The notes under the pieces were generated by a model. It ran no database searches and had not been told where the DNA came from. It worked only from the letters and a program-made list of their open reading frames with translations. From Caulobacter sp. RHG1 (lineage in GTDB: Bacteria; Pseudomonadota; Alphaproteobacteria; Caulobacterales; Caulobacteraceae), in NCBI RefSeq assembly GCF_013181195.1, contig NZ_SMZP01000012.1, positions 1-64,000 of the forward strand: a stretch of DNA of 64,000 bases. The letters are read 5' to 3'. The translations under genes and the position numbers were made by a program. Each line of letters starts with the position of its first letter. Positions within the stretch are counted from its first letter, which is position 1. This document shows positions 1 to 64,000 of the stretch, one piece after another.

Positions 1-98
1 CGCGCCCGCCCGTCGCCCGACTGCCAAGGCCCTGAAACCCTGACGTGACAGGAGGTCCCCTCCCCGTCATCCTGCCCAGGCCCTTCGTCGCACTTCAG

Positions 99-398
99 TT
101 AGAACCCACACAGCTCCAACGCCTGCTGAAAGGTCATCCAGTAGGGGGAGGCAAAGCCGCGCTCTTGGCTGGCGCCCCACAGCATCACGACGTTGATCCC
201 GCGATAGGGCTCGCCGTTGAAGCGCAGGGGTCGCAGCGATCCGCCCGCCGAGCGCCAGGGTTGCTCCCAAGGCTTGGTTCCGGCTTCCAGGGCCTTGATG
301 ATCTGGTCGGTGACATGTTGGTGGACGTCGAAACGCTCGGTCGGCGCGGCCTTGGTGGCGGCGGTCTTGCGGCTCTTGGAGGTAGGGGCTTTGGTCAT
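99..398 (-). CDS. ArdC-like antirestriction protein, truncated N-terminal domain
   Basis: The 99-residue product matches the N-terminal ssDNA-binding domain of ArdC-family antirestriction proteins: an Ala/Lys/Thr-rich start, then a segment around residues 24-90 with DQIIKALEAG, PWEQPW, YRGINVVML and PYWMTFQQALEL. Family members usually run to about 300 residues with a C-terminal metalloprotease-like domain. Here the frame stops straight after QALEL, where the family normally continues with a Gly-rich turn, and the downstream bases do not encode ArdC in any frame. The start is backed by a GGAG 7 bases upstream. ArdC proteins protect incoming mobile DNA, which fits the backbone context. I infer a recombination breakpoint near position 110, so the product is probably not a full antirestriction protein. 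Confidence 0.72.
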   Translation of the reverse strand: MTKAPTSKSRKTAATKAAPTERFDVHQHVTDQIIKALEAGTKPWEQPWRSAGGSLRPLRFNGEPYRGINVVMLWGASQERGFASPYWMTFQQALELCGF

Positions 399-428
399 GT
401 CCGGGCTCCGTCTCTAAGGCTGAAGAAT

Positions 429-466
429 ACATCTTTATGTTTTCCGACACCCGAAGATAAAGATGT
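429..466. promoter_or_regulatory. Inverted repeat in the promoter region of the ArdC-like gene
   Basis: Perfect 10-bp arms ACATCTTTAT (429-438) and ATAAAGATGT (457-466) are separated by 18 bp. They sit 31-68 bases upstream of the ArdC-like start codon, in an AT-rich island within very GC-rich DNA. Position and symmetry suggest a repressor operator. The regulator is unknown. Confidence 0.5.
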
Positions 467-500
467 TTTCTTGCCCTTGTCGTCTTGGGTTGGCTCGCTT

Positions 501-675
501 CTTTTGCGATCCAACCGGCTAGGCCGGCGCCAATGAGCCGGGGGTAGCAAGGGGGCGGCCGAGGCGAGGGAGGGGGATCGCCCGACCTGCACGACCAGAG
601 GGAGGAAGGTGGGGGACACCCTCGCCTCGGGTCGAAGACTTCACCGCCCCCACGCGAGGGGCAAAGCCCCTTAGC
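501..675. repeat. Dispersed leader repeat, copy 1
   Basis: This is one of three related non-coding units; the others are at 2855-3040 and 5193-5351. The best conserved core begins GGGGGTAGCAAGGG at about 539 and continues through GGGGGATCGCCCGACCTGCACG and a GTGGGGGACACCC block. The unit ends in a short hairpin (GGGGC-aaa-GCCCC, 658-670) followed by TTAGC. All copies have the same orientation and lie between minus-strand genes. This copy lacks the clear GATGC/GCATC hairpin present at the start of copies 2 and 3. Confidence 0.75.
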
Positions 676-725
676 GACCAAATTTGAGGGGAGGGCGGGC
701 CGCAGGCCCGCGCCGTATCGGCAGG

Positions 726-794
726 GTTTGCACGTGCAAACTGTCCCCTGACCTCAAACGCACGGGAGCGGGTTTGCACGTGCAAACCCGCTCC
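726..794. other. Two parS-like palindromes
   Basis: The perfect 16-bp palindrome GTTTGCACGTGCAAAC occurs at 726-741 and again at 772-787. The second copy is embedded in a perfect 30-bp palindrome (765-794). The CACGTG core and overall layout resemble ParB-binding parS sites (canonical TGTTTCACGTGAAACA), and the gene ending at 837 encodes a ParB-like protein. A third, near-identical copy is at 3454-3469. A separate GC-rich hairpin, GCGGGCC-gca-GGCCCGC, lies just before at 695-711. Function as centromere or operator is inferred. Confidence 0.6.
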
Positions 795-802
795 GGAAGA
801 TG

Positions 803-823
803 GCCGGGGCGCAAGGCCCCGGC
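803..823 (-). terminator. Hairpin downstream of the parB-like gene
   Basis: Arms GCCGGGGC (803-810) and GCCCCGGC (816-823) with a 5-base loop lie 14 bases past the parB-like stop codon. No strong U tract follows, so this is a probable but imperfect intrinsic terminator. Confidence 0.5.
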
Positions 824-836
824 TCTGGCTTTATGG

Positions 837-2825
837 CTATTCGGCCGCCATCGGCGCCTCATCCTCATCCCAAGGCGCGGCGTCCAAGTCCTCGTCACCT
901 TCGCCGTCAAAGCCCAGGCCCTCCATCGCTTCGTCGTCCTGGACGATCTCACGCGGGCGAAGGATGGTCGGCAGCCAGCCCTTGCCGTCCAAGCGTCGCT
1001 CGGCTTCGGCCGCCAGTTCCTGCTTCTTCAGGCCAGCGATGTTCTCGGCCGCCTGGGCGGTTGTGGCTTCCTCGACGGCGGCCACGATCAACGGTTTGGA
1101 GATCCGGCCAAAGTAGCCTTGCGCGGTCGGGGTCCACCATTGGGCCATGTCCAGGTCCAGCGCCTTGGCCAGATGATCGGACGCCACTTGGCGCGCGCTC
1201 GTCTCGTTCTCGAAGGGCTGCTTGACCGCATCGACCAGCTGGGAGGCGGCATAGGCGACAAGCTCCATGAGCTGGCCCGGTTCGCGGCCCATGAGGAAGG
1301 TCCACAGGTCGCCATGGCTGGCGGGCAGCAACAGCGTCATCTGGCCCTTGACCCGCTTGAGCGCCTCGCCCGCCCGGCTGGCCTCGAACCCTTCGGCGTG
1401 CTTGCGCGGATGGTTGGCCGACAGGTCGGCCCGAAGATCGATGGTCGAGGCGGGCGAGGAGCGATGACCCGCGCCGTAGTGGGTGAGCAGCAGCAGCGAA
1501 TGAACGACCGCCACGAAGGCGACGTCATGACGCTCGATCAGCGCGGCCCGAAGCGCCGCCGTCCTGTGAGCCGTCAGGTCCAGCACCAGTTTGTCGGGCA
1601 GGGCGCCCACGGGCTTCTTGGTCCGCTCGCGCGTGACGCTGCTTCCGCCTTCCGTGGCCTTGCCGTCCAGCTTGCGCAACGCCTTGGTGTCGGCCCCCGG
1701 CTTGGCGCACCCCCGCTCGATCCGCAGCGACCCGTCGTCGGCGATGGTGACGATGGCCCCGGTGATCGCCTTGACCTCGGGCGCATAGACCTCCTCGCCT
1801 GAGCTTTCGAGCGCGTAGAGTTCATCCTCGATCTGGCTGATGCGTTCGGCCGCTTCGTCGGTCTCGGCCTCGGCCTCCTCCAGCGCCCGCATCTCGGCGG
1901 TCAGGGCCTCGATCTGGGAAAGAACCTCGGGGGTCAGAGGCGCGACCGTGGGGTAGGCCCGCCCAAAAGTCTGGGACAGGCTGTAGTCGAAGCGAAGGGT
2001 GGTCTCCACCCAGGACCAGCCTTCCGGCTCCAACGTCTTGGCCTGCGCCTCAAGGGCATCGGTGGCCAGTCGTTCCAGCAGGGTCAGATCGGTGATGTAG
2101 CCTGCATCATCGACCTGGGCGAAGAGGTCCTGACTGACCTCGCCGCCAGCGGCGCGATAGGCGTCCAGCCCGACGAACTTGGCTGTGGCGTTGTTCTGGC
2201 TGCTGACCCGCCCACCGACGATACGCTGCTTGACGCGGTAGGCCTGACGGTCGTGTTCGGGGAAGTCGAAATAGGCTGCTTCCTGGGCCGCCTGATCGTC
2301 GGTCAGGGTGAAGGCCGCCATGTGGTCCAGGTTGATTTCATCGGCGCGGAAGAGGGCCATGAGGCGCGGCGAGACCGTCGCCAGCTTAAGCCGCCGCTCC
2401 ACAATCCGGGGAGCGATCGAATAGCGCTCGGCGATCTCCGAGACGGTCTTGCCGGTCTGGCTGAGGGCATGGAAGGCGGCGAACTGGTCGGCCGGATGCG
2501 GAGCCAGTCGCACGGCGTTTTCAGCGATACTCTCCTCAAGCGCGGTCGCCTCGTCAGGGCAGACGACGCACGGCACCAGGAACGAGCGGGGGATGGCCTT
2601 GCGCGCGGCCAAGACGCTCAGCGCCCTCAGGCGTCGCCCGCCGACATGGACCTCGAACAGGCCCGTGGCCTTGCCGTCCTTCTGCTGGGCGGTGACCCGC
2701 AGGTTTTGCAGCACCGTCTTGGTAGCGCCGATGTCGGCCACCAGATCGCCCACTTCGACTTCGCCCTGACGCATGTTGTTGGGCGACAGAACCAGCTTGG
2801 AGAGTTGGATTTCACGAACGGTCAT
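837..2825 (-). CDS. Large ParB/RepB/Spo0J-like DNA-binding protein
   Basis: The 662-residue product has a ParB N-terminal domain: HVGGRRLRAL near residue 65 corresponds to the ParB GERR-type box, and ESIAENAVR near residue 100 to the second box. A helix-turn-helix follows (SEIAERYSIAPRIVERRLKL, about residues 125-145). The remaining 450 residues are mostly acidic, partly coiled-coil-like, and not recognisable. ParB partition proteins are usually about 300 residues; this long form is typical of plasmids and integrative elements of alphaproteobacteria. The ATG at 2825 is preferred because a GGAG lies upstream and the longer reading frame is only repeat DNA. No parA lies nearby. parS-like palindromes flank the gene, so it may act in segregation, transcription control or element maintenance. 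Confidence 0.82.
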   Translation of the reverse strand: MTVREIQLSKLVLSPNNMRQGEVEVGDLVADIGATKTVLQNLRVTAQQKDGKATGLFEVHVGGRRLRALSVLAARKAIPRSFLVPCVVCPDEATALEESIAENAVRLAPHPADQFAAFHALSQTGKTVSEIAERYSIAPRIVERRLKLATVSPRLMALFRADEINLDHMAAFTLTDDQAAQEAAYFDFPEHDRQAYRVKQRIVGGRVSSQNNATAKFVGLDAYRAAGGEVSQDLFAQVDDAGYITDLTLLERLATDALEAQAKTLEPEGWSWVETTLRFDYSLSQTFGRAYPTVAPLTPEVLSQIEALTAEMRALEEAEAETDEAAERISQIEDELYALESSGEEVYAPEVKAITGAIVTIADDGSLRIERGCAKPGADTKALRKLDGKATEGGSSVTRERTKKPVGALPDKLVLDLTAHRTAALRAALIERHDVAFVAVVHSLLLLTHYGAGHRSSPASTIDLRADLSANHPRKHAEGFEASRAGEALKRVKGQMTLLLPASHGDLWTFLMGREPGQLMELVAYAASQLVDAVKQPFENETSARQVASDHLAKALDLDMAQWWTPTAQGYFGRISKPLIVAAVEEATTAQAAENIAGLKKQELAAEAERRLDGKGWLPTILRPREIVQDDEAMEGLGFDGEGDEDLDAAPWDEDEAPMAAE

Positions 2826-2854
2826 CGGTTGAACTCCGTCTTGGGGTTGGGGTC

Positions 2855-3040
2855 GATGCTTTGCGCATCTACCCCTGCCCGCCGGCGAGGCTGGGGGTAG
2901 CAACCGGGGGACGGACGGGGGGAGGGGGATCACCCGGCCTGCACGCAGCGAAGCGAAGGAAGGCCGGGGACACCCCCCGTTCGGTCGTAGCGAAGCGCAG
3001 ACTTTATCCCCCGGGCGCGAGGGGCGACCGCCCCTCAGCC
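2855..3040. repeat. Dispersed leader repeat, copy 2
   Basis: This unit lies just upstream of the parB-like start. It opens with a small hairpin (GATGC-tttgc-GCATC) followed by CCCCTGCCCGCCGGCGAGG, carries the GGGGGTAGCAA block and the GGGGACACCCC block, and ends with a hairpin GGGGC-gacc-GCCCC (3021-3034) and TCAGCC. The terminal hairpin differs in sequence from the other copies but keeps its pairing. It fills most of the gene-free stretch 2826-3191. Confidence 0.75.
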
Positions 3041-3191
3041 AACCGCCACGCTACGCGTGGCTACCAAGGTGAAGTTTCGTGCAACGAGACGCCGAAACAT
3101 GTGTAGGTGGAGCTGCTGGGAGCGGCCTTGAACGCGCTCAAACCGACATCAAATGGTGGGCGCCATCAACAATACGGGGACCGACCAAGCG

Positions 3192-3413
3192 ATGCAGGAC
3201 AACGCCTACACCTTTCTGGGAAACTCGAAGGCCGGCGCGACCCTCTTCATGGACATTGCGGTTTTCGAAGACGACGAGATGGCCAAGCGCCACGCCCTTC
3301 AGCTGCTCAAGGATCACGACAGCGGCGAAGCGGTGGAGGTTTGGCGCTCCAGCCTCCTGATCGCGAAAATCCCGCGCGCCGCGATTTCAGGGCCCGCCGC
3401 CGAGGGCGGCTAG
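3192..3413 (+). CDS. Small conserved hypothetical protein
   Basis: The 73-residue product starts MQDNAYTFLGNSKAG. Its middle (FEDDEMAKRHALQLLKDH then EAVEVWR) resembles small uncharacterised alphaproteobacterial proteins in which an acidic helix carrying an Ala-Leu-Leu pattern is followed by a VEVWR-type strand. No domain of known function is recognisable. An in-frame ATG at 3153 would extend it by 13 residues, but no ribosome binding site precedes that codon; the site before 3192 is also weak. The gene is divergent from the parB-like gene and convergent with fic. Confidence 0.5.
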   Translation: MQDNAYTFLGNSKAGATLFMDIAVFEDDEMAKRHALQLLKDHDSGEAVEVWRSSLLIAKIPRAAISGPAAEGG

Positions 3414-3453
3414 CAAGCCGCGGCTTGCCGTGCGCGAAGCGCGGCCCTGATCG

Positions 3454-3469
3454 ATTTGCACATGCAAAC
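3454..3469. other. parS-like palindrome, third copy
   Basis: ATTTGCACATGCAAAC differs at two positions from the 16-bp palindrome found twice at 726-787. It lies in the 190-bp gap between two convergent genes, a neutral place for a protein-binding site and on the other side of the parB-like gene from the first pair. Confidence 0.45.
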
Positions 3470-3604
3470 TCACCGCGCTCTGGATGGCCAGAACTCCACC
3501 GCGCACGGCGACAGCTTAAGTCGCTGCCGCCTTGGCGGTCCTCGCTTGCTCTGTGGGGGAGCCGCTCGGCCCGCCATCCCCGTGGATTTCTGGCCAGGCC
3601 GAGT

Positions 3605-4531
3605 CTAGCGGTTCCTCTCGGCAAGAGTGGGGTCGGTAGGGGAGGGGGCCTGATTGTGGGCGGCGTTTCGCCAGGCCTGCTCCTTGGAGACCTCGACGAT
3701 CGTCCGCCCGGCCCGCAGGTGCTCGGCGACCTGGTGGCGGGCCTTGTCCAGCAGCCGCGCTCGGGCCTCGGCGTCATGGGCCATGGCCGATCCGATGACG
3801 GCGGCGATCTTGTCCAGGTTCGCCCAGGCCGCCTGGAAGCTCCCGTCGCCACTGGCCAGCGCCGCCTCCCGGCTCATGGCCAAGAACTGCGCGGCCCGTT
3901 CAGGGCCGCGACCGTTTTCGGCCAGCTGCAGGGTCTGGATCCGCGCCAGGATCAACTGCGCCATCGGCGCGGTGTTGGCCGCCTCAAAGCCGATCCGCGA
4001 GGCCTCGTACCAGGCAGCCTGGTCTTCGGGCCGGATCGCAAATTCAAAGCCCGCCCGTTCGGCCACGCCGCCGAGCCACACCCGCTGCACGCGGCCATTG
4101 CCTTCGATGAACGGATGGGCGGCGTTGATCTCGGTGATGAACTCCGCCGACTTGGCCGCGAAGGCTTCGGCGCCCAGTCCCTTCAGCTCCCGGGCCGCGC
4201 GAAAGGCGGAAAACTGCTTTTCCATCCACGGCCCGATCTGCTCGGGCGGCGCGAACGGGGTGGGGCCGCGCCCCGTCGTATAGGTCCGCTCTTGCCCGGC
4301 CCACGCATAGAGGTCCTGGAAGAGATGGTGATGGATCGCCTTGAACCCGGCATAGGTCGGCTCGCCCGCGAGCGCGGGCATGCCTTCTTCGATCCGCGTA
4401 TCGGTGAAGAGGCGCTCGGCGGCGTCGAGCGAGGCTGCATCACGCAAGCCAAGCTCGTTCACCAGAACGCGGCTGTCAGGGTAGAAGACGCGCTCGAACG
4501 CGGCGCGCTCGGCCGCCTTGCGGTCGCTCAC
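3605..4531 (-). CDS. Fic family AMP-transferase toxin
   Basis: The 308-residue protein has a Fic domain with the full catalytic motif HPFIEGNGRVQR at residues 139-150, including the catalytic His, the acidic residue, the GNGR anion-binding turn and the last Arg. Fic enzymes of this kind modify target proteins with AMP from ATP. Upstream are FKAIHHHLFQDLYAWAG and TTGRGPTPFAPPEQI, typical of class I Fic proteins of the VbhT/FicT group. The C-terminal region after about residue 200 is helical and unassigned. The start is GTG, sharing one base with the stop codon of the antitoxin gene, so the two are translationally coupled. The target is unknown. Confidence 0.88.
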   Translation of the reverse strand: MSDRKAAERAAFERVFYPDSRVLVNELGLRDAASLDAAERLFTDTRIEEGMPALAGEPTYAGFKAIHHHLFQDLYAWAGQERTYTTGRGPTPFAPPEQIGPWMEKQFSAFRAARELKGLGAEAFAAKSAEFITEINAAHPFIEGNGRVQRVWLGGVAERAGFEFAIRPEDQAAWYEASRIGFEAANTAPMAQLILARIQTLQLAENGRGPERAAQFLAMSREAALASGDGSFQAAWANLDKIAAVIGSAMAHDAEARARLLDKARHQVAEHLRAGRTIVEVSKEQAWRNAAHNQAPSPTDPTLAERNR

Positions 4532-4722
4532 TAGGCCTTCTGGGCGAAGTAACCGCGCAGGGCGTCACGCTTCTGAGCCGGGGTTTTGCCCTCCGCGTCC
4601 AGGCGCGCCATCAGCTGGTCGGCCTGGGGATCGCGGCGCACGCCTTCGATGTCGTTGCTCGCGCTCATCTGCTCGCGGCGCCAAGCCACGTCTGCGGGAT
4701 CGGATGAGGACCAACGGCCCAT
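4531..4722 (-). CDS. VbhA/FicA-type antitoxin of the Fic toxin
   Basis: This 63-residue protein carries SNDIEG within MSASNDIEGVRRDP, a match to the class I Fic inhibitory motif (S/T)xxx(E/D)(G/N). In that class the Glu of the inhibitory helix contacts the Fic active-site Arg and blocks ATP binding. The ATG at 4722 is chosen because GAAGGAG lies 8 bases upstream; an upstream in-frame start at 4749 lacks such a site. The stop overlaps the fic GTG start by one base, the usual antitoxin-first arrangement. The C-terminal TPAQKRDALRGYF segment is typical of these short antitoxins. Confidence 0.82.
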   Translation of the reverse strand: MGRWSSSDPADVAWRREQMSASNDIEGVRRDPQADQLMARLDAEGKTPAQKRDALRGYFAQKA

Positions 4723-4770
4723 GGCGAAACTCCTTCGAACACCGCTCAATATAGCATCGGGGAGGGGAGG

Positions 4771-4793
4771 GGGCCAGTCCGGGGGACTGGCCC
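4771..4793 (-). terminator. Hairpin after the DUF3768 gene
   Basis: Arms GGGCCAGTC (4771-4779) and GACTGGCCC (4785-4793) with a 5-base loop lie just past the stop of the DUF3768 reading frame (minus strand) and before the antitoxin gene. The stem is perfect, but no U tract is seen, so it may be a terminator or an attenuating hairpin. Confidence 0.5.
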
Positions 4794-4800
4794 GTCCGGG

Positions 4801-5174
4801 TCAATATTCGCTGGCCAGCATGATGGTCACAACGCGCCGGGTCAGCTCCGTGCTCCACTTGACCGGCGAGTGCTCGTCACGGTCGGGGTGATAGTAGTCG
4901 ATCTTCCAAAACAGTCGCTCGCCCCATAGCTCCAGCACCCCAAAGTCGCGCTCGCCATAGGGGTCGCCGCCCTCGTCGAACGATGCGTACCGGGCCAGCG
5001 CCAAGGCCAGGGCCTGGCCGCGATCCTCTTCGACCCCGCCCTCGGCCAGCAGCGCCGCCGCGCCCCCGTCGCCAGCCACGAGGCATTGACCGTGCGCGGC
5101 GCCTTGCGGGCCAGATCGTTGAGACGGGCGGTCTCGGCGGTGCGTTCGGCGTCGGTGGAAAAGAGCTGGGTCAT
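4801..5174 (-). pseudogene. DUF3768 protein, interrupted by a frameshift
   Basis: The C-terminal part (DEGGDPYGERDFG, LFWKIDYY, TRRVVTIMLASEY) is a clear DUF3768 match; this family of unknown function is common on alphaproteobacterial plasmids and integrative elements. The proper N-terminus, MTQLFSTDAERTAETARLND from an ATG at 5174, is in another frame. The two frames join if one base is added in the run of five C at 5063-5067 on the plus strand, so a one-base deletion there, real or a sequencing error, explains the break. A leader repeat lies directly upstream. Confidence 0.72.
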
Positions 5175-5192
5175 CTGGGTCTCCAAGGGTTG

Positions 5193-5351
5193 GATGCCTT
5201 GCGCATCAACCCCTGCCCGCCGGCGAGGCGGGGGTAGCAAGGGGACGACCGGGGGAGGGGAGGGGGATCGCCCGACCTGCACGCCACCGGCGGAAGGTGG
5301 GGGACACCCCAAGGCCGGTCTTCCGCGCGCGAGGGGCCAGGCCCCTTAGCC
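5193..5351. repeat. Dispersed leader repeat, copy 3
   Basis: The layout matches copy 2: GATGC-cttgc-GCATC, then CCCCTGCCCGCCGGCGAGG, a GGGGGTAGCAAGGGG block, GGGATCGCCCGACCTGCACG, GTGGGGGACACCCC, and a terminal hairpin GGGGCC-a-GGCCCC (5333-5345) followed by TTAGCC. It lies between the stop of the gene at 5357 and the start of the DUF3768 gene at 5174, so it would be transcribed as the DUF3768 leader or the preceding gene's trailer. Confidence 0.75.
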
Positions 5352-5356
5352 ACGCC

Positions 5357-5815
5357 TCAATGAGGATCCGTGGCCGACGAGGCCTCCGCCACGACGATCG
5401 TCCCGACCAGCTCCAGGAGCTGGCGCACGGTCTCGCAGGCGGCCGGGACGTTGATAAGCGCCAAGAGCTGCTCGGCCTGGCTCTGGATGGCGTGGCGCTG
5501 ATAGGCGGGGCCAAGGACCTGGGCGATCGCTTCCAGATCGGCAGGGATGTCGCGCAAGCCCGCGCGACGGGCGCAGCGGAGCGCCTTGCGCAGGTCGTGG
5601 CGGATGTGACGACGGTTCCAGTCGTCGGTCAGGCCCCGCCACAGCAGGAAGGCCTTGAGCGAAAGCTCGATGGCGATCGCGAAATCGTAGAGCGCATGGT
5701 CGGGATAGAGCGCGCCGGTCGCGTCGCCGCTTCGGAAGAAGCCGCCGGCGTTGCGAAGGAAGACGCGCGCCAGCTGGCGGTCAGGACTCGGACGGTTCGG
5801 GCGCACACCCATCAA
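5357..5815 (-). CDS. Hypothetical HEPN-like protein
   Basis: The 152-residue protein has the helical pattern YDFAIAIELSLKAFLLWRG (about residues 43-61) followed by HIRHDLRKALRCARRAGL. This resembles HEPN-like domains, where an Ile-Glu-Leu-x-Leu-Lys helix is followed by a His/Leu helix. Such domains occur in toxins and nucleotide-binding partners, but I cannot assign an activity. Its start overlaps the stop of the upstream gene by four bases (ATGA), so the pair is translationally coupled. The role is unknown. Confidence 0.5.
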   Translation of the reverse strand: MMGVRPNRPSPDRQLARVFLRNAGGFFRSGDATGALYPDHALYDFAIAIELSLKAFLLWRGLTDDWNRRHIRHDLRKALRCARRAGLRDIPADLEAIAQVLGPAYQRHAIQSQAEQLLALINVPAACETVRQLLELVGTIVVAEASSATDPH

Positions 5816-6306
5816 TCCAGACCCGCCAGCGCCTTGATGTCGGCGATCGCCCGTTTGACCATGCCGTGGGTCATCTCGTGATCGTCCGGATAGAGCAGGG
5901 TCATCACGATCATCAGATTGGCGACGACGCCCTCGACGCTGGTGGCCGCCGCCGTCGGCAAGGTGTCCAGGATCGTTTCGCTTTCGGCCTCAAGCTGGTC
6001 TAGCCGAGCGCTGATTTCGCCAAGCCGTCCGCCCTCACGGATCGCCGTGCGCTCCTGCGTCGACAGCTCGCCCCAGCCATCGGACTTCATGAACCGGCCT
6101 TCCAACTGGCCCCAGGCCAGCATCAGACGGTTTCGCTCCGCGTCGACCTTTAGCCAATGCTGGCTGATCGCGATGATCGGATCGACCGGCGCGCCGCTCG
6201 GCGCTGCGGCGAGAACGGGAGTGGCGGAGACGCCGACGAGGATGGCGCGGCGGGAGAGGGCAGGCAGGCGCGCGACCGCGTCTCCCGCCTTGCGACGTGA
6301 GGCCAT
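5812..6306 (-). CDS. Hypothetical exported protein with Tat-like signal
   Basis: The 164-residue product begins with a basic region and SRRAILVGVSATPVLAAAPS, which looks like a signal sequence with an RR pair and an Ala-x-Ala end near residue 35. The mature part is helical, with a possible short coiled coil (LGEISARLDQLEAESETIL). Small proteins of this kind are common on alphaproteobacterial integrative elements; no function is known to me. It is the first gene of a coupled pair with the HEPN-like gene and is divergent from the XRE regulator, with an operator-like region between. Confidence 0.55.
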   Translation of the reverse strand: MASRRKAGDAVARLPALSRRAILVGVSATPVLAAAPSGAPVDPIIAISQHWLKVDAERNRLMLAWGQLEGRFMKSDGWGELSTQERTAIREGGRLGEISARLDQLEAESETILDTLPTAAATSVEGVVANLMIVMTLLYPDDHEMTHGMVKRAIADIKALAGLD

Positions 6307-6320
6307 GGCTTGAACTCATC

Positions 6321-6401
6321 TGTTCACTTAAGAACAAATTGCTACCACGCCCACGATAGCTTGGACAACTTTAAATGCTCCGTACTGAACATTTTATGTT
6401 C
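6321..6401. promoter_or_regulatory. Paired GAACA/TGTTC dyads between divergent genes
   Basis: One site is the perfect dyad GAACATTTTATGTTC (6387-6401), ending five bases before the XRE gene start. The other is TGTTC-N6-GAACA (6321-6336), 15 bases upstream of the divergent exported-protein gene. Both share the GAACA half-site in opposite arrangement and lie in a locally AT-rich region. I infer operators for the neighbouring XRE regulator, controlling itself and the divergent gene. Confidence 0.5.
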
Positions 6402-6406
6402 TCCCT

Positions 6407-6649
6407 ATGCTGCTGACCGCCGGGCAGATCAGGGCGGCGCGGGCGCTGCTGGACTGGAGCCAGCCCCAGTTGGCGGAGGCTGCCGGCCTGTCGTTGATGA
6501 GCATCCGGCGCATGGAGGACCCGAGGATCGGAACCGCCCAGCGGGCGGCCGCCAACGTCGAAGCTGTTCGCGCGGCGTTGGACGTCGCCGGCGTCGTCTT
6601 CCTGGAAGCGGGCGATCACGGCGGACCAGGGCTGCGGCTGAAAGCCTGA
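6407..6649 (+). CDS. XRE family HTH transcriptional regulator
   Basis: The 80-residue protein consists almost entirely of a Cro/C1-type helix-turn-helix: AGQIRAARALLDWSQPQLAEAAGLSLMSIRRMED at residues 5-38, then AALDVAGVVFLEAG, a tail common in small alphaproteobacterial XRE regulators. It likely binds DNA as a dimer. The start lies six bases after the end of a perfect GAACAT/ATGTTC dyad, suggesting autoregulation; no clear ribosome binding site is present, so the mRNA may be nearly leaderless. It is divergent from the exported-protein gene. Confidence 0.8.
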   Translation: MLLTAGQIRAARALLDWSQPQLAEAAGLSLMSIRRMEDPRIGTAQRAAANVEAVRAALDVAGVVFLEAGDHGGPGLRLKA

Positions 6650-6711
6650 CCTGACGCCCGCGAGGGGAACCCGGAGTCGCTGGCGCCGGTTGGGGTGGAA
6701 AGGAGATTTCC

Positions 6712-6897
6712 ATGTCCGACGACAAGACCAAGACCGGCCCGCAAGACGCCTCCAAGATCAGCCTGAGCGAGGACTATGAGGTCCGCTATTGGAGCGACAA
6801 GTTCGGCGTCTCGCGCGATGAACTCGAGCGGGCGGTCAAGGCGGCCGGCAATGGCGCTGACGCCGTGCAGGCCTACCTGCAACGCGGCGCGCACTGA
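6712..6897 (+). CDS. DUF3606 domain-containing protein
   Basis: The 61-residue protein matches DUF3606 over its length: MSDDKTKTG, then ISLSEDYEVRYWSDKFGVS and a C-terminal helix ending in YLQRGAH. The family is small and cytosolic, common in alphaproteobacteria, and without an established function. A strong AAGGAG stands 7 bases before the ATG. The gene follows the XRE gene by 62 bases on the same strand. Confidence 0.85.
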   Translation: MSDDKTKTGPQDASKISLSEDYEVRYWSDKFGVSRDELERAVKAAGNGADAVQAYLQRGAH

Positions 6898-7042
6898 CCA
6901 TGCCCGGGCGGTCCGCTCAACACCCGCGGCCGGGCCGCCCCCAACACGCTTTGATGATCTCGCTTGCGGCGGTGACGCTCTTTAGCGCCACTGCCGTGGA
7001 GGCCCTGGGCGATGGAACACGGCCAGGCGCGGGAGCACCCCT

Positions 7043-7405
7043 GTGCAGCTCGCGATGACCACGATCGCCCTGCGCGCCGGCGCGCCGATCAAGGCCAAGC
7101 GCCCCATCCTTGGCCGGCTGCGGCGTCTGGTCGCCTACCTGCGTCGCTCGACGACAGGGGAGGGGGCCGGCTCGCCGTACGGCCCGCTGAGCGTCGGCGC
7201 GCTGATCGGCCAGCTGCAACGGTTCGATCCGGACATGCGCGTGATCATGCCCGGCGACATCGAAGATTGGTCGGACGTCTACGAGGCGGACCTGGATATC
7301 TTCTCGCCGCAGCGCCGCTATCCCCAACTGCTCGAACTGGCCGACGACGGTGACCCAAAGGCGATCCTGGTCGTCAGGCTCTTCGGGGCGCCGGACGGCG
7401 ACTAG
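7043..7405 (+). CDS. Hypothetical protein
   Basis: The 120-residue product has a basic N-terminal part (KAKRPILGRLRRLVAYLRR) and a conserved-looking core LSVGALIGQLQRFDPDMRVIMPG followed by an acidic region with EDWSDVYEADLD. The core pattern, a helix then DPDMxVxxPG, recurs in small uncharacterised proteins of mobile elements. No catalytic motif is visible. The GTG at 7043 is backed by GGGAG 7 bases upstream; an ATG four codons later is an alternative. Convergent with merR. Confidence 0.5.
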   Translation: MQLAMTTIALRAGAPIKAKRPILGRLRRLVAYLRRSTTGEGAGSPYGPLSVGALIGQLQRFDPDMRVIMPGDIEDWSDVYEADLDIFSPQRRYPQLLELADDGDPKAILVVRLFGAPDGD

Positions 7406-7485
7406 GCGTCGCTTCAATCACGCACGGGGCGTTGCGGGGCAGGCTGTGCTAAAAGTCGCAGCCGCCACGATCATATCGCAGCCGC

Positions 7486-7887
7486 TCAGGCGGCGCGGAG
7501 CGCCTCGATCAGCGGACAGCCTGGATCCTGCCCCGCGTCGCAAGCCCGCACCGAGTCGGCCAGCACCCGCTCCATCCGCTTCAGGTCGGCGATGCGCGTG
7601 CGCACGTCTTTCAGATGCGATGCGGCGAGGTTGCGCACCTCGGCGCAGGACGCGTGCCCGCCGCCTGCAAGGCCCAGCAGGGCGCGCACCTCGTCCAGCG
7701 TGAAGCCCAGCTCGCGGGCCCGTCGCACGAAGCCGAGGCGGCCCACGTCGTCCGCGCCATAGCTCCGGTAGCGGCCCCGCCGGGGCGGGGCCGGCATCAG
7801 GCCGATCCGCTCGTAGTAGCGGATCGTTTCGATGTTGCAGCCCGTGCGCCGGGACAGTTCGCCAATCGGAATCGCGGTATCCGCCAT
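7486..7887 (-). CDS. merR: Mercuric resistance operon regulator MerR
   Basis: The 133-residue product is a full-length MerR: an N-terminal winged HTH (IGELSRRTGCNIETIRYYER, residues 8-27), a dimerisation helix, and the three mercury-binding cysteines in the expected places (ASCAEV near residue 80, then RACDAGQDPGCPLIEAL near the C-terminus). MerR represses the mer promoter without Hg(II) and untwists its 19-bp spacer when Hg(II) binds. The ATG at 7887 gives the standard MerR length. It is divergent from merCTPAB across a classic operator. A close paralogue is at 39062. Confidence 0.93.
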   Translation of the reverse strand: MADTAIPIGELSRRTGCNIETIRYYERIGLMPAPPRRGRYRSYGADDVGRLGFVRRARELGFTLDEVRALLGLAGGGHASCAEVRNLAASHLKDVRTRIADLKRMERVLADSVRACDAGQDPGCPLIEALRAA

Positions 7888-7913
7888 GCTGTTCGCGCCT
7901 CTCAATTTTGGGC

Positions 7914-7944
7914 TTGAGTCTGTAGTCGCTACAGATCGTATGTA
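7914..7944 (+). promoter_or_regulatory. mer operator-promoter
   Basis: -35 TTGAGT (7914-7919) and -10 TATGTA (7939-7944) are separated by 19 bp, the long spacer typical of MerR-controlled promoters. The spacer carries the dyad CTGTAG-tcg-CTACAG (7920-7934). It faces merC and lies 27 bases from the merR start. The second merR locus has an almost identical site at 39012-39042. Confidence 0.88.
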
Positions 7945-8028
7945 GTGATCCTCAGCCCCCACGGGCAAGCTGCAGTCCTGATTGTAGCGTCGCTCTGACG
8001 GTTCCACGAAGTCGCCGAGGCTATTGCG

Positions 8029-8454
8029 ATGCCCATCCAGAATCCCCTCACCCGCGCGGCCGACAAGGCGGGCGTCATCGGCTCGATCGTCACCGCCATG
8101 GGCTGCGCGGCGTGCTTCCCGGCTCTTGCGAGCCTTGGCGCCGCGCTGGGCCTCGGGTTTCTGAGCCAGTACGAAGGCGTCTTTATTCGTTACCTCCTGC
8201 CGCTGTTCGCCGTGATCGCCCTCGTCGCCAACGTGGTCGGCGGACTTCGCCATCGCCGGTGGCCGCGAATGGCGCTGAGCGTCATCGGGCCGATCTTGGT
8301 GCTGGCGGCGGCTTTGCTCATGGCCACCCGCGGTTGGCCGACGGCGTGGCTCCTCTATCCCGGACTGACCTTGATGGTGGTCGTCGCGATCTGGGATCTC
8401 GCTGCACCGCCTCGCAATGCGCCCGCGCCACCCCGCGAAAGGGCTGTTTCCTAA
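8029..8454 (+). CDS. merC: Mercury transporter MerC
   Basis: The 141-residue inner-membrane protein is close to Tn21-type MerC: ADKAGVIGS then TAMGCAACFPALASLGAALG and FLSQYEG. The cysteine pair C25/C28 in the first membrane helix is the expected Hg(II)-binding site, and four hydrophobic helices are visible. MerC carries Hg(II) across the inner membrane to the reductase. It is the first gene after the mer promoter; merT follows 34 bases later. The tail lacks the Cys pair of some MerC proteins and is instead Pro/Arg-rich. Confidence 0.92.
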   Translation: MPIQNPLTRAADKAGVIGSIVTAMGCAACFPALASLGAALGLGFLSQYEGVFIRYLLPLFAVIALVANVVGGLRHRRWPRMALSVIGPILVLAAALLMATRGWPTAWLLYPGLTLMVVVAIWDLAAPPRNAPAPPRERAVS

Positions 8455-8488
8455 CGTGATGGCGGAGTTGATCGGAAGGAGAGTCGAC

Positions 8489-8839
8489 TTGTCAGAACCC
8501 AAAAGCGGCCGCAGTGCGTTGGCGCTAGGAGGCGTAGCCGCCATTCTGGCATCGACCTGTTGCCTCGGCCCGCTCGTCTTGGTCGCCCTCGGGTTCAGCG
8601 GCGCCTGGATCGGCAACCTGACCGCGCTGGAACCGTATCGTCCGTTGTTCATCGGCGCAGCGCTGATCGCCATGGTCTTCGCCTACCGCCGAATCTTTCG
8701 CCCGGCCCGCGCCTGCGAGCCCGGCGAAGTCTGCGCCGTGCCCACGGTCAGGACCACCTACAAGGTCATCTTCTGGGCGGTCGCAGCGCTCGTCCTTGTC
8801 GCGCTGGCGTTCCCCTACGTCCTGCCCCTGTTCTACTGA
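8489..8839 (+). CDS. merT: Mercuric transport protein MerT
   Basis: With the TTG start at 8489, the product is 116 residues, the normal MerT size. That start has an AAGGAG 7 bases upstream, whereas the longer frame would overlap merC. The vicinal pair CC at residues 24-25 in helix 1 (ASTCCLGP) and the second pair C76/C82 (RACEPGEVC) are those used by MerT to accept Hg(II) from MerP and pass it inward. Three membrane helices are predicted. It lies between merC and merP in the same operon. Confidence 0.93.
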   Translation: MSEPKSGRSALALGGVAAILASTCCLGPLVLVALGFSGAWIGNLTALEPYRPLFIGAALIAMVFAYRRIFRPARACEPGEVCAVPTVRTTYKVIFWAVAALVLVALAFPYVLPLFY

Positions 8840-8851
8840 AAGGAAGTCCCC

Positions 8852-9130
8852 ATGAAGACGCTCGTCTCCCTGATCGCCCTGATGGGCGCGCTCAGCTCGC
8901 CCGCGTGGGCCGCGACGAAGACGGTCACCCTGGCGGTGCCCGGCATGACCTGCGCGGCCTGCCCGATAACCGTCAAGACGGCGCTTGCCAAGGTCGACGG
9001 CGTCGAGAAAACCGAGGTCAGCTTCGAAAAGCGCGAGGCCGTCGTCTCCTACGATGACGCCAAGACCACGGTCGCCGCCCTGACCAAGGCGACGGCGGGC
9101 GCGGGCTACCCGTCCACCGTGAAGCGCTGA
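8852..9130 (+). CDS. merP: Periplasmic mercuric ion binding protein MerP
   Basis: The 92-residue product has a signal peptide (residues 1-20, ending SPAWA) followed by one HMA domain with the metal motif GMTCAACP (Cys 34 and 37). MerP captures Hg(II) in the periplasm and hands it to MerT. AAGGAA precedes the ATG, and the gene sits 12 bases after merT and 12 before merA. No unusual features. Confidence 0.93.
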   Translation: MKTLVSLIALMGALSSPAWAATKTVTLAVPGMTCAACPITVKTALAKVDGVEKTEVSFEKREAVVSYDDAKTTVAALTKATAGAGYPSTVKR

Positions 9131-10783
<1,653 letters not shown>

Positions 10784-10817
10784 AGGTTCAGTTTGGGTGG
10801 CGAGCGGAGCGCGCGTG

Positions 10818-11597
10818 ATGACGACGCCCACCTCACACGCTGAAGCCACCGGATGGCCCGCCGTCGAGTTTCGAGGCGGCGTGATCATCCCAGACTGGGG
10901 AGCGGTCACGACACCACAGGCCCAAAACGCCCTGAGGGCCGTCGTCGAGGCCTTCATCGGCCCCAAGTGGGATGGGCTGGATGAGACCGAGAGCCGAATC
11001 CACGGCATCGTCCTGAGCGCCTACGCCATGAGCGGGCACGCTCCGGAGGCCGCGGACGTCGCCGCCGGGGCCGGACTCGCCATCGCTGAGACCGACAGCG
11101 TGCTGCGGCGTCTGGCCGGGCGCGACCTCCTCATTCTCAACGTTGCCGGCCGGATAGGCGGCGCCTATCCGTTCACCGATGGTCCGACTGAGCATCACGT
11201 CGAGACCGGCGGGCTCTCCGTGGGCGCCATGTGCGCCATCGACGCGCTCGGCGTCGGGGCGATGCTGGAGCGCGACATCACCGTCCGCTCGGCGTGCCGT
11301 CAGTGCGCCCGTGCGCTCGCCATCCACACACGGAGCCACGGCCGCCAACTGGATCAGGTCGAGCCTTCGGGGATCGTCGTCTGGTCCGGCCATCGCTACG
11401 CCGCCGGTTGCGCGGCGTCTTCGCTCTGCACCCTGCAGGCCTTCTTCTGCGATGACGCTCACCTGGAGACCTGGCGCACGAACAGCCTGGCCGCCGGTCA
11501 GGACGGGGTGCGCCTGAGCCTGTCCGAAGCGCTGGAGGTCGGCCGCGCGATCTTCGCGCCGATGCGGATGGAGTTGCGGCCATGGCCTACGACCTGA
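10818..11597 (+). CDS. merB: Alkylmercury (organomercurial) lyase MerB
   Basis: MerB cleaves the carbon-mercury bond of organomercurials and passes Hg(II) to MerA. The catalytic set is visible: AMCAIDALG supplies the first Cys and the Asp, and FFCDDAHLETW supplies the second Cys, with YPFTDGPTEHHV just upstream as in the family. The ATG at 10818 is preferred (GGAG 9 bases upstream), giving 259 residues; a GTG at 10797 would add seven. The N-terminus is longer than the classic 212-residue R831 enzyme, as in many alphaproteobacterial forms. Its end overlaps the next gene by 16 bases. Presence of merB makes this a broad-spectrum operon. Confidence 0.92.
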   Translation: MTTPTSHAEATGWPAVEFRGGVIIPDWGAVTTPQAQNALRAVVEAFIGPKWDGLDETESRIHGIVLSAYAMSGHAPEAADVAAGAGLAIAETDSVLRRLAGRDLLILNVAGRIGGAYPFTDGPTEHHVETGGLSVGAMCAIDALGVGAMLERDITVRSACRQCARALAIHTRSHGRQLDQVEPSGIVVWSGHRYAAGCAASSLCTLQAFFCDDAHLETWRTNSLAAGQDGVRLSLSEALEVGRAIFAPMRMELRPWPTT

Positions 11598-12925
11598 TCG
11601 TCATCGGCAGCGGCACGGCGGCCCAGGTTGCCGTTGCGAAGGTCCGCGCCGCCGGCTGGTCCGTCGCCGTGATCGATCACCGGCCGTTCGGCGGCACGTG
11701 CGCGCTCCGCGGCTGCGATCCCAAGAAGATGCTGGTAAGCGGCGAGGAAGCGATCGACGCGGCCAGGCGCATGGCCGGGCATGGCGTCGAAGGCGCCCTA
11801 GCGATCGACTGGCCCGGCCTGATGGGGTTCAAGCGGACCTTCACCGATCCCATTCCCGCCAAACAAGAACATCGCTACGCCGAGTTGGGCGTCGACGCCG
11901 TCCACGGGCTCGCCCGCTTCGCCGCCCCAGACACGATCGAGGTGGACGGCCGGACCTTGCAGGCCCGCCACGTGCTGATCGCTACCGGGGCGCGGCCGAT
12001 CCCGCTTGGCATCCCGGGCGAGGGACTGGTCGTCACGAGCGACACCTTCATGGAGCTTGAACGCCTCCCGCGCCGGATCGTGCTGATCGGCGGCGGCTAC
12101 GTCGCCGCCGAATTCTCGCACCTGGCGGCGCGCGCCGGGGCCGAGGTCACCATCCTGCAACGGCCTGCGCGGCTGCTGCCGAATTTCGATCCCGACCTGG
12201 TCGGCTGGCTCATGCCGCGCTTCCATGAACTCCGCATCGCCGTCGAGACCGGCGCTACGGTCACCCGTGTCGAGCCGGTCCAGGGCGGCCTGCTAGTCCA
12301 TGCCAGCCGTCCGGGCGCGCCGGACCTCGCTGTCCCGGCCGAACTGGTGGTGCACGCCGCAGGCCGCGGGCCCGACCTCGACGCATTGGACCTCGCGGCG
12401 GGCCAGGTCACCGTGCGCGACGGCCGCATGCAGCTAAACGACCATCTGCAAAGCGTCTCCAACCCGCGGGTCTATGCCGCTGGCGACGCGGCCGGCGTCG
12501 GGCCGCCCCTGACGCCGGTCTCCAGCCACGACGCCAGGGTGGTGGCCGCCAACCTGTTGGACGGCACGTCGCGCAAGCCGGACTATCGCGGGGTCCCGAG
12601 CGTTGCCTTCACCGTGCCGCCGATCGCCGCAGTCGGACTCTCGGAGGCGGAGGCCCGTCGCCGCGGGCTGGTGTTCCGCATCAACGCCGCCTCGACGCCG
12701 GACTGGTTCACCGCCCGCCGCTTGGCCGAGCGGGTCTACGGCCACAAGGTGCTGATCGAGGAGCACAGTGACCTGGTCCTCGGCGCGCATCTTGTGGGGC
12801 CGGGCGCCGACGAGGTGATCAACCTCTTCGGCCTGGCGATCCGCCACGGCCTGACCGCCGCCGACCTTCGCTCCACCATGTTCGCCTATCCGACCGGCGC
12901 ATCGGACCTGGGTTACATGCTGTAG
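11582..12925 (+). CDS. FAD/NAD(P)-dependent disulfide oxidoreductase, MerA-like
   Basis: The 447-residue protein is a two-dinucleotide-fold disulfide reductase: FAD site IGSGTAAQVA (residues 8-17), redox pair in GGTCALRGCDPKK (Cys 39 and 44), a second GGGYVAAEFSHLAARAG fold and a C-terminal dimerisation domain (HLVGPGADEVINLFGLAI). It lacks the N-terminal HMA domain and the C-terminal CysCys of mercuric reductase, so it is not MerA. The CALRGCDPKK form is common in an uncharacterised glutathione-reductase-like group. It overlaps merB and ends the operon. It may restore thiol pools during mercury stress; the substrate is unknown. Confidence 0.8.
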   Translation: MAYDLIVIGSGTAAQVAVAKVRAAGWSVAVIDHRPFGGTCALRGCDPKKMLVSGEEAIDAARRMAGHGVEGALAIDWPGLMGFKRTFTDPIPAKQEHRYAELGVDAVHGLARFAAPDTIEVDGRTLQARHVLIATGARPIPLGIPGEGLVVTSDTFMELERLPRRIVLIGGGYVAAEFSHLAARAGAEVTILQRPARLLPNFDPDLVGWLMPRFHELRIAVETGATVTRVEPVQGGLLVHASRPGAPDLAVPAELVVHAAGRGPDLDALDLAAGQVTVRDGRMQLNDHLQSVSNPRVYAAGDAAGVGPPLTPVSSHDARVVAANLLDGTSRKPDYRGVPSVAFTVPPIAAVGLSEAEARRRGLVFRINAASTPDWFTARRLAERVYGHKVLIEEHSDLVLGAHLVGPGADEVINLFGLAIRHGLTAADLRSTMFAYPTGASDLGYML

Positions 12926-13062
12926 CGCTCGCCAATGCCTTAGACTGAAGGCCCTCGGCCGATGTAGGAAAATCTCAGTGTACGAACGCAAGACTGTGAC
13001 TACGTCTGTCCGAGAGGCGCGAACACTACTAGAATCTACACCTGATTAAGGCCTGCCCTGAG

Positions 13063-14490
13063 GTGTTCGTGAGCTTTATCGAAGGAACAGAACGCGGTCA
13101 GGCCAGCCTGCTTCCGCCTTGCCTCGACGATTATGTCGCCCCGGACGCGCTCGTGCGCATCGTCGATGCGTTCGTCGCCAGTCTCGACCTGACTGAACTG
13201 GGTTTTGGCCGCACCGTCGCCGCGTCCACCGGCCGTCCTGGTTACCGCCCGGGCGACATGCTCAGGCTCTATATCTGGGGCTATCTCAACCAGCTCCGAT
13301 CCTCGCGCCATCTGGAACGCGCATGCACTCGCGACCTTGAAGCGCTCTGGTTGCTCCGCCGATTGGCCCCAGACTACCGCACGATCGCCGCCTTCCGGCA
13401 CGACAACCCGGAAGCCATCATCGCTTCGAGCGCCGCCTTTATTCAGTTCTGCAGGGAAGCCGGCCTGATCAGCGGCCGTCTCGTCGCGCTGGATGGGACC
13501 AAGATGCGCGCGGTCGCCAGCTCCAAGAATATCGCCGGCGCAGATCGGCTTGCGCGCGACCTGGCGCACACGGAAAAGGAGATCGGCTACTACCTGGACC
13601 GGCTCGACATCATGGACGAGGCGTCGGCCAAGGGCTTCGACGATCAGCCGAAGCACCGCCAGGCGTTTACGGATGCAATCGCCGCTCTGCGCCGCCGAAA
13701 GGATCGTCTTGTGCGCCGCCAGCAGGTTTTGGCGGATCGCGATGAGAAGGTGCTCGTTTTCGGCGAGCCTGACGCCAAGCCTATGGGCTACGGCCGCGCG
13801 CCCAAGTTCCCTGCGTACAACATGCAAAGCGTCGTCGATGTCGACAGCGGACTGATCATTCATCACGACGTCGCCAACGAGGCGAACGACAGCCAACTCC
13901 TTCACCCCATGTCGCTGGCGGCGATGGAGGTGTTGGAGATCGACCGGCTCAAAATCCTGGCCGATGGCGGCTACTCGAACGCCCAGGCTGTCGCCGAATG
14001 TGAGCGTGACAACATCGAGGTGGCTGCGCCGATCAAGCGTGGCGCGATGAGCTCCGACTTCTTCCGGCCGATCCAGTTTACCTACGATGAAGTGTCCGAC
14101 ACCATCCGATGTCCGGCCGGCGAGACCCTGAGGCCGTCGGGCAAGCACACGCGCAACCGCGCCATCCGATACCGAACGTCCACGTGCAAGGACTGTCGAC
14201 TGAAATCCCGATGCACGCCCGGCGCCCAGAGGACGATCCATCGACTTTTCGATCAGGCGGCCCTCGATCGGATGGAGGCTAGGATCTACGCCGATCCGAG
14301 CTTGATGGTGACGCGCCGATGTACTGTTGAGCACCCGTTCGGCACGATTAAGCGAATGTCGGGCGGCGGCAGATTCCTCACACGAGGGCTCAGAGCGGTG
14401 AAAGCGGAGGCCGCGCTCTCGATCTTGGCTTTCAACATCCTCCACGCGGTGAACGCCTTCGGTGCGGAGCGTCTAACGCCAGCGGCCTGA
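13063..14490 (+). CDS. IS1182 family transposase
   Basis: The 475-residue DDE transposase matches the IS1182 family: FIEGTERGQASLLPPCLDDYV at the start, a DUF772-type N-terminal domain (YRPGDMLRLYIWGYLNQLRSS), the catalytic blocks LDGTKMRA and LADGGYSN, and a C-terminal VEHPFGTIKRMSGGGRFL block with the Glu. A Cys cluster (STCKDCRLKSRC) precedes the last block, as in the family. The frame is intact, so the element could be active. The start is GTG. I could not define terminal inverted repeats or a target duplication; the element should lie within about 12926-14596. It separates the mer operon from the exonuclease/imu region. Confidence 0.9.
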   Translation: MFVSFIEGTERGQASLLPPCLDDYVAPDALVRIVDAFVASLDLTELGFGRTVAASTGRPGYRPGDMLRLYIWGYLNQLRSSRHLERACTRDLEALWLLRRLAPDYRTIAAFRHDNPEAIIASSAAFIQFCREAGLISGRLVALDGTKMRAVASSKNIAGADRLARDLAHTEKEIGYYLDRLDIMDEASAKGFDDQPKHRQAFTDAIAALRRRKDRLVRRQQVLADRDEKVLVFGEPDAKPMGYGRAPKFPAYNMQSVVDVDSGLIIHHDVANEANDSQLLHPMSLAAMEVLEIDRLKILADGGYSNAQAVAECERDNIEVAAPIKRGAMSSDFFRPIQFTYDEVSDTIRCPAGETLRPSGKHTRNRAIRYRTSTCKDCRLKSRCTPGAQRTIHRLFDQAALDRMEARIYADPSLMVTRRCTVEHPFGTIKRMSGGGRFLTRGLRAVKAEAALSILAFNILHAVNAFGAERLTPAA

Positions 14491-14596
14491 GCCGCACGGC
14501 GCTTCGCTGCAGTCGCCGGTGCTCTGTGCCGCCGAGTTTTGGCACAGCCTGGGGGTGTCCCCGCAGAGGGGGTAGATTGAACCTTGTGGCTCAAGC

Positions 14597-14956
14597 TCAG
14601 GGGGAGGCCTCCCCCGTCTGGCTCAAGGCCTCGAACCACTGCGCATAGGGCGTGTTCTTCACAAGCCGACGATTGAAATCAGGCGCGCCGTCCGACCACC
14701 AGACAGGCACTCGCTCGCCGAGTCCTCGCTTGGCTTCATCCACCCTGGACCGCGCCAGCGCCTTGCCCTCTTCATCGTCGTGCCGCCCCGCCGCTCCCAC
14801 CTCGCGTCGAGCGTCCATCAGCGCCTTGACTAGGCTTTCGCGAACATGCGGATCCAGCCCGGGATTGGACAGCCGCCACAGCCGCCCCTTGACCACGAAG
14901 TAGCGACCATCGGGCGTCGTTGGATAGGCGCTTGGGGTCTTGGAAGTCTGGCTCAT
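14597..14956 (-). CDS. Conserved hypothetical protein
   Basis: The 119-residue protein has a pattern I know only from uncharacterised alphaproteobacterial proteins: PDGRYFVVKGRLWRLSNPGL at residues 15-34, a Lys/Arg/Ala-rich helix, GERVPVWWSDGAPDFNRR and VKNTPYAQWF. It is soluble and basic, with no catalytic motif I can name. Its ATG overlaps the exonuclease gene stop by four bases (ATGA), so it is the second gene of a coupled pair. Confidence 0.75.
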   Translation of the reverse strand: MSQTSKTPSAYPTTPDGRYFVVKGRLWRLSNPGLDPHVRESLVKALMDARREVGAAGRHDDEEGKALARSRVDEAKRGLGERVPVWWSDGAPDFNRRLVKNTPYAQWFEALSQTGEASP

Positions 14957-15726
14957 CGGTCGATCACGATCCAGGCTGGAGCATGATCACTGGCGTTCGC
15001 CTCTGCCCGCACCCAGCGATCCACGCCGCCGGCCACCAGATCGTCGACCAAGCTCGTCGATATCAAGAGGTGATCCAGTCGCATCCCGTGATCAGTCTCC
15101 CAGCGGTTTCGAAGATAGGACCAGAAGGTCCACAGCGGCCCCACCGGGTGCATCGCCCGCAAGGCGTCGGTTCACCCCTGGCTAAGCAAACGCTGAAAGG
15201 CCGCGCGGCTCTCGGGCCGAAGCAGCGCGTTGCCGGCGTAAGAATGCTTTGGGTAGATGTCGGCGTCGGTGGGGATGACGTTGTAGTCGCCGGCTAGCAC
15301 CACCGGAGCCCCACTGGCCATGAGGTCGGCGGCGTGGTCGATGAAGCGCTCGAACCAGTCAAGCTTGTAGTCGAACTTGGGACCTGGCGCCGGATTGCCA
15401 TTGGGCAGGTAGAGACTGGCGATCAGCACCCCGCCCACGGCCGCCTCGATATAGCGGGCCTGGCGGTCGCCTGTGTCGCCCGGAAGCCGCGTGCGGGTCA
15501 CCACCGGCTCGACACCCCGGGCCAAGATCGCCACGCCGTTCCAGGTCCGCTCACCAGACCATGCGGCGTGGTAGCCCATCTGCTCCAACGGCTGGGCCGG
15601 GAACGCGCCTTGCTCGGCCTTCAGCTCTTGAAGGCAGACCACATCGGGCTCTTCCTGGGCCAGCCAGTCGATCAGGTTGTCCAGCCGGCCAACGACGTTG
15701 TTGATGTTGAAGGTCGCGATTTTCAT
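14953..15726 (-). pseudogene. Exonuclease III (xth), interrupted by an in-frame stop
   Basis: The reading frame encodes an AP endonuclease/exonuclease III: MKIATFNINNVVGRLDNLI, CLQELKAE with the metal-binding Glu, GDYNVIPTDADIYPK with the catalytic Asp/Asn, and near the end SDHAPAWIVID with the catalytic Asp-His. At 15172-15174 the frame has TGA in the context LLSQG-stop-TDALRAMHP, where homologues have Trp (TGG), so a single G-to-A change explains it. The downstream part stays in frame to 14953. Translation would stop at residue 184 and lose the catalytic His, so this is probably a recent pseudogene unless the stop is a sequencing error or is read through. Confidence 0.82.
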
Positions 15727-15885
15727 CGCCGCGCCGGCCCAACGGCTTGCTGATCACCAAAGGAATGGTCGCGGAAGGTCATCGGACCTGAACGCCGCAG
15801 CAGCGCTTTGGCTCAAGGATGCAGACCTCGCTCGATCTTTGCCGCCGCCGCGAGAGCCGCTAAGGTCGCAGCATGCGCACATGCG

Positions 15886-16191
15886 ATGGGCCACGATGAG
15901 GCCCTGCAAAGGACAAGCCCAGTGACCCAAGCCCGCTTCGAAGCCCAGGTCCTGAAGATCGCCGCTCTCGTCGGCGGCTCCCTGTCCCAAGCGCGGTTTC
16001 TGTTCCAGGACCTCTCGGTGGAGGCGGCGTACTGCGCCTCGCGCCACCGCATCGCCTTCACCAAAGCGCTAGACGCCGCCGTGGCCGCCTTCGCGGTCGA
16101 ATATCTGCGCTCGCGCGACAGCGCCCTGGCCCACAACGCCGCGTGCGCGCGACTGGAGGCTATGGCGCTTTTGAAGAAGACCGCGCGCTAG
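15886..16191 (+). CDS. Hypothetical protein
   Basis: The product is about 101 residues from the ATG at 15886. It is alanine-rich and helical (EAQVLKIAALVGGSLSQARF, then FTKALDAAVAAFAVEYLRS) with a basic end. The start is uncertain: no good ribosome binding site precedes it, and a GTG at 15921 is possible. I recognise no domain. It converges with the next gene, and their stop codons overlap in CTAG. Confidence 0.4.
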   Translation: MGHDEALQRTSPVTQARFEAQVLKIAALVGGSLSQARFLFQDLSVEAAYCASRHRIAFTKALDAAVAAFAVEYLRSRDSALAHNAACARLEAMALLKKTAR

Positions 16192-16505
16192 CCGGCCAAC
16201 TTCGCCAGCGCGGGAAATTGCGCTTTCAGAGACCGGGCCACCGGGATGATCCGGGCCCGTCGCGACGGCTCCTCATCGCAAAGAACGCCGACCAGGCGCA
16301 CGACCAGATCAAGATCGGGGCTTCGCAGGCGCGCGCGTTGGCCCTCTAGTCGAACGCGCCAACCGCCGCCGCCCGGCGGGAAGTCGTCGATCGCGCGCTC
16401 GACGTCATCACGCAGCACCGCCAGGCGGTCGGCAAGGCCGACGTCCATGGCCGCCTGCAAAAAGGTCGAGAGGTCGGGCTGCACGGCGTCTCGCTTACAA
16501 AGCAA
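16188..16505 (-). CDS. Hypothetical protein
   Basis: This open frame of 105 codons starts with TTG (or GTG at 16484). It encodes a helical, basic protein with DLSTFLQAAMDVGLADRL, a Gly/Pro-rich turn (DDFPPGGGGWRVRLEG) and SPDLDLVVRLVGVLCDEEPS. No domain is recognised and the start is not certain. It converges with the preceding gene and is divergent from the next. Confidence 0.4.
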   Translation of the reverse strand: MLCKRDAVQPDLSTFLQAAMDVGLADRLAVLRDDVERAIDDFPPGGGGWRVRLEGQRARLRSPDLDLVVRLVGVLCDEEPSRRARIIPVARSLKAQFPALAKLAG

Positions 16506-16571
16506 CGCTTAACGCGACGTCAGTGCGGTAGAAGGCGTGAGTTTTTTCAAGCCGGCGCCTATTATCGCCCC

Positions 16572-16886
16572 GTGAAGCAAACCCTCGATCTTGCCGGCGC
16601 ATCTGGCGCGACCTACCGCTTTAAGCTCGTCGAAGACCCCGCCGAGCTGCCCTCGGCGGCGGGCAACTTCGCCTATGTCCGCTGGCGCGGGTCTGCGCCC
16701 CAGGTGATGGGCTGCGGGGCGGTCAACAGCCTGCTCGATGCTATGCGCGACTGGGATTTGGCCGTCCGTGCTCACGGCGCCGAAGGTCTCTACGTGCGCC
16801 TGAACGTGGCCCGCTCGACCCGGGGCGAGGAGCACCAGGATCTCTTCGAAAAGCTGCGGCCGCCGATGCCGGCGCGCGACGAGTAG
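16572..16886 (+). CDS. Hypothetical protein
   Basis: The 104-residue product starts with GTG at 16572. The sequence YRFKLVEDPAELPSAAGNFAYVRW has a beta-rich look, followed by VMGCGAVNSLLDAMRDWDLAV and GLYVRLNVARSTRGEE. It resembles small uncharacterised Caulobacterales proteins. No catalytic motif or membrane segment is visible. It is convergent with dnaE2, 17 bases apart. Confidence 0.5.
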   Translation: MKQTLDLAGASGATYRFKLVEDPAELPSAAGNFAYVRWRGSAPQVMGCGAVNSLLDAMRDWDLAVRAHGAEGLYVRLNVARSTRGEEHQDLFEKLRPPMPARDE

Positions 16887-16903
16887 CTCCCCGGCAGTCG
16901 CGA

Positions 16904-19900
16904 TCAGCAGAAATTCCGGCTCTTGCGGGCCCATTGCATGCCGCCTTGATCACCCGATTGCGACTGCAGGGTCGCCAGGATGTCGCCCAGGTCATGGACC
17001 TTATATGCGACAAGGTGGACCACATCGCCTTCGCGCTGGATCCGCCCATCGACGCCAAGCAGGCTGGCGCCCAAGATCACCCGGCGCTGCTTCTCGTAGA
17101 GCGTTGGCCAAATGACCAGATTGGCCACGCCGCTCTCGTCTTCGATGGTGATGAACATCACGCCCTTGGCCGATCCCGGCCGCTGGCGCACCAGCACCAG
17201 GCCGGCGGTCTGGATGAAGTGACCATCGCGGCCCGCGCTGACCGATCGGCAGGGCGCGCGGCGCTGGCGGGTGAGATCCGACCGAAGCAGCGCCAAGGGA
17301 TGCCGGCGAAGCGACAGGCCAAGATTGCCGTAGTCCTCGACGATCTCGCGCCCCTCGGTCATGGCCTTCAGCTGCGGCGCTGGCTCGTTGAGTTCGCTGG
17401 CCTCCGGCTGATCGAACAAGGGCAGGGCGGTGTCGCGCAGCGCCTTGATCGCCCACATCGCTTCGCGTCGGTGCAGGCGTAGGCTTGGCAGAAAGGCGTC
17501 GGCTTCGGCGAGCTTCCCAAGCATCCCCGGCTTCAGCCCTGACCGGCGCCAGAGGTCGTCGATCGAGGTGTAGGGCTGGTCACCGCGCGCGGCCACCAGG
17601 GTCGCGGCCTCCTCGTCCACCACGCCCTTGATCATCCTCAGGCCCAGGCGAACGGCTAGGCGACCGTCCCGGCTGGCCGGCTCAAGGGTGCAGTCCCATC
17701 GCGAGCGATTGACGCACACGGGCCTAATCTCGACGCCATGCTCGACTGCGTCGCGCACGATCTGCGAGACCCCGTAGAAGCCCATCGGCTGGGAGTTCAG
17801 GAGCGCCGCGCAAAAGGCGTCGGGGTGGTGGCACTTGAGCCAGGAGGAGGCGTAGGCCAGCAGCGCGAAGCTGGCCGCATGGCTTTCCGGAAAGCCGTAG
17901 GATCCGAACCCTTCAAGCTGGGAGAAGGTCTTTTCGGCGTACTCCAGATCGTAGCCTCGCTCGACCATGCCGCCGACCAGCTTGTCGCGAAAGTGCGTGA
18001 CCCCGCCGGTCATTTTGAAAGTCGCCATCGCGCGGCGCAGCTGATCGGCTTCGCCCGGCGTGAACCCGGCGCATTCGATCGCCACGCGCATGGCCTGCTC
18101 CTGGAAGAGCGGCACGCCCAGGGTCTTGCCCAGCACCTTCTCCAGCTCGGGGGTGGGATAGCTGACCGGCTCTAGGCCCTCGCGCCGCCGAAGATAGGGG
18201 TGGACCATGTCGCCCTGGATCGGGCCGGGCCGCACGATCGCCACCTCGATCACCAGGTCGTAGAAGCTGCGCGGCTTGATGCGCGGCAACATCGCCATCT
18301 GGGCCCGGCTTTCAATCTGGAAGACGCCCAGGGTGTCGGCCTTGCGGATCATCGCGTAGGTGCGCGGATCCTCCGGCGGAATGGTGGCCAGCTGGAGATG
18401 GACGCCCTTGTGCTGCGCGATCAGCGCCAAACCCTTCTGCAGGCAGGTCAGCATGCCCAAGGCCAGTACATCGACCTTCATGAACTTCAGCTCGTCGATG
18501 TCGTCCTTATCCCACTCGATGATCTGGCGGTTTTCCATGGCCGCCGGCTCGATCGGCACCAGCTCGTCTAGGCGGTCCTCGGTCAGGACGAAGCCGCCGG
18601 GATGCTGGCTAAAGTGGCGCGGGGTGTTGAGCAGCTGCTGAGCCAGCTCCAGAGTCAGGCGCAGCCGACGGTCGGACAGGTCCATGCCAAGGTCGGCGGC
18701 GTGCTTTTCCTCGATCTCCTCGCGCGAGAAGCTCCACACCTGGCTCGACAGGGCCTTGGTCATGTCCTCGGGCAAGCCCAACACCTTGCCCACGTCGCGC
18801 ACCGCCCCGCGCGGGCGAAAGCGCTGGACGACGGCGACCAGCGCGCAGCGATGGCGCCCGTAGGTGTCGAAGATCCACTGCATCACCGTCTCGCGGCGCG
18901 CATGCTCGAAATCCACGTCGATGTCCGGCGGCTCGTTACGCTCCTGGCTGACGAAGCGCTCGAACAGCAGGTCGTTGCGCTCAGGGTCGATCGAGGTAAT
19001 GCCCAGCACATAGCAGACCGCCGAATTGGCGGCCGAGCCGCGACCTTGGCAGAGGATGTCCTGGGACCGCGCGAAGCGGACGATCGAATTGACCGTCAGG
19101 AAATAGGGCGCATAGCCCATGATCCCGATCAGCTTCAGCTCATGGTTCAAGGTCGCGCGAACCTCGGGCGGCACCCCGTCCGGATAGCGCTCGGCCGCGC
19201 CCTCCCAGGTTTGACGCTCTAGGGTCTCCTGGGGCGAGCGCCCCTCGTTGACCTCGCTGGGATACTGGTAGCTCAGCTCGTCGAGATTGAACCGGCAGCG
19301 AGCGGCGATCGAAGTCGTTGCCGCCACCGCGTCCAGGTGCTTGGCGAACAGGCGCTCGATCTCGGCCGGCGCCTTCAGATAGCGATCGGCGTGGCGGTCA
19401 CGCTTGAAGCCAACATCGTCGATCGTCGTGCCCTCACGAATGCACGTGACGACGTCCTGCAGCATCCGGCGCGAGGGCTCATGGAAGAGCACTCGGTTGG
19501 TGACAACCGGCGTCACACCGGCGGCCCGGGCGATCTGGTCGAGACGATGAAGCCGCAAGGCGTCGCCGGGACGCCGGCGCAGGGTCAGGGCCAAGTGGGC
19601 GTTGGCCCCGAAGACTGCGGCCACCTTCTTCAGCTGCAGGGCGCAAAGATCGTCGGCCTTGTCGGGGATGAGAATGGCGATCAGACCCTCGGCATGGGCG
19701 GCCACGTCGTGCAGGTCCAGGTCGCACTCGCCCTTGCCGGCGCGGTGCTTGCCCAGGGACAGCAATCTGCAGAGCCGCGAATAGGCGGGCCGGTCGGTCG
19801 GCAGCACCACCAGGGTCATGCCGTCGCGAAGCGCCAGCTCGCAGCCGACGATCAGCCGAACCCCCGTGGCCTTGGCCCCGATATGCGCGCGAACGATGCC

Positions 19901-20041
19901 GGCCAGGCTGTTGCGATCGCAGACCGCCAGCGCCTCGTAGCCCAGGGCCGCGGCCTGGTCGAAAAGCTCGCCCGGCGAGGACGCTCCGCGCAAGAGCGAG
20001 AAATGCGAAGCGCATTGCAGCTCGACGTAAGTCGCGCTCAT
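16904..20041 (-). CDS. dnaE2: Error-prone DNA polymerase DnaE2 (ImuC)
   Basis: The 1045-residue protein is a C-family polymerase of the DnaE2 group: PHP domain at the N-terminus ([19 protein letters not shown]), polymerase domain with the catalytic acidic block [10 protein letters not shown] around residues 371-380, [18 protein letters not shown] and [21 protein letters not shown], and a C-terminal OB fold ([23 protein letters not shown]). With ImuA and ImuB it performs SOS-induced translesion synthesis and mutagenesis. Its start overlaps the imuB stop by four bases, and the length is normal for the family. Confidence 0.93.
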
Positions 20042-21564
20042 GCGAAGATCCCCGCGATAAACCAGCGCTGCGTGCCGGTCGCCGGATCCTCGCCGTCACC
20101 GTCACGATAGAGCCAGAAGCGTTCTCCAGAGTCGTCCTCGACCTGGTAGTAGTCGCGCGAGCGGGCCAATTCGGCGTCGGCCTTCCACCATTCGCCAAAC
20201 ACCCGCTCAGGGCCATCGGCGCAACGAACGCGCCGGCGAACGCCGCGCCAGGTGAAGGCGGCCGGCGGCGCGTCGGGCAACAGAGCCACGGTCTCCACCG
20301 GTTCTGGCCGGGCGAAGAGCCGGGTGGGCCGGGGCCAATCCAGAGGCCAGGAAAACTCCTCCACCGCGTCTAGCGCGGGCGCGGCGCGCACTGATCGCTC
20401 GGGCAGATCGCTTTCGGCCGACGCCAAGCGATAGACTTGGCCAGCGCCCAGGCGATTGGTCAGGGTGTCCACCAGGGCCGACAGGTCGGTGGGCGCGTCG
20501 CTGTCGCCCAGGCTGTCGGTTTGCTTGAAAACCAGAGACTCCGCGCCAGGCGCGGCGAGGATGATCTTCTCCACGCCAAAGCCGGGATCGACGTACTCGA
20601 GCCTCTCGCAGAGCAGTCGCGCCAAGCGCCTGGCGTCCCGGGTCGGAGAGGCCATGGCGATCCTTGCCGTCTCGGTCCGATTGTCGACCCGCACGAAATA
20701 GGCGTCCAGACGCCGGGCCCCGAGGCTGACAGCCTCCAACGCGGCGCAAAGCTCGGCGACCAATTGGGTGACGTATCGCGCCATCGTTTCGGGCGCGCCG
20801 ATCGGCTCGGCGAAAGCCCGGCGCGCGGTCAGAGTTTCTGGCGCCATGACCGGCTCGATCGGCTCGGCGTGGCGACCGAAGGCCTGGTCCAGACGCCGCA
20901 CCGGGGCGTAGCCGACACGGTGGGCCAGGGGCCCTTTGGGCGTGGCCTCCAGCTCACCGATGGTGTCGAACCCCAATCGCCCGAGCGCCTCGACCGTGGA
21001 GGCCGGAAGACGCAGCGCCGCGACTGGCAGGTCCGAGATCACCCTTCCGATAACGCTAGGATCGACAACGTAGATGGCACGGCGGCTATAGCGCGCCACG
21101 GCATGGGCCGCGCCCCAGGTGTCGGCGATGGCGACGTGAGACTGCAGCCCCACCTTCTCGAGCCGACTGCGGATGTCGATCAGCATCTTCTCCTCGCCGC
21201 CGCGCAGGTGCGCAGCGCCGGTGGCGTCAATGACCAATCCATCGGGTGCATCGGGAGACGCGACGGGCGAGTAGAGACGCTGGGCCCAGAGCGCCAAGCG
21301 ATGGAGCGCGGCCGCGTCACCGTCCGCGTCCAGGTCGTGGAGCACCAAGCCTGGGACCATGGCGGTGGCATGGGCAACGGCCTGGCCAAGTCGAACGCCG
21401 GCTTCCGCCGCTGCGGTGTTGAGGCTCGCCACGGCGCGGCGACGCCCCACCCGTCCGACCATGACGACGGGAACGTCAGGCGGCGGCGCGCTCTTGCCCA
21501 GGCTGCGGCGCAACCGATCGGTCGGCCACTGCGGTAGGAAGACGGAGATGACCCTTGGCGTCAC
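20038..21564 (-). CDS. imuB: ImuB, Y-family polymerase-like protein
   Basis: From the GTG at 21564 the product is about 508 residues and begins near [15 protein letters not shown], typical for ImuB. It has the DinB/UmuC-like fold ([39 protein letters not shown]) and a C-terminal region for partner binding. As known for ImuB, the acidic catalytic residues of active Y-family polymerases are not conserved, and it is thought to tether DnaE2 to the beta clamp. It overlaps imuA by about 89 bases and dnaE2 by four, so the three genes form one operon. The start codon is not certain; the upstream frame is only imuA antiphase sequence. Confidence 0.87.
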
Positions 21565-22237
21565 AGGCTTCAATCTCGATGTCGAAAGCTTCGCCAGCGC
21601 GGCAACGCATGAGTTCCAGGAGCCAGCGGGCCCGGCCGACGCCGGCGGTTGGCAGGGGGGAGGAGGGGAGAGCCGACACTCTCCACCGGGTGGTGGCCGC
21701 CGTCGGCTGACCAAGATCGGCCGCATCGGCGATCCGTCGCCATCGTCGGATGGCGATCGCCATCTGGCCGCTCTTCTCGGCCGCGAGCTGAAGACGGCGG
21801 GACGCTGTCATCGACAGTTTGGCGACCTCGCCGACCACGCCGGCCAGACCGCGATACTTCAGCCCCTCCTCCATCGCCCCCAGGATGGCCGCCTCGTCGC
21901 CGGCTTCGGCGAAGATGACGCGCTTGGGGGGCAGACCCGCCTGCGCCAGGGCCGGCGCGAAGAGATCGCGCTGACGAAGACACCAGAGCACCGGGCCATC
22001 CGCCCGCGCGAGGATCCCGGCCGCGAAGCTTGCTGCGGCGGCGCCATGCAGCGCGCCCTCGGCCCCGCCGGCGACTTCGTGCAGCGCGCCCATTGCCAGA
22101 CCTTGACCGGGCAACCGCTCATCGATCGCCTCCACGCCGAAAGGCAGGACCCGGCCGCTGGCGCTGTCGGCCAGCTCGATCAGGCGAACCTGACGTCTGA
22201 GCGCGTCGAGCGCGGCGGGTGAGCGCGGGAGGGACAT
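21476..22237 (-). CDS. imuA: ImuA, RecA-like mutagenesis protein
   Basis: The product of about 253 residues matches ImuA: VLPFGVEAIDERLPGQGLAMGALHEVAG (RecA/SulA-like core), FAAGILARADGPVLWCLRQRDLFAPALAQAGL and a C-terminal RWRVSALPS...GRARWLLELMRCR region. ImuA works with ImuB and DnaE2 in damage-induced mutagenesis. ATG at 22237 is chosen over an upstream TTG. The gene heads the operon, and a LexA box lies 19-33 bases upstream of its start. Confidence 0.88.
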   Translation of the reverse strand: MSLPRSPAALDALRRQVRLIELADSASGRVLPFGVEAIDERLPGQGLAMGALHEVAGGAEGALHGAAAASFAAGILARADGPVLWCLRQRDLFAPALAQAGLPPKRVIFAEAGDEAAILGAMEEGLKYRGLAGVVGEVAKLSMTASRRLQLAAEKSGQMAIAIRRWRRIADAADLGQPTAATTRWRVSALPSSPLPTAGVGRARWLLELMRCRAGEAFDIEIEACDAKGHLRLPTAVADRSVAPQPGQERAAA

Positions 22238-22255
22238 GTGAACCAAAACTAAGAA

Positions 22256-22270
22256 GTTCTATCTTTGTTC
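22256..22270. promoter_or_regulatory. LexA (SOS) box of the imuA-imuB-dnaE2 operon
   Basis: GTTC (22256-22259), seven bases, GTTC (22267-22270): an exact match to the direct-repeat LexA box GTTC-N7-GTTC of alphaproteobacteria. It lies directly upstream of imuA, where LexA would block transcription until DNA damage. Confidence 0.85.
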
Positions 22271-22441
22271 TCATCCCGATTTATGAGTCAACGCCGGGTG
22301 CGTCCGTGTTTGACGCCCAAGCTCTACGATTCATGCGAAAACGTAAGGGCTTGTGCCGATTCAGATATTTTTTGTCGCAGGCGTAGCAGCGCCTGCTGGT
22401 CAGCCAAAGCCGATACCGCCGAGCGCAGGAAGGTCGGCCAT

Positions 22442-22834
22442 CTATCCGGCCAAAGCCTCAATCACCCGGCAGTCGGCAGCCCGGCCGTCACAGGTCGCGG
22501 TCACCATGCGCCGCAGTTCGCTGCGCAGCGTTTCCAACTGGGCGATCTTAGTCTCGACATCTTGAAGTTGCCGGGAGGCCAGGGCGTTAGCCTCGCCGCA
22601 CGGGCGTTCAGGGTTGTCTGCCAGATCCAGCAGGTTGCGGATCGCCTCGACTGAGAAGCCGAGCTGCCGCGCGTGGCGAATGAACGCCAAACGTCGGACG
22701 GCGTCGGCGTCATAAACCCGACGGTCGTTGGCCGCGCGCCTCGGCTCGGGGAGCAAGCCAATCTCCTCGTAAAAGCGGATGGTCGGGACCTTGACGTCGG
22801 CGGCCTTGGCCAACAGGCCGATGGAGAGGGTCAT
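22442..22834 (-). CDS. MerR family regulator, CadR/PbrR/ZntR-like
   Basis: The 130-residue protein has the MerR HTH (IGLLAKAADVKVPTIRFYEEIGLLPEPRR, residues 5-33) and a dimerisation helix. Cys near residue 79 (ERPCGEANAL) and a C-terminal loop with two Cys (TATCDGRAADCRVIEALAG) follow the pattern of the divalent-metal sensors CadR, PbrR and ZntR rather than Hg MerR. It is divergent from czcCBA, and three matching operators occur in the window (22989, 30973, 36269). Which of Cd, Pb or Zn is sensed cannot be told from sequence alone. Confidence 0.85.
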   Translation of the reverse strand: MTLSIGLLAKAADVKVPTIRFYEEIGLLPEPRRAANDRRVYDADAVRRLAFIRHARQLGFSVEAIRNLLDLADNPERPCGEANALASRQLQDVETKIAQLETLRSELRRMVTATCDGRAADCRVIEALAG

Positions 22835-22988
22835 CTAGAGGGCTCCTTGTTCATACGAATAGGCCCTGGTTCCACAGCGGCGAACGAAATCTTTCGGGCG
22901 ACGCCGCCCCATCGAACGATGGTTTCGGGCTCTTGCGCTGCATTTCGATAGCTGATTTCCGCCGGGCTCAGCCGAGTAAAGAAAACGC

Positions 22989-23019
22989 TTGATCCTCTAG
23001 CCACTAGAGGAAGCAAGAT
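22989..23019 (+). promoter_or_regulatory. MerR-type operator-promoter of the czc block
   Basis: -35 TTGATC (22989-22994) and -10 CAAGAT (23014-23019) are 19 bp apart. A perfect dyad CCTCTAG-cca-CTAGAGG (22994-23010) fills the spacer. It resembles CadR/PbrR operators and faces the small gene before czcC; the matching regulator is divergent from it. Confidence 0.82.
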
Positions 23020-23103
23020 GCCGACGAGTCAAGGCGCGGTGTCTTATGAAAGCGCGCCCAACAGCGTGCGCCCGTTCGTGGCGTTGGAGTATCTGGGGTG
23101 GCC

Positions 23104-23475
23104 ATGGACAGGCTGAGGGCTTGGGGAAAGGGCATTGCGCAGCTGGCGATCGCTTGCGCTGTCGCCTTGTTCGCTCTTGCACCAAGTCTCGATGTTGCCT
23201 TCTGCCCCGAAAGCAAACCTGCGCCGACCACCTCGTCAGCGGCCACCTTTCAGCAAGTCGCGATGGCGACCAACGCAGAGCGGGGTAGACCCTCTCCGGC
23301 TCTGGTCGGGTTTTGCCTTTACGGCCATTGCAAACATAGTGTGGCCTTTCCTCCGCCTATGGCGGCAGATCATGCGCCCGCCAGCGACCGACCGACCGAA
23401 CGCCACGCGTTGGCGAACACGGCATTGCCTGTGTCGAATCCCGAATTTGAATTGAATCGACCGCCTCGCGCTTGA
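23104..23475 (+). CDS. Hypothetical exported protein preceding czcC
   Basis: The 123-residue product has a signal-like N-terminus (LAIACAVALFALAPSLDVAF) and a mature part with FCLYGHCKHSVAFPPP, a Cys/His group that could bind metal, ending NPEFELNRPPRA. Similar short ORFs with an EFExxRPPRA-type ending precede RND metal-efflux operons in sphingomonads and relatives; CzcI-like regulators occupy a similar place in Cupriavidus, but I cannot claim homology. It is the first gene after the operator; czcC follows 49 bases later. The ATG at 23104 is chosen over a GTG two codons upstream. Confidence 0.55.
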   Translation: MDRLRAWGKGIAQLAIACAVALFALAPSLDVAFCPESKPAPTTSSAATFQQVAMATNAERGRPSPALVGFCLYGHCKHSVAFPPPMAADHAPASDRPTERHALANTALPVSNPEFELNRPPRA

Positions 23476-23524
23476 GCCGCTACGCGCCTGTGGCGCGCCG
23501 CCTCGTCAAATCGTGAGAAGGTCT

Positions 23525-24778
23525 ATGTCCCTATCTGTTCCTCAAAAGCTGCGCCTTAAGCTGCTGCTTGGCCTTTCGTTGCAGTCACTGCTAGCCGGCG
23601 CCGCGCTCGCTGACCCCGCGCCGCCGTTCAGGGAGCTGCTGCGTCAGGCCCAGGCGACGGCCCCCCGTTTAGCCGAAGCGCGGGCCGAAATCGCGCGCGC
23701 CGAAGGGCTTGCACGCCAAGCTGGCGCTATGCCCAACCCGACACTGGGCGTCGAAGTCGAGAACTTCGCCACCAGCAATGGGGTGAACATGGCCGAGACT
23801 ACGGCTTCGATCGAGCAAACGATCGAACTCGGCGGCAAACGATCGGCGCGTATCGCTGCCGGACGCGCCGACGTCGAAGCCGCGCGTCGGCGCGCGGCGA
23901 GCGCCCAATCGGAATATACGTTCGATCTCGCCGCCGCCTACGCAGAGGCAGACGGCGCCGATCGCCGGCTGCAATTGGCAAGCGAAGGCCTTGAACTCGC
24001 GCAGGAAGACGCCCGTATAGCAACCGTCCTAGTCCAATCCGGGCGTGAGGCGGATCTGCGGCGGGTGCAAGCCCAAGCGGCGGTGCAGGCAGCGCGCGCT
24101 GCGGTTGACCAGGCCAGGGCCGCGCGCGCTACGGCTTTCGCCAATCTCACCGCCATGGTGGGCGCGCCGGTGTCCTACACCTCGATCCCGGTCAGCCTGC
24201 TCGACGAAGCCACCAAGACCCTCCGAATTCCAGATCCGAACCCCCTTTCGAGCCCTGCCTATCTGGCAGCAGAAGCCGAGCGCGATGCGGCGGCGCGGCG
24301 CGTACGGGTGGAGCGGAGCCAGGCGGTGCCAGACGTGACCGTCTCGTTCGGGGTCCGCAAAATGCAGGAAGACAATTCCACCGCCATGGTGGCCGGCGTC
24401 GCGATGCCGTTTCCAATCTTCAGCCGCAATGGCGGTAACATCAGCGCGGCGCGAGCTGAGCTGAATGCCGCAGAGGCCCGCCTCAATTCGGCTCGGCTCG
24501 ATGCCGAAGCCGCGGCGCGATCGGGCGTTGCTCGCGTGAGCGCCGCAGAAACGCGCCTGGTTGCGGCTCGGGAAGGCGAGCAAACCGCCGAGGAAGCCTA
24601 CCGCCTCACGCGCATCGGCTATGAAGGCGGCAAACTGGCCTTGGTAGAACTGCTAAACGCCCGTCGCGCGCTGACCGATGCCCGCACTCAGATGATCGAC
24701 GCCGCTACCGAGCGGCTGAGCGCGCAGGCCGCGCTCGCCCGTCTAGCTGGCGTCCCCCCCTTTGGAGATCAACCATGA
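23525..24778 (+). CDS. czcC: Outer-membrane efflux protein CzcC (TolC family)
   Basis: The roughly 417-residue product has a signal peptide ending near AGAALA and two long coiled-coil outer-membrane-efflux repeats (residues about 35-215 and 230-410), with PNPTLGVEVENF in the first, as in CzcC/CnrC proteins. It forms the outer-membrane channel of a tripartite efflux pump. The end overlaps czcB by four bases (ATGA). A GTG four codons upstream is an alternative start. Substrate (Zn, Cd, Co or Ni) is inferred from the czcA partner. Confidence 0.88.
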   Translation: MSLSVPQKLRLKLLLGLSLQSLLAGAALADPAPPFRELLRQAQATAPRLAEARAEIARAEGLARQAGAMPNPTLGVEVENFATSNGVNMAETTASIEQTIELGGKRSARIAAGRADVEAARRRAASAQSEYTFDLAAAYAEADGADRRLQLASEGLELAQEDARIATVLVQSGREADLRRVQAQAAVQAARAAVDQARAARATAFANLTAMVGAPVSYTSIPVSLLDEATKTLRIPDPNPLSSPAYLAAEAERDAAARRVRVERSQAVPDVTVSFGVRKMQEDNSTAMVAGVAMPFPIFSRNGGNISAARAELNAAEARLNSARLDAEAAARSGVARVSAAETRLVAAREGEQTAEEAYRLTRIGYEGGKLALVELLNARRALTDARTQMIDAATERLSAQAALARLAGVPPFGDQP

Positions 24779-25974
24779 AGCACGACCACAAGCAGGTCTC
24801 CGCGGCGGGCGCGGTCAGCCGAAACGCCCTTTACGGCGGGATCGCCGTGGCCGCGATCCTGGCCGCCGCTGGCGGCTTCGGCCTCGCAAAGCTCACGAGC
24901 AACCCGCCGGCGAAAGTGGCTGCCGAAGCCGGTGAAGAGAAGAAGCCGGTCGGCGCGCCCGACGCGGTCGAAATGGAGGCGGGCCGCATCGCCGCGAGCG
25001 GGCTTTCAGTCCAGACGGTGTCCGCCACCGGCCTAGCCGCCGAGATTGTGGCGCAGGCGACCGTGGAAGCCGCACCGGGGGCCCAGGCCGTGCTTACCGC
25101 TCGCGCAGCCGGTTCGGTCAGTCGGATCAACAAGCGTTTGGGCGAACCGGTGCGCGCCGGCGAAGTATTGGCGTTGGTGGAAAGTCGCGAGGCTGCTCAG
25201 ATCGCGGCCGCACGGAGTGTGGCCGCCGCCAAGGCCGACTTGGCGGCCAAGGCGCTCGCGAGAGAGCGCCATCTCTATGAACAGCGTGTCAGTGCGCGCC
25301 AGGACCTCGAAGCCGCGCAAGCGGAGGATGCTTCAGCCCGAGCCGAGGCGCTGAGCGCCGCTGCTGCTGTGCGCGCGGCCGATGTGTCTCGGGATGGCCG
25401 ATACGTCATGGTGACAAGTCCGATCACGGGTCGCGTCACCTCAGCGCCGGCAAGCGTCGGCGCATTCGTACAGCCGGAGACCGAACTCTTCCGGGTGGCG
25501 GATGCGAGCCAGCTGCAGGTTGAAGCCTCCGTGACCGCCGCTGACGCTCGCCGCATTCGTCCAGGCGATTCTGCCGTGCTTGAGCTGAATGACGGCGCCA
25601 CCGCCAGCGCGATCGTGCGCTCCGTCACGCCCGGCGTCGACGAGACCACCCGGGCCGCCACCGTCGTGCTCACCCTGACCGGAGGGCAAGGGTTGCTCCA
25701 GCCAGGTCAGGCGGTGCGGGCGCGGATCACCGCGCGTCAGTCGCTCACCCAAGGCATCGTGGTGCCCGAGGAGGCTGTCCAGACTTGGGAGGGACAGGAC
25801 GTGGTGTTTGTCCGAACGCAAAAAGGTTTCGTGGCCCGACCGGTCCTCGTTGGTGCTCGCGCCGCCGGGCGCGTCGAGGTCGCCTCGGGCCTCCGAGCTG
25901 GCGAAAGCATCGTGGTCAAAAACGCCTTCCTCCTGAAAGCCGAACTCGCCAAGGGCGAGGCGGAAGAAGATTAG
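24775..25974 (+). CDS. czcB: RND periplasmic adaptor CzcB
   Basis: The 399-residue membrane-fusion protein has one N-terminal membrane anchor (YGGIAVAAILAAAGGFGLAKL, residues about 20-40), a lipoyl-like half motif (AGSVSRINKRLGEPVRAGEVLALVES), an alanine-rich hairpin helix, the second lipoyl half (SPITGRVTSAPASVGAFVQPE) and beta-barrel and membrane-proximal domains (VPEEAVQTWEGQDVVFV). It links CzcA to CzcC. No His-rich metal tail is present. Start overlaps czcC; czcA follows after 12 bases. Confidence 0.9.
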   Translation: MKHDHKQVSAAGAVSRNALYGGIAVAAILAAAGGFGLAKLTSNPPAKVAAEAGEEKKPVGAPDAVEMEAGRIAASGLSVQTVSATGLAAEIVAQATVEAAPGAQAVLTARAAGSVSRINKRLGEPVRAGEVLALVESREAAQIAAARSVAAAKADLAAKALARERHLYEQRVSARQDLEAAQAEDASARAEALSAAAAVRAADVSRDGRYVMVTSPITGRVTSAPASVGAFVQPETELFRVADASQLQVEASVTAADARRIRPGDSAVLELNDGATASAIVRSVTPGVDETTRAATVVLTLTGGQGLLQPGQAVRARITARQSLTQGIVVPEEAVQTWEGQDVVFVRTQKGFVARPVLVGARAAGRVEVASGLRAGESIVVKNAFLLKAELAKGEAEED

Positions 25975-25986
25975 AGGAACAGAAGC

Positions 25987-28900
25987 ATGATCGCTCGCCT
26001 CATTTCCCTCGCGGTAAGGGGACGCTGGTATGTCGTCGCCCTTACCCTGATCATCGCCGCTCTCGGCTTGTGGCAACTCACGAAGCTTCCCGTCGACGCT
26101 GTTCCGGACGTTACGAACAAGCAGGTCCAGATCAACACGGTCGAGTCTTCGCTCTCGCCCGTCGAGATCGAGAAACGGGTCACATTCCCGATCGAAACCG
26201 CGCTCGCCGGCATCCCAGGCCTCGAGACGACCCGGTCCCTTTCGCGTAATGGGTTCTCGCAGGTAACGGCGGTGTTCACCGACCGCACCGACCTCTATTT
26301 CGCCCGCCAGCAAGTCGCCGAGCGGCTGGCTCAGGCCGGCGCCTCGCTCCCGGCAGGGGTGCAGCCACAGGTCGGGCCGGTCTCTACCGGGCTGGGCGAG
26401 ATCTTCATGTACTCGGTCGAATTCGCCCGTCCCGGCCCGAACGCCCGGATACGCGATGGCGCACCCGGATGGCAAACCGATGGCGCCTATCTCACGCCGG
26501 AAGGCGAGCGGCTCGCTGACGCGGTCTCCCAGGCGGCCTACCTACGAACCGTCCAGGATTGGATAATTCGGCCGCAGTTGCGCACGGTCAAAGGCGTGGC
26601 CGGCGTGGATTCCATCGGCGGCTATGAGAAACAGTACCTCGTCGAACCCGACCCCGCGAAACTGGCCGCTTATGGCGTCTCTTACGCCGATCTTGGGAAA
26701 GCGCTCGAAGCCGCCAATTTGTCTGTCGGCGCTAACTTCATCCAGCGCGCGGGCGAAGCCTACCTAGTGCGCGCCGATGCGCGGGTGCGGCGGCTCGACG
26801 AAATCGCAGAGGCCGTGATCGCCACCCGGGGCGGCGTCCCCGTTCACGTCAAGGATGTGGCGGCGGTGCGGATCGGCGGCGAACTGCGGACCGGCGCGGC
26901 CAGTAAGAACGGCCAGGAGGTCGTGGTCGGCACGTCGCTCATGCTGATCGGCGAAAACAGCCGCACAGTGGCCAAGGCCACAGGCGAGAAGCTGGAGCAG
27001 GTTAAGGCCTCCCTTCCCCCCGGGGTGGTCGTACACACGCTTCTCGATCGGTCCGCGCTGGTGAACGCCACCATCGGCACGGTCGAGCGCAATCTGACGG
27101 AAGGGGCGCTGCTCGTTGCGGCAACGCTCTTCCTGTTGCTGGGCAACGGCCGGGCGGCGCTGATTGCGGTGCTGGTCATCCCCTTCTCCTTCCTGATGAT
27201 GGCCATCGGCATGAACGGGCTGAAGGTGCCCGGGAATCTGATGAGCCTGGGAGCGCTCGACTTTGGCCTGATCGTCGACGGCGCGGTGATCATCATCGAG
27301 AATTGTCTTCTGAGGCTTGCCCACAAACAGGAGCACCAGGGCCGCCTGCTCAGTTTGCCAGAACGGCTGGAGACTGTGCTCCACGCCACGCAAGAGATGA
27401 TCCGGCCGACCGTCTACGGTCAGGCGATCATCTTCTTGGTGTTCGCGCCCTTGCTGACGTTCACGGGGGTCGAAGGGAAGACCTTCTATCCGATGGCGGT
27501 CACCATCATGCTGGCGCTGGCGGCGGCCTTCATCCTGTCGCTGACCTTCGTCCCCGCGATGGTCGCCATCCTCATGCGCGGCAAGGTGGCTGAAAAGGAG
27601 GTCAAAGCGGTTCAGGCGGTGAAGGTTCGCTATGAGCCTATCCTGCGTCGCGCGCTTCTGCGGCCCTGGCCGTTCATCGGCGGCGGCTTGGCGGTCTTTG
27701 TGGTGGCGGCGGGGATCTTCACGACGATCGGCCAGGAATTCATTCCGACCCTCGACGAAAAGAACGTGCTTCTCGGTTCCTTGCGGATTCCCTCCACGGC
27801 GATGGAGCAGTCTCGCGACATGCAGTTGCACGTCGAACGCGCCGTCACGACCCTGCCGGAGGTGGAGATGATGTTTTCCAAGACCGGCACGGCGGAGATG
27901 GCCGCCGATCCGATGCCGCCCAATCAGTCCGACGGCTTCGTCATCCTGAAGCCGCAGAAGGACTGGCCCAAGGGGGTGCATTCGAAATCCGAAGCGGTCG
28001 AGCGCATCCTCGGTAAGGCCGAGCCGTTGCTCGGGAACAACTACGAGGTCACCCAGCCGATCCAGATGCGGTTCAACGAACTGGTCGCTGGGGTGCGCGG
28101 CGACGTCGCCATTAAGCTTTACGGCGACGATCTGGAAAAGATGAGCGCCGCAGCGGCTAAAATCGGCGCCACGCTTGGATCCATCCCTGGCGCGTCAGGG
28201 GTGCGGGTAGAACAGACTTCCGGCGCGCCCACGCTCGATGTCCGGTTCGACCGGGCCGCGATCGCGGGCTATGGCCTGACCGTCGAGGACGTTGCCGATA
28301 CGCTGGCCAGCGCGCTCGGCGGCCGCGAGGCGGGCAATGTCTTCGAAGGGGATCGCCGCTTCGACATCGTTGTGCGCGTGCCCATGGCCGAGCGGAACGA
28401 CATCGAAGCCCTGGGAGCAATGCCGGTCATGTTGTCCGGCGGCGAAGGTCAAGCGCGCCAGTCGGTTCCGATGCGCCAACTCGTGGAGTTCCGCTTCACC
28501 GACGGCCTCAATCAGATCAGCCGCGAGGACGGAAAGCGGCGCGTCGTCATCCAGGCCAATGTCCGCGGCCGCGATGTCGGTTCCTTCGTGACCGAAGCAC
28601 GCGACAAGGTGGCGGCCGTTCCGCTTCCGCCGGGCTCGTGGATGGTCTGGGGCGGACAGTATGAAAATCTCAAGGCCGCGACGGCGCGACTTTCGATCGT
28701 GGTTCCGCTGTGCTTCCTGGCGATCTTCCTCATCTTGTTCTTGGCGCTCGGCGGTTTCTGGCCAGCCTTGGCCGTTTTCGCCGCCATTCCACTGGGGTTG
28801 TCGGGCGGTGTCTTCGCCCTGGCCCTCACGGGGATCACCTTTTCGATCTCCGCGGCCGTCGGCTTCATCGTCCTGGCCGGTGTTGCGGTCCTGAACGGTT

Positions 28901-29229
28901 TGGTGGTGATGACCAGCATACGTCAGCGGCTTGAGGATGGGGCGAGCGTCGTTGAGGCCATCTACGAAGGCGGCATGGAGCGGGTGCGTCCCGTCCTCAT
29001 GACCGGCTTGGTGCCGGCGATCGGGTTCATCCCGATGGCGCTGGCGCATGGCACAGGCGCCGAGGTTCAGAAGCCTCTGGCCATGGTGGTCATCGGCGGC
29101 CTGATCACCGCCACGGCGGTCACCCTCCTCGTCCTGCCGGCCATCAGCAAGCTTCTGTTGACGATCGGCGACCGCTTCAGCCGGGAAGCGTCGGCCTCTT
29201 CCTCCAAAGCCACGGAGGCGTCAGCCTAA
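25987..29229 (+). CDS. czcA: Heavy-metal efflux RND permease CzcA
   Basis: The 1080-residue inner-membrane pump has the RND plan: one helix, a large periplasmic domain, six helices, a second periplasmic domain, then five helices. In helix 4 it has SLGALDFGLIVDGAVIIIEN, with Asp 425, Asp 431 and Glu 438, the proton-relay signature of HME1 pumps for Zn, Co, Cd and Ni. VDAVPDVTNKQVQI at the N-terminus is also typical of CzcA. It exports divalent cations using the proton motive force. Regulated with czcB/C from the operator at 22989. Confidence 0.92.
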   Translation: MIARLISLAVRGRWYVVALTLIIAALGLWQLTKLPVDAVPDVTNKQVQINTVESSLSPVEIEKRVTFPIETALAGIPGLETTRSLSRNGFSQVTAVFTDRTDLYFARQQVAERLAQAGASLPAGVQPQVGPVSTGLGEIFMYSVEFARPGPNARIRDGAPGWQTDGAYLTPEGERLADAVSQAAYLRTVQDWIIRPQLRTVKGVAGVDSIGGYEKQYLVEPDPAKLAAYGVSYADLGKALEAANLSVGANFIQRAGEAYLVRADARVRRLDEIAEAVIATRGGVPVHVKDVAAVRIGGELRTGAASKNGQEVVVGTSLMLIGENSRTVAKATGEKLEQVKASLPPGVVVHTLLDRSALVNATIGTVERNLTEGALLVAATLFLLLGNGRAALIAVLVIPFSFLMMAIGMNGLKVPGNLMSLGALDFGLIVDGAVIIIENCLLRLAHKQEHQGRLLSLPERLETVLHATQEMIRPTVYGQAIIFLVFAPLLTFTGVEGKTFYPMAVTIMLALAAAFILSLTFVPAMVAILMRGKVAEKEVKAVQAVKVRYEPILRRALLRPWPFIGGGLAVFVVAAGIFTTIGQEFIPTLDEKNVLLGSLRIPSTAMEQSRDMQLHVERAVTTLPEVEMMFSKTGTAEMAADPMPPNQSDGFVILKPQKDWPKGVHSKSEAVERILGKAEPLLGNNYEVTQPIQMRFNELVAGVRGDVAIKLYGDDLEKMSAAAAKIGATLGSIPGASGVRVEQTSGAPTLDVRFDRAAIAGYGLTVEDVADTLASALGGREAGNVFEGDRRFDIVVRVPMAERNDIEALGAMPVMLSGGEGQARQSVPMRQLVEFRFTDGLNQISREDGKRRVVIQANVRGRDVGSFVTEARDKVAAVPLPPGSWMVWGGQYENLKAATARLSIVVPLCFLAIFLILFLALGGFWPALAVFAAIPLGLSGGVFALALTGITFSISAAVGFIVLAGVAVLNGLVVMTSIRQRLEDGASVVEAIYEGGMERVRPVLMTGLVPAIGFIPMALAHGTGAEVQKPLAMVVIGGLITATAVTLLVLPAISKLLLTIGDRFSREASASSSKATEASA

Positions 29230-29302
29230 AGGGTGAGCCGAGCTAGACAGAGGAGTTGAACATGAACTGTGGTCCTTATTCCACCTGGTCAGGAGTGGCG
29301 TG

Positions 29303-29641
29303 ATGGTTGCACCTGGTTCAGCGGTCCTGTTGAGGATCTATACCGACGAGGACGCGCTCTATGGCGCCGAGGCGCTCGCGGCGGTCATCGTCAAGCGGGC
29401 TCGGGAAGCGCAGTTGGCCGGAGCCACGGTGCTGCGCGGCAGCTTGGGCTATGGCCATTCCTCGCGACTGCACGCGCATCGGCCGTTTCGGCTCGACGAC
29501 AACATGCCGGTGGTCATCGAGATCGTCGACGATGAAGCGCCCCTTCGCGCGTTTGTTGTCACTCTCGGCGAATTCCACGACATCGGTCTGATCACGTTCG
29601 AGAAGGTTGAGGTCGTCCGCTACGGGAACCAGACAAGCTAA
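29303..29641 (+). CDS. DUF190 domain-containing protein
   Basis: The 112-residue protein matches DUF190: LRIYTDEDALYG at the N-terminus, then AREAQLAGATVLRGSLGYGHSS and MPVVIEIVDDEAP, a small PII-like alpha/beta fold. Such proteins are found beside transporters and CrcB channels and may bind nucleotides; the function is not established. AGGAG precedes the ATG. It follows czcA by 73 bases and precedes the exchanger gene. Confidence 0.82.
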   Translation: MVAPGSAVLLRIYTDEDALYGAEALAAVIVKRAREAQLAGATVLRGSLGYGHSSRLHAHRPFRLDDNMPVVIEIVDDEAPLRAFVVTLGEFHDIGLITFEKVEVVRYGNQTS

Positions 29642-29686
29642 ACACGTCGCCGACGCTCGCGTCTCGCGGCTATGGGAGGGTCAGGA

Positions 29687-30958
29687 ATGCGCCGATTCAT
29701 GCTGCTCGTGTTGGCGGCCTTGCTCGCGGCGGCGCCGGCGATGGTCCTCAGGATCACAGGGTGGCGACCCGACCCTGTGGCGGACGCCCTTTTTTTCGGT
29801 GTCGCGGTCCTGGCTGCGGGCTTCATGCTTTCCTGGGGGGCGGAAGCCGCTGAGAAACACATTTCTCAAGGCCTCATCGTCGCCTTGGTCGCCTTGGTCA
29901 CCGTTCTTCCAGAGTACGCGGTGGATCTGTACTATGCTTTCCGCGCTGGCCAGGCTCCGCAGTCGAACTACGTCCACTACGCCGCCGCCAATATGACCGG
30001 CGCCAACCGCCTTTTGGTGGGACTGGCCTGGCCTTTGATGGTGCTGCTGCATTGGCTGAAGACGCGCAACAAGGCTCTCGAACTCTCACCCGTCAACGCC
30101 GTCGAGATCGCCTTCCTTATGCTGGGCAGCCTCTATGCGTTCGTTATCCTTTTCAAAGGCGCCATTGCTCCCTTCGATTTCGCGGTGCTGTTCCTGATCT
30201 TCGCTGGCTACCTCTACCGCGTCAGCCAGTTGCCAAAGGCCGACGACGACGACGACGATGAGGACGAGGAGCCTGGCCCTGCGGCGGCGCTAAACGCGCT
30301 CCGCCCCACCGCACAGTGGGCCTGGATGGGTGGGCTTACCTTGATCGCATTCGTGGTGATCGCGACCTCCGCCGAGCCGTTTGCCGAAGCCATGGTGGGG
30401 TCAGGAAGAATCCTTGGCGTCGACGAGTTCCTCCTCATCCAATGGCTCGCGCCATTGGCCAGCGAAGCGCCCGCCGTGACGATTGCGGTCCTCTTCGTCT
30501 TGGCCGGGCGTGCGGTAAGCGGACTGACGGCCATGATCAGCGACAAGATCAACCAATGGACCCTGCTGGTCGGCATGCTGCCGCTCGCAATGAGCCTTGG
30601 GGCGGGGGGGCTGATCGGCCTGCCCCTTGACGCGCGGCAGAAGGAAGAATTCTTGCTGACGGCCGCCCAGTCGCTGTTCGCCATAATGCTGTTGGTTCGC
30701 CTGCGGATTTCGGTTCTGTCGGCGGGTCTATTGTTCGCGCTCTTCGCCGTGCAGGTCGGACTGGCCTTTCATTTCCGAGAAGACGAGGTGGCGACGGTCA
30801 ATAGCCTAACAATCCTGGCTTGGACCTATCTGGGCCTAGCGGCGATCCTCGTCCCCCTCAACGGGCGCCGTGTCGTAGCTGTCCTGCGTGATGGGCTCTT
30901 AAGATCCCATCGCCGCATGGCGACCGCGCCCGAACCACATGACCTGGAGGGCGAATAA
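29687..30958 (+). CDS. Sodium/calcium exchanger family membrane protein
   Basis: The 423-residue protein has about 10-11 hydrophobic helices in two similar halves with alpha-repeat motifs of the Ca/cation antiporter superfamily: VTVLPEYAVDLYYAFRAG with NMTGANRLLVG in the first and PLASEAPAVTIAVLFVLAGRA in the second. Between the halves is an acidic cytoplasmic loop with ten Asp/Glu in a row (around residue 195) that could bind divalent ions. It lies in the czc block, so export of Ca or another divalent ion is plausible. GGAGG is 7 bases before the ATG. Confidence 0.82.
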   Translation: MRRFMLLVLAALLAAAPAMVLRITGWRPDPVADALFFGVAVLAAGFMLSWGAEAAEKHISQGLIVALVALVTVLPEYAVDLYYAFRAGQAPQSNYVHYAAANMTGANRLLVGLAWPLMVLLHWLKTRNKALELSPVNAVEIAFLMLGSLYAFVILFKGAIAPFDFAVLFLIFAGYLYRVSQLPKADDDDDDEDEEPGPAAALNALRPTAQWAWMGGLTLIAFVVIATSAEPFAEAMVGSGRILGVDEFLLIQWLAPLASEAPAVTIAVLFVLAGRAVSGLTAMISDKINQWTLLVGMLPLAMSLGAGGLIGLPLDARQKEEFLLTAAQSLFAIMLLVRLRISVLSAGLLFALFAVQVGLAFHFREDEVATVNSLTILAWTYLGLAAILVPLNGRRVVAVLRDGLLRSHRRMATAPEPHDLEGE

Positions 30959-30972
30959 CCGCCTGCAACGAC

Positions 30973-31003
30973 TTGATCCTCTAGTGACTTGAGCAAGTAA
31001 GGT
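30973..31003 (+). promoter_or_regulatory. MerR-type operator-promoter of the HMA-CDF gene
   Basis: -35 TTGATC and -10 TAAGGT (30998-31003) are 19 bp apart. The spacer carries CCTCTAG-tga-CTTGAGC, a degenerate version of the perfect dyad at 22994-23010 with the same left arm and geometry. It gives the CDF gene its own promoter inside the czc block. Confidence 0.75.
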
Positions 31004-31025
31004 CTTGGCCAAGAGGAGGATGTGC

Positions 31026-31898
31026 ATGCCCAACACGACGGCGGTCGCCGAAACACTTCGCTACCGGGTCACTGGAATGGACTGCTCGAGCTGCGCCGAG
31101 AAGATCCAGTCGGCGGTGTCAAAACTTCCTGGCGTGGAAACGGCGCGCGTATCGATCGCTTCGTCGATGATGACCCTGCAAGTCGACGGGGTGGAGCGAC
31201 GCGCGTCCGAGATCGAGGCGACCGTGAACGGGCTCGGCTACCAACTGGATCGCGAAGAGGCCGTCGCGGACGACGACCAACGCCAAAGCGCCAAAGCGGT
31301 CAGTCATGTCACCCCCTCTTACCGACGGGCCCTTTGGGGCGTCGTCCTGATCAATGTTGGCTACGGGCTGGTGGAGATCATCGCCGGGTTTATCGCACGG
31401 TCTCAGGCGCTGAAGGCCGATGCCCTGGACTTCGTTGGCGACGGTCTGATCAGCTTCTTGGGCCTGCTGGCGATTGGATGGTCCCTCGCGTGGCGAGCCA
31501 AGTCCGCCCTGATCCAGGGTTACTTTCTGGCGTTGCTTGGTCTGGGCGTGCTCCTGAATACAGGCTACCGCGTCCTGGTCTTGAACCAGCCTGAAGCCGA
31601 ACTCATGGGCCTCTTTGGGGCCGTGGCGCTGGTAGCGAACGTCGCCGCTGCGTTGATCCTGATCCCGCATCGGAAGGGCGACGCCAACGTCCGCGCGGTC
31701 TGGCTCTTCTCGCGCAACGACGCCTTGGGCAACCTCGCGGTTGTTGTCGCCGCGGGCTTGGTTTTCTGGACCAAGGCGGCTTGGCCGGACCTTGTGGTGG
31801 CGGTCGTCATCGGCGGGCTCTTCCTGCAGTCGGCCTGGTCGATTATCCGCGATGCGCGCGCCGATCTGCGCGAGGCGCAGACGCCTCAGCCGGTCTAG
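31026..31898 (+). CDS. Cation diffusion facilitator with N-terminal HMA domain
   Basis: The 290-residue protein joins an HMA metal-binding domain (residues 8-75, GMDCSSC with Cys 20 and 23) to a CDF-type transporter with about six membrane helices. CDF metal-site residues are visible in ADALDFVGDGLI (helix 2) and SRNDALGNLAVVVAAG (helix 5), where Asp and Asn/Asp replace the usual His/Asp pairs. The ATG at 31026 is 6 bases after AGGAGG. It has its own metal-responsive promoter. CDF proteins export Zn, Cd, Co or Fe to the periplasm; the HMA domain might hand over the metal. Confidence 0.82.
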   Translation: MPNTTAVAETLRYRVTGMDCSSCAEKIQSAVSKLPGVETARVSIASSMMTLQVDGVERRASEIEATVNGLGYQLDREEAVADDDQRQSAKAVSHVTPSYRRALWGVVLINVGYGLVEIIAGFIARSQALKADALDFVGDGLISFLGLLAIGWSLAWRAKSALIQGYFLALLGLGVLLNTGYRVLVLNQPEAELMGLFGAVALVANVAAALILIPHRKGDANVRAVWLFSRNDALGNLAVVVAAGLVFWTKAAWPDLVVAVVIGGLFLQSAWSIIRDARADLREAQTPQPV

Positions 31899-31904
31899 CC
31901 GCTC

Positions 31905-34166
31905 ATGAGCCGGCAGCCGCCACATCTGCTGCACCGCCCGTCAGCCCAAGTAATGTCGGACCTGCAACGTGCGGTCGCGCTTGTGAATGGGGGGCAATGG
32001 CGCCAAGCGCAAATTCATGCCCAGCGGGTCCTCGCCGTCACGCCAAAGGATTCCTCGGCGCTGAACGTCCTTGGAACCGTGGCCATGAACACTGGTCCGG
32101 TCGATGATGCGCTGGTGTGGTTCGAGCGGGCGGCTGCCGGTCAACCTCGAAACCCGTTCATCCAGTTCAATCTCGGAGAGGCGCACAGGCGCCTACACGC
32201 CTATCCGACAGCGGCGAAATTCTTCCAGCGCGCCGCGGTGTTGAAGCCGGACTTTGCAGAAGCCCACGCTGCCGCAGGCGACGCCTTCAGGATCATGCGA
32301 CAGGGGGTTCATGCCGAGCGCAGCTACCAAGCCGCCCTGCGTCTATCGCCAACCCTGCCTGGCGCGCTCAGCGGGTATGGGCTCCTGGCGTTGCAAAACG
32401 GTGATCCGAGCTTGGCCGCGTCCCGCTTCGAGACAGGCTGTGTCAACGCGCCCGTCGGCCATCCCATGCGGCCCGTCCTCCTCGCCAATCTCGGCGTTGC
32501 GCTGCTGCAGATTGGCCAAGGGCTGCAAGCCTTCGACGTGCTGGCTCAGGCCGTCGACATCGCGCCTGGGGACGACGAGCACTGGCGGCGGCTTGCAGGC
32601 GCCCTTCGCCATACTCGAGTGGCGCCCGCGACCCCTGCCTTCCGTGATGTTCTATGCCGCCTTTTCGAACGAACGGACGTGAACCCACGGAATTTGGCGA
32701 CCGCGGCCTTAGCGGTCATCCGTCAAGATGCGGAGATCGACGATCTCCTCAATGCGGTCGCTGCTGAACCGCGAGCGCTGACACGCACGCTTGAGGAAAA
32801 AAGTGATGCCGCCTCCCGCTTCGTCCAGGATCCGCTGTTTCGAAGCCTCCTTGCATCTGCGCCAATTCCGAACGCGGCAGTGGAGCTTCTGCTCGTTCAG
32901 CTGCGAGCTGATCTATTGGCCATCGCCAACGACGAGCCTGCAAGCCTGGAAGAGGAGCTTGGCCTCATTGTCGCGATCGCGCGACAGGCGTTTCTCAACG
33001 AATACGTCTATTTCGCTAGCGCCGAAGAGCAGAGTCGCGTTGATTCTCTGATCGCCCAGCTTGAACACGGAGACCCCGAATTCGGGGCGGGGGCGGCCGC
33101 GAGGATCGCCCTGGTGGCGGCGTATCGCCCGCTTGCCTCCACCCCGCTCTCGTCGCGACTTCAGGCCGTTGATCTCCCGGCGTTGGCCGATCTCCTCCGA
33201 GAACAACTGACCGAACCTGCCGAGGAGGCGCGCCTTCGCTCAACCCTGCCCCTGCTGAAGCCCATGGTCGACAGCATCTCGATCGCCGTGCAGCAGCAAT
33301 ACGAAGAGAACTCATATCCGCGCTGGACGCGCTGCGGTCTGGGTGCGCCGTTGCCGTTCCGGGAGGCTGTTCAGGCCGCATTGCCTGAGCTCGCAACGCG
33401 GGAAATTCCCGAGACCGACGCACCCCAAGTGCTCGTCGCTGGGTGCGGCACGGGACTGGAAACACTGCGCGTGACGAGCACCTACCGTAACGCTTCGATC
33501 CTAGCGGTTGACTTAAGCGGCGCCAGCCTTGGCTACGCCATGCGCAAGAGCCGAGAATACGGGATCGAGGTTGAACACCTTCAAGCCGACATTCTTGACC
33601 TCACCGCCCTAAGCCAGCGGTTTGATCTGATCGACAGCTTTGGCGTCATTCACCATATGGCCGAGCCGGTGCGAGGTCTGAAGGTGCTCTCAGGGCTGTT
33701 GAAACCGCAGGGCCTTATTTTCCTTGGGCTCTACAGCGAGATCGGCCGGCGCGCCGTTGTCGAGGCGCGACGCCACATCGCCCATGGACAGTACGCGAAC
33801 TCGGCGGAGGGGATTCGCGCTCTACGGCGTGAACTGATGCTGGCGGGCGCGCCCGCCCAGCTGCAGAGCGTGGTGAGCCCGGCCTCGGATTTCTGGACGT
33901 TATCTGATTGCCGAGACCTACTCTTTCATGTGGAAGAGCATCGTTTCACGTTGCCCCAGATTGGCGAGCTTCTGGATTCAGCGGGCCTGGAGTTTCTCGG
34001 CGTGCAGTTCGGGCATCAGGCAGATCGAACCCGCTACCGCGCCGAAAATCGATCATCCGACTCGATGCGCGACCTCCGGCGCCTTCATCTCCACGAGATG
34101 AAGCATCCCGAAATCTTCGGCGATACCTATCGTCTATGGGCGCGGCGCACCAAGGCGCCCAAATGA
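31905..34166 (+). CDS. TPR-repeat protein with SAM-dependent methyltransferase domain
   Basis: The 753-residue protein has TPR repeats over residues 15-240 (for example ALNVLGTVAMNTGPVDDALVW, FNLGEAHRRLHAYPTAAKFF), an unassigned helical middle, and a class I methyltransferase domain near residues 500-640. SAM-binding motif I is VLVAGCGTGLETL, then AVDLSGASLGYAMRK and FDLIDSFGVIHHMAEP. The fusion is known from uncharacterised alphaproteobacterial proteins; the substrate is unknown. It lies six bases after the CDF gene and overlaps the next gene by four, so it may be co-induced by metals. Confidence 0.8.
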   Translation: MSRQPPHLLHRPSAQVMSDLQRAVALVNGGQWRQAQIHAQRVLAVTPKDSSALNVLGTVAMNTGPVDDALVWFERAAAGQPRNPFIQFNLGEAHRRLHAYPTAAKFFQRAAVLKPDFAEAHAAAGDAFRIMRQGVHAERSYQAALRLSPTLPGALSGYGLLALQNGDPSLAASRFETGCVNAPVGHPMRPVLLANLGVALLQIGQGLQAFDVLAQAVDIAPGDDEHWRRLAGALRHTRVAPATPAFRDVLCRLFERTDVNPRNLATAALAVIRQDAEIDDLLNAVAAEPRALTRTLEEKSDAASRFVQDPLFRSLLASAPIPNAAVELLLVQLRADLLAIANDEPASLEEELGLIVAIARQAFLNEYVYFASAEEQSRVDSLIAQLEHGDPEFGAGAAARIALVAAYRPLASTPLSSRLQAVDLPALADLLREQLTEPAEEARLRSTLPLLKPMVDSISIAVQQQYEENSYPRWTRCGLGAPLPFREAVQAALPELATREIPETDAPQVLVAGCGTGLETLRVTSTYRNASILAVDLSGASLGYAMRKSREYGIEVEHLQADILDLTALSQRFDLIDSFGVIHHMAEPVRGLKVLSGLLKPQGLIFLGLYSEIGRRAVVEARRHIAHGQYANSAEGIRALRRELMLAGAPAQLQSVVSPASDFWTLSDCRDLLFHVEEHRFTLPQIGELLDSAGLEFLGVQFGHQADRTRYRAENRSSDSMRDLRRLHLHEMKHPEIFGDTYRLWARRTKAPK

Positions 34167-34729
34167 CGGAGGAGATGGCGCCGCCTCAGATCGATCTGGT
34201 GACTGAACAGGGACGAGTTCGCAGACAGGCCGCCTTCGCTTTTGCCGTATGCGTCCCGGTCCTCACACTGGCGTGTCTCGGCCTGCCCCGGCTCTTCGAA
34301 TTCCCGACGTCTCTGGCCGAACGCATCGCCTTTGGCCTGCGGGCCAATCTGGTGGTCGGCTTTTGGGTGCTGCTGGCCGTGCAGAGGGTGGCGCACGTGC
34401 GGTTTGTATCGGCCGCCGACAACGCCGGGTCCGCCTTCAGCCGGCCAAGCGCGCGCTTGGCCATTCCCGCCGCGTTCCTTCGAAACACCCTTGAGCAGGC
34501 CTTCGTGACTAGCGTTGGCCTCTTGGCGCTCGCGACGGCCAAGGGCGAAGCCGCCCTGGCTTACATCGTGGGAGCGGTCGTCCTCTTCAGCGTCGGAAGG
34601 AGCACGTTCCTCCGCGGCTATCCGCGCGGCGCGGGCGCGCGGGCCTTTGGAATCGCCGTCACCGCGTTGCCCACCCTAGGCGCCTACTGCTGGGCGATCT
34701 TCGACACCTGCGCGAACCTGCTACGCTGA
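34163..34729 (+). CDS. MAPEG-like integral membrane protein
   Basis: The 188-residue protein has four hydrophobic helices. The first follows a 25-residue cytoplasmic start (AAFAFAVCVPVLTLACLGLP), and a loop with RIAFGLRANLVVGFWVLLAVQR and FLRNTLEQAFV resembles the MAPEG (eicosanoid and glutathione metabolism) membrane fold, where an RNTLEQ-type motif is typical. It overlaps the TPR-methyltransferase gene (ATGA). The catalytic role is not certain. Confidence 0.65.
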   Translation: MTEEMAPPQIDLVTEQGRVRRQAAFAFAVCVPVLTLACLGLPRLFEFPTSLAERIAFGLRANLVVGFWVLLAVQRVAHVRFVSAADNAGSAFSRPSARLAIPAAFLRNTLEQAFVTSVGLLALATAKGEAALAYIVGAVVLFSVGRSTFLRGYPRGAGARAFGIAVTALPTLGAYCWAIFDTCANLLR

Positions 34730-34785
34730 TCCTGGTGCGAGGCGCCGTAGAACAGCGTTGCCGGGCAGCGCGACTTGCTCGAGCC

Positions 34786-35988
34786 TTAATAGTAGCGTCG
34801 CAGCACCAGCGTGCGTGTAGATCCATCCGACAGCGAGAGCACGGCCTTGCCTCCCGCCGGCCCGTAGCGCCATTGAGCCAAACCGCTCGATGCGTAACGC
34901 GGGCCGATTGGCACGCCATCCACGGCGACAACGATCTCGCCCTCGCGCCACCCGGCCAAGGCGGCCGGCCCACCCTGGGCGACATGGACGACGCGCAGAT
35001 GACCAGACTCCACAGCGAGGCCCAGGCCAGACAAATCCCGCCTAAACGGCGTCGCCAATCGACGTGCCTCGGGTTTCAGCCAAAGGGCTTGGCCCGCGAC
35101 ATCCAGAGCAAATAGAAATCGCTCGAAAACGGGAAGGCCCAGCTTGGCGACGACAAGGGTGGGGTCGGTCTTCGCCAACACCTCGCAGGGAACATCGTTG
35201 ATCAGGCTGCGTCCGACCCGGAGCGTCGCTACCGAAATAGTGCGGCTGATGGACAGCCCGTCGATCCCCCCCGTCGCCGCCGATGAAATTCTCCGGCCAC
35301 GCATCAAGGTTTGCGCCTCCGCCAAGGCCGGCGTGACGGTGAGAGGATTGGAACTGCCCAGGTCAATCGCCGCGGCGACCGGGTCGTGTCCCTCCAGGAC
35401 GATCGGGAGAGAGAGCTGCCCGCGCAAGCTCTTGGTGACCGCAAAGCGTTCCGCGCCCGGCCATGGCCGGAAGGCGTCGCGGGGGAGGAATGCGAGGCGG
35501 CGGGCTGTAAAATCGATCGCGAGAATGGCGTCTCTAAGCGCGTCGATCCCAAGGATAACATTGGGCGAGCCACCATCGGCTCCAAAAATTGGCGCGAAAT
35601 CGGTGACCAAATATCGCTCGACGGCGAAATGCGTCCCGCCAAGATCGAGACTGAGGTCGCTACCCGCGCCCAGCGTGACCGACCCGACATCGCCGCGAAC
35701 GCTGCGGGCGCCCGTTGAAGCCAAGCCCAGCCGCTTGGCAAGCGCGGCATCGACGACGGTCATAGCCGAGCCTGTATCGATCAAAATCCTGAGGCGCTCG
35801 CCCTGTACAGTCCCGCCGACCATCACGGCATCGGGATCCGGAAGGAGGGTCGACCAGAGCGTTTTGGGGTTCCGGGCGACCGTCGCGCTCGTCGCCTTCT
35901 TCGCGACCGCTAACGTTGCGCCCGTCGCGAACGCCATTGATCCCATTCTGGCCAATAACGCTCGGCGGGTCTCCTCTGAGCAATGCAT
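34786..35988 (-). CDS. Retropepsin-like aspartic protease with PDZ domain
   Basis: The 400-residue protein begins with a signal-like region (LLARMGSMAFATGATLAVAKKA). The first protease-like repeat has the active-site motif LIDTGSAMTVVD (Asp 71) and a distal ILGIDALRDAILAID hydrophobic-Gly block. A second repeat has AAIDLGSSNPLTVTPA in the equivalent place. The C-terminus is a PDZ-like domain (VVHVAQGGPAALAGWREGEIVVAVDG). Such retroviral-protease-like proteins are common in Caulobacterales but of unknown role; a periplasmic location is likely. Convergent with the MAPEG-like gene. Confidence 0.8.
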   Translation of the reverse strand: MHCSEETRRALLARMGSMAFATGATLAVAKKATSATVARNPKTLWSTLLPDPDAVMVGGTVQGERLRILIDTGSAMTVVDAALAKRLGLASTGARSVRGDVGSVTLGAGSDLSLDLGGTHFAVERYLVTDFAPIFGADGGSPNVILGIDALRDAILAIDFTARRLAFLPRDAFRPWPGAERFAVTKSLRGQLSLPIVLEGHDPVAAAIDLGSSNPLTVTPALAEAQTLMRGRRISSAATGGIDGLSISRTISVATLRVGRSLINDVPCEVLAKTDPTLVVAKLGLPVFERFLFALDVAGQALWLKPEARRLATPFRRDLSGLGLAVESGHLRVVHVAQGGPAALAGWREGEIVVAVDGVPIGPRYASSGLAQWRYGPAGGKAVLSLSDGSTRTLVLRRYY

Positions 35989-36391
35989 TTACGGGACTCA
36001 CGGACGATGTTGAGGGCCTGCGGAACATCGCCTCAATCGGGGTCAATCACCAAGAGCGACGTCCGCCTTCATAGCGCCGAGTGCGTGTTCGCGGCCAAAC
36101 TTGGCGTGCGCCGGTCACGGCCGCCACTCGATCTCGGGCTTGTCGGAGAGCTGTCCAACTGGACCGCGCCACGCTCCATGCCGCCGATCTTGGTCATCTC
36201 CGTAACTAAAATCTGGCCCCATTCCCGGTGCGCTAAGCCGCGATCAGTCGATCGGAGATAATTTCCGCTTGCTCCTCCAGTGGCTATAGGATGCATGAAG
36301 CTTCATCGTGGCGGCCTTCGCGGCTCCGCGCTTCCCTTCCTGTCGCCCGTACCGTTTCCAGCCTGCCGATCGCCACGCCACCGGAGTGATA
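35989..36391. other. Gene-free region upstream of the FTR1 gene
   Basis: About 400 bp between divergent genes with no convincing reading frame. Apart from the MerR-type operator-promoter near its end (36269-36299), I see nothing distinctive; the first 250 bp have no repeats or strong dyads. Confidence 0.6.
36269..36299 (+). promoter_or_regulatory. MerR-type operator-promoter of the cytochrome c-FTR1 gene
   Basis: TTGCTC (36269-36274), a 19-bp spacer and CATGAA (36294-36299), with dyad CCTCCAG-tgg-CTATAGG at 36274-36290 in exactly the same position relative to the -35 as at the czc and CDF promoters. Its centre AGTGGCTA also resembles known CadR operators. The -10 is weak, as expected for an activated promoter. 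The gene starts 92 bases downstream. Confidence 0.68.
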
Positions 36392-38341
36392 ATGACTACT
36401 GTTCTTAACGCCGTGGGGCGGGCCATCTCTGGGCTGATGATCGTGATCCTGGTCCTGGCGGGTGGCGCGGGCGTCGCGACGGCCCAGGAGGCCAGCTCGT
36501 CCCAGACCGCATGGCGACTGCTCGACTACCTGTCGGTCGACTACGCCGGGGCGGTGAAGGACGGCAAGGTCATCAGCCCGTCCGAATATGCCGAGATGAA
36601 CGAATTCGCCGGCCAGGTGCGCGAGCGCATCGCCGGCCTGCCGGCCACCAAGGCCCAGCCGGATTTGCTGGCCAAGGCCGAGAGCCTTCAGGCCACGATC
36701 GCCGCCAAGCAGGAGCCGGCCGTGGTCTCGGCGAAGGCCCATGCCCTGGCCAACGACCTTCTGGCCGCCTATCCGACGCCGCTGGCGCCCAAGCGCGCGC
36801 CGGACCTGGCGCGCGGCGCGGCCCTCTATGCCGAGAACTGCGCGGCCTGCCACGGCGAGACGGGCAAGGCCGACGGTCCGAACGCCGTCGGCCTGGACCC
36901 GCCGCCGATCGCCTTCGCCGACGCCGAGCGCGCCCGCCAGCGCAGCGTCTTTGGCCTCTACCAGGTCATCCAGCAGGGCCTCGACGGTACCGCCATGGCC
37001 AGCTACGCCCACCTGCCGTCTGACGACCGCTGGGACCTGGCCTTCTATGTCGGGCGCTTCGCTTTCAGCGACGCCGAAGCTGCCGCGGGCGAGAAGATCT
37101 GGAACGAGGACGCCGCCGTCCGCGCCCGCTTCCCCGACCTGCAAACCCTGACCCAGACCACGCCCGCCGCCCTCGCAACAGCCGTGGGGGAGACCAAGGC
37201 CCGGGCCCTGACCGCCTATCTGCGCCGCCATCCCGAAGTCGTCACCCGCTCGGGCGGCGGCTCGCTCGACGTCGCCCGACAGAAGCTGGCGGCCAGCCTC
37301 AAGGCCTACGAGGCTGGCGACCGAAAGGCCGCCGCCGATCTCGCCCTGGCCGCCTATCTCGACGGCTTCGAGCCGGTCGAGCCGTCACTAGGCGCGCGCG
37401 ATCCGGCCTTGATGCGGCGGATCGAGGGCGCGATGGGCGATGTGCGCGGCGCGATCGGCAAGGCCGCGCCGGCCAGTGAGGTCCGCGCCCAGATCGCGCG
37501 CCTGGACGCCCTGTTCGCCGCCGCCGGCCGGGCCCTGGCCCCGGAGAAGGCCAGCGGTCTGTCGAGCTTCGCCGGCGCCTTCACCATCCTGCTGCGCGAG
37601 GGCCTGGAAGCCCTGCTGATCGTGGTCGCCATGATCGCCTTCCTGCGCAAGGCCGAACGCACCGACGTCCTGCCTTACGTCCACGGCGGCTGGATCGCGG
37701 CCCTGGCGGCTGGTGGCCTGACCTGGGCGGTCGCGACCTTCTTCATCTCGATCAGCGGCGCCAGTCGCGAAATGACCGAGGGTTTCGGTTCGGTGATCGC
37801 CGCCGCGGTTTTGATCTCCGTCGGCCTTTGGATGCACGGCAAGGCCCAGGCCGACGCCTGGCAGGTCTATATCCGCGAGAAGCTGTCGCACGCGCTTTCC
37901 AAGCAATCGGCCTGGTTCCTGTTCCTGCTGGCCTTCGTGGTCGTCTATCGCGAGGTCTTCGAGACCATCCTCTTCCTGACGGCGCTCTGGACCCAGGGCG
38001 GGGCCGGCGCGGTGCTGGCTGGCGTCGGCTGCGCCGTCGTCGTGCTGGCCGCCATCGCCTGGGCGATGCTGCGTTTCTCCAAGCGCCTGCCGATCGGGAA
38101 GTTCTTCGAGTACAGCGCGATCCTGATGGCTATCTTGGCGGTCGTCCTGGCCGGCAAGGGTGTGGCCGGTCTGCAGGAGGCGGGTCTGCTCGACCTGCAT
38201 CCGCTGGCCTTGCCGCGCGTCGAGCTGCTGGGCTTCTTCCCGACGATCGAGGGCGTCGCCGCTCAGGCGATGACCATCGCCATTCTCGTTGTCGGATTTT
38301 TCTGGAACCGGTCGGGCGGCCGCAAGGATGCGGCGGCCTAG
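36392..38341 (+). CDS. Cytochrome c/FTR1 family metal permease (PbrT-like)
   Basis: The 649-residue protein has a signal peptide (to about residue 32), a periplasmic cytochrome c domain with the heme motif CAACHG (Cys 150, Cys 153, His 154), a helical linker, and a C-terminal FTR1 permease domain with seven helices. It has the two REGLE/REVFE-type motifs (REGLEALLIV and REVFETILF) used for ferric-ion passage. This architecture is annotated as iron permease but is also that of PbrT, the Pb(II) uptake protein of lead-resistance operons. The CadR/PbrR-like operator upstream favours a metal-resistance role. GGAG precedes the ATG. Confidence 0.87.
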   Translation: MTTVLNAVGRAISGLMIVILVLAGGAGVATAQEASSSQTAWRLLDYLSVDYAGAVKDGKVISPSEYAEMNEFAGQVRERIAGLPATKAQPDLLAKAESLQATIAAKQEPAVVSAKAHALANDLLAAYPTPLAPKRAPDLARGAALYAENCAACHGETGKADGPNAVGLDPPPIAFADAERARQRSVFGLYQVIQQGLDGTAMASYAHLPSDDRWDLAFYVGRFAFSDAEAAAGEKIWNEDAAVRARFPDLQTLTQTTPAALATAVGETKARALTAYLRRHPEVVTRSGGGSLDVARQKLAASLKAYEAGDRKAAADLALAAYLDGFEPVEPSLGARDPALMRRIEGAMGDVRGAIGKAAPASEVRAQIARLDALFAAAGRALAPEKASGLSSFAGAFTILLREGLEALLIVVAMIAFLRKAERTDVLPYVHGGWIAALAAGGLTWAVATFFISISGASREMTEGFGSVIAAAVLISVGLWMHGKAQADAWQVYIREKLSHALSKQSAWFLFLLAFVVVYREVFETILFLTALWTQGGAGAVLAGVGCAVVVLAAIAWAMLRFSKRLPIGKFFEYSAILMAILAVVLAGKGVAGLQEAGLLDLHPLALPRVELLGFFPTIEGVAAQAMTIAILVVGFFWNRSGGRKDAAA

Positions 38342-38354
38342 GCCCGACCCGCGG

Positions 38355-38573
38355 TCACCCGCAACAGCCGCCGCCCTGCTGAATCGGCGGACAGGCCACG
38401 TCGCCATAGGAGCAATAGACGCAGCAATCGCCTGGCTTGGGCTTGAGCACGGCGCCGCATCCCAGGCAGTCGTAGAAGTACTGGCAGGCGTCGGTCGGCA
38501 TGGTCTCGGTCGCGCGGTGTCCGCACTCGGGACAGGTCAAGGTGGACGTTGGTTCGATCCGCATGGTGTTCAT
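38355..38573 (-). CDS. GDCCVxC domain-containing (seleno)protein family member
   Basis: The 72-residue protein is Cys-rich: a zinc-ribbon-like start (LTCPECGHRATETMP), then FYDCLGCGAVLKPKPGDCCVYCSYGDVACPP and a GGGCCG tail. The GDCCVYC block defines the family, which often accompanies mercury transport genes. It is probably a cytosolic metal-binding protein. Start overlaps the stop of the MerT-like gene (ATGA). Confidence 0.85.
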   Translation of the reverse strand: MNTMRIEPTSTLTCPECGHRATETMPTDACQYFYDCLGCGAVLKPKPGDCCVYCSYGDVACPPIQQGGGCCG

Positions 38574-38983
38574 CCGCGTGCGTTCCGGATTAGGGCCAAA
38601 GCCCAAGGCTCGATGATCGGTCGCCAAATCAAAGCAAGACCGAGGAGGAGCGTGGCTGCTCCAAGCAGACTCACTTGGAGTTTCGACGGCGCGGCGCATG
38701 ACCCGTCGGTTCGGCACGTGCGCGCCCGCCGCCAAGTCATGACCCAGCCGGCGCCGATGGCGGCGATCGCAAGGATCGTGATCCAGCTGCGTTGACCCGC
38801 TACCCAGCCAAGCCCGCCAAGGCCCAGTCCGGCCAGAGCCAGGGACATCGGCAGGATGCAACAGGCGGCCCAGGCGAAAACCGCGCCCGCCGCCGTGGCC
38901 AGGGCCGCCCATGTCAGGGCCGTTTCGGCGGGGCGTTCATCCCTTCCGCCGGGCCGCGCTCCTGGGCCGTTTCGCACCGTCAT
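38570..38983 (-). CDS. MerT-like mercuric transport protein
   Basis: The 137-residue membrane protein has a vicinal Cys pair in its first helix (AWAACCILPMSLALAGLG, Cys 41-42) and a second pair CRTDGSC in the cytoplasmic loop, then a third helix. This is the MerT plan, but the sequence is clearly diverged from merT at 8489, and the N-terminus is longer and Arg/Gly/Pro-rich. AGGAGG is 7 bases before the ATG. With the GDCCVxC gene it forms a two-gene unit divergent from merR at 39062, so Hg(II) uptake or a related thiophilic metal is likely. Confidence 0.78.
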   Translation of the reverse strand: MTVRNGPGARPGGRDERPAETALTWAALATAAGAVFAWAACCILPMSLALAGLGLGGLGWVAGQRSWITILAIAAIGAGWVMTWRRARTCRTDGSCAAPSKLQVSLLGAATLLLGLALIWRPIIEPWALALIRNARG

Positions 38984-39011
38984 CCTGTCACCTCCTGGTC
39001 CGACACCGACG

Positions 39012-39042
39012 AGCATGCCATCTGTAGTCACTACAGACTCAA
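39012..39042 (-). promoter_or_regulatory. mer-type operator-promoter of the second mercury locus
   Basis: Reading the minus strand, -35 TTGAGT and -10 CATGCT are 19 bp apart, with the dyad CTGTAG-tga-CTACAG in the spacer (39022-39036). The -35 and both dyad arms match the operator at 7914-7944 exactly; only the dyad centre and -10 differ. Confidence 0.85.
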
Positions 39043-39061
39043 GCCCTAATCCAAGGCGGAC

Positions 39062-39469
39062 ATGACTGATCACGCTCTCCAGATCGGCGAACTTTCTCGC
39101 CGCACCGGCTGCAACATCGAGACGATCCGCTACTACGAACGGATCGGGTTGATCTCCGCGCCGCCGCGACGCGGACGGTATCGGAGCTATGGCGCGCAGG
39201 ACGTAGGCCGGCTGAGCTTTGTGCGCAGGGCAAGGGAGTTGGGCTTCAAACTCGACGAGGTCCGCGCTTTGCTGAATCTGGCCGCTGGCGGGCAGTCCGC
39301 CTGCGCCGAGGTTCGTGACCTGGCCGCGGCCCATCTTGGCGATGTGCGCTCGCGGATCGTCGACCTTCAGCGAATGGAGCAGGTATTGGCCGCGTCCGTG
39401 AGGGCCTGCGACGAGGGGCAAGATCCGGGGTGTCCGCTCATTCTGACGCTAAGCGCACCGGCCGGCTGA
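39062..39469 (+). CDS. merR: Mercury-responsive regulator MerR, second copy
   Basis: The 135-residue product is a close paralogue of the MerR at 7486: identical HTH stretch IGELSRRTGCNIETIRYYER, and the same three cysteines (QSACAEV, then RACDEGQDPGCPLI). It should bind Hg(II) and control the divergent MerT-like and GDCCVxC genes through an operator shared in sequence with the first mer locus, so cross-regulation is likely. Confidence 0.9.
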   Translation: MTDHALQIGELSRRTGCNIETIRYYERIGLISAPPRRGRYRSYGAQDVGRLSFVRRARELGFKLDEVRALLNLAAGGQSACAEVRDLAAAHLGDVRSRIVDLQRMEQVLAASVRACDEGQDPGCPLILTLSAPAG

Positions 39470-39553
39470 GGCGGGACCGGACCGTCGGCCAATCCTGGTC
39501 TCCCCGGTCTACCGGACAAGCGCGAACCTTGGTCCGCGCCCGTCCGGTGGGGC

Positions 39554-39925
39554 CTATTGCCGACGGATCGCCGTCACTTCGCCAGAACCATCATGAAGCT
39601 TCAGGTCGAAGGCGACCTGGTCGCCGACGGCGACGCCTTCCAACAGGCCCGGGGCGATCTTGAAACCCATGGTCATGGCCGGCCAACCGGCTTCCGGGAT
39701 CGCCTCGTGGTCGAGCGTGATCGTGCCGGCGGTCTTGTCGATCGCCTTCACGACGCCGACGCCCTTGGCCATCTTGTCGGCCGGCGCCATGTCCATGCCG
39801 GCCATGTCGTTGCCCGCCGCCGGGGCTGAGGCGGCTGGGGCCGCCGGCGCTTCAGTCTTGCGATCACACGCGGCCAGGCCGGTCATCGCCACCAGGGCGG
39901 CGAGGGTCAGGGACAGGGTCTTCAT
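39554..39925 (-). CDS. cusF: CusF family periplasmic copper-binding protein
   Basis: The 123-residue product has a lipoprotein-like signal (MTGLAACDRK, lipobox LAAC) and a Met/Ala-rich linker (DMAGMDMAPADKM). The CusF domain has KAIDKTAGTITLDHEAIPEAGWPAMTMGF, where the His, Trp and two Met are the Cu(I)/Ag(I) ligands. CusF delivers copper to the CusB/CusA pump. The gene ends the cusC-cusB-cusA-cusF operon, 12 bases after cusA. Confidence 0.85.
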   Translation of the reverse strand: MKTLSLTLAALVAMTGLAACDRKTEAPAAPAASAPAAGNDMAGMDMAPADKMAKGVGVVKAIDKTAGTITLDHEAIPEAGWPAMTMGFKIAPGLLEGVAVGDQVAFDLKLHDGSGEVTAIRRQ

Positions 39926-39937
39926 CAGCGTATCTCC

Positions 39938-42900
39938 TTAGGCTGAGGTGGAAGCGGAAACGGCGGTTCGGGCTTGCCGGCGACGCAGCAGCAGGTATCC
40001 GGCCGGGATCACGAACATCGACAGCAGGGGCGCTGTGAGCATGCCGCCGATCATCGGGGCGGCGATGCGGCTCATGACCTCCGAGCCCGCGCCGTGGCCC
40101 CAGAGGATCGGCGCCAGGCCTGCCAGGATCACCGCCACGGTCATGGCCTTGGGCCGCACCCGCAGCAGGGCGCCTTCGCGCACCGCAGACTCGACCTGGT
40201 CGGGCGCCGGGTTCGGGCCCAGGGCGTCCATGGCGTGCTTGAGATAGATCAGCATCACCACCCCGAACTCGGCCGAGACCCCGGCCAGGGCGATGAAGCC
40301 GACGCCAGTGGCCACCGACTGGTGGAACCCCGCCAGGTAGAGCGTCCAGATCCCGCCGGTCAGGGCGAACGGCAGGGTGGCCATGATCAGCCCCGCTTCG
40401 TCGAAGCGGCGGAAGATCACGTAGAGCAGGACGAAGATGATCAGCAGGGTGGCCGGCACGACGATCTTCAGCCGGTCGGCGGCGCGCTGCAGATATTCGA
40501 ACTGGCCCGAATAGGAGAGGCTGACGCCCGGCGAGAGCTTGACCCTCTCGCCCACGGCCTGGCGCAAATCGCCGACCACCGAGGCCAGGTCCCGGCCCCG
40601 CACGTCGACATAGACCCAGGTCGTCGGCCGGCCGTTCTCGCTCTTCAACATCGGCGGGCCATCGGCGATCTCAACATTGGCGACGGTTCCCAAGGTGATC
40701 TGAGCGCCGCCTGGCGTGAGCACCGGAAGGGCGCGCAGTCCCTCCAGGCTATCGCGCAGCTCGCGGGGATAGCGGACGCTGATCGGATAGCGGGCCAGGC
40801 CCTCGACCGTCTGGCCGATGGTCTCGCCGCCGATCGCGCCCGAGACGATCGACTGGATATCGTCGATGTTGAGCCCGAACCGCGCGGCGGCGGCGCGGTC
40901 GATGCGGACGTCGACATAGCGCCCGCCGGTCAGGCGCTCGGCCAGGGCCGAGCTGACGCCGGGCACGTCCTTGGCCACCACCTCGACCTCGCGGGCGATG
41001 CGGTCGAGGTCGGTGAGGTTGCCCCCCGACACCTTGACCCCGATCGGGCTCTTGATGCCGGTGGCCAGCATGTCGATGCGGTTGCGGATCGGCGGGACCC
41101 AGACATTGGTCAGGCCGGGTACGCGAACGCGCTGGTCGAGTTCGGCCACCAGCTTGTCGGGCGTCATGCCGGGCCGCCACTGGTCGCGCGGCTTGAAGCG
41201 GATCGTCGTCTCGAACATCTCCAGCGGGGCCGGATCGGTGGCGCTTTCGGCCCGGCCGGCCTTGCCGAACACGCTCTCGACTTCCGGCACCGTCTTAATC
41301 ATCCGGTCGGTCTGCTGGAGCAGTTGGCCGGCCTTGGCCGCCGACAGGCCTGGCAGGGCCGAGGGCATGTAGAGCAGGTCGCCTTCATCCATGCTGGGCA
41401 TGAACTCGCCGCCCAGATGGGCCAGCGGCCAGGCCGTGGTCGCGAAAGCGAGCAGGGCGACGACCAGGGTGGTCCTGGGGCGGCGCATCACCCGGTCCAG
41501 CAGCGGCCGATAGGCCGCCGTCAGCACGCGGTTGATCGGGTTGGCCGCCTCGTCGGGGATGCGCCCGCGGATCAGATAGCCCATCAGCACCGGGATCAGG
41601 GTCACCGACAGGATCGCCGCCGCCGCCATGGCGTAGGTCTTGGTGAAGGCCAGGGGGCGGAAGAGCCGGCCTTCCTGCGCCTGCAGGGTGAAGACCGGGA
41701 TGAACGATAGAGTGATGATCAGGAGGCTGAAGAACAGCGCCGGCCCGACCTCGGCGGCGGCCTCCGTGATCACCGACCAGCGGGTCTTGCCGTTTAGGGT
41801 CTCGCCGGGATGATCGTGCGCCCAGCGCTCGAGCTTCTTGTGGGCGTTCTCGATCATCACCACGGCCGCATCGACCATGGCCCCGATGGCGATAGCGATG
41901 CCGCCCAGCGACATAATGTTGGCGTCCACGCCCTGGCTCTTCATCACCAGGAAAGCGGCCAGGACGCCCAGCGGCAGCGAGATGATCGCCACCAGGGCCG
42001 AGCGCAGATGGCCCAGGAAGAGGGCGCAGACCAGGGCCACGACCAGGAACTCCTCGACGAGCTTGCCGGTCAGGTTGTGAACGGCGCGGTCGATCAGGCC
42101 CGAGCGGTCATAGGTGGTGACGACCTCGACGCCGGGCGGCAGGCTCTTCTTCAGCTCGGCCAGCTTGGCCTTCACCGCCGCGATGGTCGTGCGGGCGTTC
42201 TCGCCGGAGCGCAGGATCACCACGCCGCCGGCGACCTCGCCCTGGCCGTTGAGTTCGGCGACGCCGCGCCGCATTTCCGGGCCGACCTGGATCGTGGCCA
42301 CGTCGCCGAGGCGCACTGGGACGCCGCCGGCCGCCGTCTTCAGCGGCACGGCCTGGAAGTCCTCGATCGTCTTCAGATAGCCGGTGGCGCGGACCATGTA
42401 TTCGGCCTCGCCCAGCTCCAGCACCGAGCCGCCGGTCTCGGCGTTGGCGCCTTTCAGCGCGGCGACAACCTGTTGGTGCGTGACCCCGAAGCTGGCCAGC
42501 TTCTGCGGGTCGAGCACCACCTGGTACTGGCGGACCATGCCGCCGATCGCCGAGACCTCGGCCACGCCCGGTAGGGTCTTCAGCTCATAGCGCAGGAACC
42601 AGTCCTGGATCGATCGCAGCTGGCTGAGGTCGTGGCCGCCGGTCTTGTCGACTAGGGCGTACTCGTAGACCCAGCCCACCCCGGTGGCGTCAGGACCCAG
42701 GGCCGGACGGGCGCTCTCCGGAAGACGGCCCTGGACCTGATTGAGGTACTCCAGGACCCGCGAGCGGGCCCAGTAGAGGTCGGTCTTGTCGTCGAAGATC
42801 ACATAGACGAAGCTGTCGCCGAAGAACGAATAGCCGCGCACGGTCTTGGCGCCAGGGACCGAGAGCATGGTGGTGGCCAGCGGATAGGTGACCTGGTTCT

Positions 42901-43084
42901 CGACCAGCTGCGGGGCCTGGCCCGGATAGCTGGTGCGGATGATCACCTGGGTGTCGGAGAGATCGGGCAGGGCGTCGATCGAGGTCGACCGCACCGCCAG
43001 GCCGCCGGCCACGATCAGCGCCAGGGCGCCCAGCAGCACGAAGAAGCGGTTGGCGACCGACCAGCGGATCAGGGCGGCGATCAT
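39938..43084 (-). CDS. cusA: Copper/silver efflux RND permease CusA
   Basis: The 1048-residue pump starts [18 protein letters not shown]; the ATG overlaps the cusB stop. In helix 4 it has [18 protein letters not shown] followed by IEN, the signature of HME4 pumps for Cu(I) and Ag(I), and differs from czcA in this window. [12 protein letters not shown] near the N-terminus and [19 protein letters not shown] in the second periplasmic domain are also typical. It expels monovalent copper or silver from the periplasm and cytosol through CusC. Confidence 0.93.
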
Positions 43085-44595
43085 GCGCCACCGCCGATCT
43101 TGGCGATGCGCCGGATGATCGGGTCGGCCGGCGGCGGGTCGAAGGCGAAGCGGACCTGGTCGCCGGCCTTCACGCCCTTCAGCAGCCTCGGGTCGGCGCG
43201 GAAGGTCATGGTCATGGCCGGCCAGCCGATGGCCGGCACGGGGCCGTGCGAGAGGGTGACGCCGTCCGGGGTCACCTGCTCGACGCGGCCGGTGGCTTCG
43301 GCCAGGGCCGGCTTGGCCGCCGCCGTGGGCTTGGCCATGGTCATGTCGCTCGGCGAGGTCGAAGGACCCGACGCCGGAAGCGGCTGAACCTGCAAGCCTG
43401 CCAAGCTGGCCTCGGAGTCGATCAGGAACTGGCCCGACGCGATGACCTTCTGACCAGAAGACAGCCCAGCCAGGACTTCCGTCCGGCCGCCAGCTTCGCG
43501 CCCGGTCCGGACCTCGACGGCCTGGTAGCGGCCGCCGTCGGCGGCCAGCATCACCACGTCGCGCGCCCCGGTGCGGATCACCGCCTCGGACGGGATCAGC
43601 AGGGCGGTCCGCGTCGCCGCGTCGAAGGCGATGGTGGCGAACAGGCCAGGCTTGAGGCGGCCGTCGCGGTTGGCCAGTTCGATCCGCGCCTGCAAGGTGC
43701 GGCTGTCGCCCTGGGCCTGCGGGAGCACGGCCTGGACCGTCCCGCGCAGGGTCTCGCCCGGATAGGCCGCCAGGGTGACGCCAACGCCCTGGCCCGGACG
43801 CAGCTGCCCGGCCTGCGCCTCGGGCACGGCGGCCGTGACCCAGACCCTCGAGAGGCCGTTGATCTCGGCCAGGGTCTGGCCCGCGCCCACGGTCATGCCG
43901 GCGCGCACGTCGAGCTTGGAAACGACCCCGCCGAGCGGCGCGGTGATGGTGATCGTGGTGCGCGGCCGCCCGTCTCGGTCGAGACCGGCGACCACGCCGT
44001 CGGGCATGCCCAAGAGGCGCAGGCGCTGGCGGGCGGCGGCGCTCAGGGCCGCGTCTCCGGTGCGCCGGACCGCCAGATATTCGGCCTGGGCGCCGCCCCA
44101 TTCGGGAACCAACAGGTCGGCCAGCGGCGCGCCGGCGGCGATCACGTCGCCCGGCGCGCGGCCATAAACCCGCTGCACGAAACCGCCGCTGCGGGCCTGG
44201 ACGACGGCGACGTCACGCTGGTTGAAGTCGACGATCCCGGTGGCGGTCAGGCCGCTGGAAAGCGCGCCTTCCTCCACGGTCGCCAGCCGGAAGCCGAGGT
44301 TCTGGGCGGCCGAGGGGTCGATCCGCACCCCCGCCGCCGGACCACTGGTTTCGGCCTCGCCGGCGTATTTGGGCGTCAGCGGCATGTCCATGAACGGCGA
44401 CTTGCCCGGCTTGTCGAAGTGCTGGGCCGGGACCATCGGGTCGTACCAGTAGAGCACCTTGCGGCTGTCGGCCGAGGTCGCCGGCATCGGCGGCTTGGCG
44501 GTCAGGCGGGCCAGGCCATAGCCGCCGGCCCCGGCCAGCACGACCAGGGCGGCGCCGGCGCCGAGCAGGGCCTTCATCGAGGGGGAGGGGGTCAT
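43081..44595 (-). CDS. cusB: RND adaptor CusB fused to a C-terminal CusF domain
   Basis: The 504-residue membrane-fusion protein has a membrane anchor (residues 8-30) and a heavy-metal-binding segment with [19 protein letters not shown] and MDMPLTPKY, characteristic of CusB/CusF-like adaptors. Lipoyl and beta-barrel domains follow. The last 80 residues ([32 protein letters not shown]) form a complete CusF-like domain with the Trp and Met ligands. A separate cusF also ends this operon, so two copies of the domain are encoded. Four-base overlaps join it to cusC and cusA. Confidence 0.9.
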
Positions 44596-45818
44596 TGATC
44601 GTCGCTTCCGTAGGTGAGGGTCAGGCGGGCGGCGTCGATGGCGACGGCGGCCTCGCGATCTAGGGTGGTGAGCTGGGCCTCGGCCAGGCTCGAGAAGGCG
44701 ATCAGCACGTCGGGCAAACCGGCCGCGCCGGAGCCATAGGCGGCGGTCTCCAGCTGGGCCCGCTGCTTGGCCAGCGGCAGCAGCGTGTCGCGGGCCCGCA
44801 GCCATTGCTCGTGATGCATGACGTGGTCGGCCAGATCGGCCTCGAGCTGGGCGCTCAGCGCTCGGCGGGCGTCCTCGCGCTGGGCGTCGGCGCGGCCGGC
44901 GCTGGCGGTGCGCGCGGCGATCATCGGATCCTGGCGGCTCTTGCCCCACAGCGGCAGGCTGATGCTGACCCCGGCCGAGACCATGTCGCCGAACATCGGG
45001 TCGCGGCGCTGGTAGGCCACTTCCCAGCTCCAGTCGGGCTGCTTGTCGGCCTTGGCCAGGGCGACGTCGGCCTGGGCTTGGCGGGCGGCGGCGTCCTTGG
45101 CCAGCACGGCGGGATGGCGGTCGATCGCGGCCCGAAGACTGGCGGGGGGGAGATCGAGGTCGGGCGCCGGACCGAGCGCCTCGGGGTCGGGATCTCCGGT
45201 CCAGCGGGTCAGGGCCGCACGGGCCCTCCCCAGGGCCGAGACCGCCTCGCTGCGGCGATCCGCCAGGGCCGCGCGCATCTGCGCGGCCTCCAGCGCCTGG
45301 GCGGGCCGCGAGCGTCCGGACGCGACGCCGGACGGGGCGGCGCTCCACAGGGGAGCCAGCTGGGCGACCACCCCGTCCAGGGCGGCGAGCTTGCGCTGGG
45401 CGTAGAGCAGTTCGATCCAGGCCAGCGCCGTGGCGACCCGGACCTGGCGGGCCTCGACCGCGCCCTCGGCCCCGGCCGCGACGATGTCGGCCTGCGCCCG
45501 GCCGATCCGCGCCTGGCGCTTGGCGGCGCTGGGCATGTCCTGGCTGAAGCCGACCTTGCCCATGGTCATCTCGTCGGTTCCGAACCGGCCGGCCGGCGGC
45601 CCCGAGACCGGGAAGTTGTCGAGGCCGACGGCGAGCTTGGGATCGGGCAGGGCGCCGGCCGCCTTGGCCGAGGCCTTGGCGGCCTCGACCTGCAGGGCCG
45701 CGGCGCGCAGCGCCGGCGCATTGGCCGCGGCCGCGTCGAGGCTCTGGGCGTAGGTCAGGGGCGCGGCGTGGGCGACGCTCGCCAAGCTCAGCCCGGCCAG
45801 AAGGGGGAGAATACGCAT
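44592..45818 (-). CDS. cusC: Outer-membrane efflux protein CusC (TolC family)
   Basis: The 408-residue protein has a signal peptide ending SVAHA and two outer-membrane-efflux repeats rich in Ala and Gln (LPDPKLAVGLDNFPVSG in the first, QPDWSWEVAYQRRDPMFGDMVSAG in the second). This fits the CusC/CzcC group that forms the outer-membrane channel. It heads the overlapping cusC-cusB-cusA-cusF series, with two small exported proteins encoded upstream on the same strand. Confidence 0.87.
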   Translation of the reverse strand: MRILPLLAGLSLASVAHAAPLTYAQSLDAAAANAPALRAAALQVEAAKASAKAAGALPDPKLAVGLDNFPVSGPPAGRFGTDEMTMGKVGFSQDMPSAAKRQARIGRAQADIVAAGAEGAVEARQVRVATALAWIELLYAQRKLAALDGVVAQLAPLWSAAPSGVASGRSRPAQALEAAQMRAALADRRSEAVSALGRARAALTRWTGDPDPEALGPAPDLDLPPASLRAAIDRHPAVLAKDAAARQAQADVALAKADKQPDWSWEVAYQRRDPMFGDMVSAGVSISLPLWGKSRQDPMIAARTASAGRADAQREDARRALSAQLEADLADHVMHHEQWLRARDTLLPLAKQRAQLETAAYGSGAAGLPDVLIAFSSLAEAQLTTLDREAAVAIDAARLTLTYGSDDQ

Positions 45819-45942
45819 GGAGACGAAAATCCTGGAGGAAGCCGTGAGGGGCCAGCGCCCCGGCGAAGCGTTTGCAGCCGCTTCGCCGGGGCCGGACGGG
45901 ACGGGCGAAGACAGGGGATCGGCCCCACCCGTCCCGGCCGAG

Positions 45943-46068
45943 CTAGCGAGCCAGGCAGGCCGGTTGGGCGGCCCGCAAATAGCCGCAGGCGCGTGGCGTG
46001 GCGGCCGAGACGGTCGTCGCGGAAGCTAGGCCGGAGACGAGCGCCAGCGCGGGAAGGCGGGGAGACAT
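45943..46068 (-). CDS. Candidate small exported Cys-containing peptide
   Basis: This 41-codon frame starts with a hydrophobic signal-like segment (LPALALVSGLASATTVSA) followed by a short mature part, ATPRACGYLRAAQPACLAR, with two Cys. An AAGG 9 bases upstream fits the ATG at 46068. It lies between cusC and a Cys-rich exported protein gene on the same strand, so it could be a small periplasmic copper-binding peptide of the cus operon. No homologue is known to me and it may be spurious. Confidence 0.35.
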   Translation of the reverse strand: MSPRLPALALVSGLASATTVSAATPRACGYLRAAQPACLAR

Positions 46069-46183
46069 GAAGGTCATCCTTGAAGATCGAAAAGCCAGCC
46101 GGCGAAAGCGCGGGCGATCACGCGCGCCCGGCAGGACCGGGGCGTGAAACCAGCGATGGCGGGGATCGGCCCTCGGGCCGGTC

Positions 46184-46546
46184 CTAGGCGATCGTTCGGG
46201 GGGGCGGATCTTCGGGGATGAGGCGGTGGGTGCGGCCGCTGGTGTTGGACCAGCGGGTCTCGACGCGATAGCCGACGGCGATCGGGGTCTCCGAGCCCGG
46301 GCAGGGGGCCGCAACGGACAGGGCGCAACTGATCGCGCAGGCCTTGGCGCAATCCTTGGCCGACATGGTCTTGCCGTGATCGCAGCAGGGCTCGGCCTGG
46401 GCCACGTCGTCGCCGGCGGGGGCCATGGCGATCATGCTCATCGCGTCCATGCCGGCCATGTCGCAATCAGCCCGCGCGGCGTTGACCGCCAGCGGACTGA
46501 ACGCGAGGGCCACGGCGGCCAGGAAAGCGAGCGCATGCCTTAGCAT
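46184..46546 (-). CDS. Hypothetical Cys/Met-rich exported protein
   Basis: The 120-residue product has a signal peptide (AFLAAVALAFSPLAVNAARA) and a mature part rich in Cys and Met (CDMAGMDAMSMIAMAP, EPCCDHGKTMSAKDCAKACAISC). It then ends with a beta-like tail GYRVETRWSNTSGRTHRLIPEDPP. The Cys/Met content and the place before cusC suggest periplasmic copper binding. Short proteins like this are found before copper-efflux operons in alphaproteobacteria, but I cannot name a family. Divergent from the DUF305 gene. Confidence 0.6.
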   Translation of the reverse strand: MLRHALAFLAAVALAFSPLAVNAARADCDMAGMDAMSMIAMAPAGDDVAQAEPCCDHGKTMSAKDCAKACAISCALSVAAPCPGSETPIAVGYRVETRWSNTSGRTHRLIPEDPPPRTIA

Positions 46547-46834
46547 CGGGCGAGCTTAGCGCGGTCACACGGCCTCGTCATGTCCGGACAATCCCCGAAT
46601 GCGATTTGCCGCGACGCGCGCGGACTGGCGACGGCTTGGAGGCGGGGCCTGAAAGCCGCCATCTGGTCCAATACGCAGCGGCCTGGACCATCCCTCGACC
46701 TTTGGCGCGGTCGCGGTGAATATTTTCAGAGGCGGAACCGGGGCGCCGTTCGCCGGTTGTGGGAGCATCGCAACCCGCTGGAAAACCTCGCCCCGGCGCG
46801 TGGTTGCGCCGGGCTCCAGGAGCGGAAAACAGTC

Positions 46835-47314
46835 ATGGCCGAGCACCACGCGCCCAAAGACCATCAACACCACAGGCCCTACCTGCGCCTGGCCGCCATG
46901 ACCGTGCTGTCGTTCCTGGCCATGTATGTCCTGATGTACGCCATGGTCGACAGGGCCGCGAACATCCATCCAAGCTTCAACCAGGCCTACATGGCCGGCC
47001 TGATGACCGCGCCGATGGTCATGCTCGAACTCGTGCTCATGGGCATGATGTATCCGCGCAAGGGCCTCAACCGCGGCTTGGTCGCGTCCAGCCTCGTCAT
47101 CGGGGTCTTGTGCTTTGCGGCCATTCGCCAGCAGTGGCTGGTCGGCGACCGCGAGTTCCTGCGCTCGATGATCCCGCATCACGCTGGCGCGATCCTGATG
47201 TGCGGACGCGCGCCGGTGAAGGATCCTGAGATCCGCAGCCTTTGCGCCACGATCATCAAGGGCCAGCAGCAGGAGATCGACCAGATGAGCGCCATGCTCG
47301 CGCCCCTTCGCTGA
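46835..47314 (+). CDS. DUF305 domain membrane protein
   Basis: The 159-residue protein has a His-rich start (MAEHHAPKDHQHHRP), three hydrophobic helices (LRLAAMTVLSFLAMYVLMYA, AYMAGLMTAPMVMLELVLMG, SLVIGVLCFAAI) and a C-terminal DUF305 half with MIPHHAGAILMCGRA, the His-pair motif of the ferritin-like fold. DUF305 proteins are frequent in copper-resistance clusters, with no firmly established function. An AGGAG lies a rather long 13 bases upstream of the ATG. Confidence 0.8.
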   Translation: MAEHHAPKDHQHHRPYLRLAAMTVLSFLAMYVLMYAMVDRAANIHPSFNQAYMAGLMTAPMVMLELVLMGMMYPRKGLNRGLVASSLVIGVLCFAAIRQQWLVGDREFLRSMIPHHAGAILMCGRAPVKDPEIRSLCATIIKGQQQEIDQMSAMLAPLR

Positions 47315-47349
47315 GCATCGCCCGGTCGCCCCCGCGGCGATGGCGGGGG

Positions 47350-47988
47350 TCAACGCAACGGCCAGCGGGGGATGAAGGCGGGAACCCGCGCCCTGTAGTC
47401 GCGATAGGCGTCGCCGAACTGCGCCAGCGCCGCCTGCTCCTCGTGACGGGCCAGGCGGACGTACATCACCACCAGCACGGGGAACATCGCCAGCGTCAAC
47501 AGCGTGGGCCACTGCAGCAGGAAGCCTAGCATCACCAGGATGAAGCCGGCGTACTGGGGATGGCGCACCCTGGCGTAGACCCCCGTGGTGGCCAGCTCCC
47601 GGTGGCGCTGACGGGCGTGCAGCGCCACCCAGCCGACCGAGATCAGCCAGAACCCGGTCCCGATCAGCACGAAGCTGGCGATATGGAACGGTCCGAAGTG
47701 GGGATTGACCCGCCAGCCGAACATCATCTCCAGCAGGTGGCCGGCGTCGTGGCTCCACCAGTCGACACTGGGAAAACGCGACTGCAGCCATCCCGAGAGC
47801 AGGAAGATGGTCAGGGGGAAGCCGTACATCTCGGCGAACAGGGCGACGATAAAGGCGCTGAACGCGCCGAAGCTGCGCCAGTCGCGGCCGGTCGCGGGCT
47901 TGAAGAAGCTGAACGCGAACAGGATGAAGACGGCGGCGTTGACCAAAGCCAGTCCCCAGAGGCCGTAGCCGTAACCGGGATGGGTCAT
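47350..47988 (-). CDS. Isoprenylcysteine/phospholipid methyltransferase-like membrane protein
   Basis: The 212-residue protein has five or six hydrophobic helices and the C-terminal ICMT/PEMT motif GVYARVRHPQYAGFILVMLGF, followed by EEQAALAQFGDAYRDYRARVPAFIP, which forms the SAM-binding pocket in this family. The substrate is not predictable; similar proteins are common beside copper efflux genes and may methylate lipids or small molecules. It overlaps the DUF2933 gene (ATGA). Confidence 0.82.
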   Translation of the reverse strand: MTHPGYGYGLWGLALVNAAVFILFAFSFFKPATGRDWRSFGAFSAFIVALFAEMYGFPLTIFLLSGWLQSRFPSVDWWSHDAGHLLEMMFGWRVNPHFGPFHIASFVLIGTGFWLISVGWVALHARQRHRELATTGVYARVRHPQYAGFILVMLGFLLQWPTLLTLAMFPVLVVMYVRLARHEEQAALAQFGDAYRDYRARVPAFIPRWPLR

Positions 47989-48254
47989 CGCCGCTGCCTC
48001 TCGACCGGTTCGTTGGGATTGGCCGGCGCGTCCGCCGGGATGCGGCCGGGCGCGTCCTCTCGCCCGTGCTGATGGGCGCCATGGCCATGGTGCATGAACA
48101 GGTGCATCAGCGGACAGGCCAGTAGGAGCAGATAGGGCAAGACGCCGAGCACATGCGCGGCGTGCTCGGTGGTCAGGAAGAAGCCGGCGATCAGCAGGAA
48201 CCCGACCAGGACGATCGTTCCGCGCCGACGCAGCTTTTGGTGTTGAACATCCAT
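47985..48254 (-). CDS. DUF2933 domain-containing small membrane protein
   Basis: The 89-residue protein has two hydrophobic helices (IVLVGFLLIAGFFLTTEH and LGVLPYLLLLACPLMHLFMHH) and a His-rich HHGHGAHQHGRED stretch, the DUF2933 pattern. These proteins accompany copper and silver resistance genes; the His cluster could bind metal. It is the first gene of a coupled pair with the methyltransferase-like gene. Confidence 0.8.
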   Translation of the reverse strand: MDVQHQKLRRRGTIVLVGFLLIAGFFLTTEHAAHVLGVLPYLLLLACPLMHLFMHHGHGAHQHGREDAPGRIPADAPANPNEPVERQRR

Positions 48255-48459
48255 GGATCGCTCACTTCAGGCCTTGACGCCCTATCATAGGCCCGCGACC
48301 CGGGCGCCAAGTATAGGTAGAGGCCGCAGCGGCGGGTGGGGGCGGCGCCCGCGGGTCCCCGGAGGCAGGCGGCGATGTCTGCGGCCTTTGCGTATTGGCC
48401 CGCGGCGACCGAGCCTGAAAGGCTGCGCGGCGAGCATCATCACCAGAGGCAAGCCGCCC

Positions 48460-49920
48460 ATGCACAGGAACAGGAAGAAGCAACGGCTCCACGGCAATTT
48501 CGGAACGGCCGCCCTTGAACGCGAAGCGCGCATCGACCTTGCCGAGCGGCCGGCCGGCGGCCTTGCCGTGGCCTTCCTCGGCGCGTCGGGCACGGTGACG
48601 GGCTCGCGCTACCTGCTGGACGACGGCCAGACCCGGATCGTGGTCGATTCCGGTCTGTTCCAGGGGGCCAAGGACCTGCGCCGCCTCAACTGGGCGCCGC
48701 TTGCGCCCGAGGTGGCCGACGTCGAGCAGGTGCTGCTCACCCACGCCCATCTCGACCATTCGGGCGCCCTGCCACGCATGGCCCGCCTGGGATGGGATGG
48801 GACCGTCCTCAGCACGCCGGCCACGGCGGCCCTTTGCCAACTGCTGCTCGCCGACAGCGGGCGCATCCAGGAGAAGGACGCGGAGTTCGCCAACCGCCAC
48901 GGCTTCTCGCGCCACGATCCGGCGCTGCCGCTCTACACGGAGGCCGACGCGCGCCTGGCCCTGCGGCTGTTCGAGACCATCGGGTTTGGCGAATGGCGCT
49001 CGCTCGCCGACGGGATCAGGACGCGCTACCATCGCGCCGGCCACATCCTCGGCGCGGCGTCGATCGAGATCGACTGGAAGGGCCGGTCGGTTCTCTTCTC
49101 GGGCGATATCGGGCGCTATGACGACGCGGTGATCAAGGACCCCGAACCGCCGGCGCGGGCCGACTACGTCATCGTCGAATCCACCTATGGCGACCGCCGC
49201 CATGACCGCGTGGATCCGTCGCGGGCGCTGGGAGACCATATCGAACGGTGCATCCGACGCGGGGGAACCGTGGTGATCCCCGCCTTCGCGGTCGGTCGCG
49301 TCCAATCGCTGCTCTATCATCTGTCCCGTCTGCGCGCGGACGGCCGGCTGCGTGATGCGCCGATCTATCTGGACAGCCCGATGGCGATCGACGCCAGCGG
49401 GCTGATGTGTGATTTCATGGACGAACACAGGCTGAGCCGCGCGGCATGCGAAGCCGCGTGCGGCGTCGCGCACTATGTGCGCGAAGTCGAGGAATCCAAG
49501 GCGCTGACCGCGGACGCCACCCCCAAGGTGATCATCTCGGCCAGCGGCATGGCGACCGGTGGCCGCGTCGTGCACCATCTCAAGCGGTTCGCCCCGGATG
49601 AGCGCAACCTCATCCTGTTCTCCGGCTTCCAGGCGGCCGGCACGCGCGGCGCTGCGCTCGTCTCGGGGGCCCGGACGATCAAGATCCACGGCGAACACGT
49701 CCCCGTCCACGCCGAGGTGGCGAACCTGACCATGCTGTCGGCCCACGCCGACAGCGACGAGCTCATGCGGTGGCTGGGCGCCATGCAGGCGGCGCCGCGG
49801 CATGTCTATGTCACCCATGGCGAGCCGGCCGGCGCGCAGGTCCTGGCCAAGCGCATCGGCGAGGAACACGGCTGGCCTTGCACCGTCCCGACCCTCGGCA
49901 GCTGGGGGCGGCTGGCGTGA
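48460..49920 (+). CDS. MBL-fold RNA-processing exonuclease-like metallohydrolase
   Basis: The 486-residue protein starts at the ATG at 48460 (AGAGG upstream). It has the metallo-beta-lactamase motif THAHLDH (residues 94-100, zinc ligands His/His/Asp/His), further ligands in RAGHILGAAS and LFSGDIGRYD, and beta-CASP motifs STYGDR, SASGMATGGR and LSAHADS. This is the layout of YSH1/CPSF-like and bacterial RNase proteins, so it likely cleaves RNA. The N-terminal 30 residues are basic. Its stop overlaps the GTG start of the phosphorylase gene, coupling RNA breakdown to nucleotide use. Confidence 0.85.
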   Translation: MHRNRKKQRLHGNFGTAALEREARIDLAERPAGGLAVAFLGASGTVTGSRYLLDDGQTRIVVDSGLFQGAKDLRRLNWAPLAPEVADVEQVLLTHAHLDHSGALPRMARLGWDGTVLSTPATAALCQLLLADSGRIQEKDAEFANRHGFSRHDPALPLYTEADARLALRLFETIGFGEWRSLADGIRTRYHRAGHILGAASIEIDWKGRSVLFSGDIGRYDDAVIKDPEPPARADYVIVESTYGDRRHDRVDPSRALGDHIERCIRRGGTVVIPAFAVGRVQSLLYHLSRLRADGRLRDAPIYLDSPMAIDASGLMCDFMDEHRLSRAACEAACGVAHYVREVEESKALTADATPKVIISASGMATGGRVVHHLKRFAPDERNLILFSGFQAAGTRGAALVSGARTIKIHGEHVPVHAEVANLTMLSAHADSDELMRWLGAMQAAPRHVYVTHGEPAGAQVLAKRIGEEHGWPCTVPTLGSWGRLA

Positions 49921-51455
49921 GCGTCCCAAGGCACGAGCAGGCCGACGCGAGGCCGGCGTCGGCCACGCTGCGCGCGCGTCGCATGGGGCTCACCGCGGCT
50001 GGCGGCGACATGATCGCGGTGATGCGGCACGACTGCCCGGTCTGCCGGTCCGAGGGCCTGGGGTCGCGCGCCCAGGTCGTCCTGCGCGCCGGCGGCCGCG
50101 AGGCGGTGGTGTCCTTGTTGCACAGCTCGGGCGACACGCCAGACCCCGGCGAGATCGGCCTTTCCGAGACCGCATGGGCCCGGCTCGGGGTCAAGGCGGG
50201 CGACCGCGTGGAGGTCGCCCACGCTCCGCCGTTGGCCTCGCTGCGGGCGGTGCGCCGCCGGATCTATGGAGAGCGCCTGAGCCAGGCGGCCTTTTCGGCG
50301 ATCGTCGCGGATATCGCCGAGCATCGCTATAGCGACGTCCACCTCTCGGCGTTCGTCACCGCCTGTTCGGCGGCGCCGCTCGATCAGGCCGAGACGATCG
50401 GACTGACCAAGGCCATGGTCGAGGTCGGCGAGCAGTTGAGCTGGCCTGGGCCGATCGTCGTCGACAAGCACAGCGTCGGCGGCTTGCCGGGCAACCGCAC
50501 CACGCCGATCATCGTCTCGATCATGGCGGCCGAAGGCCTGGTCATGCCCAAGACCTCCTCGCGCGCGATCACCTCACCGGCCGGCACCGCCGACACCATG
50601 GAGGTTCTGGCGCCCGTCGACCTCGACATCGCCGCGATCCGCCGGGTGGTGGCGCGCGAGGGGGGCTGCATCGCCTGGGGCGGGGCGGTTCGGTTGAGCC
50701 CGGCCGACGACGTGATCATTGGCGTCGAGCGGGCGCTCGACATCGACGCGGTCGGCCAGCTGGTGGCCTCGGTGCTGTCCAAGAAGATCGCCGCCGGCGC
50801 GACCCACCTGGTGATCGACGTTCCTGTGGGACCGACCGCCAAGGTGCGGAGCCTGGAGGCCGCGCGGGATCTCGAGGCGGCGCTCACCTCGGTGGCCGCC
50901 GCCTTCGGCCTGCGCACGCGGGTGATGTATGGCCCTGGGGCTGAGCCGATCGGACGCGGCATCGGGCCGGCGCTGGAGGCGCTGGACATACTGGCCGTGC
51001 TTCAAGGCGAGCCCGGCGTCGAGGATCTCGCCCATAGGGCCTGTGAACTGGCCGGGGGATTGTTCGAGCTGGCGGGCGTGGCGGCCCCTGGCGCTGGCCT
51101 CGCGCGCGCGCGGCAAAGCCTCGAGAGCGGCCGCGCCTGGGCCAAGTTCAAGCGCATCTGCCAGGCCCAAGGCGGCATGCGCTCGCCGCCGGTCGCCCGC
51201 TTCCAGCGAGACCTGACCGCGCCCTCCAGCGGCCGGATCGCCAGCATCGACAACCGCAAACTCGCGACCGTCGCCAAGCTCGCGGGCGCGCCGATGGCCA
51301 AGGCGGCCGGGGTGGCGGTCCACGCCCGGCTCGGCCAGTCGATCGTCGCGGGGTCGCCCTTGTGCACCCTTCACGCCGAGAGCCCCGGCGAACTGGACTA
51401 TGCGGCCGCCTTCGCCTTGAGCGACGGGGCGATCTTCGCGATCGCGGCGCCATGA
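49917..51455 (+). CDS. Thymidine phosphorylase/AMP phosphorylase family protein
   Basis: The 512-residue protein belongs to the pyrimidine-nucleoside phosphorylase superfamily in the longer, archaeal AMP-phosphorylase-like form. It has an N-terminal domain of about 100 residues, then KAMVEVGEQLSWPGPIVVDK, the phosphate-binding DKHSVGGLPGNRTT (from residue 183) and the SRAITSPAGTADTMEVL block. It would release base from (deoxy)nucleosides or NMPs by phosphorolysis. GTG at 49917 overlaps the preceding stop; the end overlaps the PRPP synthetase start by four bases. Which substrate it uses is not certain. Confidence 0.83.
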   Translation: MSVPRHEQADARPASATLRARRMGLTAAGGDMIAVMRHDCPVCRSEGLGSRAQVVLRAGGREAVVSLLHSSGDTPDPGEIGLSETAWARLGVKAGDRVEVAHAPPLASLRAVRRRIYGERLSQAAFSAIVADIAEHRYSDVHLSAFVTACSAAPLDQAETIGLTKAMVEVGEQLSWPGPIVVDKHSVGGLPGNRTTPIIVSIMAAEGLVMPKTSSRAITSPAGTADTMEVLAPVDLDIAAIRRVVAREGGCIAWGGAVRLSPADDVIIGVERALDIDAVGQLVASVLSKKIAAGATHLVIDVPVGPTAKVRSLEAARDLEAALTSVAAAFGLRTRVMYGPGAEPIGRGIGPALEALDILAVLQGEPGVEDLAHRACELAGGLFELAGVAAPGAGLARARQSLESGRAWAKFKRICQAQGGMRSPPVARFQRDLTAPSSGRIASIDNRKLATVAKLAGAPMAKAAGVAVHARLGQSIVAGSPLCTLHAESPGELDYAAAFALSDGAIFAIAAP

Positions 51456-52336
51456 CGCCGCCGATCGTCTTCGCCTTGGACGGCGGCGAGCGCCTGGCCC
51501 AAGCCCTTGGCCCAGCGCTCGGCGCGGAGGCAGGGGTCCTGCTGCAGCGCCAGTTTCCAGATGGCGAGACCTACCTTCGGATCGACAGCGACGTCACCGA
51601 GCGCGATGTCATCCTGGTCTGCGGCCTCGAGCGTCCGGACGCGAAATTGCCGCCGCTGCTCTTCGCGGCGGACACGCTGCGCGAGCTTGGCGCGCGCGGG
51701 GTGGGCCTGATCGCGCCCTATCTGGCCTACATGCGCCAGGACACCCGTTTCCATCCGGGCGAGGCGGTCACGTCGCGTATTTTCGCGGCGGTGCTCTCGC
51801 GCCACCTCGACTGGCTGGTGACCGTCGATCCCCACCTGCACCGCCATCACGCCCTGGCGGAGATCTACCGAATCCCCAGCCAGCTCGTTCACGCCGCGCC
51901 GCTCATGGCGTCGTGGATCAGGCGGAACGTCGCCCGACCGGTGATCGTCGGGCCCGATCTGGAGAGCGAGCAGTGGGTGGCGCAGGTGGCGGCCGGCGCC
52001 GACGCGCCGTTCCTGGTCTGCCAAAAGCAGCGGTCCGGGGATCGTGAGGTCGACATCTCGATCCCCAACGCCGGCGCCTTCCTGGGCCGCCAAGCCGTGC
52101 TCGTCGACGACATCGCCTCGTCGGGCCGCACGCTCGCCGTCGCGGCCCGCCAGCTCAAGGCCCTGGGTTTTGCGCCGCCGGACTGCGTCGTGGTGCATGC
52201 GCTGTTCGCCGGCGACGCCGCCCAGGTCCTGGGCGAACATGTCGCGCGCATCGTCAGCACCAACACGGTCGCCCATGCGTCGAACGCCATCGACATGACG
52301 CCGGCGATCGCCCAGGCCGTGCGCGCCCTGCTGTGA
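51452..52336 (+). CDS. Ribose-phosphate pyrophosphokinase (PRPP synthetase-like)
   Basis: The 294-residue protein has the PRPP synthetase layout: RQFPDGETYLRIDSDV near the start, the metal/ATP loop region LVTVDPHLHRHHALAEIY, and the ribose-5-phosphate/PRPP loop VDDIASSGRTLAVAARQLK near residue 220. It would make PRPP from ribose 5-phosphate and ATP, or act on another phosphoribose. It is the last gene of the three-gene overlapping operon and probably a second, specialised copy rather than the housekeeping prs. Confidence 0.83.
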   Translation: MTPPIVFALDGGERLAQALGPALGAEAGVLLQRQFPDGETYLRIDSDVTERDVILVCGLERPDAKLPPLLFAADTLRELGARGVGLIAPYLAYMRQDTRFHPGEAVTSRIFAAVLSRHLDWLVTVDPHLHRHHALAEIYRIPSQLVHAAPLMASWIRRNVARPVIVGPDLESEQWVAQVAAGADAPFLVCQKQRSGDREVDISIPNAGAFLGRQAVLVDDIASSGRTLAVAARQLKALGFAPPDCVVVHALFAGDAAQVLGEHVARIVSTNTVAHASNAIDMTPAIAQAVRALL

Positions 52337-52488
52337 ACGGCGTTCGCCAATCCTCGGCCAGCCGCCGGGAGGCGAACGGCGAAGCCTCTTGACCCTGGAC
52401 CCCGGTCCAACCCGCACAAGGCGTCCGCGAAGCGGCGCCGCATTCGCCGCTGCAGCCTGGCGCCCGCTCAGTTCGCCTGAGGAGGCCC

Positions 52489-53115
52489 ATGGGGGACAAG
52501 CGTGTCGTTCATATCGTCGACGACGAGGAGACGATCCAGCGGTCGGTCGGCTTCATGCTCCGCGCCACGGGCTTCAGCGTCGAGACCTATCCGTCGGGGA
52601 CGGCGTTTGTGGCCGTCGCGACGCAGGCCAAGATCGGCTGCGTCATCCTGGACATGCAGATGCCGGGCCTGGGCGGGCTTGAGGTTCAGGTCGCCCTGGC
52701 CGATATCGGCGTCGACATGCCGGTCGTCGTGCTGACCGGCAATGGCGATGTCGCCCTGGCGGTCCGGGCGATGCGGGCCGGGGCCGTCGACTTCCTGGCC
52801 AAGCCTGTTGAAAAGGCCATGCTGCTCGAAGCGCTCCATCGCGGCTTCGCGCGCATCGACCGGGCCGATGGCCGGGCGGCCGAGGAAGCCGAGGCGCAGG
52901 GCCGCGTCGAGGCCCTGTCGCCGCGCGAGCGGGATGTCCTCGAAGGTCTCGCCCAGGGGCGCGCGAACAAGGCCATCGCCTATGATCTCGGGATCTCCTC
53001 GCGCACGGTCGAGGTCTGTCGCGCGAGCCTGGCACGCAAGCTCGGCGTCCAGACCTTGGCCCAGACCCTGCGGATCGCCTTCGCGGCGGGGATGGGACGG
53101 CCGCCGCGAGCCTAG
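52489..53115 (+). CDS. FixJ family response regulator (first)
   Basis: The 208-residue protein has a receiver domain (VDDEETIQRSVGFML, phosphorylated Asp 55 in CVILDMQMPGLGG, conserved Lys in FLAKPVEK) and a LuxR-type DNA-binding domain (SPRERDVLEGLAQGRANKAIA, then SSRTVEVCRASLARKLGV). It is a close paralogue of the FixJ at 59223, but has Cys where FixJ proteins have His in the recognition region (VEVHRA). GGAGG precedes the ATG. No kinase lies next to it; FixL at 57698 is the likely partner. Confidence 0.85.
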   Translation: MGDKRVVHIVDDEETIQRSVGFMLRATGFSVETYPSGTAFVAVATQAKIGCVILDMQMPGLGGLEVQVALADIGVDMPVVVLTGNGDVALAVRAMRAGAVDFLAKPVEKAMLLEALHRGFARIDRADGRAAEEAEAQGRVEALSPRERDVLEGLAQGRANKAIAYDLGISSRTVEVCRASLARKLGVQTLAQTLRIAFAAGMGRPPRA

Positions 53116-53146
53116 ACGCTCGCCGCGGCGGCCGCCCCGGCGATCG

Positions 53147-54913
53147 CTAGTCCGCGATCAGATGAAACCGCTCGACCAGCTTGGCGATCTCGGTGCCTTC
53201 CAGCGTCTTCAGCAGCAGCTTGCGCAGGATGGCGGGGCCGGGGATCTCGATGCCCTCGCCATCCCGCAGCGGCGCGACGGCGGCCAGCAGAGTGCGAATG
53301 TCATAGGTCGAGTTGAACACTTCGGGCACGCCGCGCTCGACATCGAGCAGCGTGTAGACCGCCTCCATCGGCGTGCGGACCGAATACTCCGTGGTGAAGA
53401 TGCAGTCGCGCTGCTTGGACTCGGCGAACTGGCCGATGAAGGCGAAATTGACGGCCCCCGCCGGGACCACGTCCGGCCGGTCTCCGGCCTGGCGGGGCAT
53501 GAAGAAGGCGGTGATATAGGGCATCATCACCGGCACGGTCCTGGCGCCGCTCGCCGCGAGATCGGCGATATCCTCGACCGGGACGCCGAGGTGATAGAGC
53601 CATTCCTGGGTGATCTCCTCGCCAGTGCAGGCCTGCATCGGCTTTTTCACATAGTCGCCGGGCCGATCGACGAACAGGGCGTAGAACCAGGCCACGAGCT
53701 GGTCCTTCGGCTGCTTCTTGAAATGGGGCTGGCGGCTGACCGTCCAACTCAGCAGCCAGCTCGAATCCTTGGCCGTGACGATGCCGGCGGTGACCACCTT
53801 GCCGCTGAACGGATCGCGCTTGGCGATCTTGCGGATGTACTGCGGAATACGCGCGTCGAGCGTGGTGATGGTCGCCGACGCCCATTTGGTCTGCGCAATA
53901 TGGGCCCCGAACACGTCGGGACGTCCGAAGGCCGGGTCCTTGGCCGCGATGCGCCGCCACAGGTCCCAGGCGGGCGCCGGGCCTTGATTCAGCTTGGCCG
54001 GGGTCTGATGGTCGCCGCTGTCGGAATTTTCGGTCAGCGACCCGATGGTGATGAACACCAGATCGTCGGGGCCAAGATCGACGCCGCCCTCGGCGCCCTT
54101 CTCGATCCAGCCGATCCGCGTCGCCTGCTTGCGTTCGGCGTCGATCGCGAAATCGATGTCGGTGACCTGAACGCCGTAGCGGAACCGGACGCCCTGATCC
54201 TGCAGCCACTTGACCAGCGGCAGGACCATCGACTCGTATTGATTGTACCGGTTGAACTTGAGCGACGAGAAGTCGGCGAGCTGGCCGATGTGGTGGATGA
54301 AGCGGTGGAGATAGAGTTTCATCTCCAGGGCCGAATGCCACTCCTCGAACGCGAACATCGTACGCCAGAACAGCCAGAAATTGCTCTTCAGGAAATCGGG
54401 GCCGAACACCTCGTTGATCCGCTTGTTCTCCATCTCTTCGCGGGTCGCCAGGAAGACGGAGAGGAGCTCTCGTTGGGCCTTGTCGTTCAGCGTCAGCAGC
54501 GCCTTGTCGGGCACATCCTGCCCGCGGCTCTGCGTGACCCGCTGCAGCGAGACGTTCGGATCGTCCTTGTTGAGCCGGTAGAATTCGTCGAGGACGCTGG
54601 CGTCTTCGAGCTCGAGCGAGGGGATCGAGCGGTAGAGATCCCAGAGGCACTCGAAATGCGCCTCCATCTCGCGCCCGCCGCGGATGACGAACCCCTTTTC
54701 CGCCACGTCCAGGCCATCAAGGGCGCCGCCGGGAAGCTCCAGCTCCTCGAGAAGCGTGATGCGCTGGCCCGCGACGCCGCCGTCCCTGATGAGGAAGGCC
54801 GCGCCCGCCAGGCCGGCGAGGCCCGCGCCGACGAACCAGGCCGTCGCCCTGTCGGCCCGCTCCGGCTTGCGGGGACGGACGAACGCTTCATAATTTCCGC
54901 GGCTGTAATGCAT
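53147..54913 (-). CDS. ohyA: Oleate hydratase
   Basis: The 588-residue flavoprotein matches oleate hydratase: FAD-binding GAGLAGLAGAAFLIRD near residue 30, the conserved RGGREMEAHFECLWDLYRSI block, NDKAQRELLSVF, and the substrate region QYESMVLPLVKWLQDQGVRF. The enzyme adds water to the cis-9 double bond of oleic acid to give 10-hydroxystearate. The length is normal. It follows the copper ATPase gene by 60 bases on the same strand, so the two may share a promoter. A role in membrane or fatty acid stress is plausible; the link to copper is inference. Confidence 0.92.
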   Translation of the reverse strand: MHYSRGNYEAFVRPRKPERADRATAWFVGAGLAGLAGAAFLIRDGGVAGQRITLLEELELPGGALDGLDVAEKGFVIRGGREMEAHFECLWDLYRSIPSLELEDASVLDEFYRLNKDDPNVSLQRVTQSRGQDVPDKALLTLNDKAQRELLSVFLATREEMENKRINEVFGPDFLKSNFWLFWRTMFAFEEWHSALEMKLYLHRFIHHIGQLADFSSLKFNRYNQYESMVLPLVKWLQDQGVRFRYGVQVTDIDFAIDAERKQATRIGWIEKGAEGGVDLGPDDLVFITIGSLTENSDSGDHQTPAKLNQGPAPAWDLWRRIAAKDPAFGRPDVFGAHIAQTKWASATITTLDARIPQYIRKIAKRDPFSGKVVTAGIVTAKDSSWLLSWTVSRQPHFKKQPKDQLVAWFYALFVDRPGDYVKKPMQACTGEEITQEWLYHLGVPVEDIADLAASGARTVPVMMPYITAFFMPRQAGDRPDVVPAGAVNFAFIGQFAESKQRDCIFTTEYSVRTPMEAVYTLLDVERGVPEVFNSTYDIRTLLAAVAPLRDGEGIEIPGPAILRKLLLKTLEGTEIAKLVERFHLIAD

Positions 54914-54973
54914 TGGCGGGCTCCTAGGGGCGGCGAGCGGTTTGGGCGGCGGCTTCGGGACGAGCGCGCATGC

Positions 54974-57310
<2,337 letters not shown>

Positions 57311-57335
57311 CCGCGCGTTCCTTTCGCCAGCAGCC

Positions 57336-57386
57336 CTTGTAGGGTCTGAGATCGTGCCGGGGTCAATACGTACTCTCCTCAGACCC
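57336..57386 (-). promoter_or_regulatory. Candidate promoter and operator of the copper ATPase gene
   Basis: On the minus strand TTGACC (57366-57361), a 19-bp spacer and TACAAG (57341-57336) form a promoter-like pair. A perfect 9-bp inverted repeat spans it: GGGTCTGAG at 57342-57350 (next to the -10) and CTCAGACCC at 57378-57386 (upstream of the -35), 27 bp apart. I infer a metal- or oxygen-responsive regulator site; the protein is unknown. Confidence 0.48.
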
Positions 57387-57697
57387 GCGGCTGGAGAGGG
57401 CAACAGGCCGCGAGGCGTTCGACAAGCCGCGCGGGCGCCAAGCAACGGCGCGGCCGCACTTTGCGCTGAAATTCTGAGGGGACCGGCCGGCCCGCGCGTA
57501 AACGCGATAGGACCCCGCGGATACAAGCGAGACCGTGACCCATGGATGCACTATCGGACCCGCGCGCGTGGGGGCTGAAGGCTGGCGCGCGGCGTTGTCG
57601 GGCGGCCTGCCGGTCCGGCCCCGCGGGGTGTCGCCAAGCTCGCGCTCGCGCCGCATCGCCGCGCCTGCGCGCCGCGGATCTGGCCTGAGCCGGCGGC
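57387..57697. other. Gene-free region upstream of fixL
   Basis: About 310 bp of very GC-rich DNA between the copper ATPase promoter and fixL. I find no convincing reading frame, no FNR/FixK-type box (TTGA-N6-TCAA) and no strong promoter; fixL also lacks a clear ribosome binding site. Confidence 0.5.
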
Positions 57698-59233
57698 ATG
57701 CGCGACCAGGATCAAGGCCCCGAGGCGGGCGTGGCCGCCGTCGAGCAGCTTGCGCGGCTGTTTCTGCGCCAGGCCGGCGGCTATGTCCTGACGCTGCTTG
57801 CCGCCTCGGGACGGGTCCTGAGCTACAATATCGGCGGCGAACGGATCGAATGCTGGTCAGCCGATCACGTCGTCGGCCAGCAGCACGATGTCTTCTATCC
57901 GCCCGATGAGATCCACGCCGGGCGTCCCCGGGCGGATCTCGCCGCGGCCTTGCGCGACGGCGTGCTGGAGCGCGAGGCCTGGCGGGTCTGCGAAAACGGC
58001 GCTGAATACCTCGCCCGCCTGACCGTCACGCCGCTGTTCGACGCGGGCGCGCATCGCGGCTTCGCCTGCATCGCCCGCGACATCACCGACGAGGCCGCGG
58101 TGCGCGCCTCCATCGAAACGCGCGAGCAGCATTTGCAATCGATCCTGGCGACGGTGCCGGACGCGATGATCATCATCGACGAGGCCGGCGCCATCACCTC
58201 GTTCAGCGCGGCGGCCGAGCGCCTGTTCGGCTATCGCGAGGCCGAGCTGATCGGCCGCAATGTCGCGTGTCTGATGCCCGAGCCGGACCATGGCCGGCAC
58301 GACGCGTACATCAACCACTACCTGCAGACCGGCGAGCGCAGGATCATCGGCGTCGGCCGCGTCGTGGTGGGGCTGCGACGTGACGGGTCGACCTTCCCGA
58401 TGGAGCTTTCGGTCGGCGAGGCGGGCGAGAACGGCCAGCGGCTGTTCACCGGCTTCATTCGCGATCTGACCGCCAAGGAGCAGGACGAACTGAAGCTGAA
58501 GGCGCTTCAGGCCGAGCTGGTTCATGTCTCCCGGCTGAGCGCCATGGGCACCATGGCCTCGACCCTGGCGCATGAACTCAACCAGCCTCTGGCGGCCGTC
58601 TCGCTCTATCTGGAGACGATCCGCGACATGCTGGAAGCCGAGCAGGGGGAACCCTTCGCCACCTTTCGCCGGGTCATGGACGAGGCCGCGCAGGAAACCC
58701 TGCGCGCTGGCCATATCGTGCGCCGCCTGCGCGACTTCGTGGCGCGCGGCGAGGTCGAGAAGAGCCTGCACGACCTGGCGCAGGTGATCGGCGACGCCGG
58801 CCAGCTGGCGCTCGTGGGCGCGCGCGAGCGGGGGGTGCGCAGCTTCTTCGATTTCGATCCGGCGGCCACGCCCGTCCTCGTCGATCGGGTGCAGATTCAA
58901 CAGGTCCTGGTCAACCTTATGCGCAACGCCATCGAGGCGATGGCGGACACCCCGATCCGCGACCTGAGAATCGCCACGCGCCTGCGCGGCGACGGCCTGA
59001 TCGAGGTCACCGTCGAGGATAGCGGGCCGGGCATCGCCGAGGACATCGGCGAGCAGCTCTTCACGGCGTTCGTCTCGACCAAGGCCGACGGCATGGGTCT
59101 GGGGCTCTCGATCTGCCGGACCATCATCGAAGCGCACGGCGGGCGGATCTGGGTCGAGGCGCCTGAGCGTGGCGGCGCCCGGTTCCATTTCACCTTGATC
59201 CACGCGGGGGCGGAGGAGGATTATGGGGGATAG
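57698..59233 (+). CDS. fixL: Oxygen-sensing histidine kinase FixL
   Basis: The 511-residue soluble protein has two PAS domains and a histidine kinase. The second PAS (residues 145-260) is the FixL heme domain: MPEPDHGRHDAYINHYLQTG, with His 201 as heme ligand, and ERRIIGVGRVVVGLRRDGS, with Arg 221, matching His 200 and Arg 220 of Bradyrhizobium FixL. The kinase has the phosphorylated His 292 in LAHELNQPLAAVSLYLE and ATP-site boxes (NAIEAMAD, DSGPGIAED, GMGLGLSIC). It should be inhibited by bound O2 and phosphorylate FixJ at low oxygen. Its end overlaps fixJ by 11 bases. Confidence 0.92.
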   Translation: MRDQDQGPEAGVAAVEQLARLFLRQAGGYVLTLLAASGRVLSYNIGGERIECWSADHVVGQQHDVFYPPDEIHAGRPRADLAAALRDGVLEREAWRVCENGAEYLARLTVTPLFDAGAHRGFACIARDITDEAAVRASIETREQHLQSILATVPDAMIIIDEAGAITSFSAAAERLFGYREAELIGRNVACLMPEPDHGRHDAYINHYLQTGERRIIGVGRVVVGLRRDGSTFPMELSVGEAGENGQRLFTGFIRDLTAKEQDELKLKALQAELVHVSRLSAMGTMASTLAHELNQPLAAVSLYLETIRDMLEAEQGEPFATFRRVMDEAAQETLRAGHIVRRLRDFVARGEVEKSLHDLAQVIGDAGQLALVGARERGVRSFFDFDPAATPVLVDRVQIQQVLVNLMRNAIEAMADTPIRDLRIATRLRGDGLIEVTVEDSGPGIAEDIGEQLFTAFVSTKADGMGLGLSICRTIIEAHGGRIWVEAPERGGARFHFTLIHAGAEEDYGG

Positions 59234-59846
59234 GCGGATCATACACCTCGTCGACGACGAAGAGGCGATCCGGCGCGCGGCCGGGTTCGCCTTGAAGACG
59301 GCGGGCTTTGGCGTGGAGACCTACGCTTCGGGCGTGGAGTTCCTGAGGGCGGCCCGGTCGACGACCCAGGGCTGCGTCATTCTCGACGTGCGCATGCCGG
59401 CGATGGACGGCCTGGAGGTGCAGACCGCCATGGCCGAGCGCGGCATCCAGATGCCGGTCATCGTGCTGACGGGTCATGGCGATGTGTCGGTCGCGGTTCA
59501 GGCGATGAAGGCCGGCGCCGTGGATTTCCTCGAAAAGCCCTTCGAGAAGGCCGCTCTTCTCCATGCGGTCGAGCGAGCATTCGCGCGTATCGACGACGCC
59601 GACGTCCGCGCGATCGAGGCGTCGGACGCGCAGGTGCGCATCGCCAGCCTCACCCCTCGTGAGCGCGAGGTGCTGGAGGGCTTGGCCCAAGGCCATCCCA
59701 ACAAGACCATCGCCTATGACCTTGGATGCTCGTCACGCACCGTGGAGGTGCATCGCGCCAGCCTGATGACCAAGCTGGACGTGCGCAACCTGTCCGAGGC
59801 GCTTAGGATCGCCTTCGCCGCCGGGATGGGCCGCAAACCCAAGTGA
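59223..59846 (+). CDS. fixJ: Response regulator FixJ
   Basis: The 207-residue protein has a receiver domain (VDDEEAIRRAAGF, Asp 55 in CVILDVRMPAMDG, conserved Lys in FLEKPFEK) and a LuxR-type DNA-binding domain (TPREREVLEGLAQGHPNKTIA, then SSRTVEVHRASLMTKLDV). This is the FixJ architecture, and overlap with fixL shows they are made together. Phosphorylated FixJ activates microaerobic genes; its targets here are unknown and no fixK is visible. Confidence 0.9.
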   Translation: MGDRRIIHLVDDEEAIRRAAGFALKTAGFGVETYASGVEFLRAARSTTQGCVILDVRMPAMDGLEVQTAMAERGIQMPVIVLTGHGDVSVAVQAMKAGAVDFLEKPFEKAALLHAVERAFARIDDADVRAIEASDAQVRIASLTPREREVLEGLAQGHPNKTIAYDLGCSSRTVEVHRASLMTKLDVRNLSEALRIAFAAGMGRKPK

Positions 59847-59926
59847 CTGCGACGTTTACGTAGCGACCCGGAGGCGGCGGACATGCGACGGTCACCAGGC
59901 TTTCAACCGGATGCCTTCATCGCGCG

Positions 59927-60334
59927 ATGTTATCGGTCAGTTCCTCGCCGCGCGATCGCCGCTATACGGTCCTCGTCTCCGACGATGATCCTGGCGTGCG
60001 ACGCGGCCTCCTCCTCATGCTTCGAGCCCGCGGCTACACGGTGAGCGGCTACACCACGGGGAGCGCCCTTCTGGCTGATCCGCGCGCTAGGGAAGCCGAT
60101 TGCGTGATCCTCGACTACCGGATGCCCGACATCGACGGCCTGACGCTCCTGGATCATCTCCGGCGCCAGGGCTGGCGCGGCGGCGCCATCCTGATCTCCG
60201 GCTTCTACGACGAGGATCTCGAGCAACGCGCGCGCGCGGCCGGCTTCGATCAGGTGATCCCCAAGCCGGTGATCGGCCGGGCGGTGCTCGAAGCCTTGCG
60301 TCGGCAGTCGGGGATGTCGCGCGACGCGCATTGA
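59927..60334 (+). CDS. Single-domain response regulator
   Basis: The 135-residue protein is a receiver domain only: VLVSDDDPGVRRGLLLML, phosphorylated Asp 63 in CVILDYRMPDIDG, ILISGFYDEDLE and PKPVIGRAVLEAL. With no output domain it may act in a phosphorelay, act as a phosphate sink for FixL like FixT-type feedback partners, or bind another protein. It lies 80 bases after fixJ on the same strand. Confidence 0.8.
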   Translation: MLSVSSSPRDRRYTVLVSDDDPGVRRGLLLMLRARGYTVSGYTTGSALLADPRAREADCVILDYRMPDIDGLTLLDHLRRQGWRGGAILISGFYDEDLEQRARAAGFDQVIPKPVIGRAVLEALRRQSGMSRDAH

Positions 60335-60368
60335 CCCGACGCCAGCCCATGGCCCTGACCGTTGGAGG

Positions 60369-60806
60369 TCAGTAGCGGGCGAAAACCCGCGCGCCGGCCG
60401 GCCCGAAGGCCACGACATCGTAGTGTTGCCGCGCCCCGCTCGGCGCCGCCATGCCCTCCGAGCCGATCGGCATGCCGCCGACGGCGAGCCCCTTCACGCC
60501 AGCCGGCCGGGCGGCCAGGAGACGCTTCACCTCGGCGACCGGCACATGACCTTCGATAACGAAACCGTCGATGATCGCGGTGTGGCAGGAGGAAAGCGCC
60601 GGCGGCAGGCCGGATTGGCGCTGCAGGCGCACGCGGGCGACCTGATCCCTGACGATGACCTTTCTGTCCAGTTTCGCACGGACGGCCTGGGCCCAGGCCT
60701 CGCAGCAACCACATCCAGGGTCGCGATAGAGCAGGATGTCGCCAGCCGCCAGCGCGGCGCTGGGCAAGGCGAGCAACAGCAGAACGGCGGCGAGGCGGAT
60801 TTTCAT
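60369..60806 (-). CDS. DUF411 metal-binding protein
   Basis: The 145-residue exported protein has a signal peptide (LAAVLLLLALPSAALA) and the DUF411 motif YRDPGCGCCEAWAQAVRAKL, whose Cys residues likely bind copper. The rest follows the family: RVRLQRQSGLPPALSSCHTA, GFVIEGHVPVAEVKRLLAAR and GLAVGGMPIGSEGM. The family is linked to copper resistance. It is the last gene of the copA-copB-MFS-DUF411 series, 64 bases after the MFS gene. Confidence 0.85.
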   Translation of the reverse strand: MKIRLAAVLLLLALPSAALAAGDILLYRDPGCGCCEAWAQAVRAKLDRKVIVRDQVARVRLQRQSGLPPALSSCHTAIIDGFVIEGHVPVAEVKRLLAARPAGVKGLAVGGMPIGSEGMAAPSGARQHYDVVAFGPAGARVFARY

Positions 60807-60870
60807 GGGCGGACTCCTTGGCGTGAAGCTGGGCGCGTGGCGGACGCGGCTCTCGGACGTGGCGGCGCTG

Positions 60871-62133
60871 TCACGCCCTTTCCCCGGCTGGATGGACCGG
60901 TGTCGCCGTCCGGCGCCATATCGCCGGCAGAAGCGCGAGCAGACCGAGCGACAGCCAGCCGATCGCTTCGACGACGGCCGCTTGCCGATGGGGTGACACG
61001 ACGGCGAGCGACATGGGCGCCAGCGCCTGGCCGAGGCTCGCGGCTGTATGCTGCAGCCCAAGCATGACTCCAGAGGGCCGCATGGGGCCGCTGATCCAGA
61101 AGCTCGTGACCAGCCGAAGACTGGCTGAGCTCCAGCCGGCGACGGCGATGAGACCGGCCATTTCGACCACGGTCGTTCCAAACCGAAAGAGAAACAGCGA
61201 CAGGGCTAGAAGCGCGAGCGTGAGGCAGGCCAGGCGTCGAGGCGCGGTCACCAGCCAGGTGACGCGGGTGTGGAAAAGCTGAGCCGCCAACATCGCCAGC
61301 CCGCAGAGACTGAGCATCCCGGCGATCGCCTCGCGGCTCAGCGCGCCCTCGGAGCGGGTCACGAGCAGGCTGACATGCATGGCGGCGAGTCCGCCGCCGC
61401 CGACGATGGTGACAAGCAGGAGGACAAGCGTGACGACGCGCGGCGGGGCTTGCAGGCGACGTCCCTCGGGACGGGCGGCACAGCGGGCCGGCAAGCGCAC
61501 AATGCCGGTCGTCAGCGCCAGCGCCAGCACGGCGATGACGAGCGCGAGCACCAACAGCGGCGTGCGGGGAAAGAGCGACGCGGACGCTTCGGCGAGCAGG
61601 GGGCCGAACAGGTCGCCAAGAAACATGAAGGCCGTCAGCCAGGTGAAACGCCTCGCCTGCTCGTCCCGGCCACCGGGTGCGAAGTTCGTTGACAGCAGCG
61701 CCAGCGGGATGATGGCGGCCGCGGACAGCCCAGCCAGCAAGCGAAGTCCATACAGCATGGGGAGCGGGACCGCCCCGACCGGCGCGGTCGCCAGCGCGAG
61801 GACGACCAGGGCCGTGCGCAGAATGATCCGGTAGTCGATGCGGTCGGCGAGCCATCCCCAGAGCGGCGCGAAGACGAGCGCCGCCAGCGGGTGGGCCGCC
61901 GTCAAACTCGCGACATGGACATCGTGGATGCGCAGCGCCAAGTCGGCCTGGCCTCCGTCGACGAGGGTCGGGAGAAAGGCGAGGACGGCGGTCTGGCCCG
62001 CAGACGCCGCCGCGACCGCGAGAAGCAACAGGATCGACGCAGCCGTCTGGCTCCGGCCAGGGCTATCGTCCGCCGCAGAACACGTCAGGCCGTCTTCCGG
62101 TCGCCAAGGCGCCGCGCAGCGCCTCACCACCAT
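60871..62133 (-). CDS. MFS transporter
   Basis: The 420-residue inner-membrane protein has twelve hydrophobic helices in two halves and the MFS loop motif PLWGWLADRIDYRIILR (about residues 90-106) between helices 2 and 3. LRLLAGLSAAAIIPLALLS is in helix 4. The substrate cannot be inferred. It overlaps copB by 10 bases and sits in the copper operon, so it may export copper or a copper-related compound. The first 30 residues are polar, and a later start is possible. Confidence 0.8.
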   Translation of the reverse strand: MVVRRCAAPWRPEDGLTCSAADDSPGRSQTAASILLLLAVAAASAGQTAVLAFLPTLVDGGQADLALRIHDVHVASLTAAHPLAALVFAPLWGWLADRIDYRIILRTALVVLALATAPVGAVPLPMLYGLRLLAGLSAAAIIPLALLSTNFAPGGRDEQARRFTWLTAFMFLGDLFGPLLAEASASLFPRTPLLVLALVIAVLALALTTGIVRLPARCAARPEGRRLQAPPRVVTLVLLLVTIVGGGGLAAMHVSLLVTRSEGALSREAIAGMLSLCGLAMLAAQLFHTRVTWLVTAPRRLACLTLALLALSLFLFRFGTTVVEMAGLIAVAGWSSASLRLVTSFWISGPMRPSGVMLGLQHTAASLGQALAPMSLAVVSPHRQAAVVEAIGWLSLGLLALLPAIWRRTATPVHPAGERA

Positions 62134-63092
62134 GATCGCAAGCCGACAACCACCCGATGCTCGGCCGGGCGCTGGCGATCGGCACGTCGGAAGTCGGCGG
62201 TGTCGTCCAGCGCCCGCTCCCAGACGAAGCCGACATAGGGCGCGAATTTCCGCGAGACCTCGTAGCGCAGCCGAGCGCTCAGCTCGACGTTGCTGAAGCC
62301 GCCGCCGAGCTCACGGTCGGTCGAGCGCTTGGAATAGAGGTTGGTTTCGACCTGCGGGGTCAGGATGAGGCGATTGGTGAAGCGGACCTCGTAGGCGCCC
62401 TTGGCGCGGGCGCCGAGGCGGCCGTCGTCGCCGACGTAGCCGGTCAGCTGGACATCGAACCAGTAGGGCGCCAGGCCCTCGACGCCGGCGGCGAGCCAAG
62501 TGGTCGCCCCCTTGCCGAGATCCTGACGAACGCCCAGCAACGTGCCCCAGAACGGGCTCTTGCTGCGCCACCACAGCGCCTCGACGCTGCTCTCCGGATC
62601 GAGGCGATCCTTGGAGTTCTTGAGGCCCTGGCTGCGCAGCCAGAGCTTGCTGTCGTCCTGGCCCTGGGTGACGAGGACGGTCCAGCCGACGCCCTGCCCC
62701 TCGTTGCCGCTGGCGAACTCCAGTTCGTCAACGAGAACCTTGGGGATCGACAGCTTGTCGGCCATCTCGTAGCCCGGCAGCGTCGAATTGCGATAGCCGT
62801 CCGCATAGTCGTCGGAGTTGCGGGCGTCCGGCGGAGCCTTGCCGCCCTGCATCCGTCCCATGTCCATGGTCATGCCGCCGGCGGGCGTCCCCGCGCCGGA
62901 CATATCCATGCCGGACATATCCATGCCCGCGTGATCCGCAGGCGCCGCGGGGGAGGCCGTTGGGGCCGGGCTCGGCGGCGGTGGCGCGGCGTGCTGATGG
63001 GGGGCGTCCTGGGCGATTGCGGGCGCGGCCACGGCCGAAACGCTCAGAGCCAAGGCGAGCAGAGACGCTCGCGAGAGGGCCAGACGGGTCAT
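62124..63092 (-). CDS. copB: Copper resistance outer-membrane protein CopB
   Basis: The 322-residue protein has a signal peptide ending APAIAQ, a Met/His-rich N-terminal region with MDMSGMDMSGAG and MTMDMGRMQGGKAP that can bind copper, and a C-terminal beta-barrel-like CopB domain. The domain contains LVDELEFASGNEGQG, DPESSVEALWWRSKSPFWG, LTPQVETNLYSKRSTDRELGG and KFAPYVGFVWERALDDTADF. CopB works with the multicopper oxidase CopA in periplasmic copper resistance. ATG overlaps the copA stop by four bases. Confidence 0.9.
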   Translation of the reverse strand: MTRLALSRASLLALALSVSAVAAPAIAQDAPHQHAAPPPPSPAPTASPAAPADHAGMDMSGMDMSGAGTPAGGMTMDMGRMQGGKAPPDARNSDDYADGYRNSTLPGYEMADKLSIPKVLVDELEFASGNEGQGVGWTVLVTQGQDDSKLWLRSQGLKNSKDRLDPESSVEALWWRSKSPFWGTLLGVRQDLGKGATTWLAAGVEGLAPYWFDVQLTGYVGDDGRLGARAKGAYEVRFTNRLILTPQVETNLYSKRSTDRELGGGFSNVELSARLRYEVSRKFAPYVGFVWERALDDTADFRRADRQRPAEHRVVVGLRSWW

Positions 63093-64000
63093 GCGACGAC
63101 CACCTCCCGGAACATGCCGGCCGCCATGTGGTAGAGCAGATGACAGTGGAAGGCCCATCGCCCCATGGCGTCGGCGGTGACGCGAAAGCTGATCCGCTGG
63201 GCGGGCTGGACCACCACGGTATGCTTGCGGACCTGGAACGCGCCGTCCGGGCCTTCGACATCGCTCCACATGCCGTGGAGGTGCATCGGGTGGGCCATCA
63301 TCGTGTCGTTGACGAGAACGATGCGCAGCCGCGCGTTCGGCTTGAAGTGGAGCGGACGGGAATCGTTCAGCTTGATCCCGTCCAGCGTCCAGATGAAGCG
63401 CTCCATGTTGCCGGTGAGGTGCAACTCGATCTCACGCTCCGGCTCGCGAGGATCCGGATCGCCGCCGGGCGTGCGAAGGTCGGCCAGGGTCAGCACCCGC
63501 CAGGACCGCTCGCGCAGGCCCGCGCCGGGATCGTCGAGATTGGTGCGCGGATAGTCGACGCGCATGTCGGTGTTGGCGCCGTACTCGGTGCGCGCGTGAC
63601 GCGCCTTCGGGGGCGTGTCCGCCATGCCGTGGCCGGCGTGTTCGCCGCCCATGGCGGCCATGGCGCCCATCATGTCGACCGGATCGAGCCAGGTCCGCGC
63701 ATCGAGCGCCGGCGTCGGCGCCGTCATGCCGGGCGCTGGGGCGATGACGCCGCGGGCGAAGCCGGTCCGGTCGATCGATTGGGCGAAGATCGTGCGGGCG
63801 CCGTCGCCCATGGTGAACTCGACGTCGTAGGTCTCGCCCGGCCCGATCCGGAACTCCTCGACCGTCACCGGCTCCACCGGCTGGCCGTCGGTCGAGACGA
63901 CGGTCATCGCGACGCCGGGAATGCGCACGTCGAAGAAGGTCGCCGTCGCCGCGCCCACGAACCGCAGGCGAACCCGCTCGCCGGCGGCGGCTATGCCCGT
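63089..64000 (-). CDS. copA: Copper resistance multicopper oxidase CopA (partial)
   Basis: About 303 C-terminal residues are inside the window; the frame is open at the edge, so the N-terminus and Tat signal are missing. The visible part has a Met/His-rich loop (MGAMAAMGGEHAGHGM) and the copper-site motifs AHPMHLHGMW (type 2/3) and HCHLLYHMAAGM (type 1/3 with axial Met). These define a CopA-type multicopper oxidase that oxidises Cu(I) and binds copper in the periplasm. It is the first gene of the copA-copB-MFS-DUF411 series. Confidence 0.92.
   Translation of the reverse strand, partial: TGIAAAGERVRLRFVGAATATFFDVRIPGVAMTVVSTDGQPVEPVTVEEFRIGPGETYDVEFTMGDGARTIFAQSIDRTGFARGVIAPAPGMTAPTPALDARTWLDPVDMMGAMAAMGGEHAGHGMADTPPKARHARTEYGANTDMRVDYPRTNLDDPGAGLRERSWRVLTLADLRTPGGDPDPREPEREIELHLTGNMERFIWTLDGIKLNDSRPLHFKPNARLRIVLVNDTMMAHPMHLHGMWSDVEGPDGAFQVRKHTVVVQPAQRISFRVTADAMGRWAFHCHLLYHMAAGMFREVVVA

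Follow-up and report, generated by a model that had tools for sequence, protein, structure and literature searches.

Related Systems

The closest described counterpart of the locus analyzed here is the predicted operon bll3117-bll3116-bll3115 of Bradyrhizobium diazoefficiens. All three genes are listed in a published table of differential expression under microoxia, bll3117 and bll3115 are reported as lowered in a fixK2 deletion mutant, and a FixK2 box is placed at -74. The gene trio is thus not wholly new, as a microoxia- and FixK2-linked operon is already described in Bradyrhizobium. By annotation, the same three genes are found there and in our locus, and the phosphorylase is named "thymidine phosphorylase family." However, the order in Bradyrhizobium is phosphorylase-PRS-MBL, whereas the nuclease comes first in our locus.

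Other relatives are known for the single enzymes. The nucleoside monophosphate (NMP, or AMP) phosphorylase of Thermococcus kodakarensis (TK0352; PDB 4ga4-4ga6) shares the fold family, a match extending into the N-terminal domain, and the AMP-site residues with our phosphorylase. The nearest characterized relative of the nuclease, TTHA0252, is an endoribonuclease. For the third gene product, the references are the PRPP synthetases (PRS/PRPS) of classes I and III, and a 2026 preprint reports conserved catalytic residues throughout the major PRPS classes, a point against the reading proposed below. In a literature search covering few of the subscription journals, none of the matches listed reported enzyme activity for any trio family member, and no title among them dealt with the enzymes of the trio in bacteria or with PhnN beside an NMP phosphorylase.

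Organization of the Operon

The window, a stretch of 64,000 nucleotides from Caulobacter sp. RHG1, contains three consecutive plus-strand ORFs of 486, 512 (GTG start), and 294 amino acids. They and their surroundings have the following features:

48460..49920, + strand: MBL/beta-CASP RNA metallo-hydrolase of the TTHA0252 type, probable ribonuclease (PF10996, PF07521, PF00753; TTHA0252 match)
49917..49920, + strand: nuclease stop and phosphorylase start codons overlapping in GTGA (GTG 49917-49919, TGA 49918-49920)
49917..51455, + strand: NMP phosphorylase-like enzyme, relatives annotated as thymidine phosphorylase family (PRK04350, TIGR02645, 4ga5 alignment)
51452..51455, + strand: phosphorylase stop and PRS start codons overlapping in ATGA (ATG 51452-51454, TGA 51453-51455)
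51452..52336, + strand: PRPP-synthetase homologue, subfamily PRK07199 (406.9 bits, cut-off 322; AlphaFold2 model)
51950..51976, + strand: pyrophosphate-loop codons, residues 167-175 (GPDLESEQW), with Glu171-Ser172 for Gly-Gly
52489..53115, + strand: FixJ-like response regulator, separated from the upstream PRS gene by 152 bp (FixJ model 211.8 bits, below the cut-off of 255)
53147..54913, - strand: oleate hydratase (PRK13977, 864 bits, cut-off 567)
57698..59233, + strand: FixL-like PAS sensor kinase (FixL model 524.8 bits, below the cut-off of 850)
59223-59846: ORF after the FixL-like kinase (ORF list), a response regulator in the annotation of the FWC26 plasmid

An oleate hydratase gene also appears in the Bradyrhizobium FixK2 table.

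The initial annotation had stated that stop and start codons overlap at both joints, and the GTGA and ATGA sequences were read in the window. Identical overlaps follow from the start codons annotated on the near-identical plasmid p1 of Caulobacter sp. FWC26. A survey of 75 non-redundant loci showed ATGA or GTGA at the end of the upstream gene in 43 of 50 nuclease-phosphorylase joints and in 38 of 52 phosphorylase-PRS joints, compared with 76 of 290 other conserved genes in the same loci. This confirmed that the overlaps at the trio joints exceed chance. They point to translational coupling but say nothing of stoichiometry, and the fixed stoichiometry that had been read from them does not follow.

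Conservation and Gene Partners

The trio is widespread in bacteria and frequently plasmid-borne. A sample of 349 genomes from the same phylum as RHG1 included 38 with the trio PRS subfamily; all of these also carried the phosphorylase, and the two genes lay side by side (within 200 bp) in 36 of them. In 240 genomes of the window's class, the phosphorylase was over its cut-off in 17/17 genomes with PRK07199 over cut-off (P = 5e-17). In one counter-example (G051), a PRS that scored below the cut-off but carried the trio-type loop was accompanied by no NMP-type phosphorylase. The trio genes also evolved jointly, with Mantel r values of 0.69-0.76 across 53 loci (best of 500 permutations, 0.27). 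By these pairings and the 75 loci, the trio is conserved, but the nuclease was not found near 17 of these loci, some of which end at contig ends. Other neighbors among the 75 loci were an XFP-like gene (near 16), acetate kinase (9), GAPDH-II (8), and phosphoketolase (3); phosphoketolase had no match in the window's own genome.

Nuclease and Phosphorylase

The nuclease has the MBL (Lactamase_B), Beta-Casp, and RMMBL domains with metal motifs, and it matched RNase TTHA0252 at 9.6e-71 with the HAHLDH and beta-CASP regions aligned. It differs from TTHA0252 in being placed in a nucleotide-salvage operon. The assignment as a beta-CASP RNase therefore stands by domains and motifs. The further claim that it yields the nucleotides is weakened by the loci without it; since TTHA0252 is an endoribonuclease as well, the nuclease need not be the NMP source.

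The phosphorylase passed PRK04350 (636.2 bits, cut-off 434) and TIGR02645 (550.5 bits, cut-off 434.6), and failed the thymidine phosphorylase models TIGR02643 (T_phosphoryl; 140.8 bits, cut-off 570.7) and PRK06078 (143.1 bits, cut-off 559). As it scored 471.3 bits against TIGR03327 (AMP_phos equivalog), below the cut-off of 535, we call it NMP phosphorylase-like and not an equivalog. It matched the archaeal AMP phosphorylase 4ga5 at 2.4e-99. The AMP-site residues of the T. kodakarensis enzyme in the HAMAP list (G168, S194-S199, T203, D256, S264, and K288) were all identical in the alignment. T219, S220, T224, D277, S285, and K309 were present in 80/80 named loci; the DKH and SRAITSPAG stretches were biased by the search patterns in these counts, and K309, D277, and S285 lie outside the patterns. 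The window enzyme differs from TK0352 in its DKH Lys, which is of the thymidine-phosphorylase type where the archaeal enzyme has Val, and from 1brw and 1uou in the loop and Lys309. By sequence, the AMP-phosphorylase-like identity first assigned holds against a thymidine-type one. Since the AMP-site residues of the archaeal enzyme are kept and the thymidine-phosphorylase models failed, the expected product is ribose-1,5-bisphosphate (R15P), and the reaction NMP + Pi to base + R15P is strongly predicted.

TrpD shares its fold with the phosphorylase, so pyrophosphorolysis (NMP + PPi to PRPP) was also considered. This reading is disfavored, as 80/80 loci keep the Lys that binds phosphate in thymidine phosphorylase (K84 in E. 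coli), though in a pattern-biased stretch.

PRPP-Synthetase Homologue

The PRS homologue also passed TIGR01251 (174.1 bits, cut-off 113), and its AlphaFold2 model (pLDDT 94.6) superposed on Thermoplasma volcanium 3mbi over 285 residues (Z 35.3, rmsd 1.7), giving the full PRS fold. Counterparts of nine E. coli PRPS contacts to R5P or nucleotide (F35, D37, R99, H131, D170, D220, D221, T225, T228) were read from alignments. Among 54 trio sequences, seven of them (F35, D37, H128, D169, D219, D220, T227) were identical in 52-54, and the T225 counterpart was Ser or Thr in 53; only that of R99 was not kept, being Lys or Arg in 38/54 and Thr98 in the window. The flexible-loop Lys192 and Arg194 and the RQD motif were conserved in 52-54/54, as were His128 and Asp219/Asp220.

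The new element is that, with nearly all these contacts kept, the Gly-Gly/Ala of the pyrophosphate loop is Glu-Ser. This pair was present in 54/54 trio sequences and 0/13 other PRS copies, which had the first Gly in 13/13 and the second in 12/13. All 130 subfamily loci with a match covering the loop (some places counted twice) had PD-x-E-S, not PD-x-G-[GA]. The trio type further differs in having DPHLHR where most others have DLHAGQ, and in lacking an SVSxLF-type C-terminal tail.

An ordinary PRPP-synthetase role is doubtful because the pyrophosphate loop is changed. Even so, the homologue might be a divergent class of PRPP synthetase that keeps PRPP in balance or catalyzes the reverse reaction (PRPP + AMP to R5P + ATP), with R15P passing to another enzyme. 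This is a possible explanation, though an improbable one. The near-complete set of contacts and the TIGR01251 score agree with it, and so does the PRPP-forming activity of PhnN, the alternative partner described below. On the other hand, the Glu-Ser pair is invariant in the trio type, and no consumer of R15P was found in the RHG1 genome by the searches below. Moreover, in the set of genomes compared for this, all 8 with a trio-type PRS carry one or more further PRS copies, and the trio type is therefore not needed to supply PRPP. The initial annotation had an interconversion of phosphoribose by a PRPP synthetase-like enzyme, of which family and fold are supported; the changed loop makes ordinary PRPP synthesis doubtful. 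R15P is not known to be a substrate of normal PRPP synthetases.

Possible Exits for R15P

PhnN (ribose 1,5-bisphosphokinase), reported to make PRPP, is a partner of related phosphorylases, as the PRS homologue is in the trio, but by model hits it is related to guanylate kinase and not to PRS. A PhnN-phosphorylase fusion was found in one locus (L053), and PhnN is the divergent neighbor of the phosphorylase in three others (L039, L163, L166); these phosphorylases have no adjoining PRS. PhnN would be an equivalent R15P consumer there. In the window's own genome, no match was found to PhnN at E <= 1e-20 or to R15P isomerase at E <= 1e-15, the latter being a difference from the archaeal TK0352 system, and R15P consequently has no known exit in this genome. 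R15P isomerase was over its cut-off in none of the 240 class genomes, 107 of which had weaker matches. PhnN was absent from 16 of the 17 genomes with the PRS, which is the chance level (P = 0.31), and its absence was therefore dropped as evidence for the role of the PRS.

Low-Oxygen Link

The suggestion that the operon serves low-oxygen life is favored by the microoxia link of the same annotated trio in Bradyrhizobium. In contrast to the FixK2 box there, no FixK-type box (TTGAY-N4-RTCAA) was seen upstream of the window operon (48089-48459), where the best match had 3 mismatches, and membership in a FixK/FNR regulon was not indicated by this box. Across relatives, the box occurred with at most 1 mismatch in 8/82 loci (9.8%) and in 6.2% of random stretches, with no clear enrichment. 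For the lxa (low-oxygen-activated) locus of Burkholderia, considered as a candidate home of the trio, no "thymidine phosphorylase" appeared among the papers listed.

Proposed Pathway and Alternatives

We consider it somewhat probable (about 0.55) that the operon serves as a mobile unit for ribose salvage at low oxygen, leading from NMP through R15P to R5P by way of the PRS homologue. The beta-CASP enzyme and other RNases would degrade RNA to 5'-NMPs, and the phosphorylase, like the archaeal one, very probably would convert NMP and inorganic phosphate to free base and R15P. The PRS homologue may then connect this ribose, phosphorylated at C1, with R5P, either directly or by way of PRPP. The sugar would thereby reach the pentose phosphate pathway or, in some relatives, phosphoketolase and acetate kinase, with the phosphate energy kept. 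The RNA-to-ribose salvage originally proposed is in agreement with the conserved trio and the NMP-type phosphorylase; it overlooked the R15P gap and relied on a nuclease that is often missing. We propose that the putative return of R15P to R5P is the task of the trio PRS.

A more specific and rather unlikely possibility is that the homologue is a putative new ribose-1,5-bisphosphate:AMP phosphotransferase (R15P + AMP = R5P + ADP). In normal PRS, the diphosphate is moved between ATP and the C1 oxygen of R5P, and the C1-linked phosphorus faces AMP. The loop Glu could exclude the second phosphate, and PRS chemistry would therefore move a single phosphoryl group.

Anabolic salvage is unlikely. Here the phosphorylase would be reversed, making NMP from free base and R15P, and the PRS homologue or PhnN would adjust the R15P/PRPP supply. 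A paper on archaea does report that the Thermococcus enzyme also lets nucleosides become NMPs through R15P, but breakdown is a better fit to the microoxia link and to the neighboring ribonuclease, acetate kinase, and phosphoketolase-like genes. Still less likely, the PRS homologue could be a catalytically dead AMP or R5P sensor regulating the phosphorylase, as its pyrophosphate loop is changed and a regulatory role is reported for eukaryotic PRPS pseudoenzymes. However, its Lys192, Arg194, RQD, His128, and Asp219/Asp220 are kept, unlike in a decaying pseudoenzyme. It is highly improbable that the enzyme is truly a thymidine or pyrimidine-nucleoside phosphorylase and its neighbors unrelated, since the database name, a distant DeoA/PyNP similarity, and the DKH Lys are opposed by the failed T_phosphoryl model, the loop and Lys309, and the 38/38 co-occurrence with PRS.

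If the ribose-salvage reading is true, an archaeal-type NMP phosphorylase that its "thymidine phosphorylase" annotation has masked would be placed in bacterial low-oxygen physiology, and R15P handling outside archaea would be explained. A conserved PRS-like subfamily now called ribose-phosphate diphosphokinase may not make PRPP, and this name should be used with caution. If the phosphotransferase is real, then together with the phosphorylase and adenylate kinase it would give ATP from RNA and free phosphate, with neither oxygen nor membranes. These findings bear on whether bacteria gain energy from their own RNA once respiration stops.

Organization and conservation of the trio

The operon consists of three genes:

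48460-49920 (+), beta-CASP nuclease
49917-51455 (+), phosphorylase
51452-52336 (+), homologue of PRPP synthetase (PRS)

ORF calling and the sequence at the joints confirmed the three reading frames of the initial annotation and both overlaps, GTGA at 49917-49920 and ATGA at 51452-51455. Family models assigned the products to the beta-CASP MBL proteins, the PRK04350/TIGR02645 phosphorylases and the PRK07199 PRS homologues, respectively. Among solved structures, those closest to them in sequence are RNase TTHA0252, T. kodakarensis AMP phosphorylase 4ga4/4ga5 and M. jannaschii PRPP synthetase 1u9y.

A co-occurrence survey, proposed in the initial annotation, showed that the trio is conserved. Among 349 sampled genomes of Pseudomonadota, the PRS (E <= 1e-70) was found in 38, 37 of them over the cut-off, and the phosphorylase (E <= 1e-100) in 41; all 38 PRS genomes carried both genes, which lie within 200 bp of each other in 36. 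Similarly, among 240 genomes of Alphaproteobacteria, the 17 with a PRS over the cut-off all fall within the 34 with a phosphorylase over the cut-off (P 5e-17). Genome G051, which has a below-cut-off PRS without an NMP-type phosphorylase, counts against strict linkage. We also compared 92 loci, 80 named (two peptide patterns matched 581 relatives, of which the best 80 were kept) and 12 from the class sample. Among the 75 that are non-redundant, the PRS was present in 68, the nuclease in 58 and both in 53, counts depressed by contig ends. Gene order was variable across the 92 loci (two unscored), with nuclease-phosphorylase-PRS alone in 24, phosphorylase-PRS in 18, PRS-XFP-nuclease-phosphorylase (XFP, phosphoketolase-like protein) in 6 and phosphorylase-PRS-nuclease in 2, plus others. 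ATGA or GTGA occurred at trio joints far above the control (76/290), and the distances of the three proteins were correlated (Mantel r 0.69-0.76; 53 loci with all three).

The phosphorylase and its predicted link to ribose-1,5-bisphosphate

Compared with solved thymidine/pyrimidine phosphorylases, the window phosphorylase differs at PGN-R/K-T, SRAITS and Lys309, as the archaeal NMP phosphorylase does; the AMP-site residues of the latter are those listed by HAMAP. K309, D277 and S285 are present in 80/80 named loci. The Lys of DKH is common to the window protein and the thymidine/pyrimidine phosphorylases, and is Val in the archaeal enzyme. The window protein falls short of the AMP_phos equivalog cut-off, and was therefore labelled "NMP phosphorylase-like". 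A CxxC pair in the N-terminal domain of trio phosphorylases (window residues 40 and 43; C40 in 67/80 and C43 in 77/80 named loci) could serve metal binding or redox sensing. Of 14 other relatives listed, 13 cover the site, and none of these has the second Cys. In three phosphorylase-like proteins without a PRS (L054, L055, L052), the DKH Lys is missing and Ser or Tyr stands in place of the proton-donor Asp; they possibly have another function.

The T. kodakarensis enzyme is reported to convert NMPs to ribose-1,5-bisphosphate (R15P), which in Thermococcus is described as passing to R15P isomerase and then RuBisCO. No R15P isomerase over the cut-off was found in the 240 class genomes, and the weaker matches in 107 are likely other members of that superfamily. 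Neither this isomerase (E <= 1e-15) nor PhnN (E <= 1e-20), the kinase reported to convert R15P to PRPP, had a match in the RHG1 genome. PhnN was missing from 16 of the 17 phosphorylase and PRS genomes of the class sample, a chance level. In relatives, the link of the phosphorylase to R15P is visible through PhnN, which is fused to the phosphorylase in L053 (192.2 bits, cut-off 156) and adjoins it divergently in L039, L163 and L166. No PRS or nuclease match was found in the 9-18 kb retrieved around each of these four phosphorylases; PhnN and the PRS thus seem to be partners that take each other's place. One genome, G254, carries both a PhnN-type pair and the full trio. Many other PRS-less relatives are without PhnN too.

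A changed pyrophosphate loop and a proposed reaction

The PRS homologue is predicted to fold as a full PRS (model mean pLDDT 94.6; Z 35.3 and rmsd 1.7 over 285 residues against 3mbi). The reported contacts of E. coli PRPS are D170, D220, D221, T225 and T228 for R5P, and F35, D37, R99 and H131 for the nucleotide. Of these nine positions, seven have an identical counterpart in 52-54 of the 54 sequences from the window and 53 trio loci; the counterpart of T225 is Ser/Thr in 53, and that of R99 is K or R in just 38 and Thr in the window. The loop after D170 holds the pyrophosphate in PRS/PRTase structures. Among 13 other PRS copies, drawn from ten genomes, 12 have PD-x-G-G in this loop, and two archaeal structures have PD-x-G-A. 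The loop is PD-x-E-S in 54/54 trio sequences and in all 130 retrieved PRK07199-subfamily loci with the loop covered, some being the same place twice. The group is also characterized by DPHLHR and by Trp175, which L168 and G051 have lost. Bacterial PRPS classes II and IV-XI have been defined in a preprint that describes the catalytic residues as kept across the major ones.

Most likely, NMP and Pi would be converted by the phosphorylase to base and R15P, and the PRS homologue would then remove the C1-phosphate toward an adenine nucleotide, freeing R5P. A specific form proposed from chemistry, R15P + AMP = R5P + ADP, would make the homologue an R15P:AMP phosphotransferase, which we consider unlikely, at perhaps one chance in five. 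Here AMP would attack the C1-linked phosphorus, as in a normal PRS in reverse, and Glu at the position of the second phosphate would shift the preference from a di- to a monophosphate. From free energies, this reaction is slightly uphill under standard conditions, and therefore high AMP and removal of R5P would be needed. Acetate kinase, XFP-like, GAPDH-II and phosphoketolase genes near 9, 16, 8 and 3 of the 75 loci, respectively, suggest a destination for R5P in some hosts, but not in RHG1, whose genome gave no phosphoketolase match. The XFP-like protein (~790 aa; in or beside the operon, e.g., L084:3704-6058 and L092:4222-6603) is without the phosphoketolase GDGE motif, with SDGAFEE there (eight rows) and LNG and several His kept; it possibly catalyzes a different reaction.

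Regulation and mobility

In Bradyrhizobium diazoefficiens, bll3115, bll3116 and bll3117 have positive values in a table of microoxia differential protein/gene expression (PMC6515984). Deletion of fixK2 is reported to lower bll3115 and bll3117; a box precedes bll3117 in the predicted operon bll3117-bll3116-bll3115, and the same fixK2 table also has phosphoketolase, acetate kinase and oleate hydratase genes (PMC9104804). In the window, FixL/FixJ-like genes lie near the trio and no FixK2-type box was found before it.

The contig is 79,421 bases long, with the window as its first 64,000, and the genome measures 5.6 Mb. Its phosphorylase is 99.8% identical to a copy on p1, a conjugative 298-kb plasmid of Caulobacter sp. 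FWC26, where the order around the trio matches the window (response regulator, oleate hydratase, heavy-metal P-type ATPase, PAS sensor/response-regulator). A relative (E <= 1e-60) occurred in 115 of 72,556 plasmid records, 29 of them Sphingobium; the SYK-6 plasmid copy lies within a copper-resistance region. The trio is therefore an accessory and mobile unit. It is flanked in the window by RND efflux genes, a DUF305 gene and a copper-type P-ATPase (39938-47314 and 54974-57526; names from family models and FWC26 annotation), and a related P-ATPase lies near 32/75 non-redundant loci. Trio-type phosphorylase-PRS pairs in L126 and L145 (records labelled Fulvivirgaceae and Gemmatimonadetes) suggest transfer beyond Pseudomonadota. 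In L033 and L052, the phosphorylase lies among heat-shock-like (dnaK, grpE, hrcA) and RNase PH-like genes, named by sequence reading.

No biochemical description of the trio enzymes was found in the literature searched. The trio is real and conserved, and existing annotation and one regulon already showed it. What this analysis adds is the PhnN link, the tight partnership with the PRS and the changed pyrophosphate loop.
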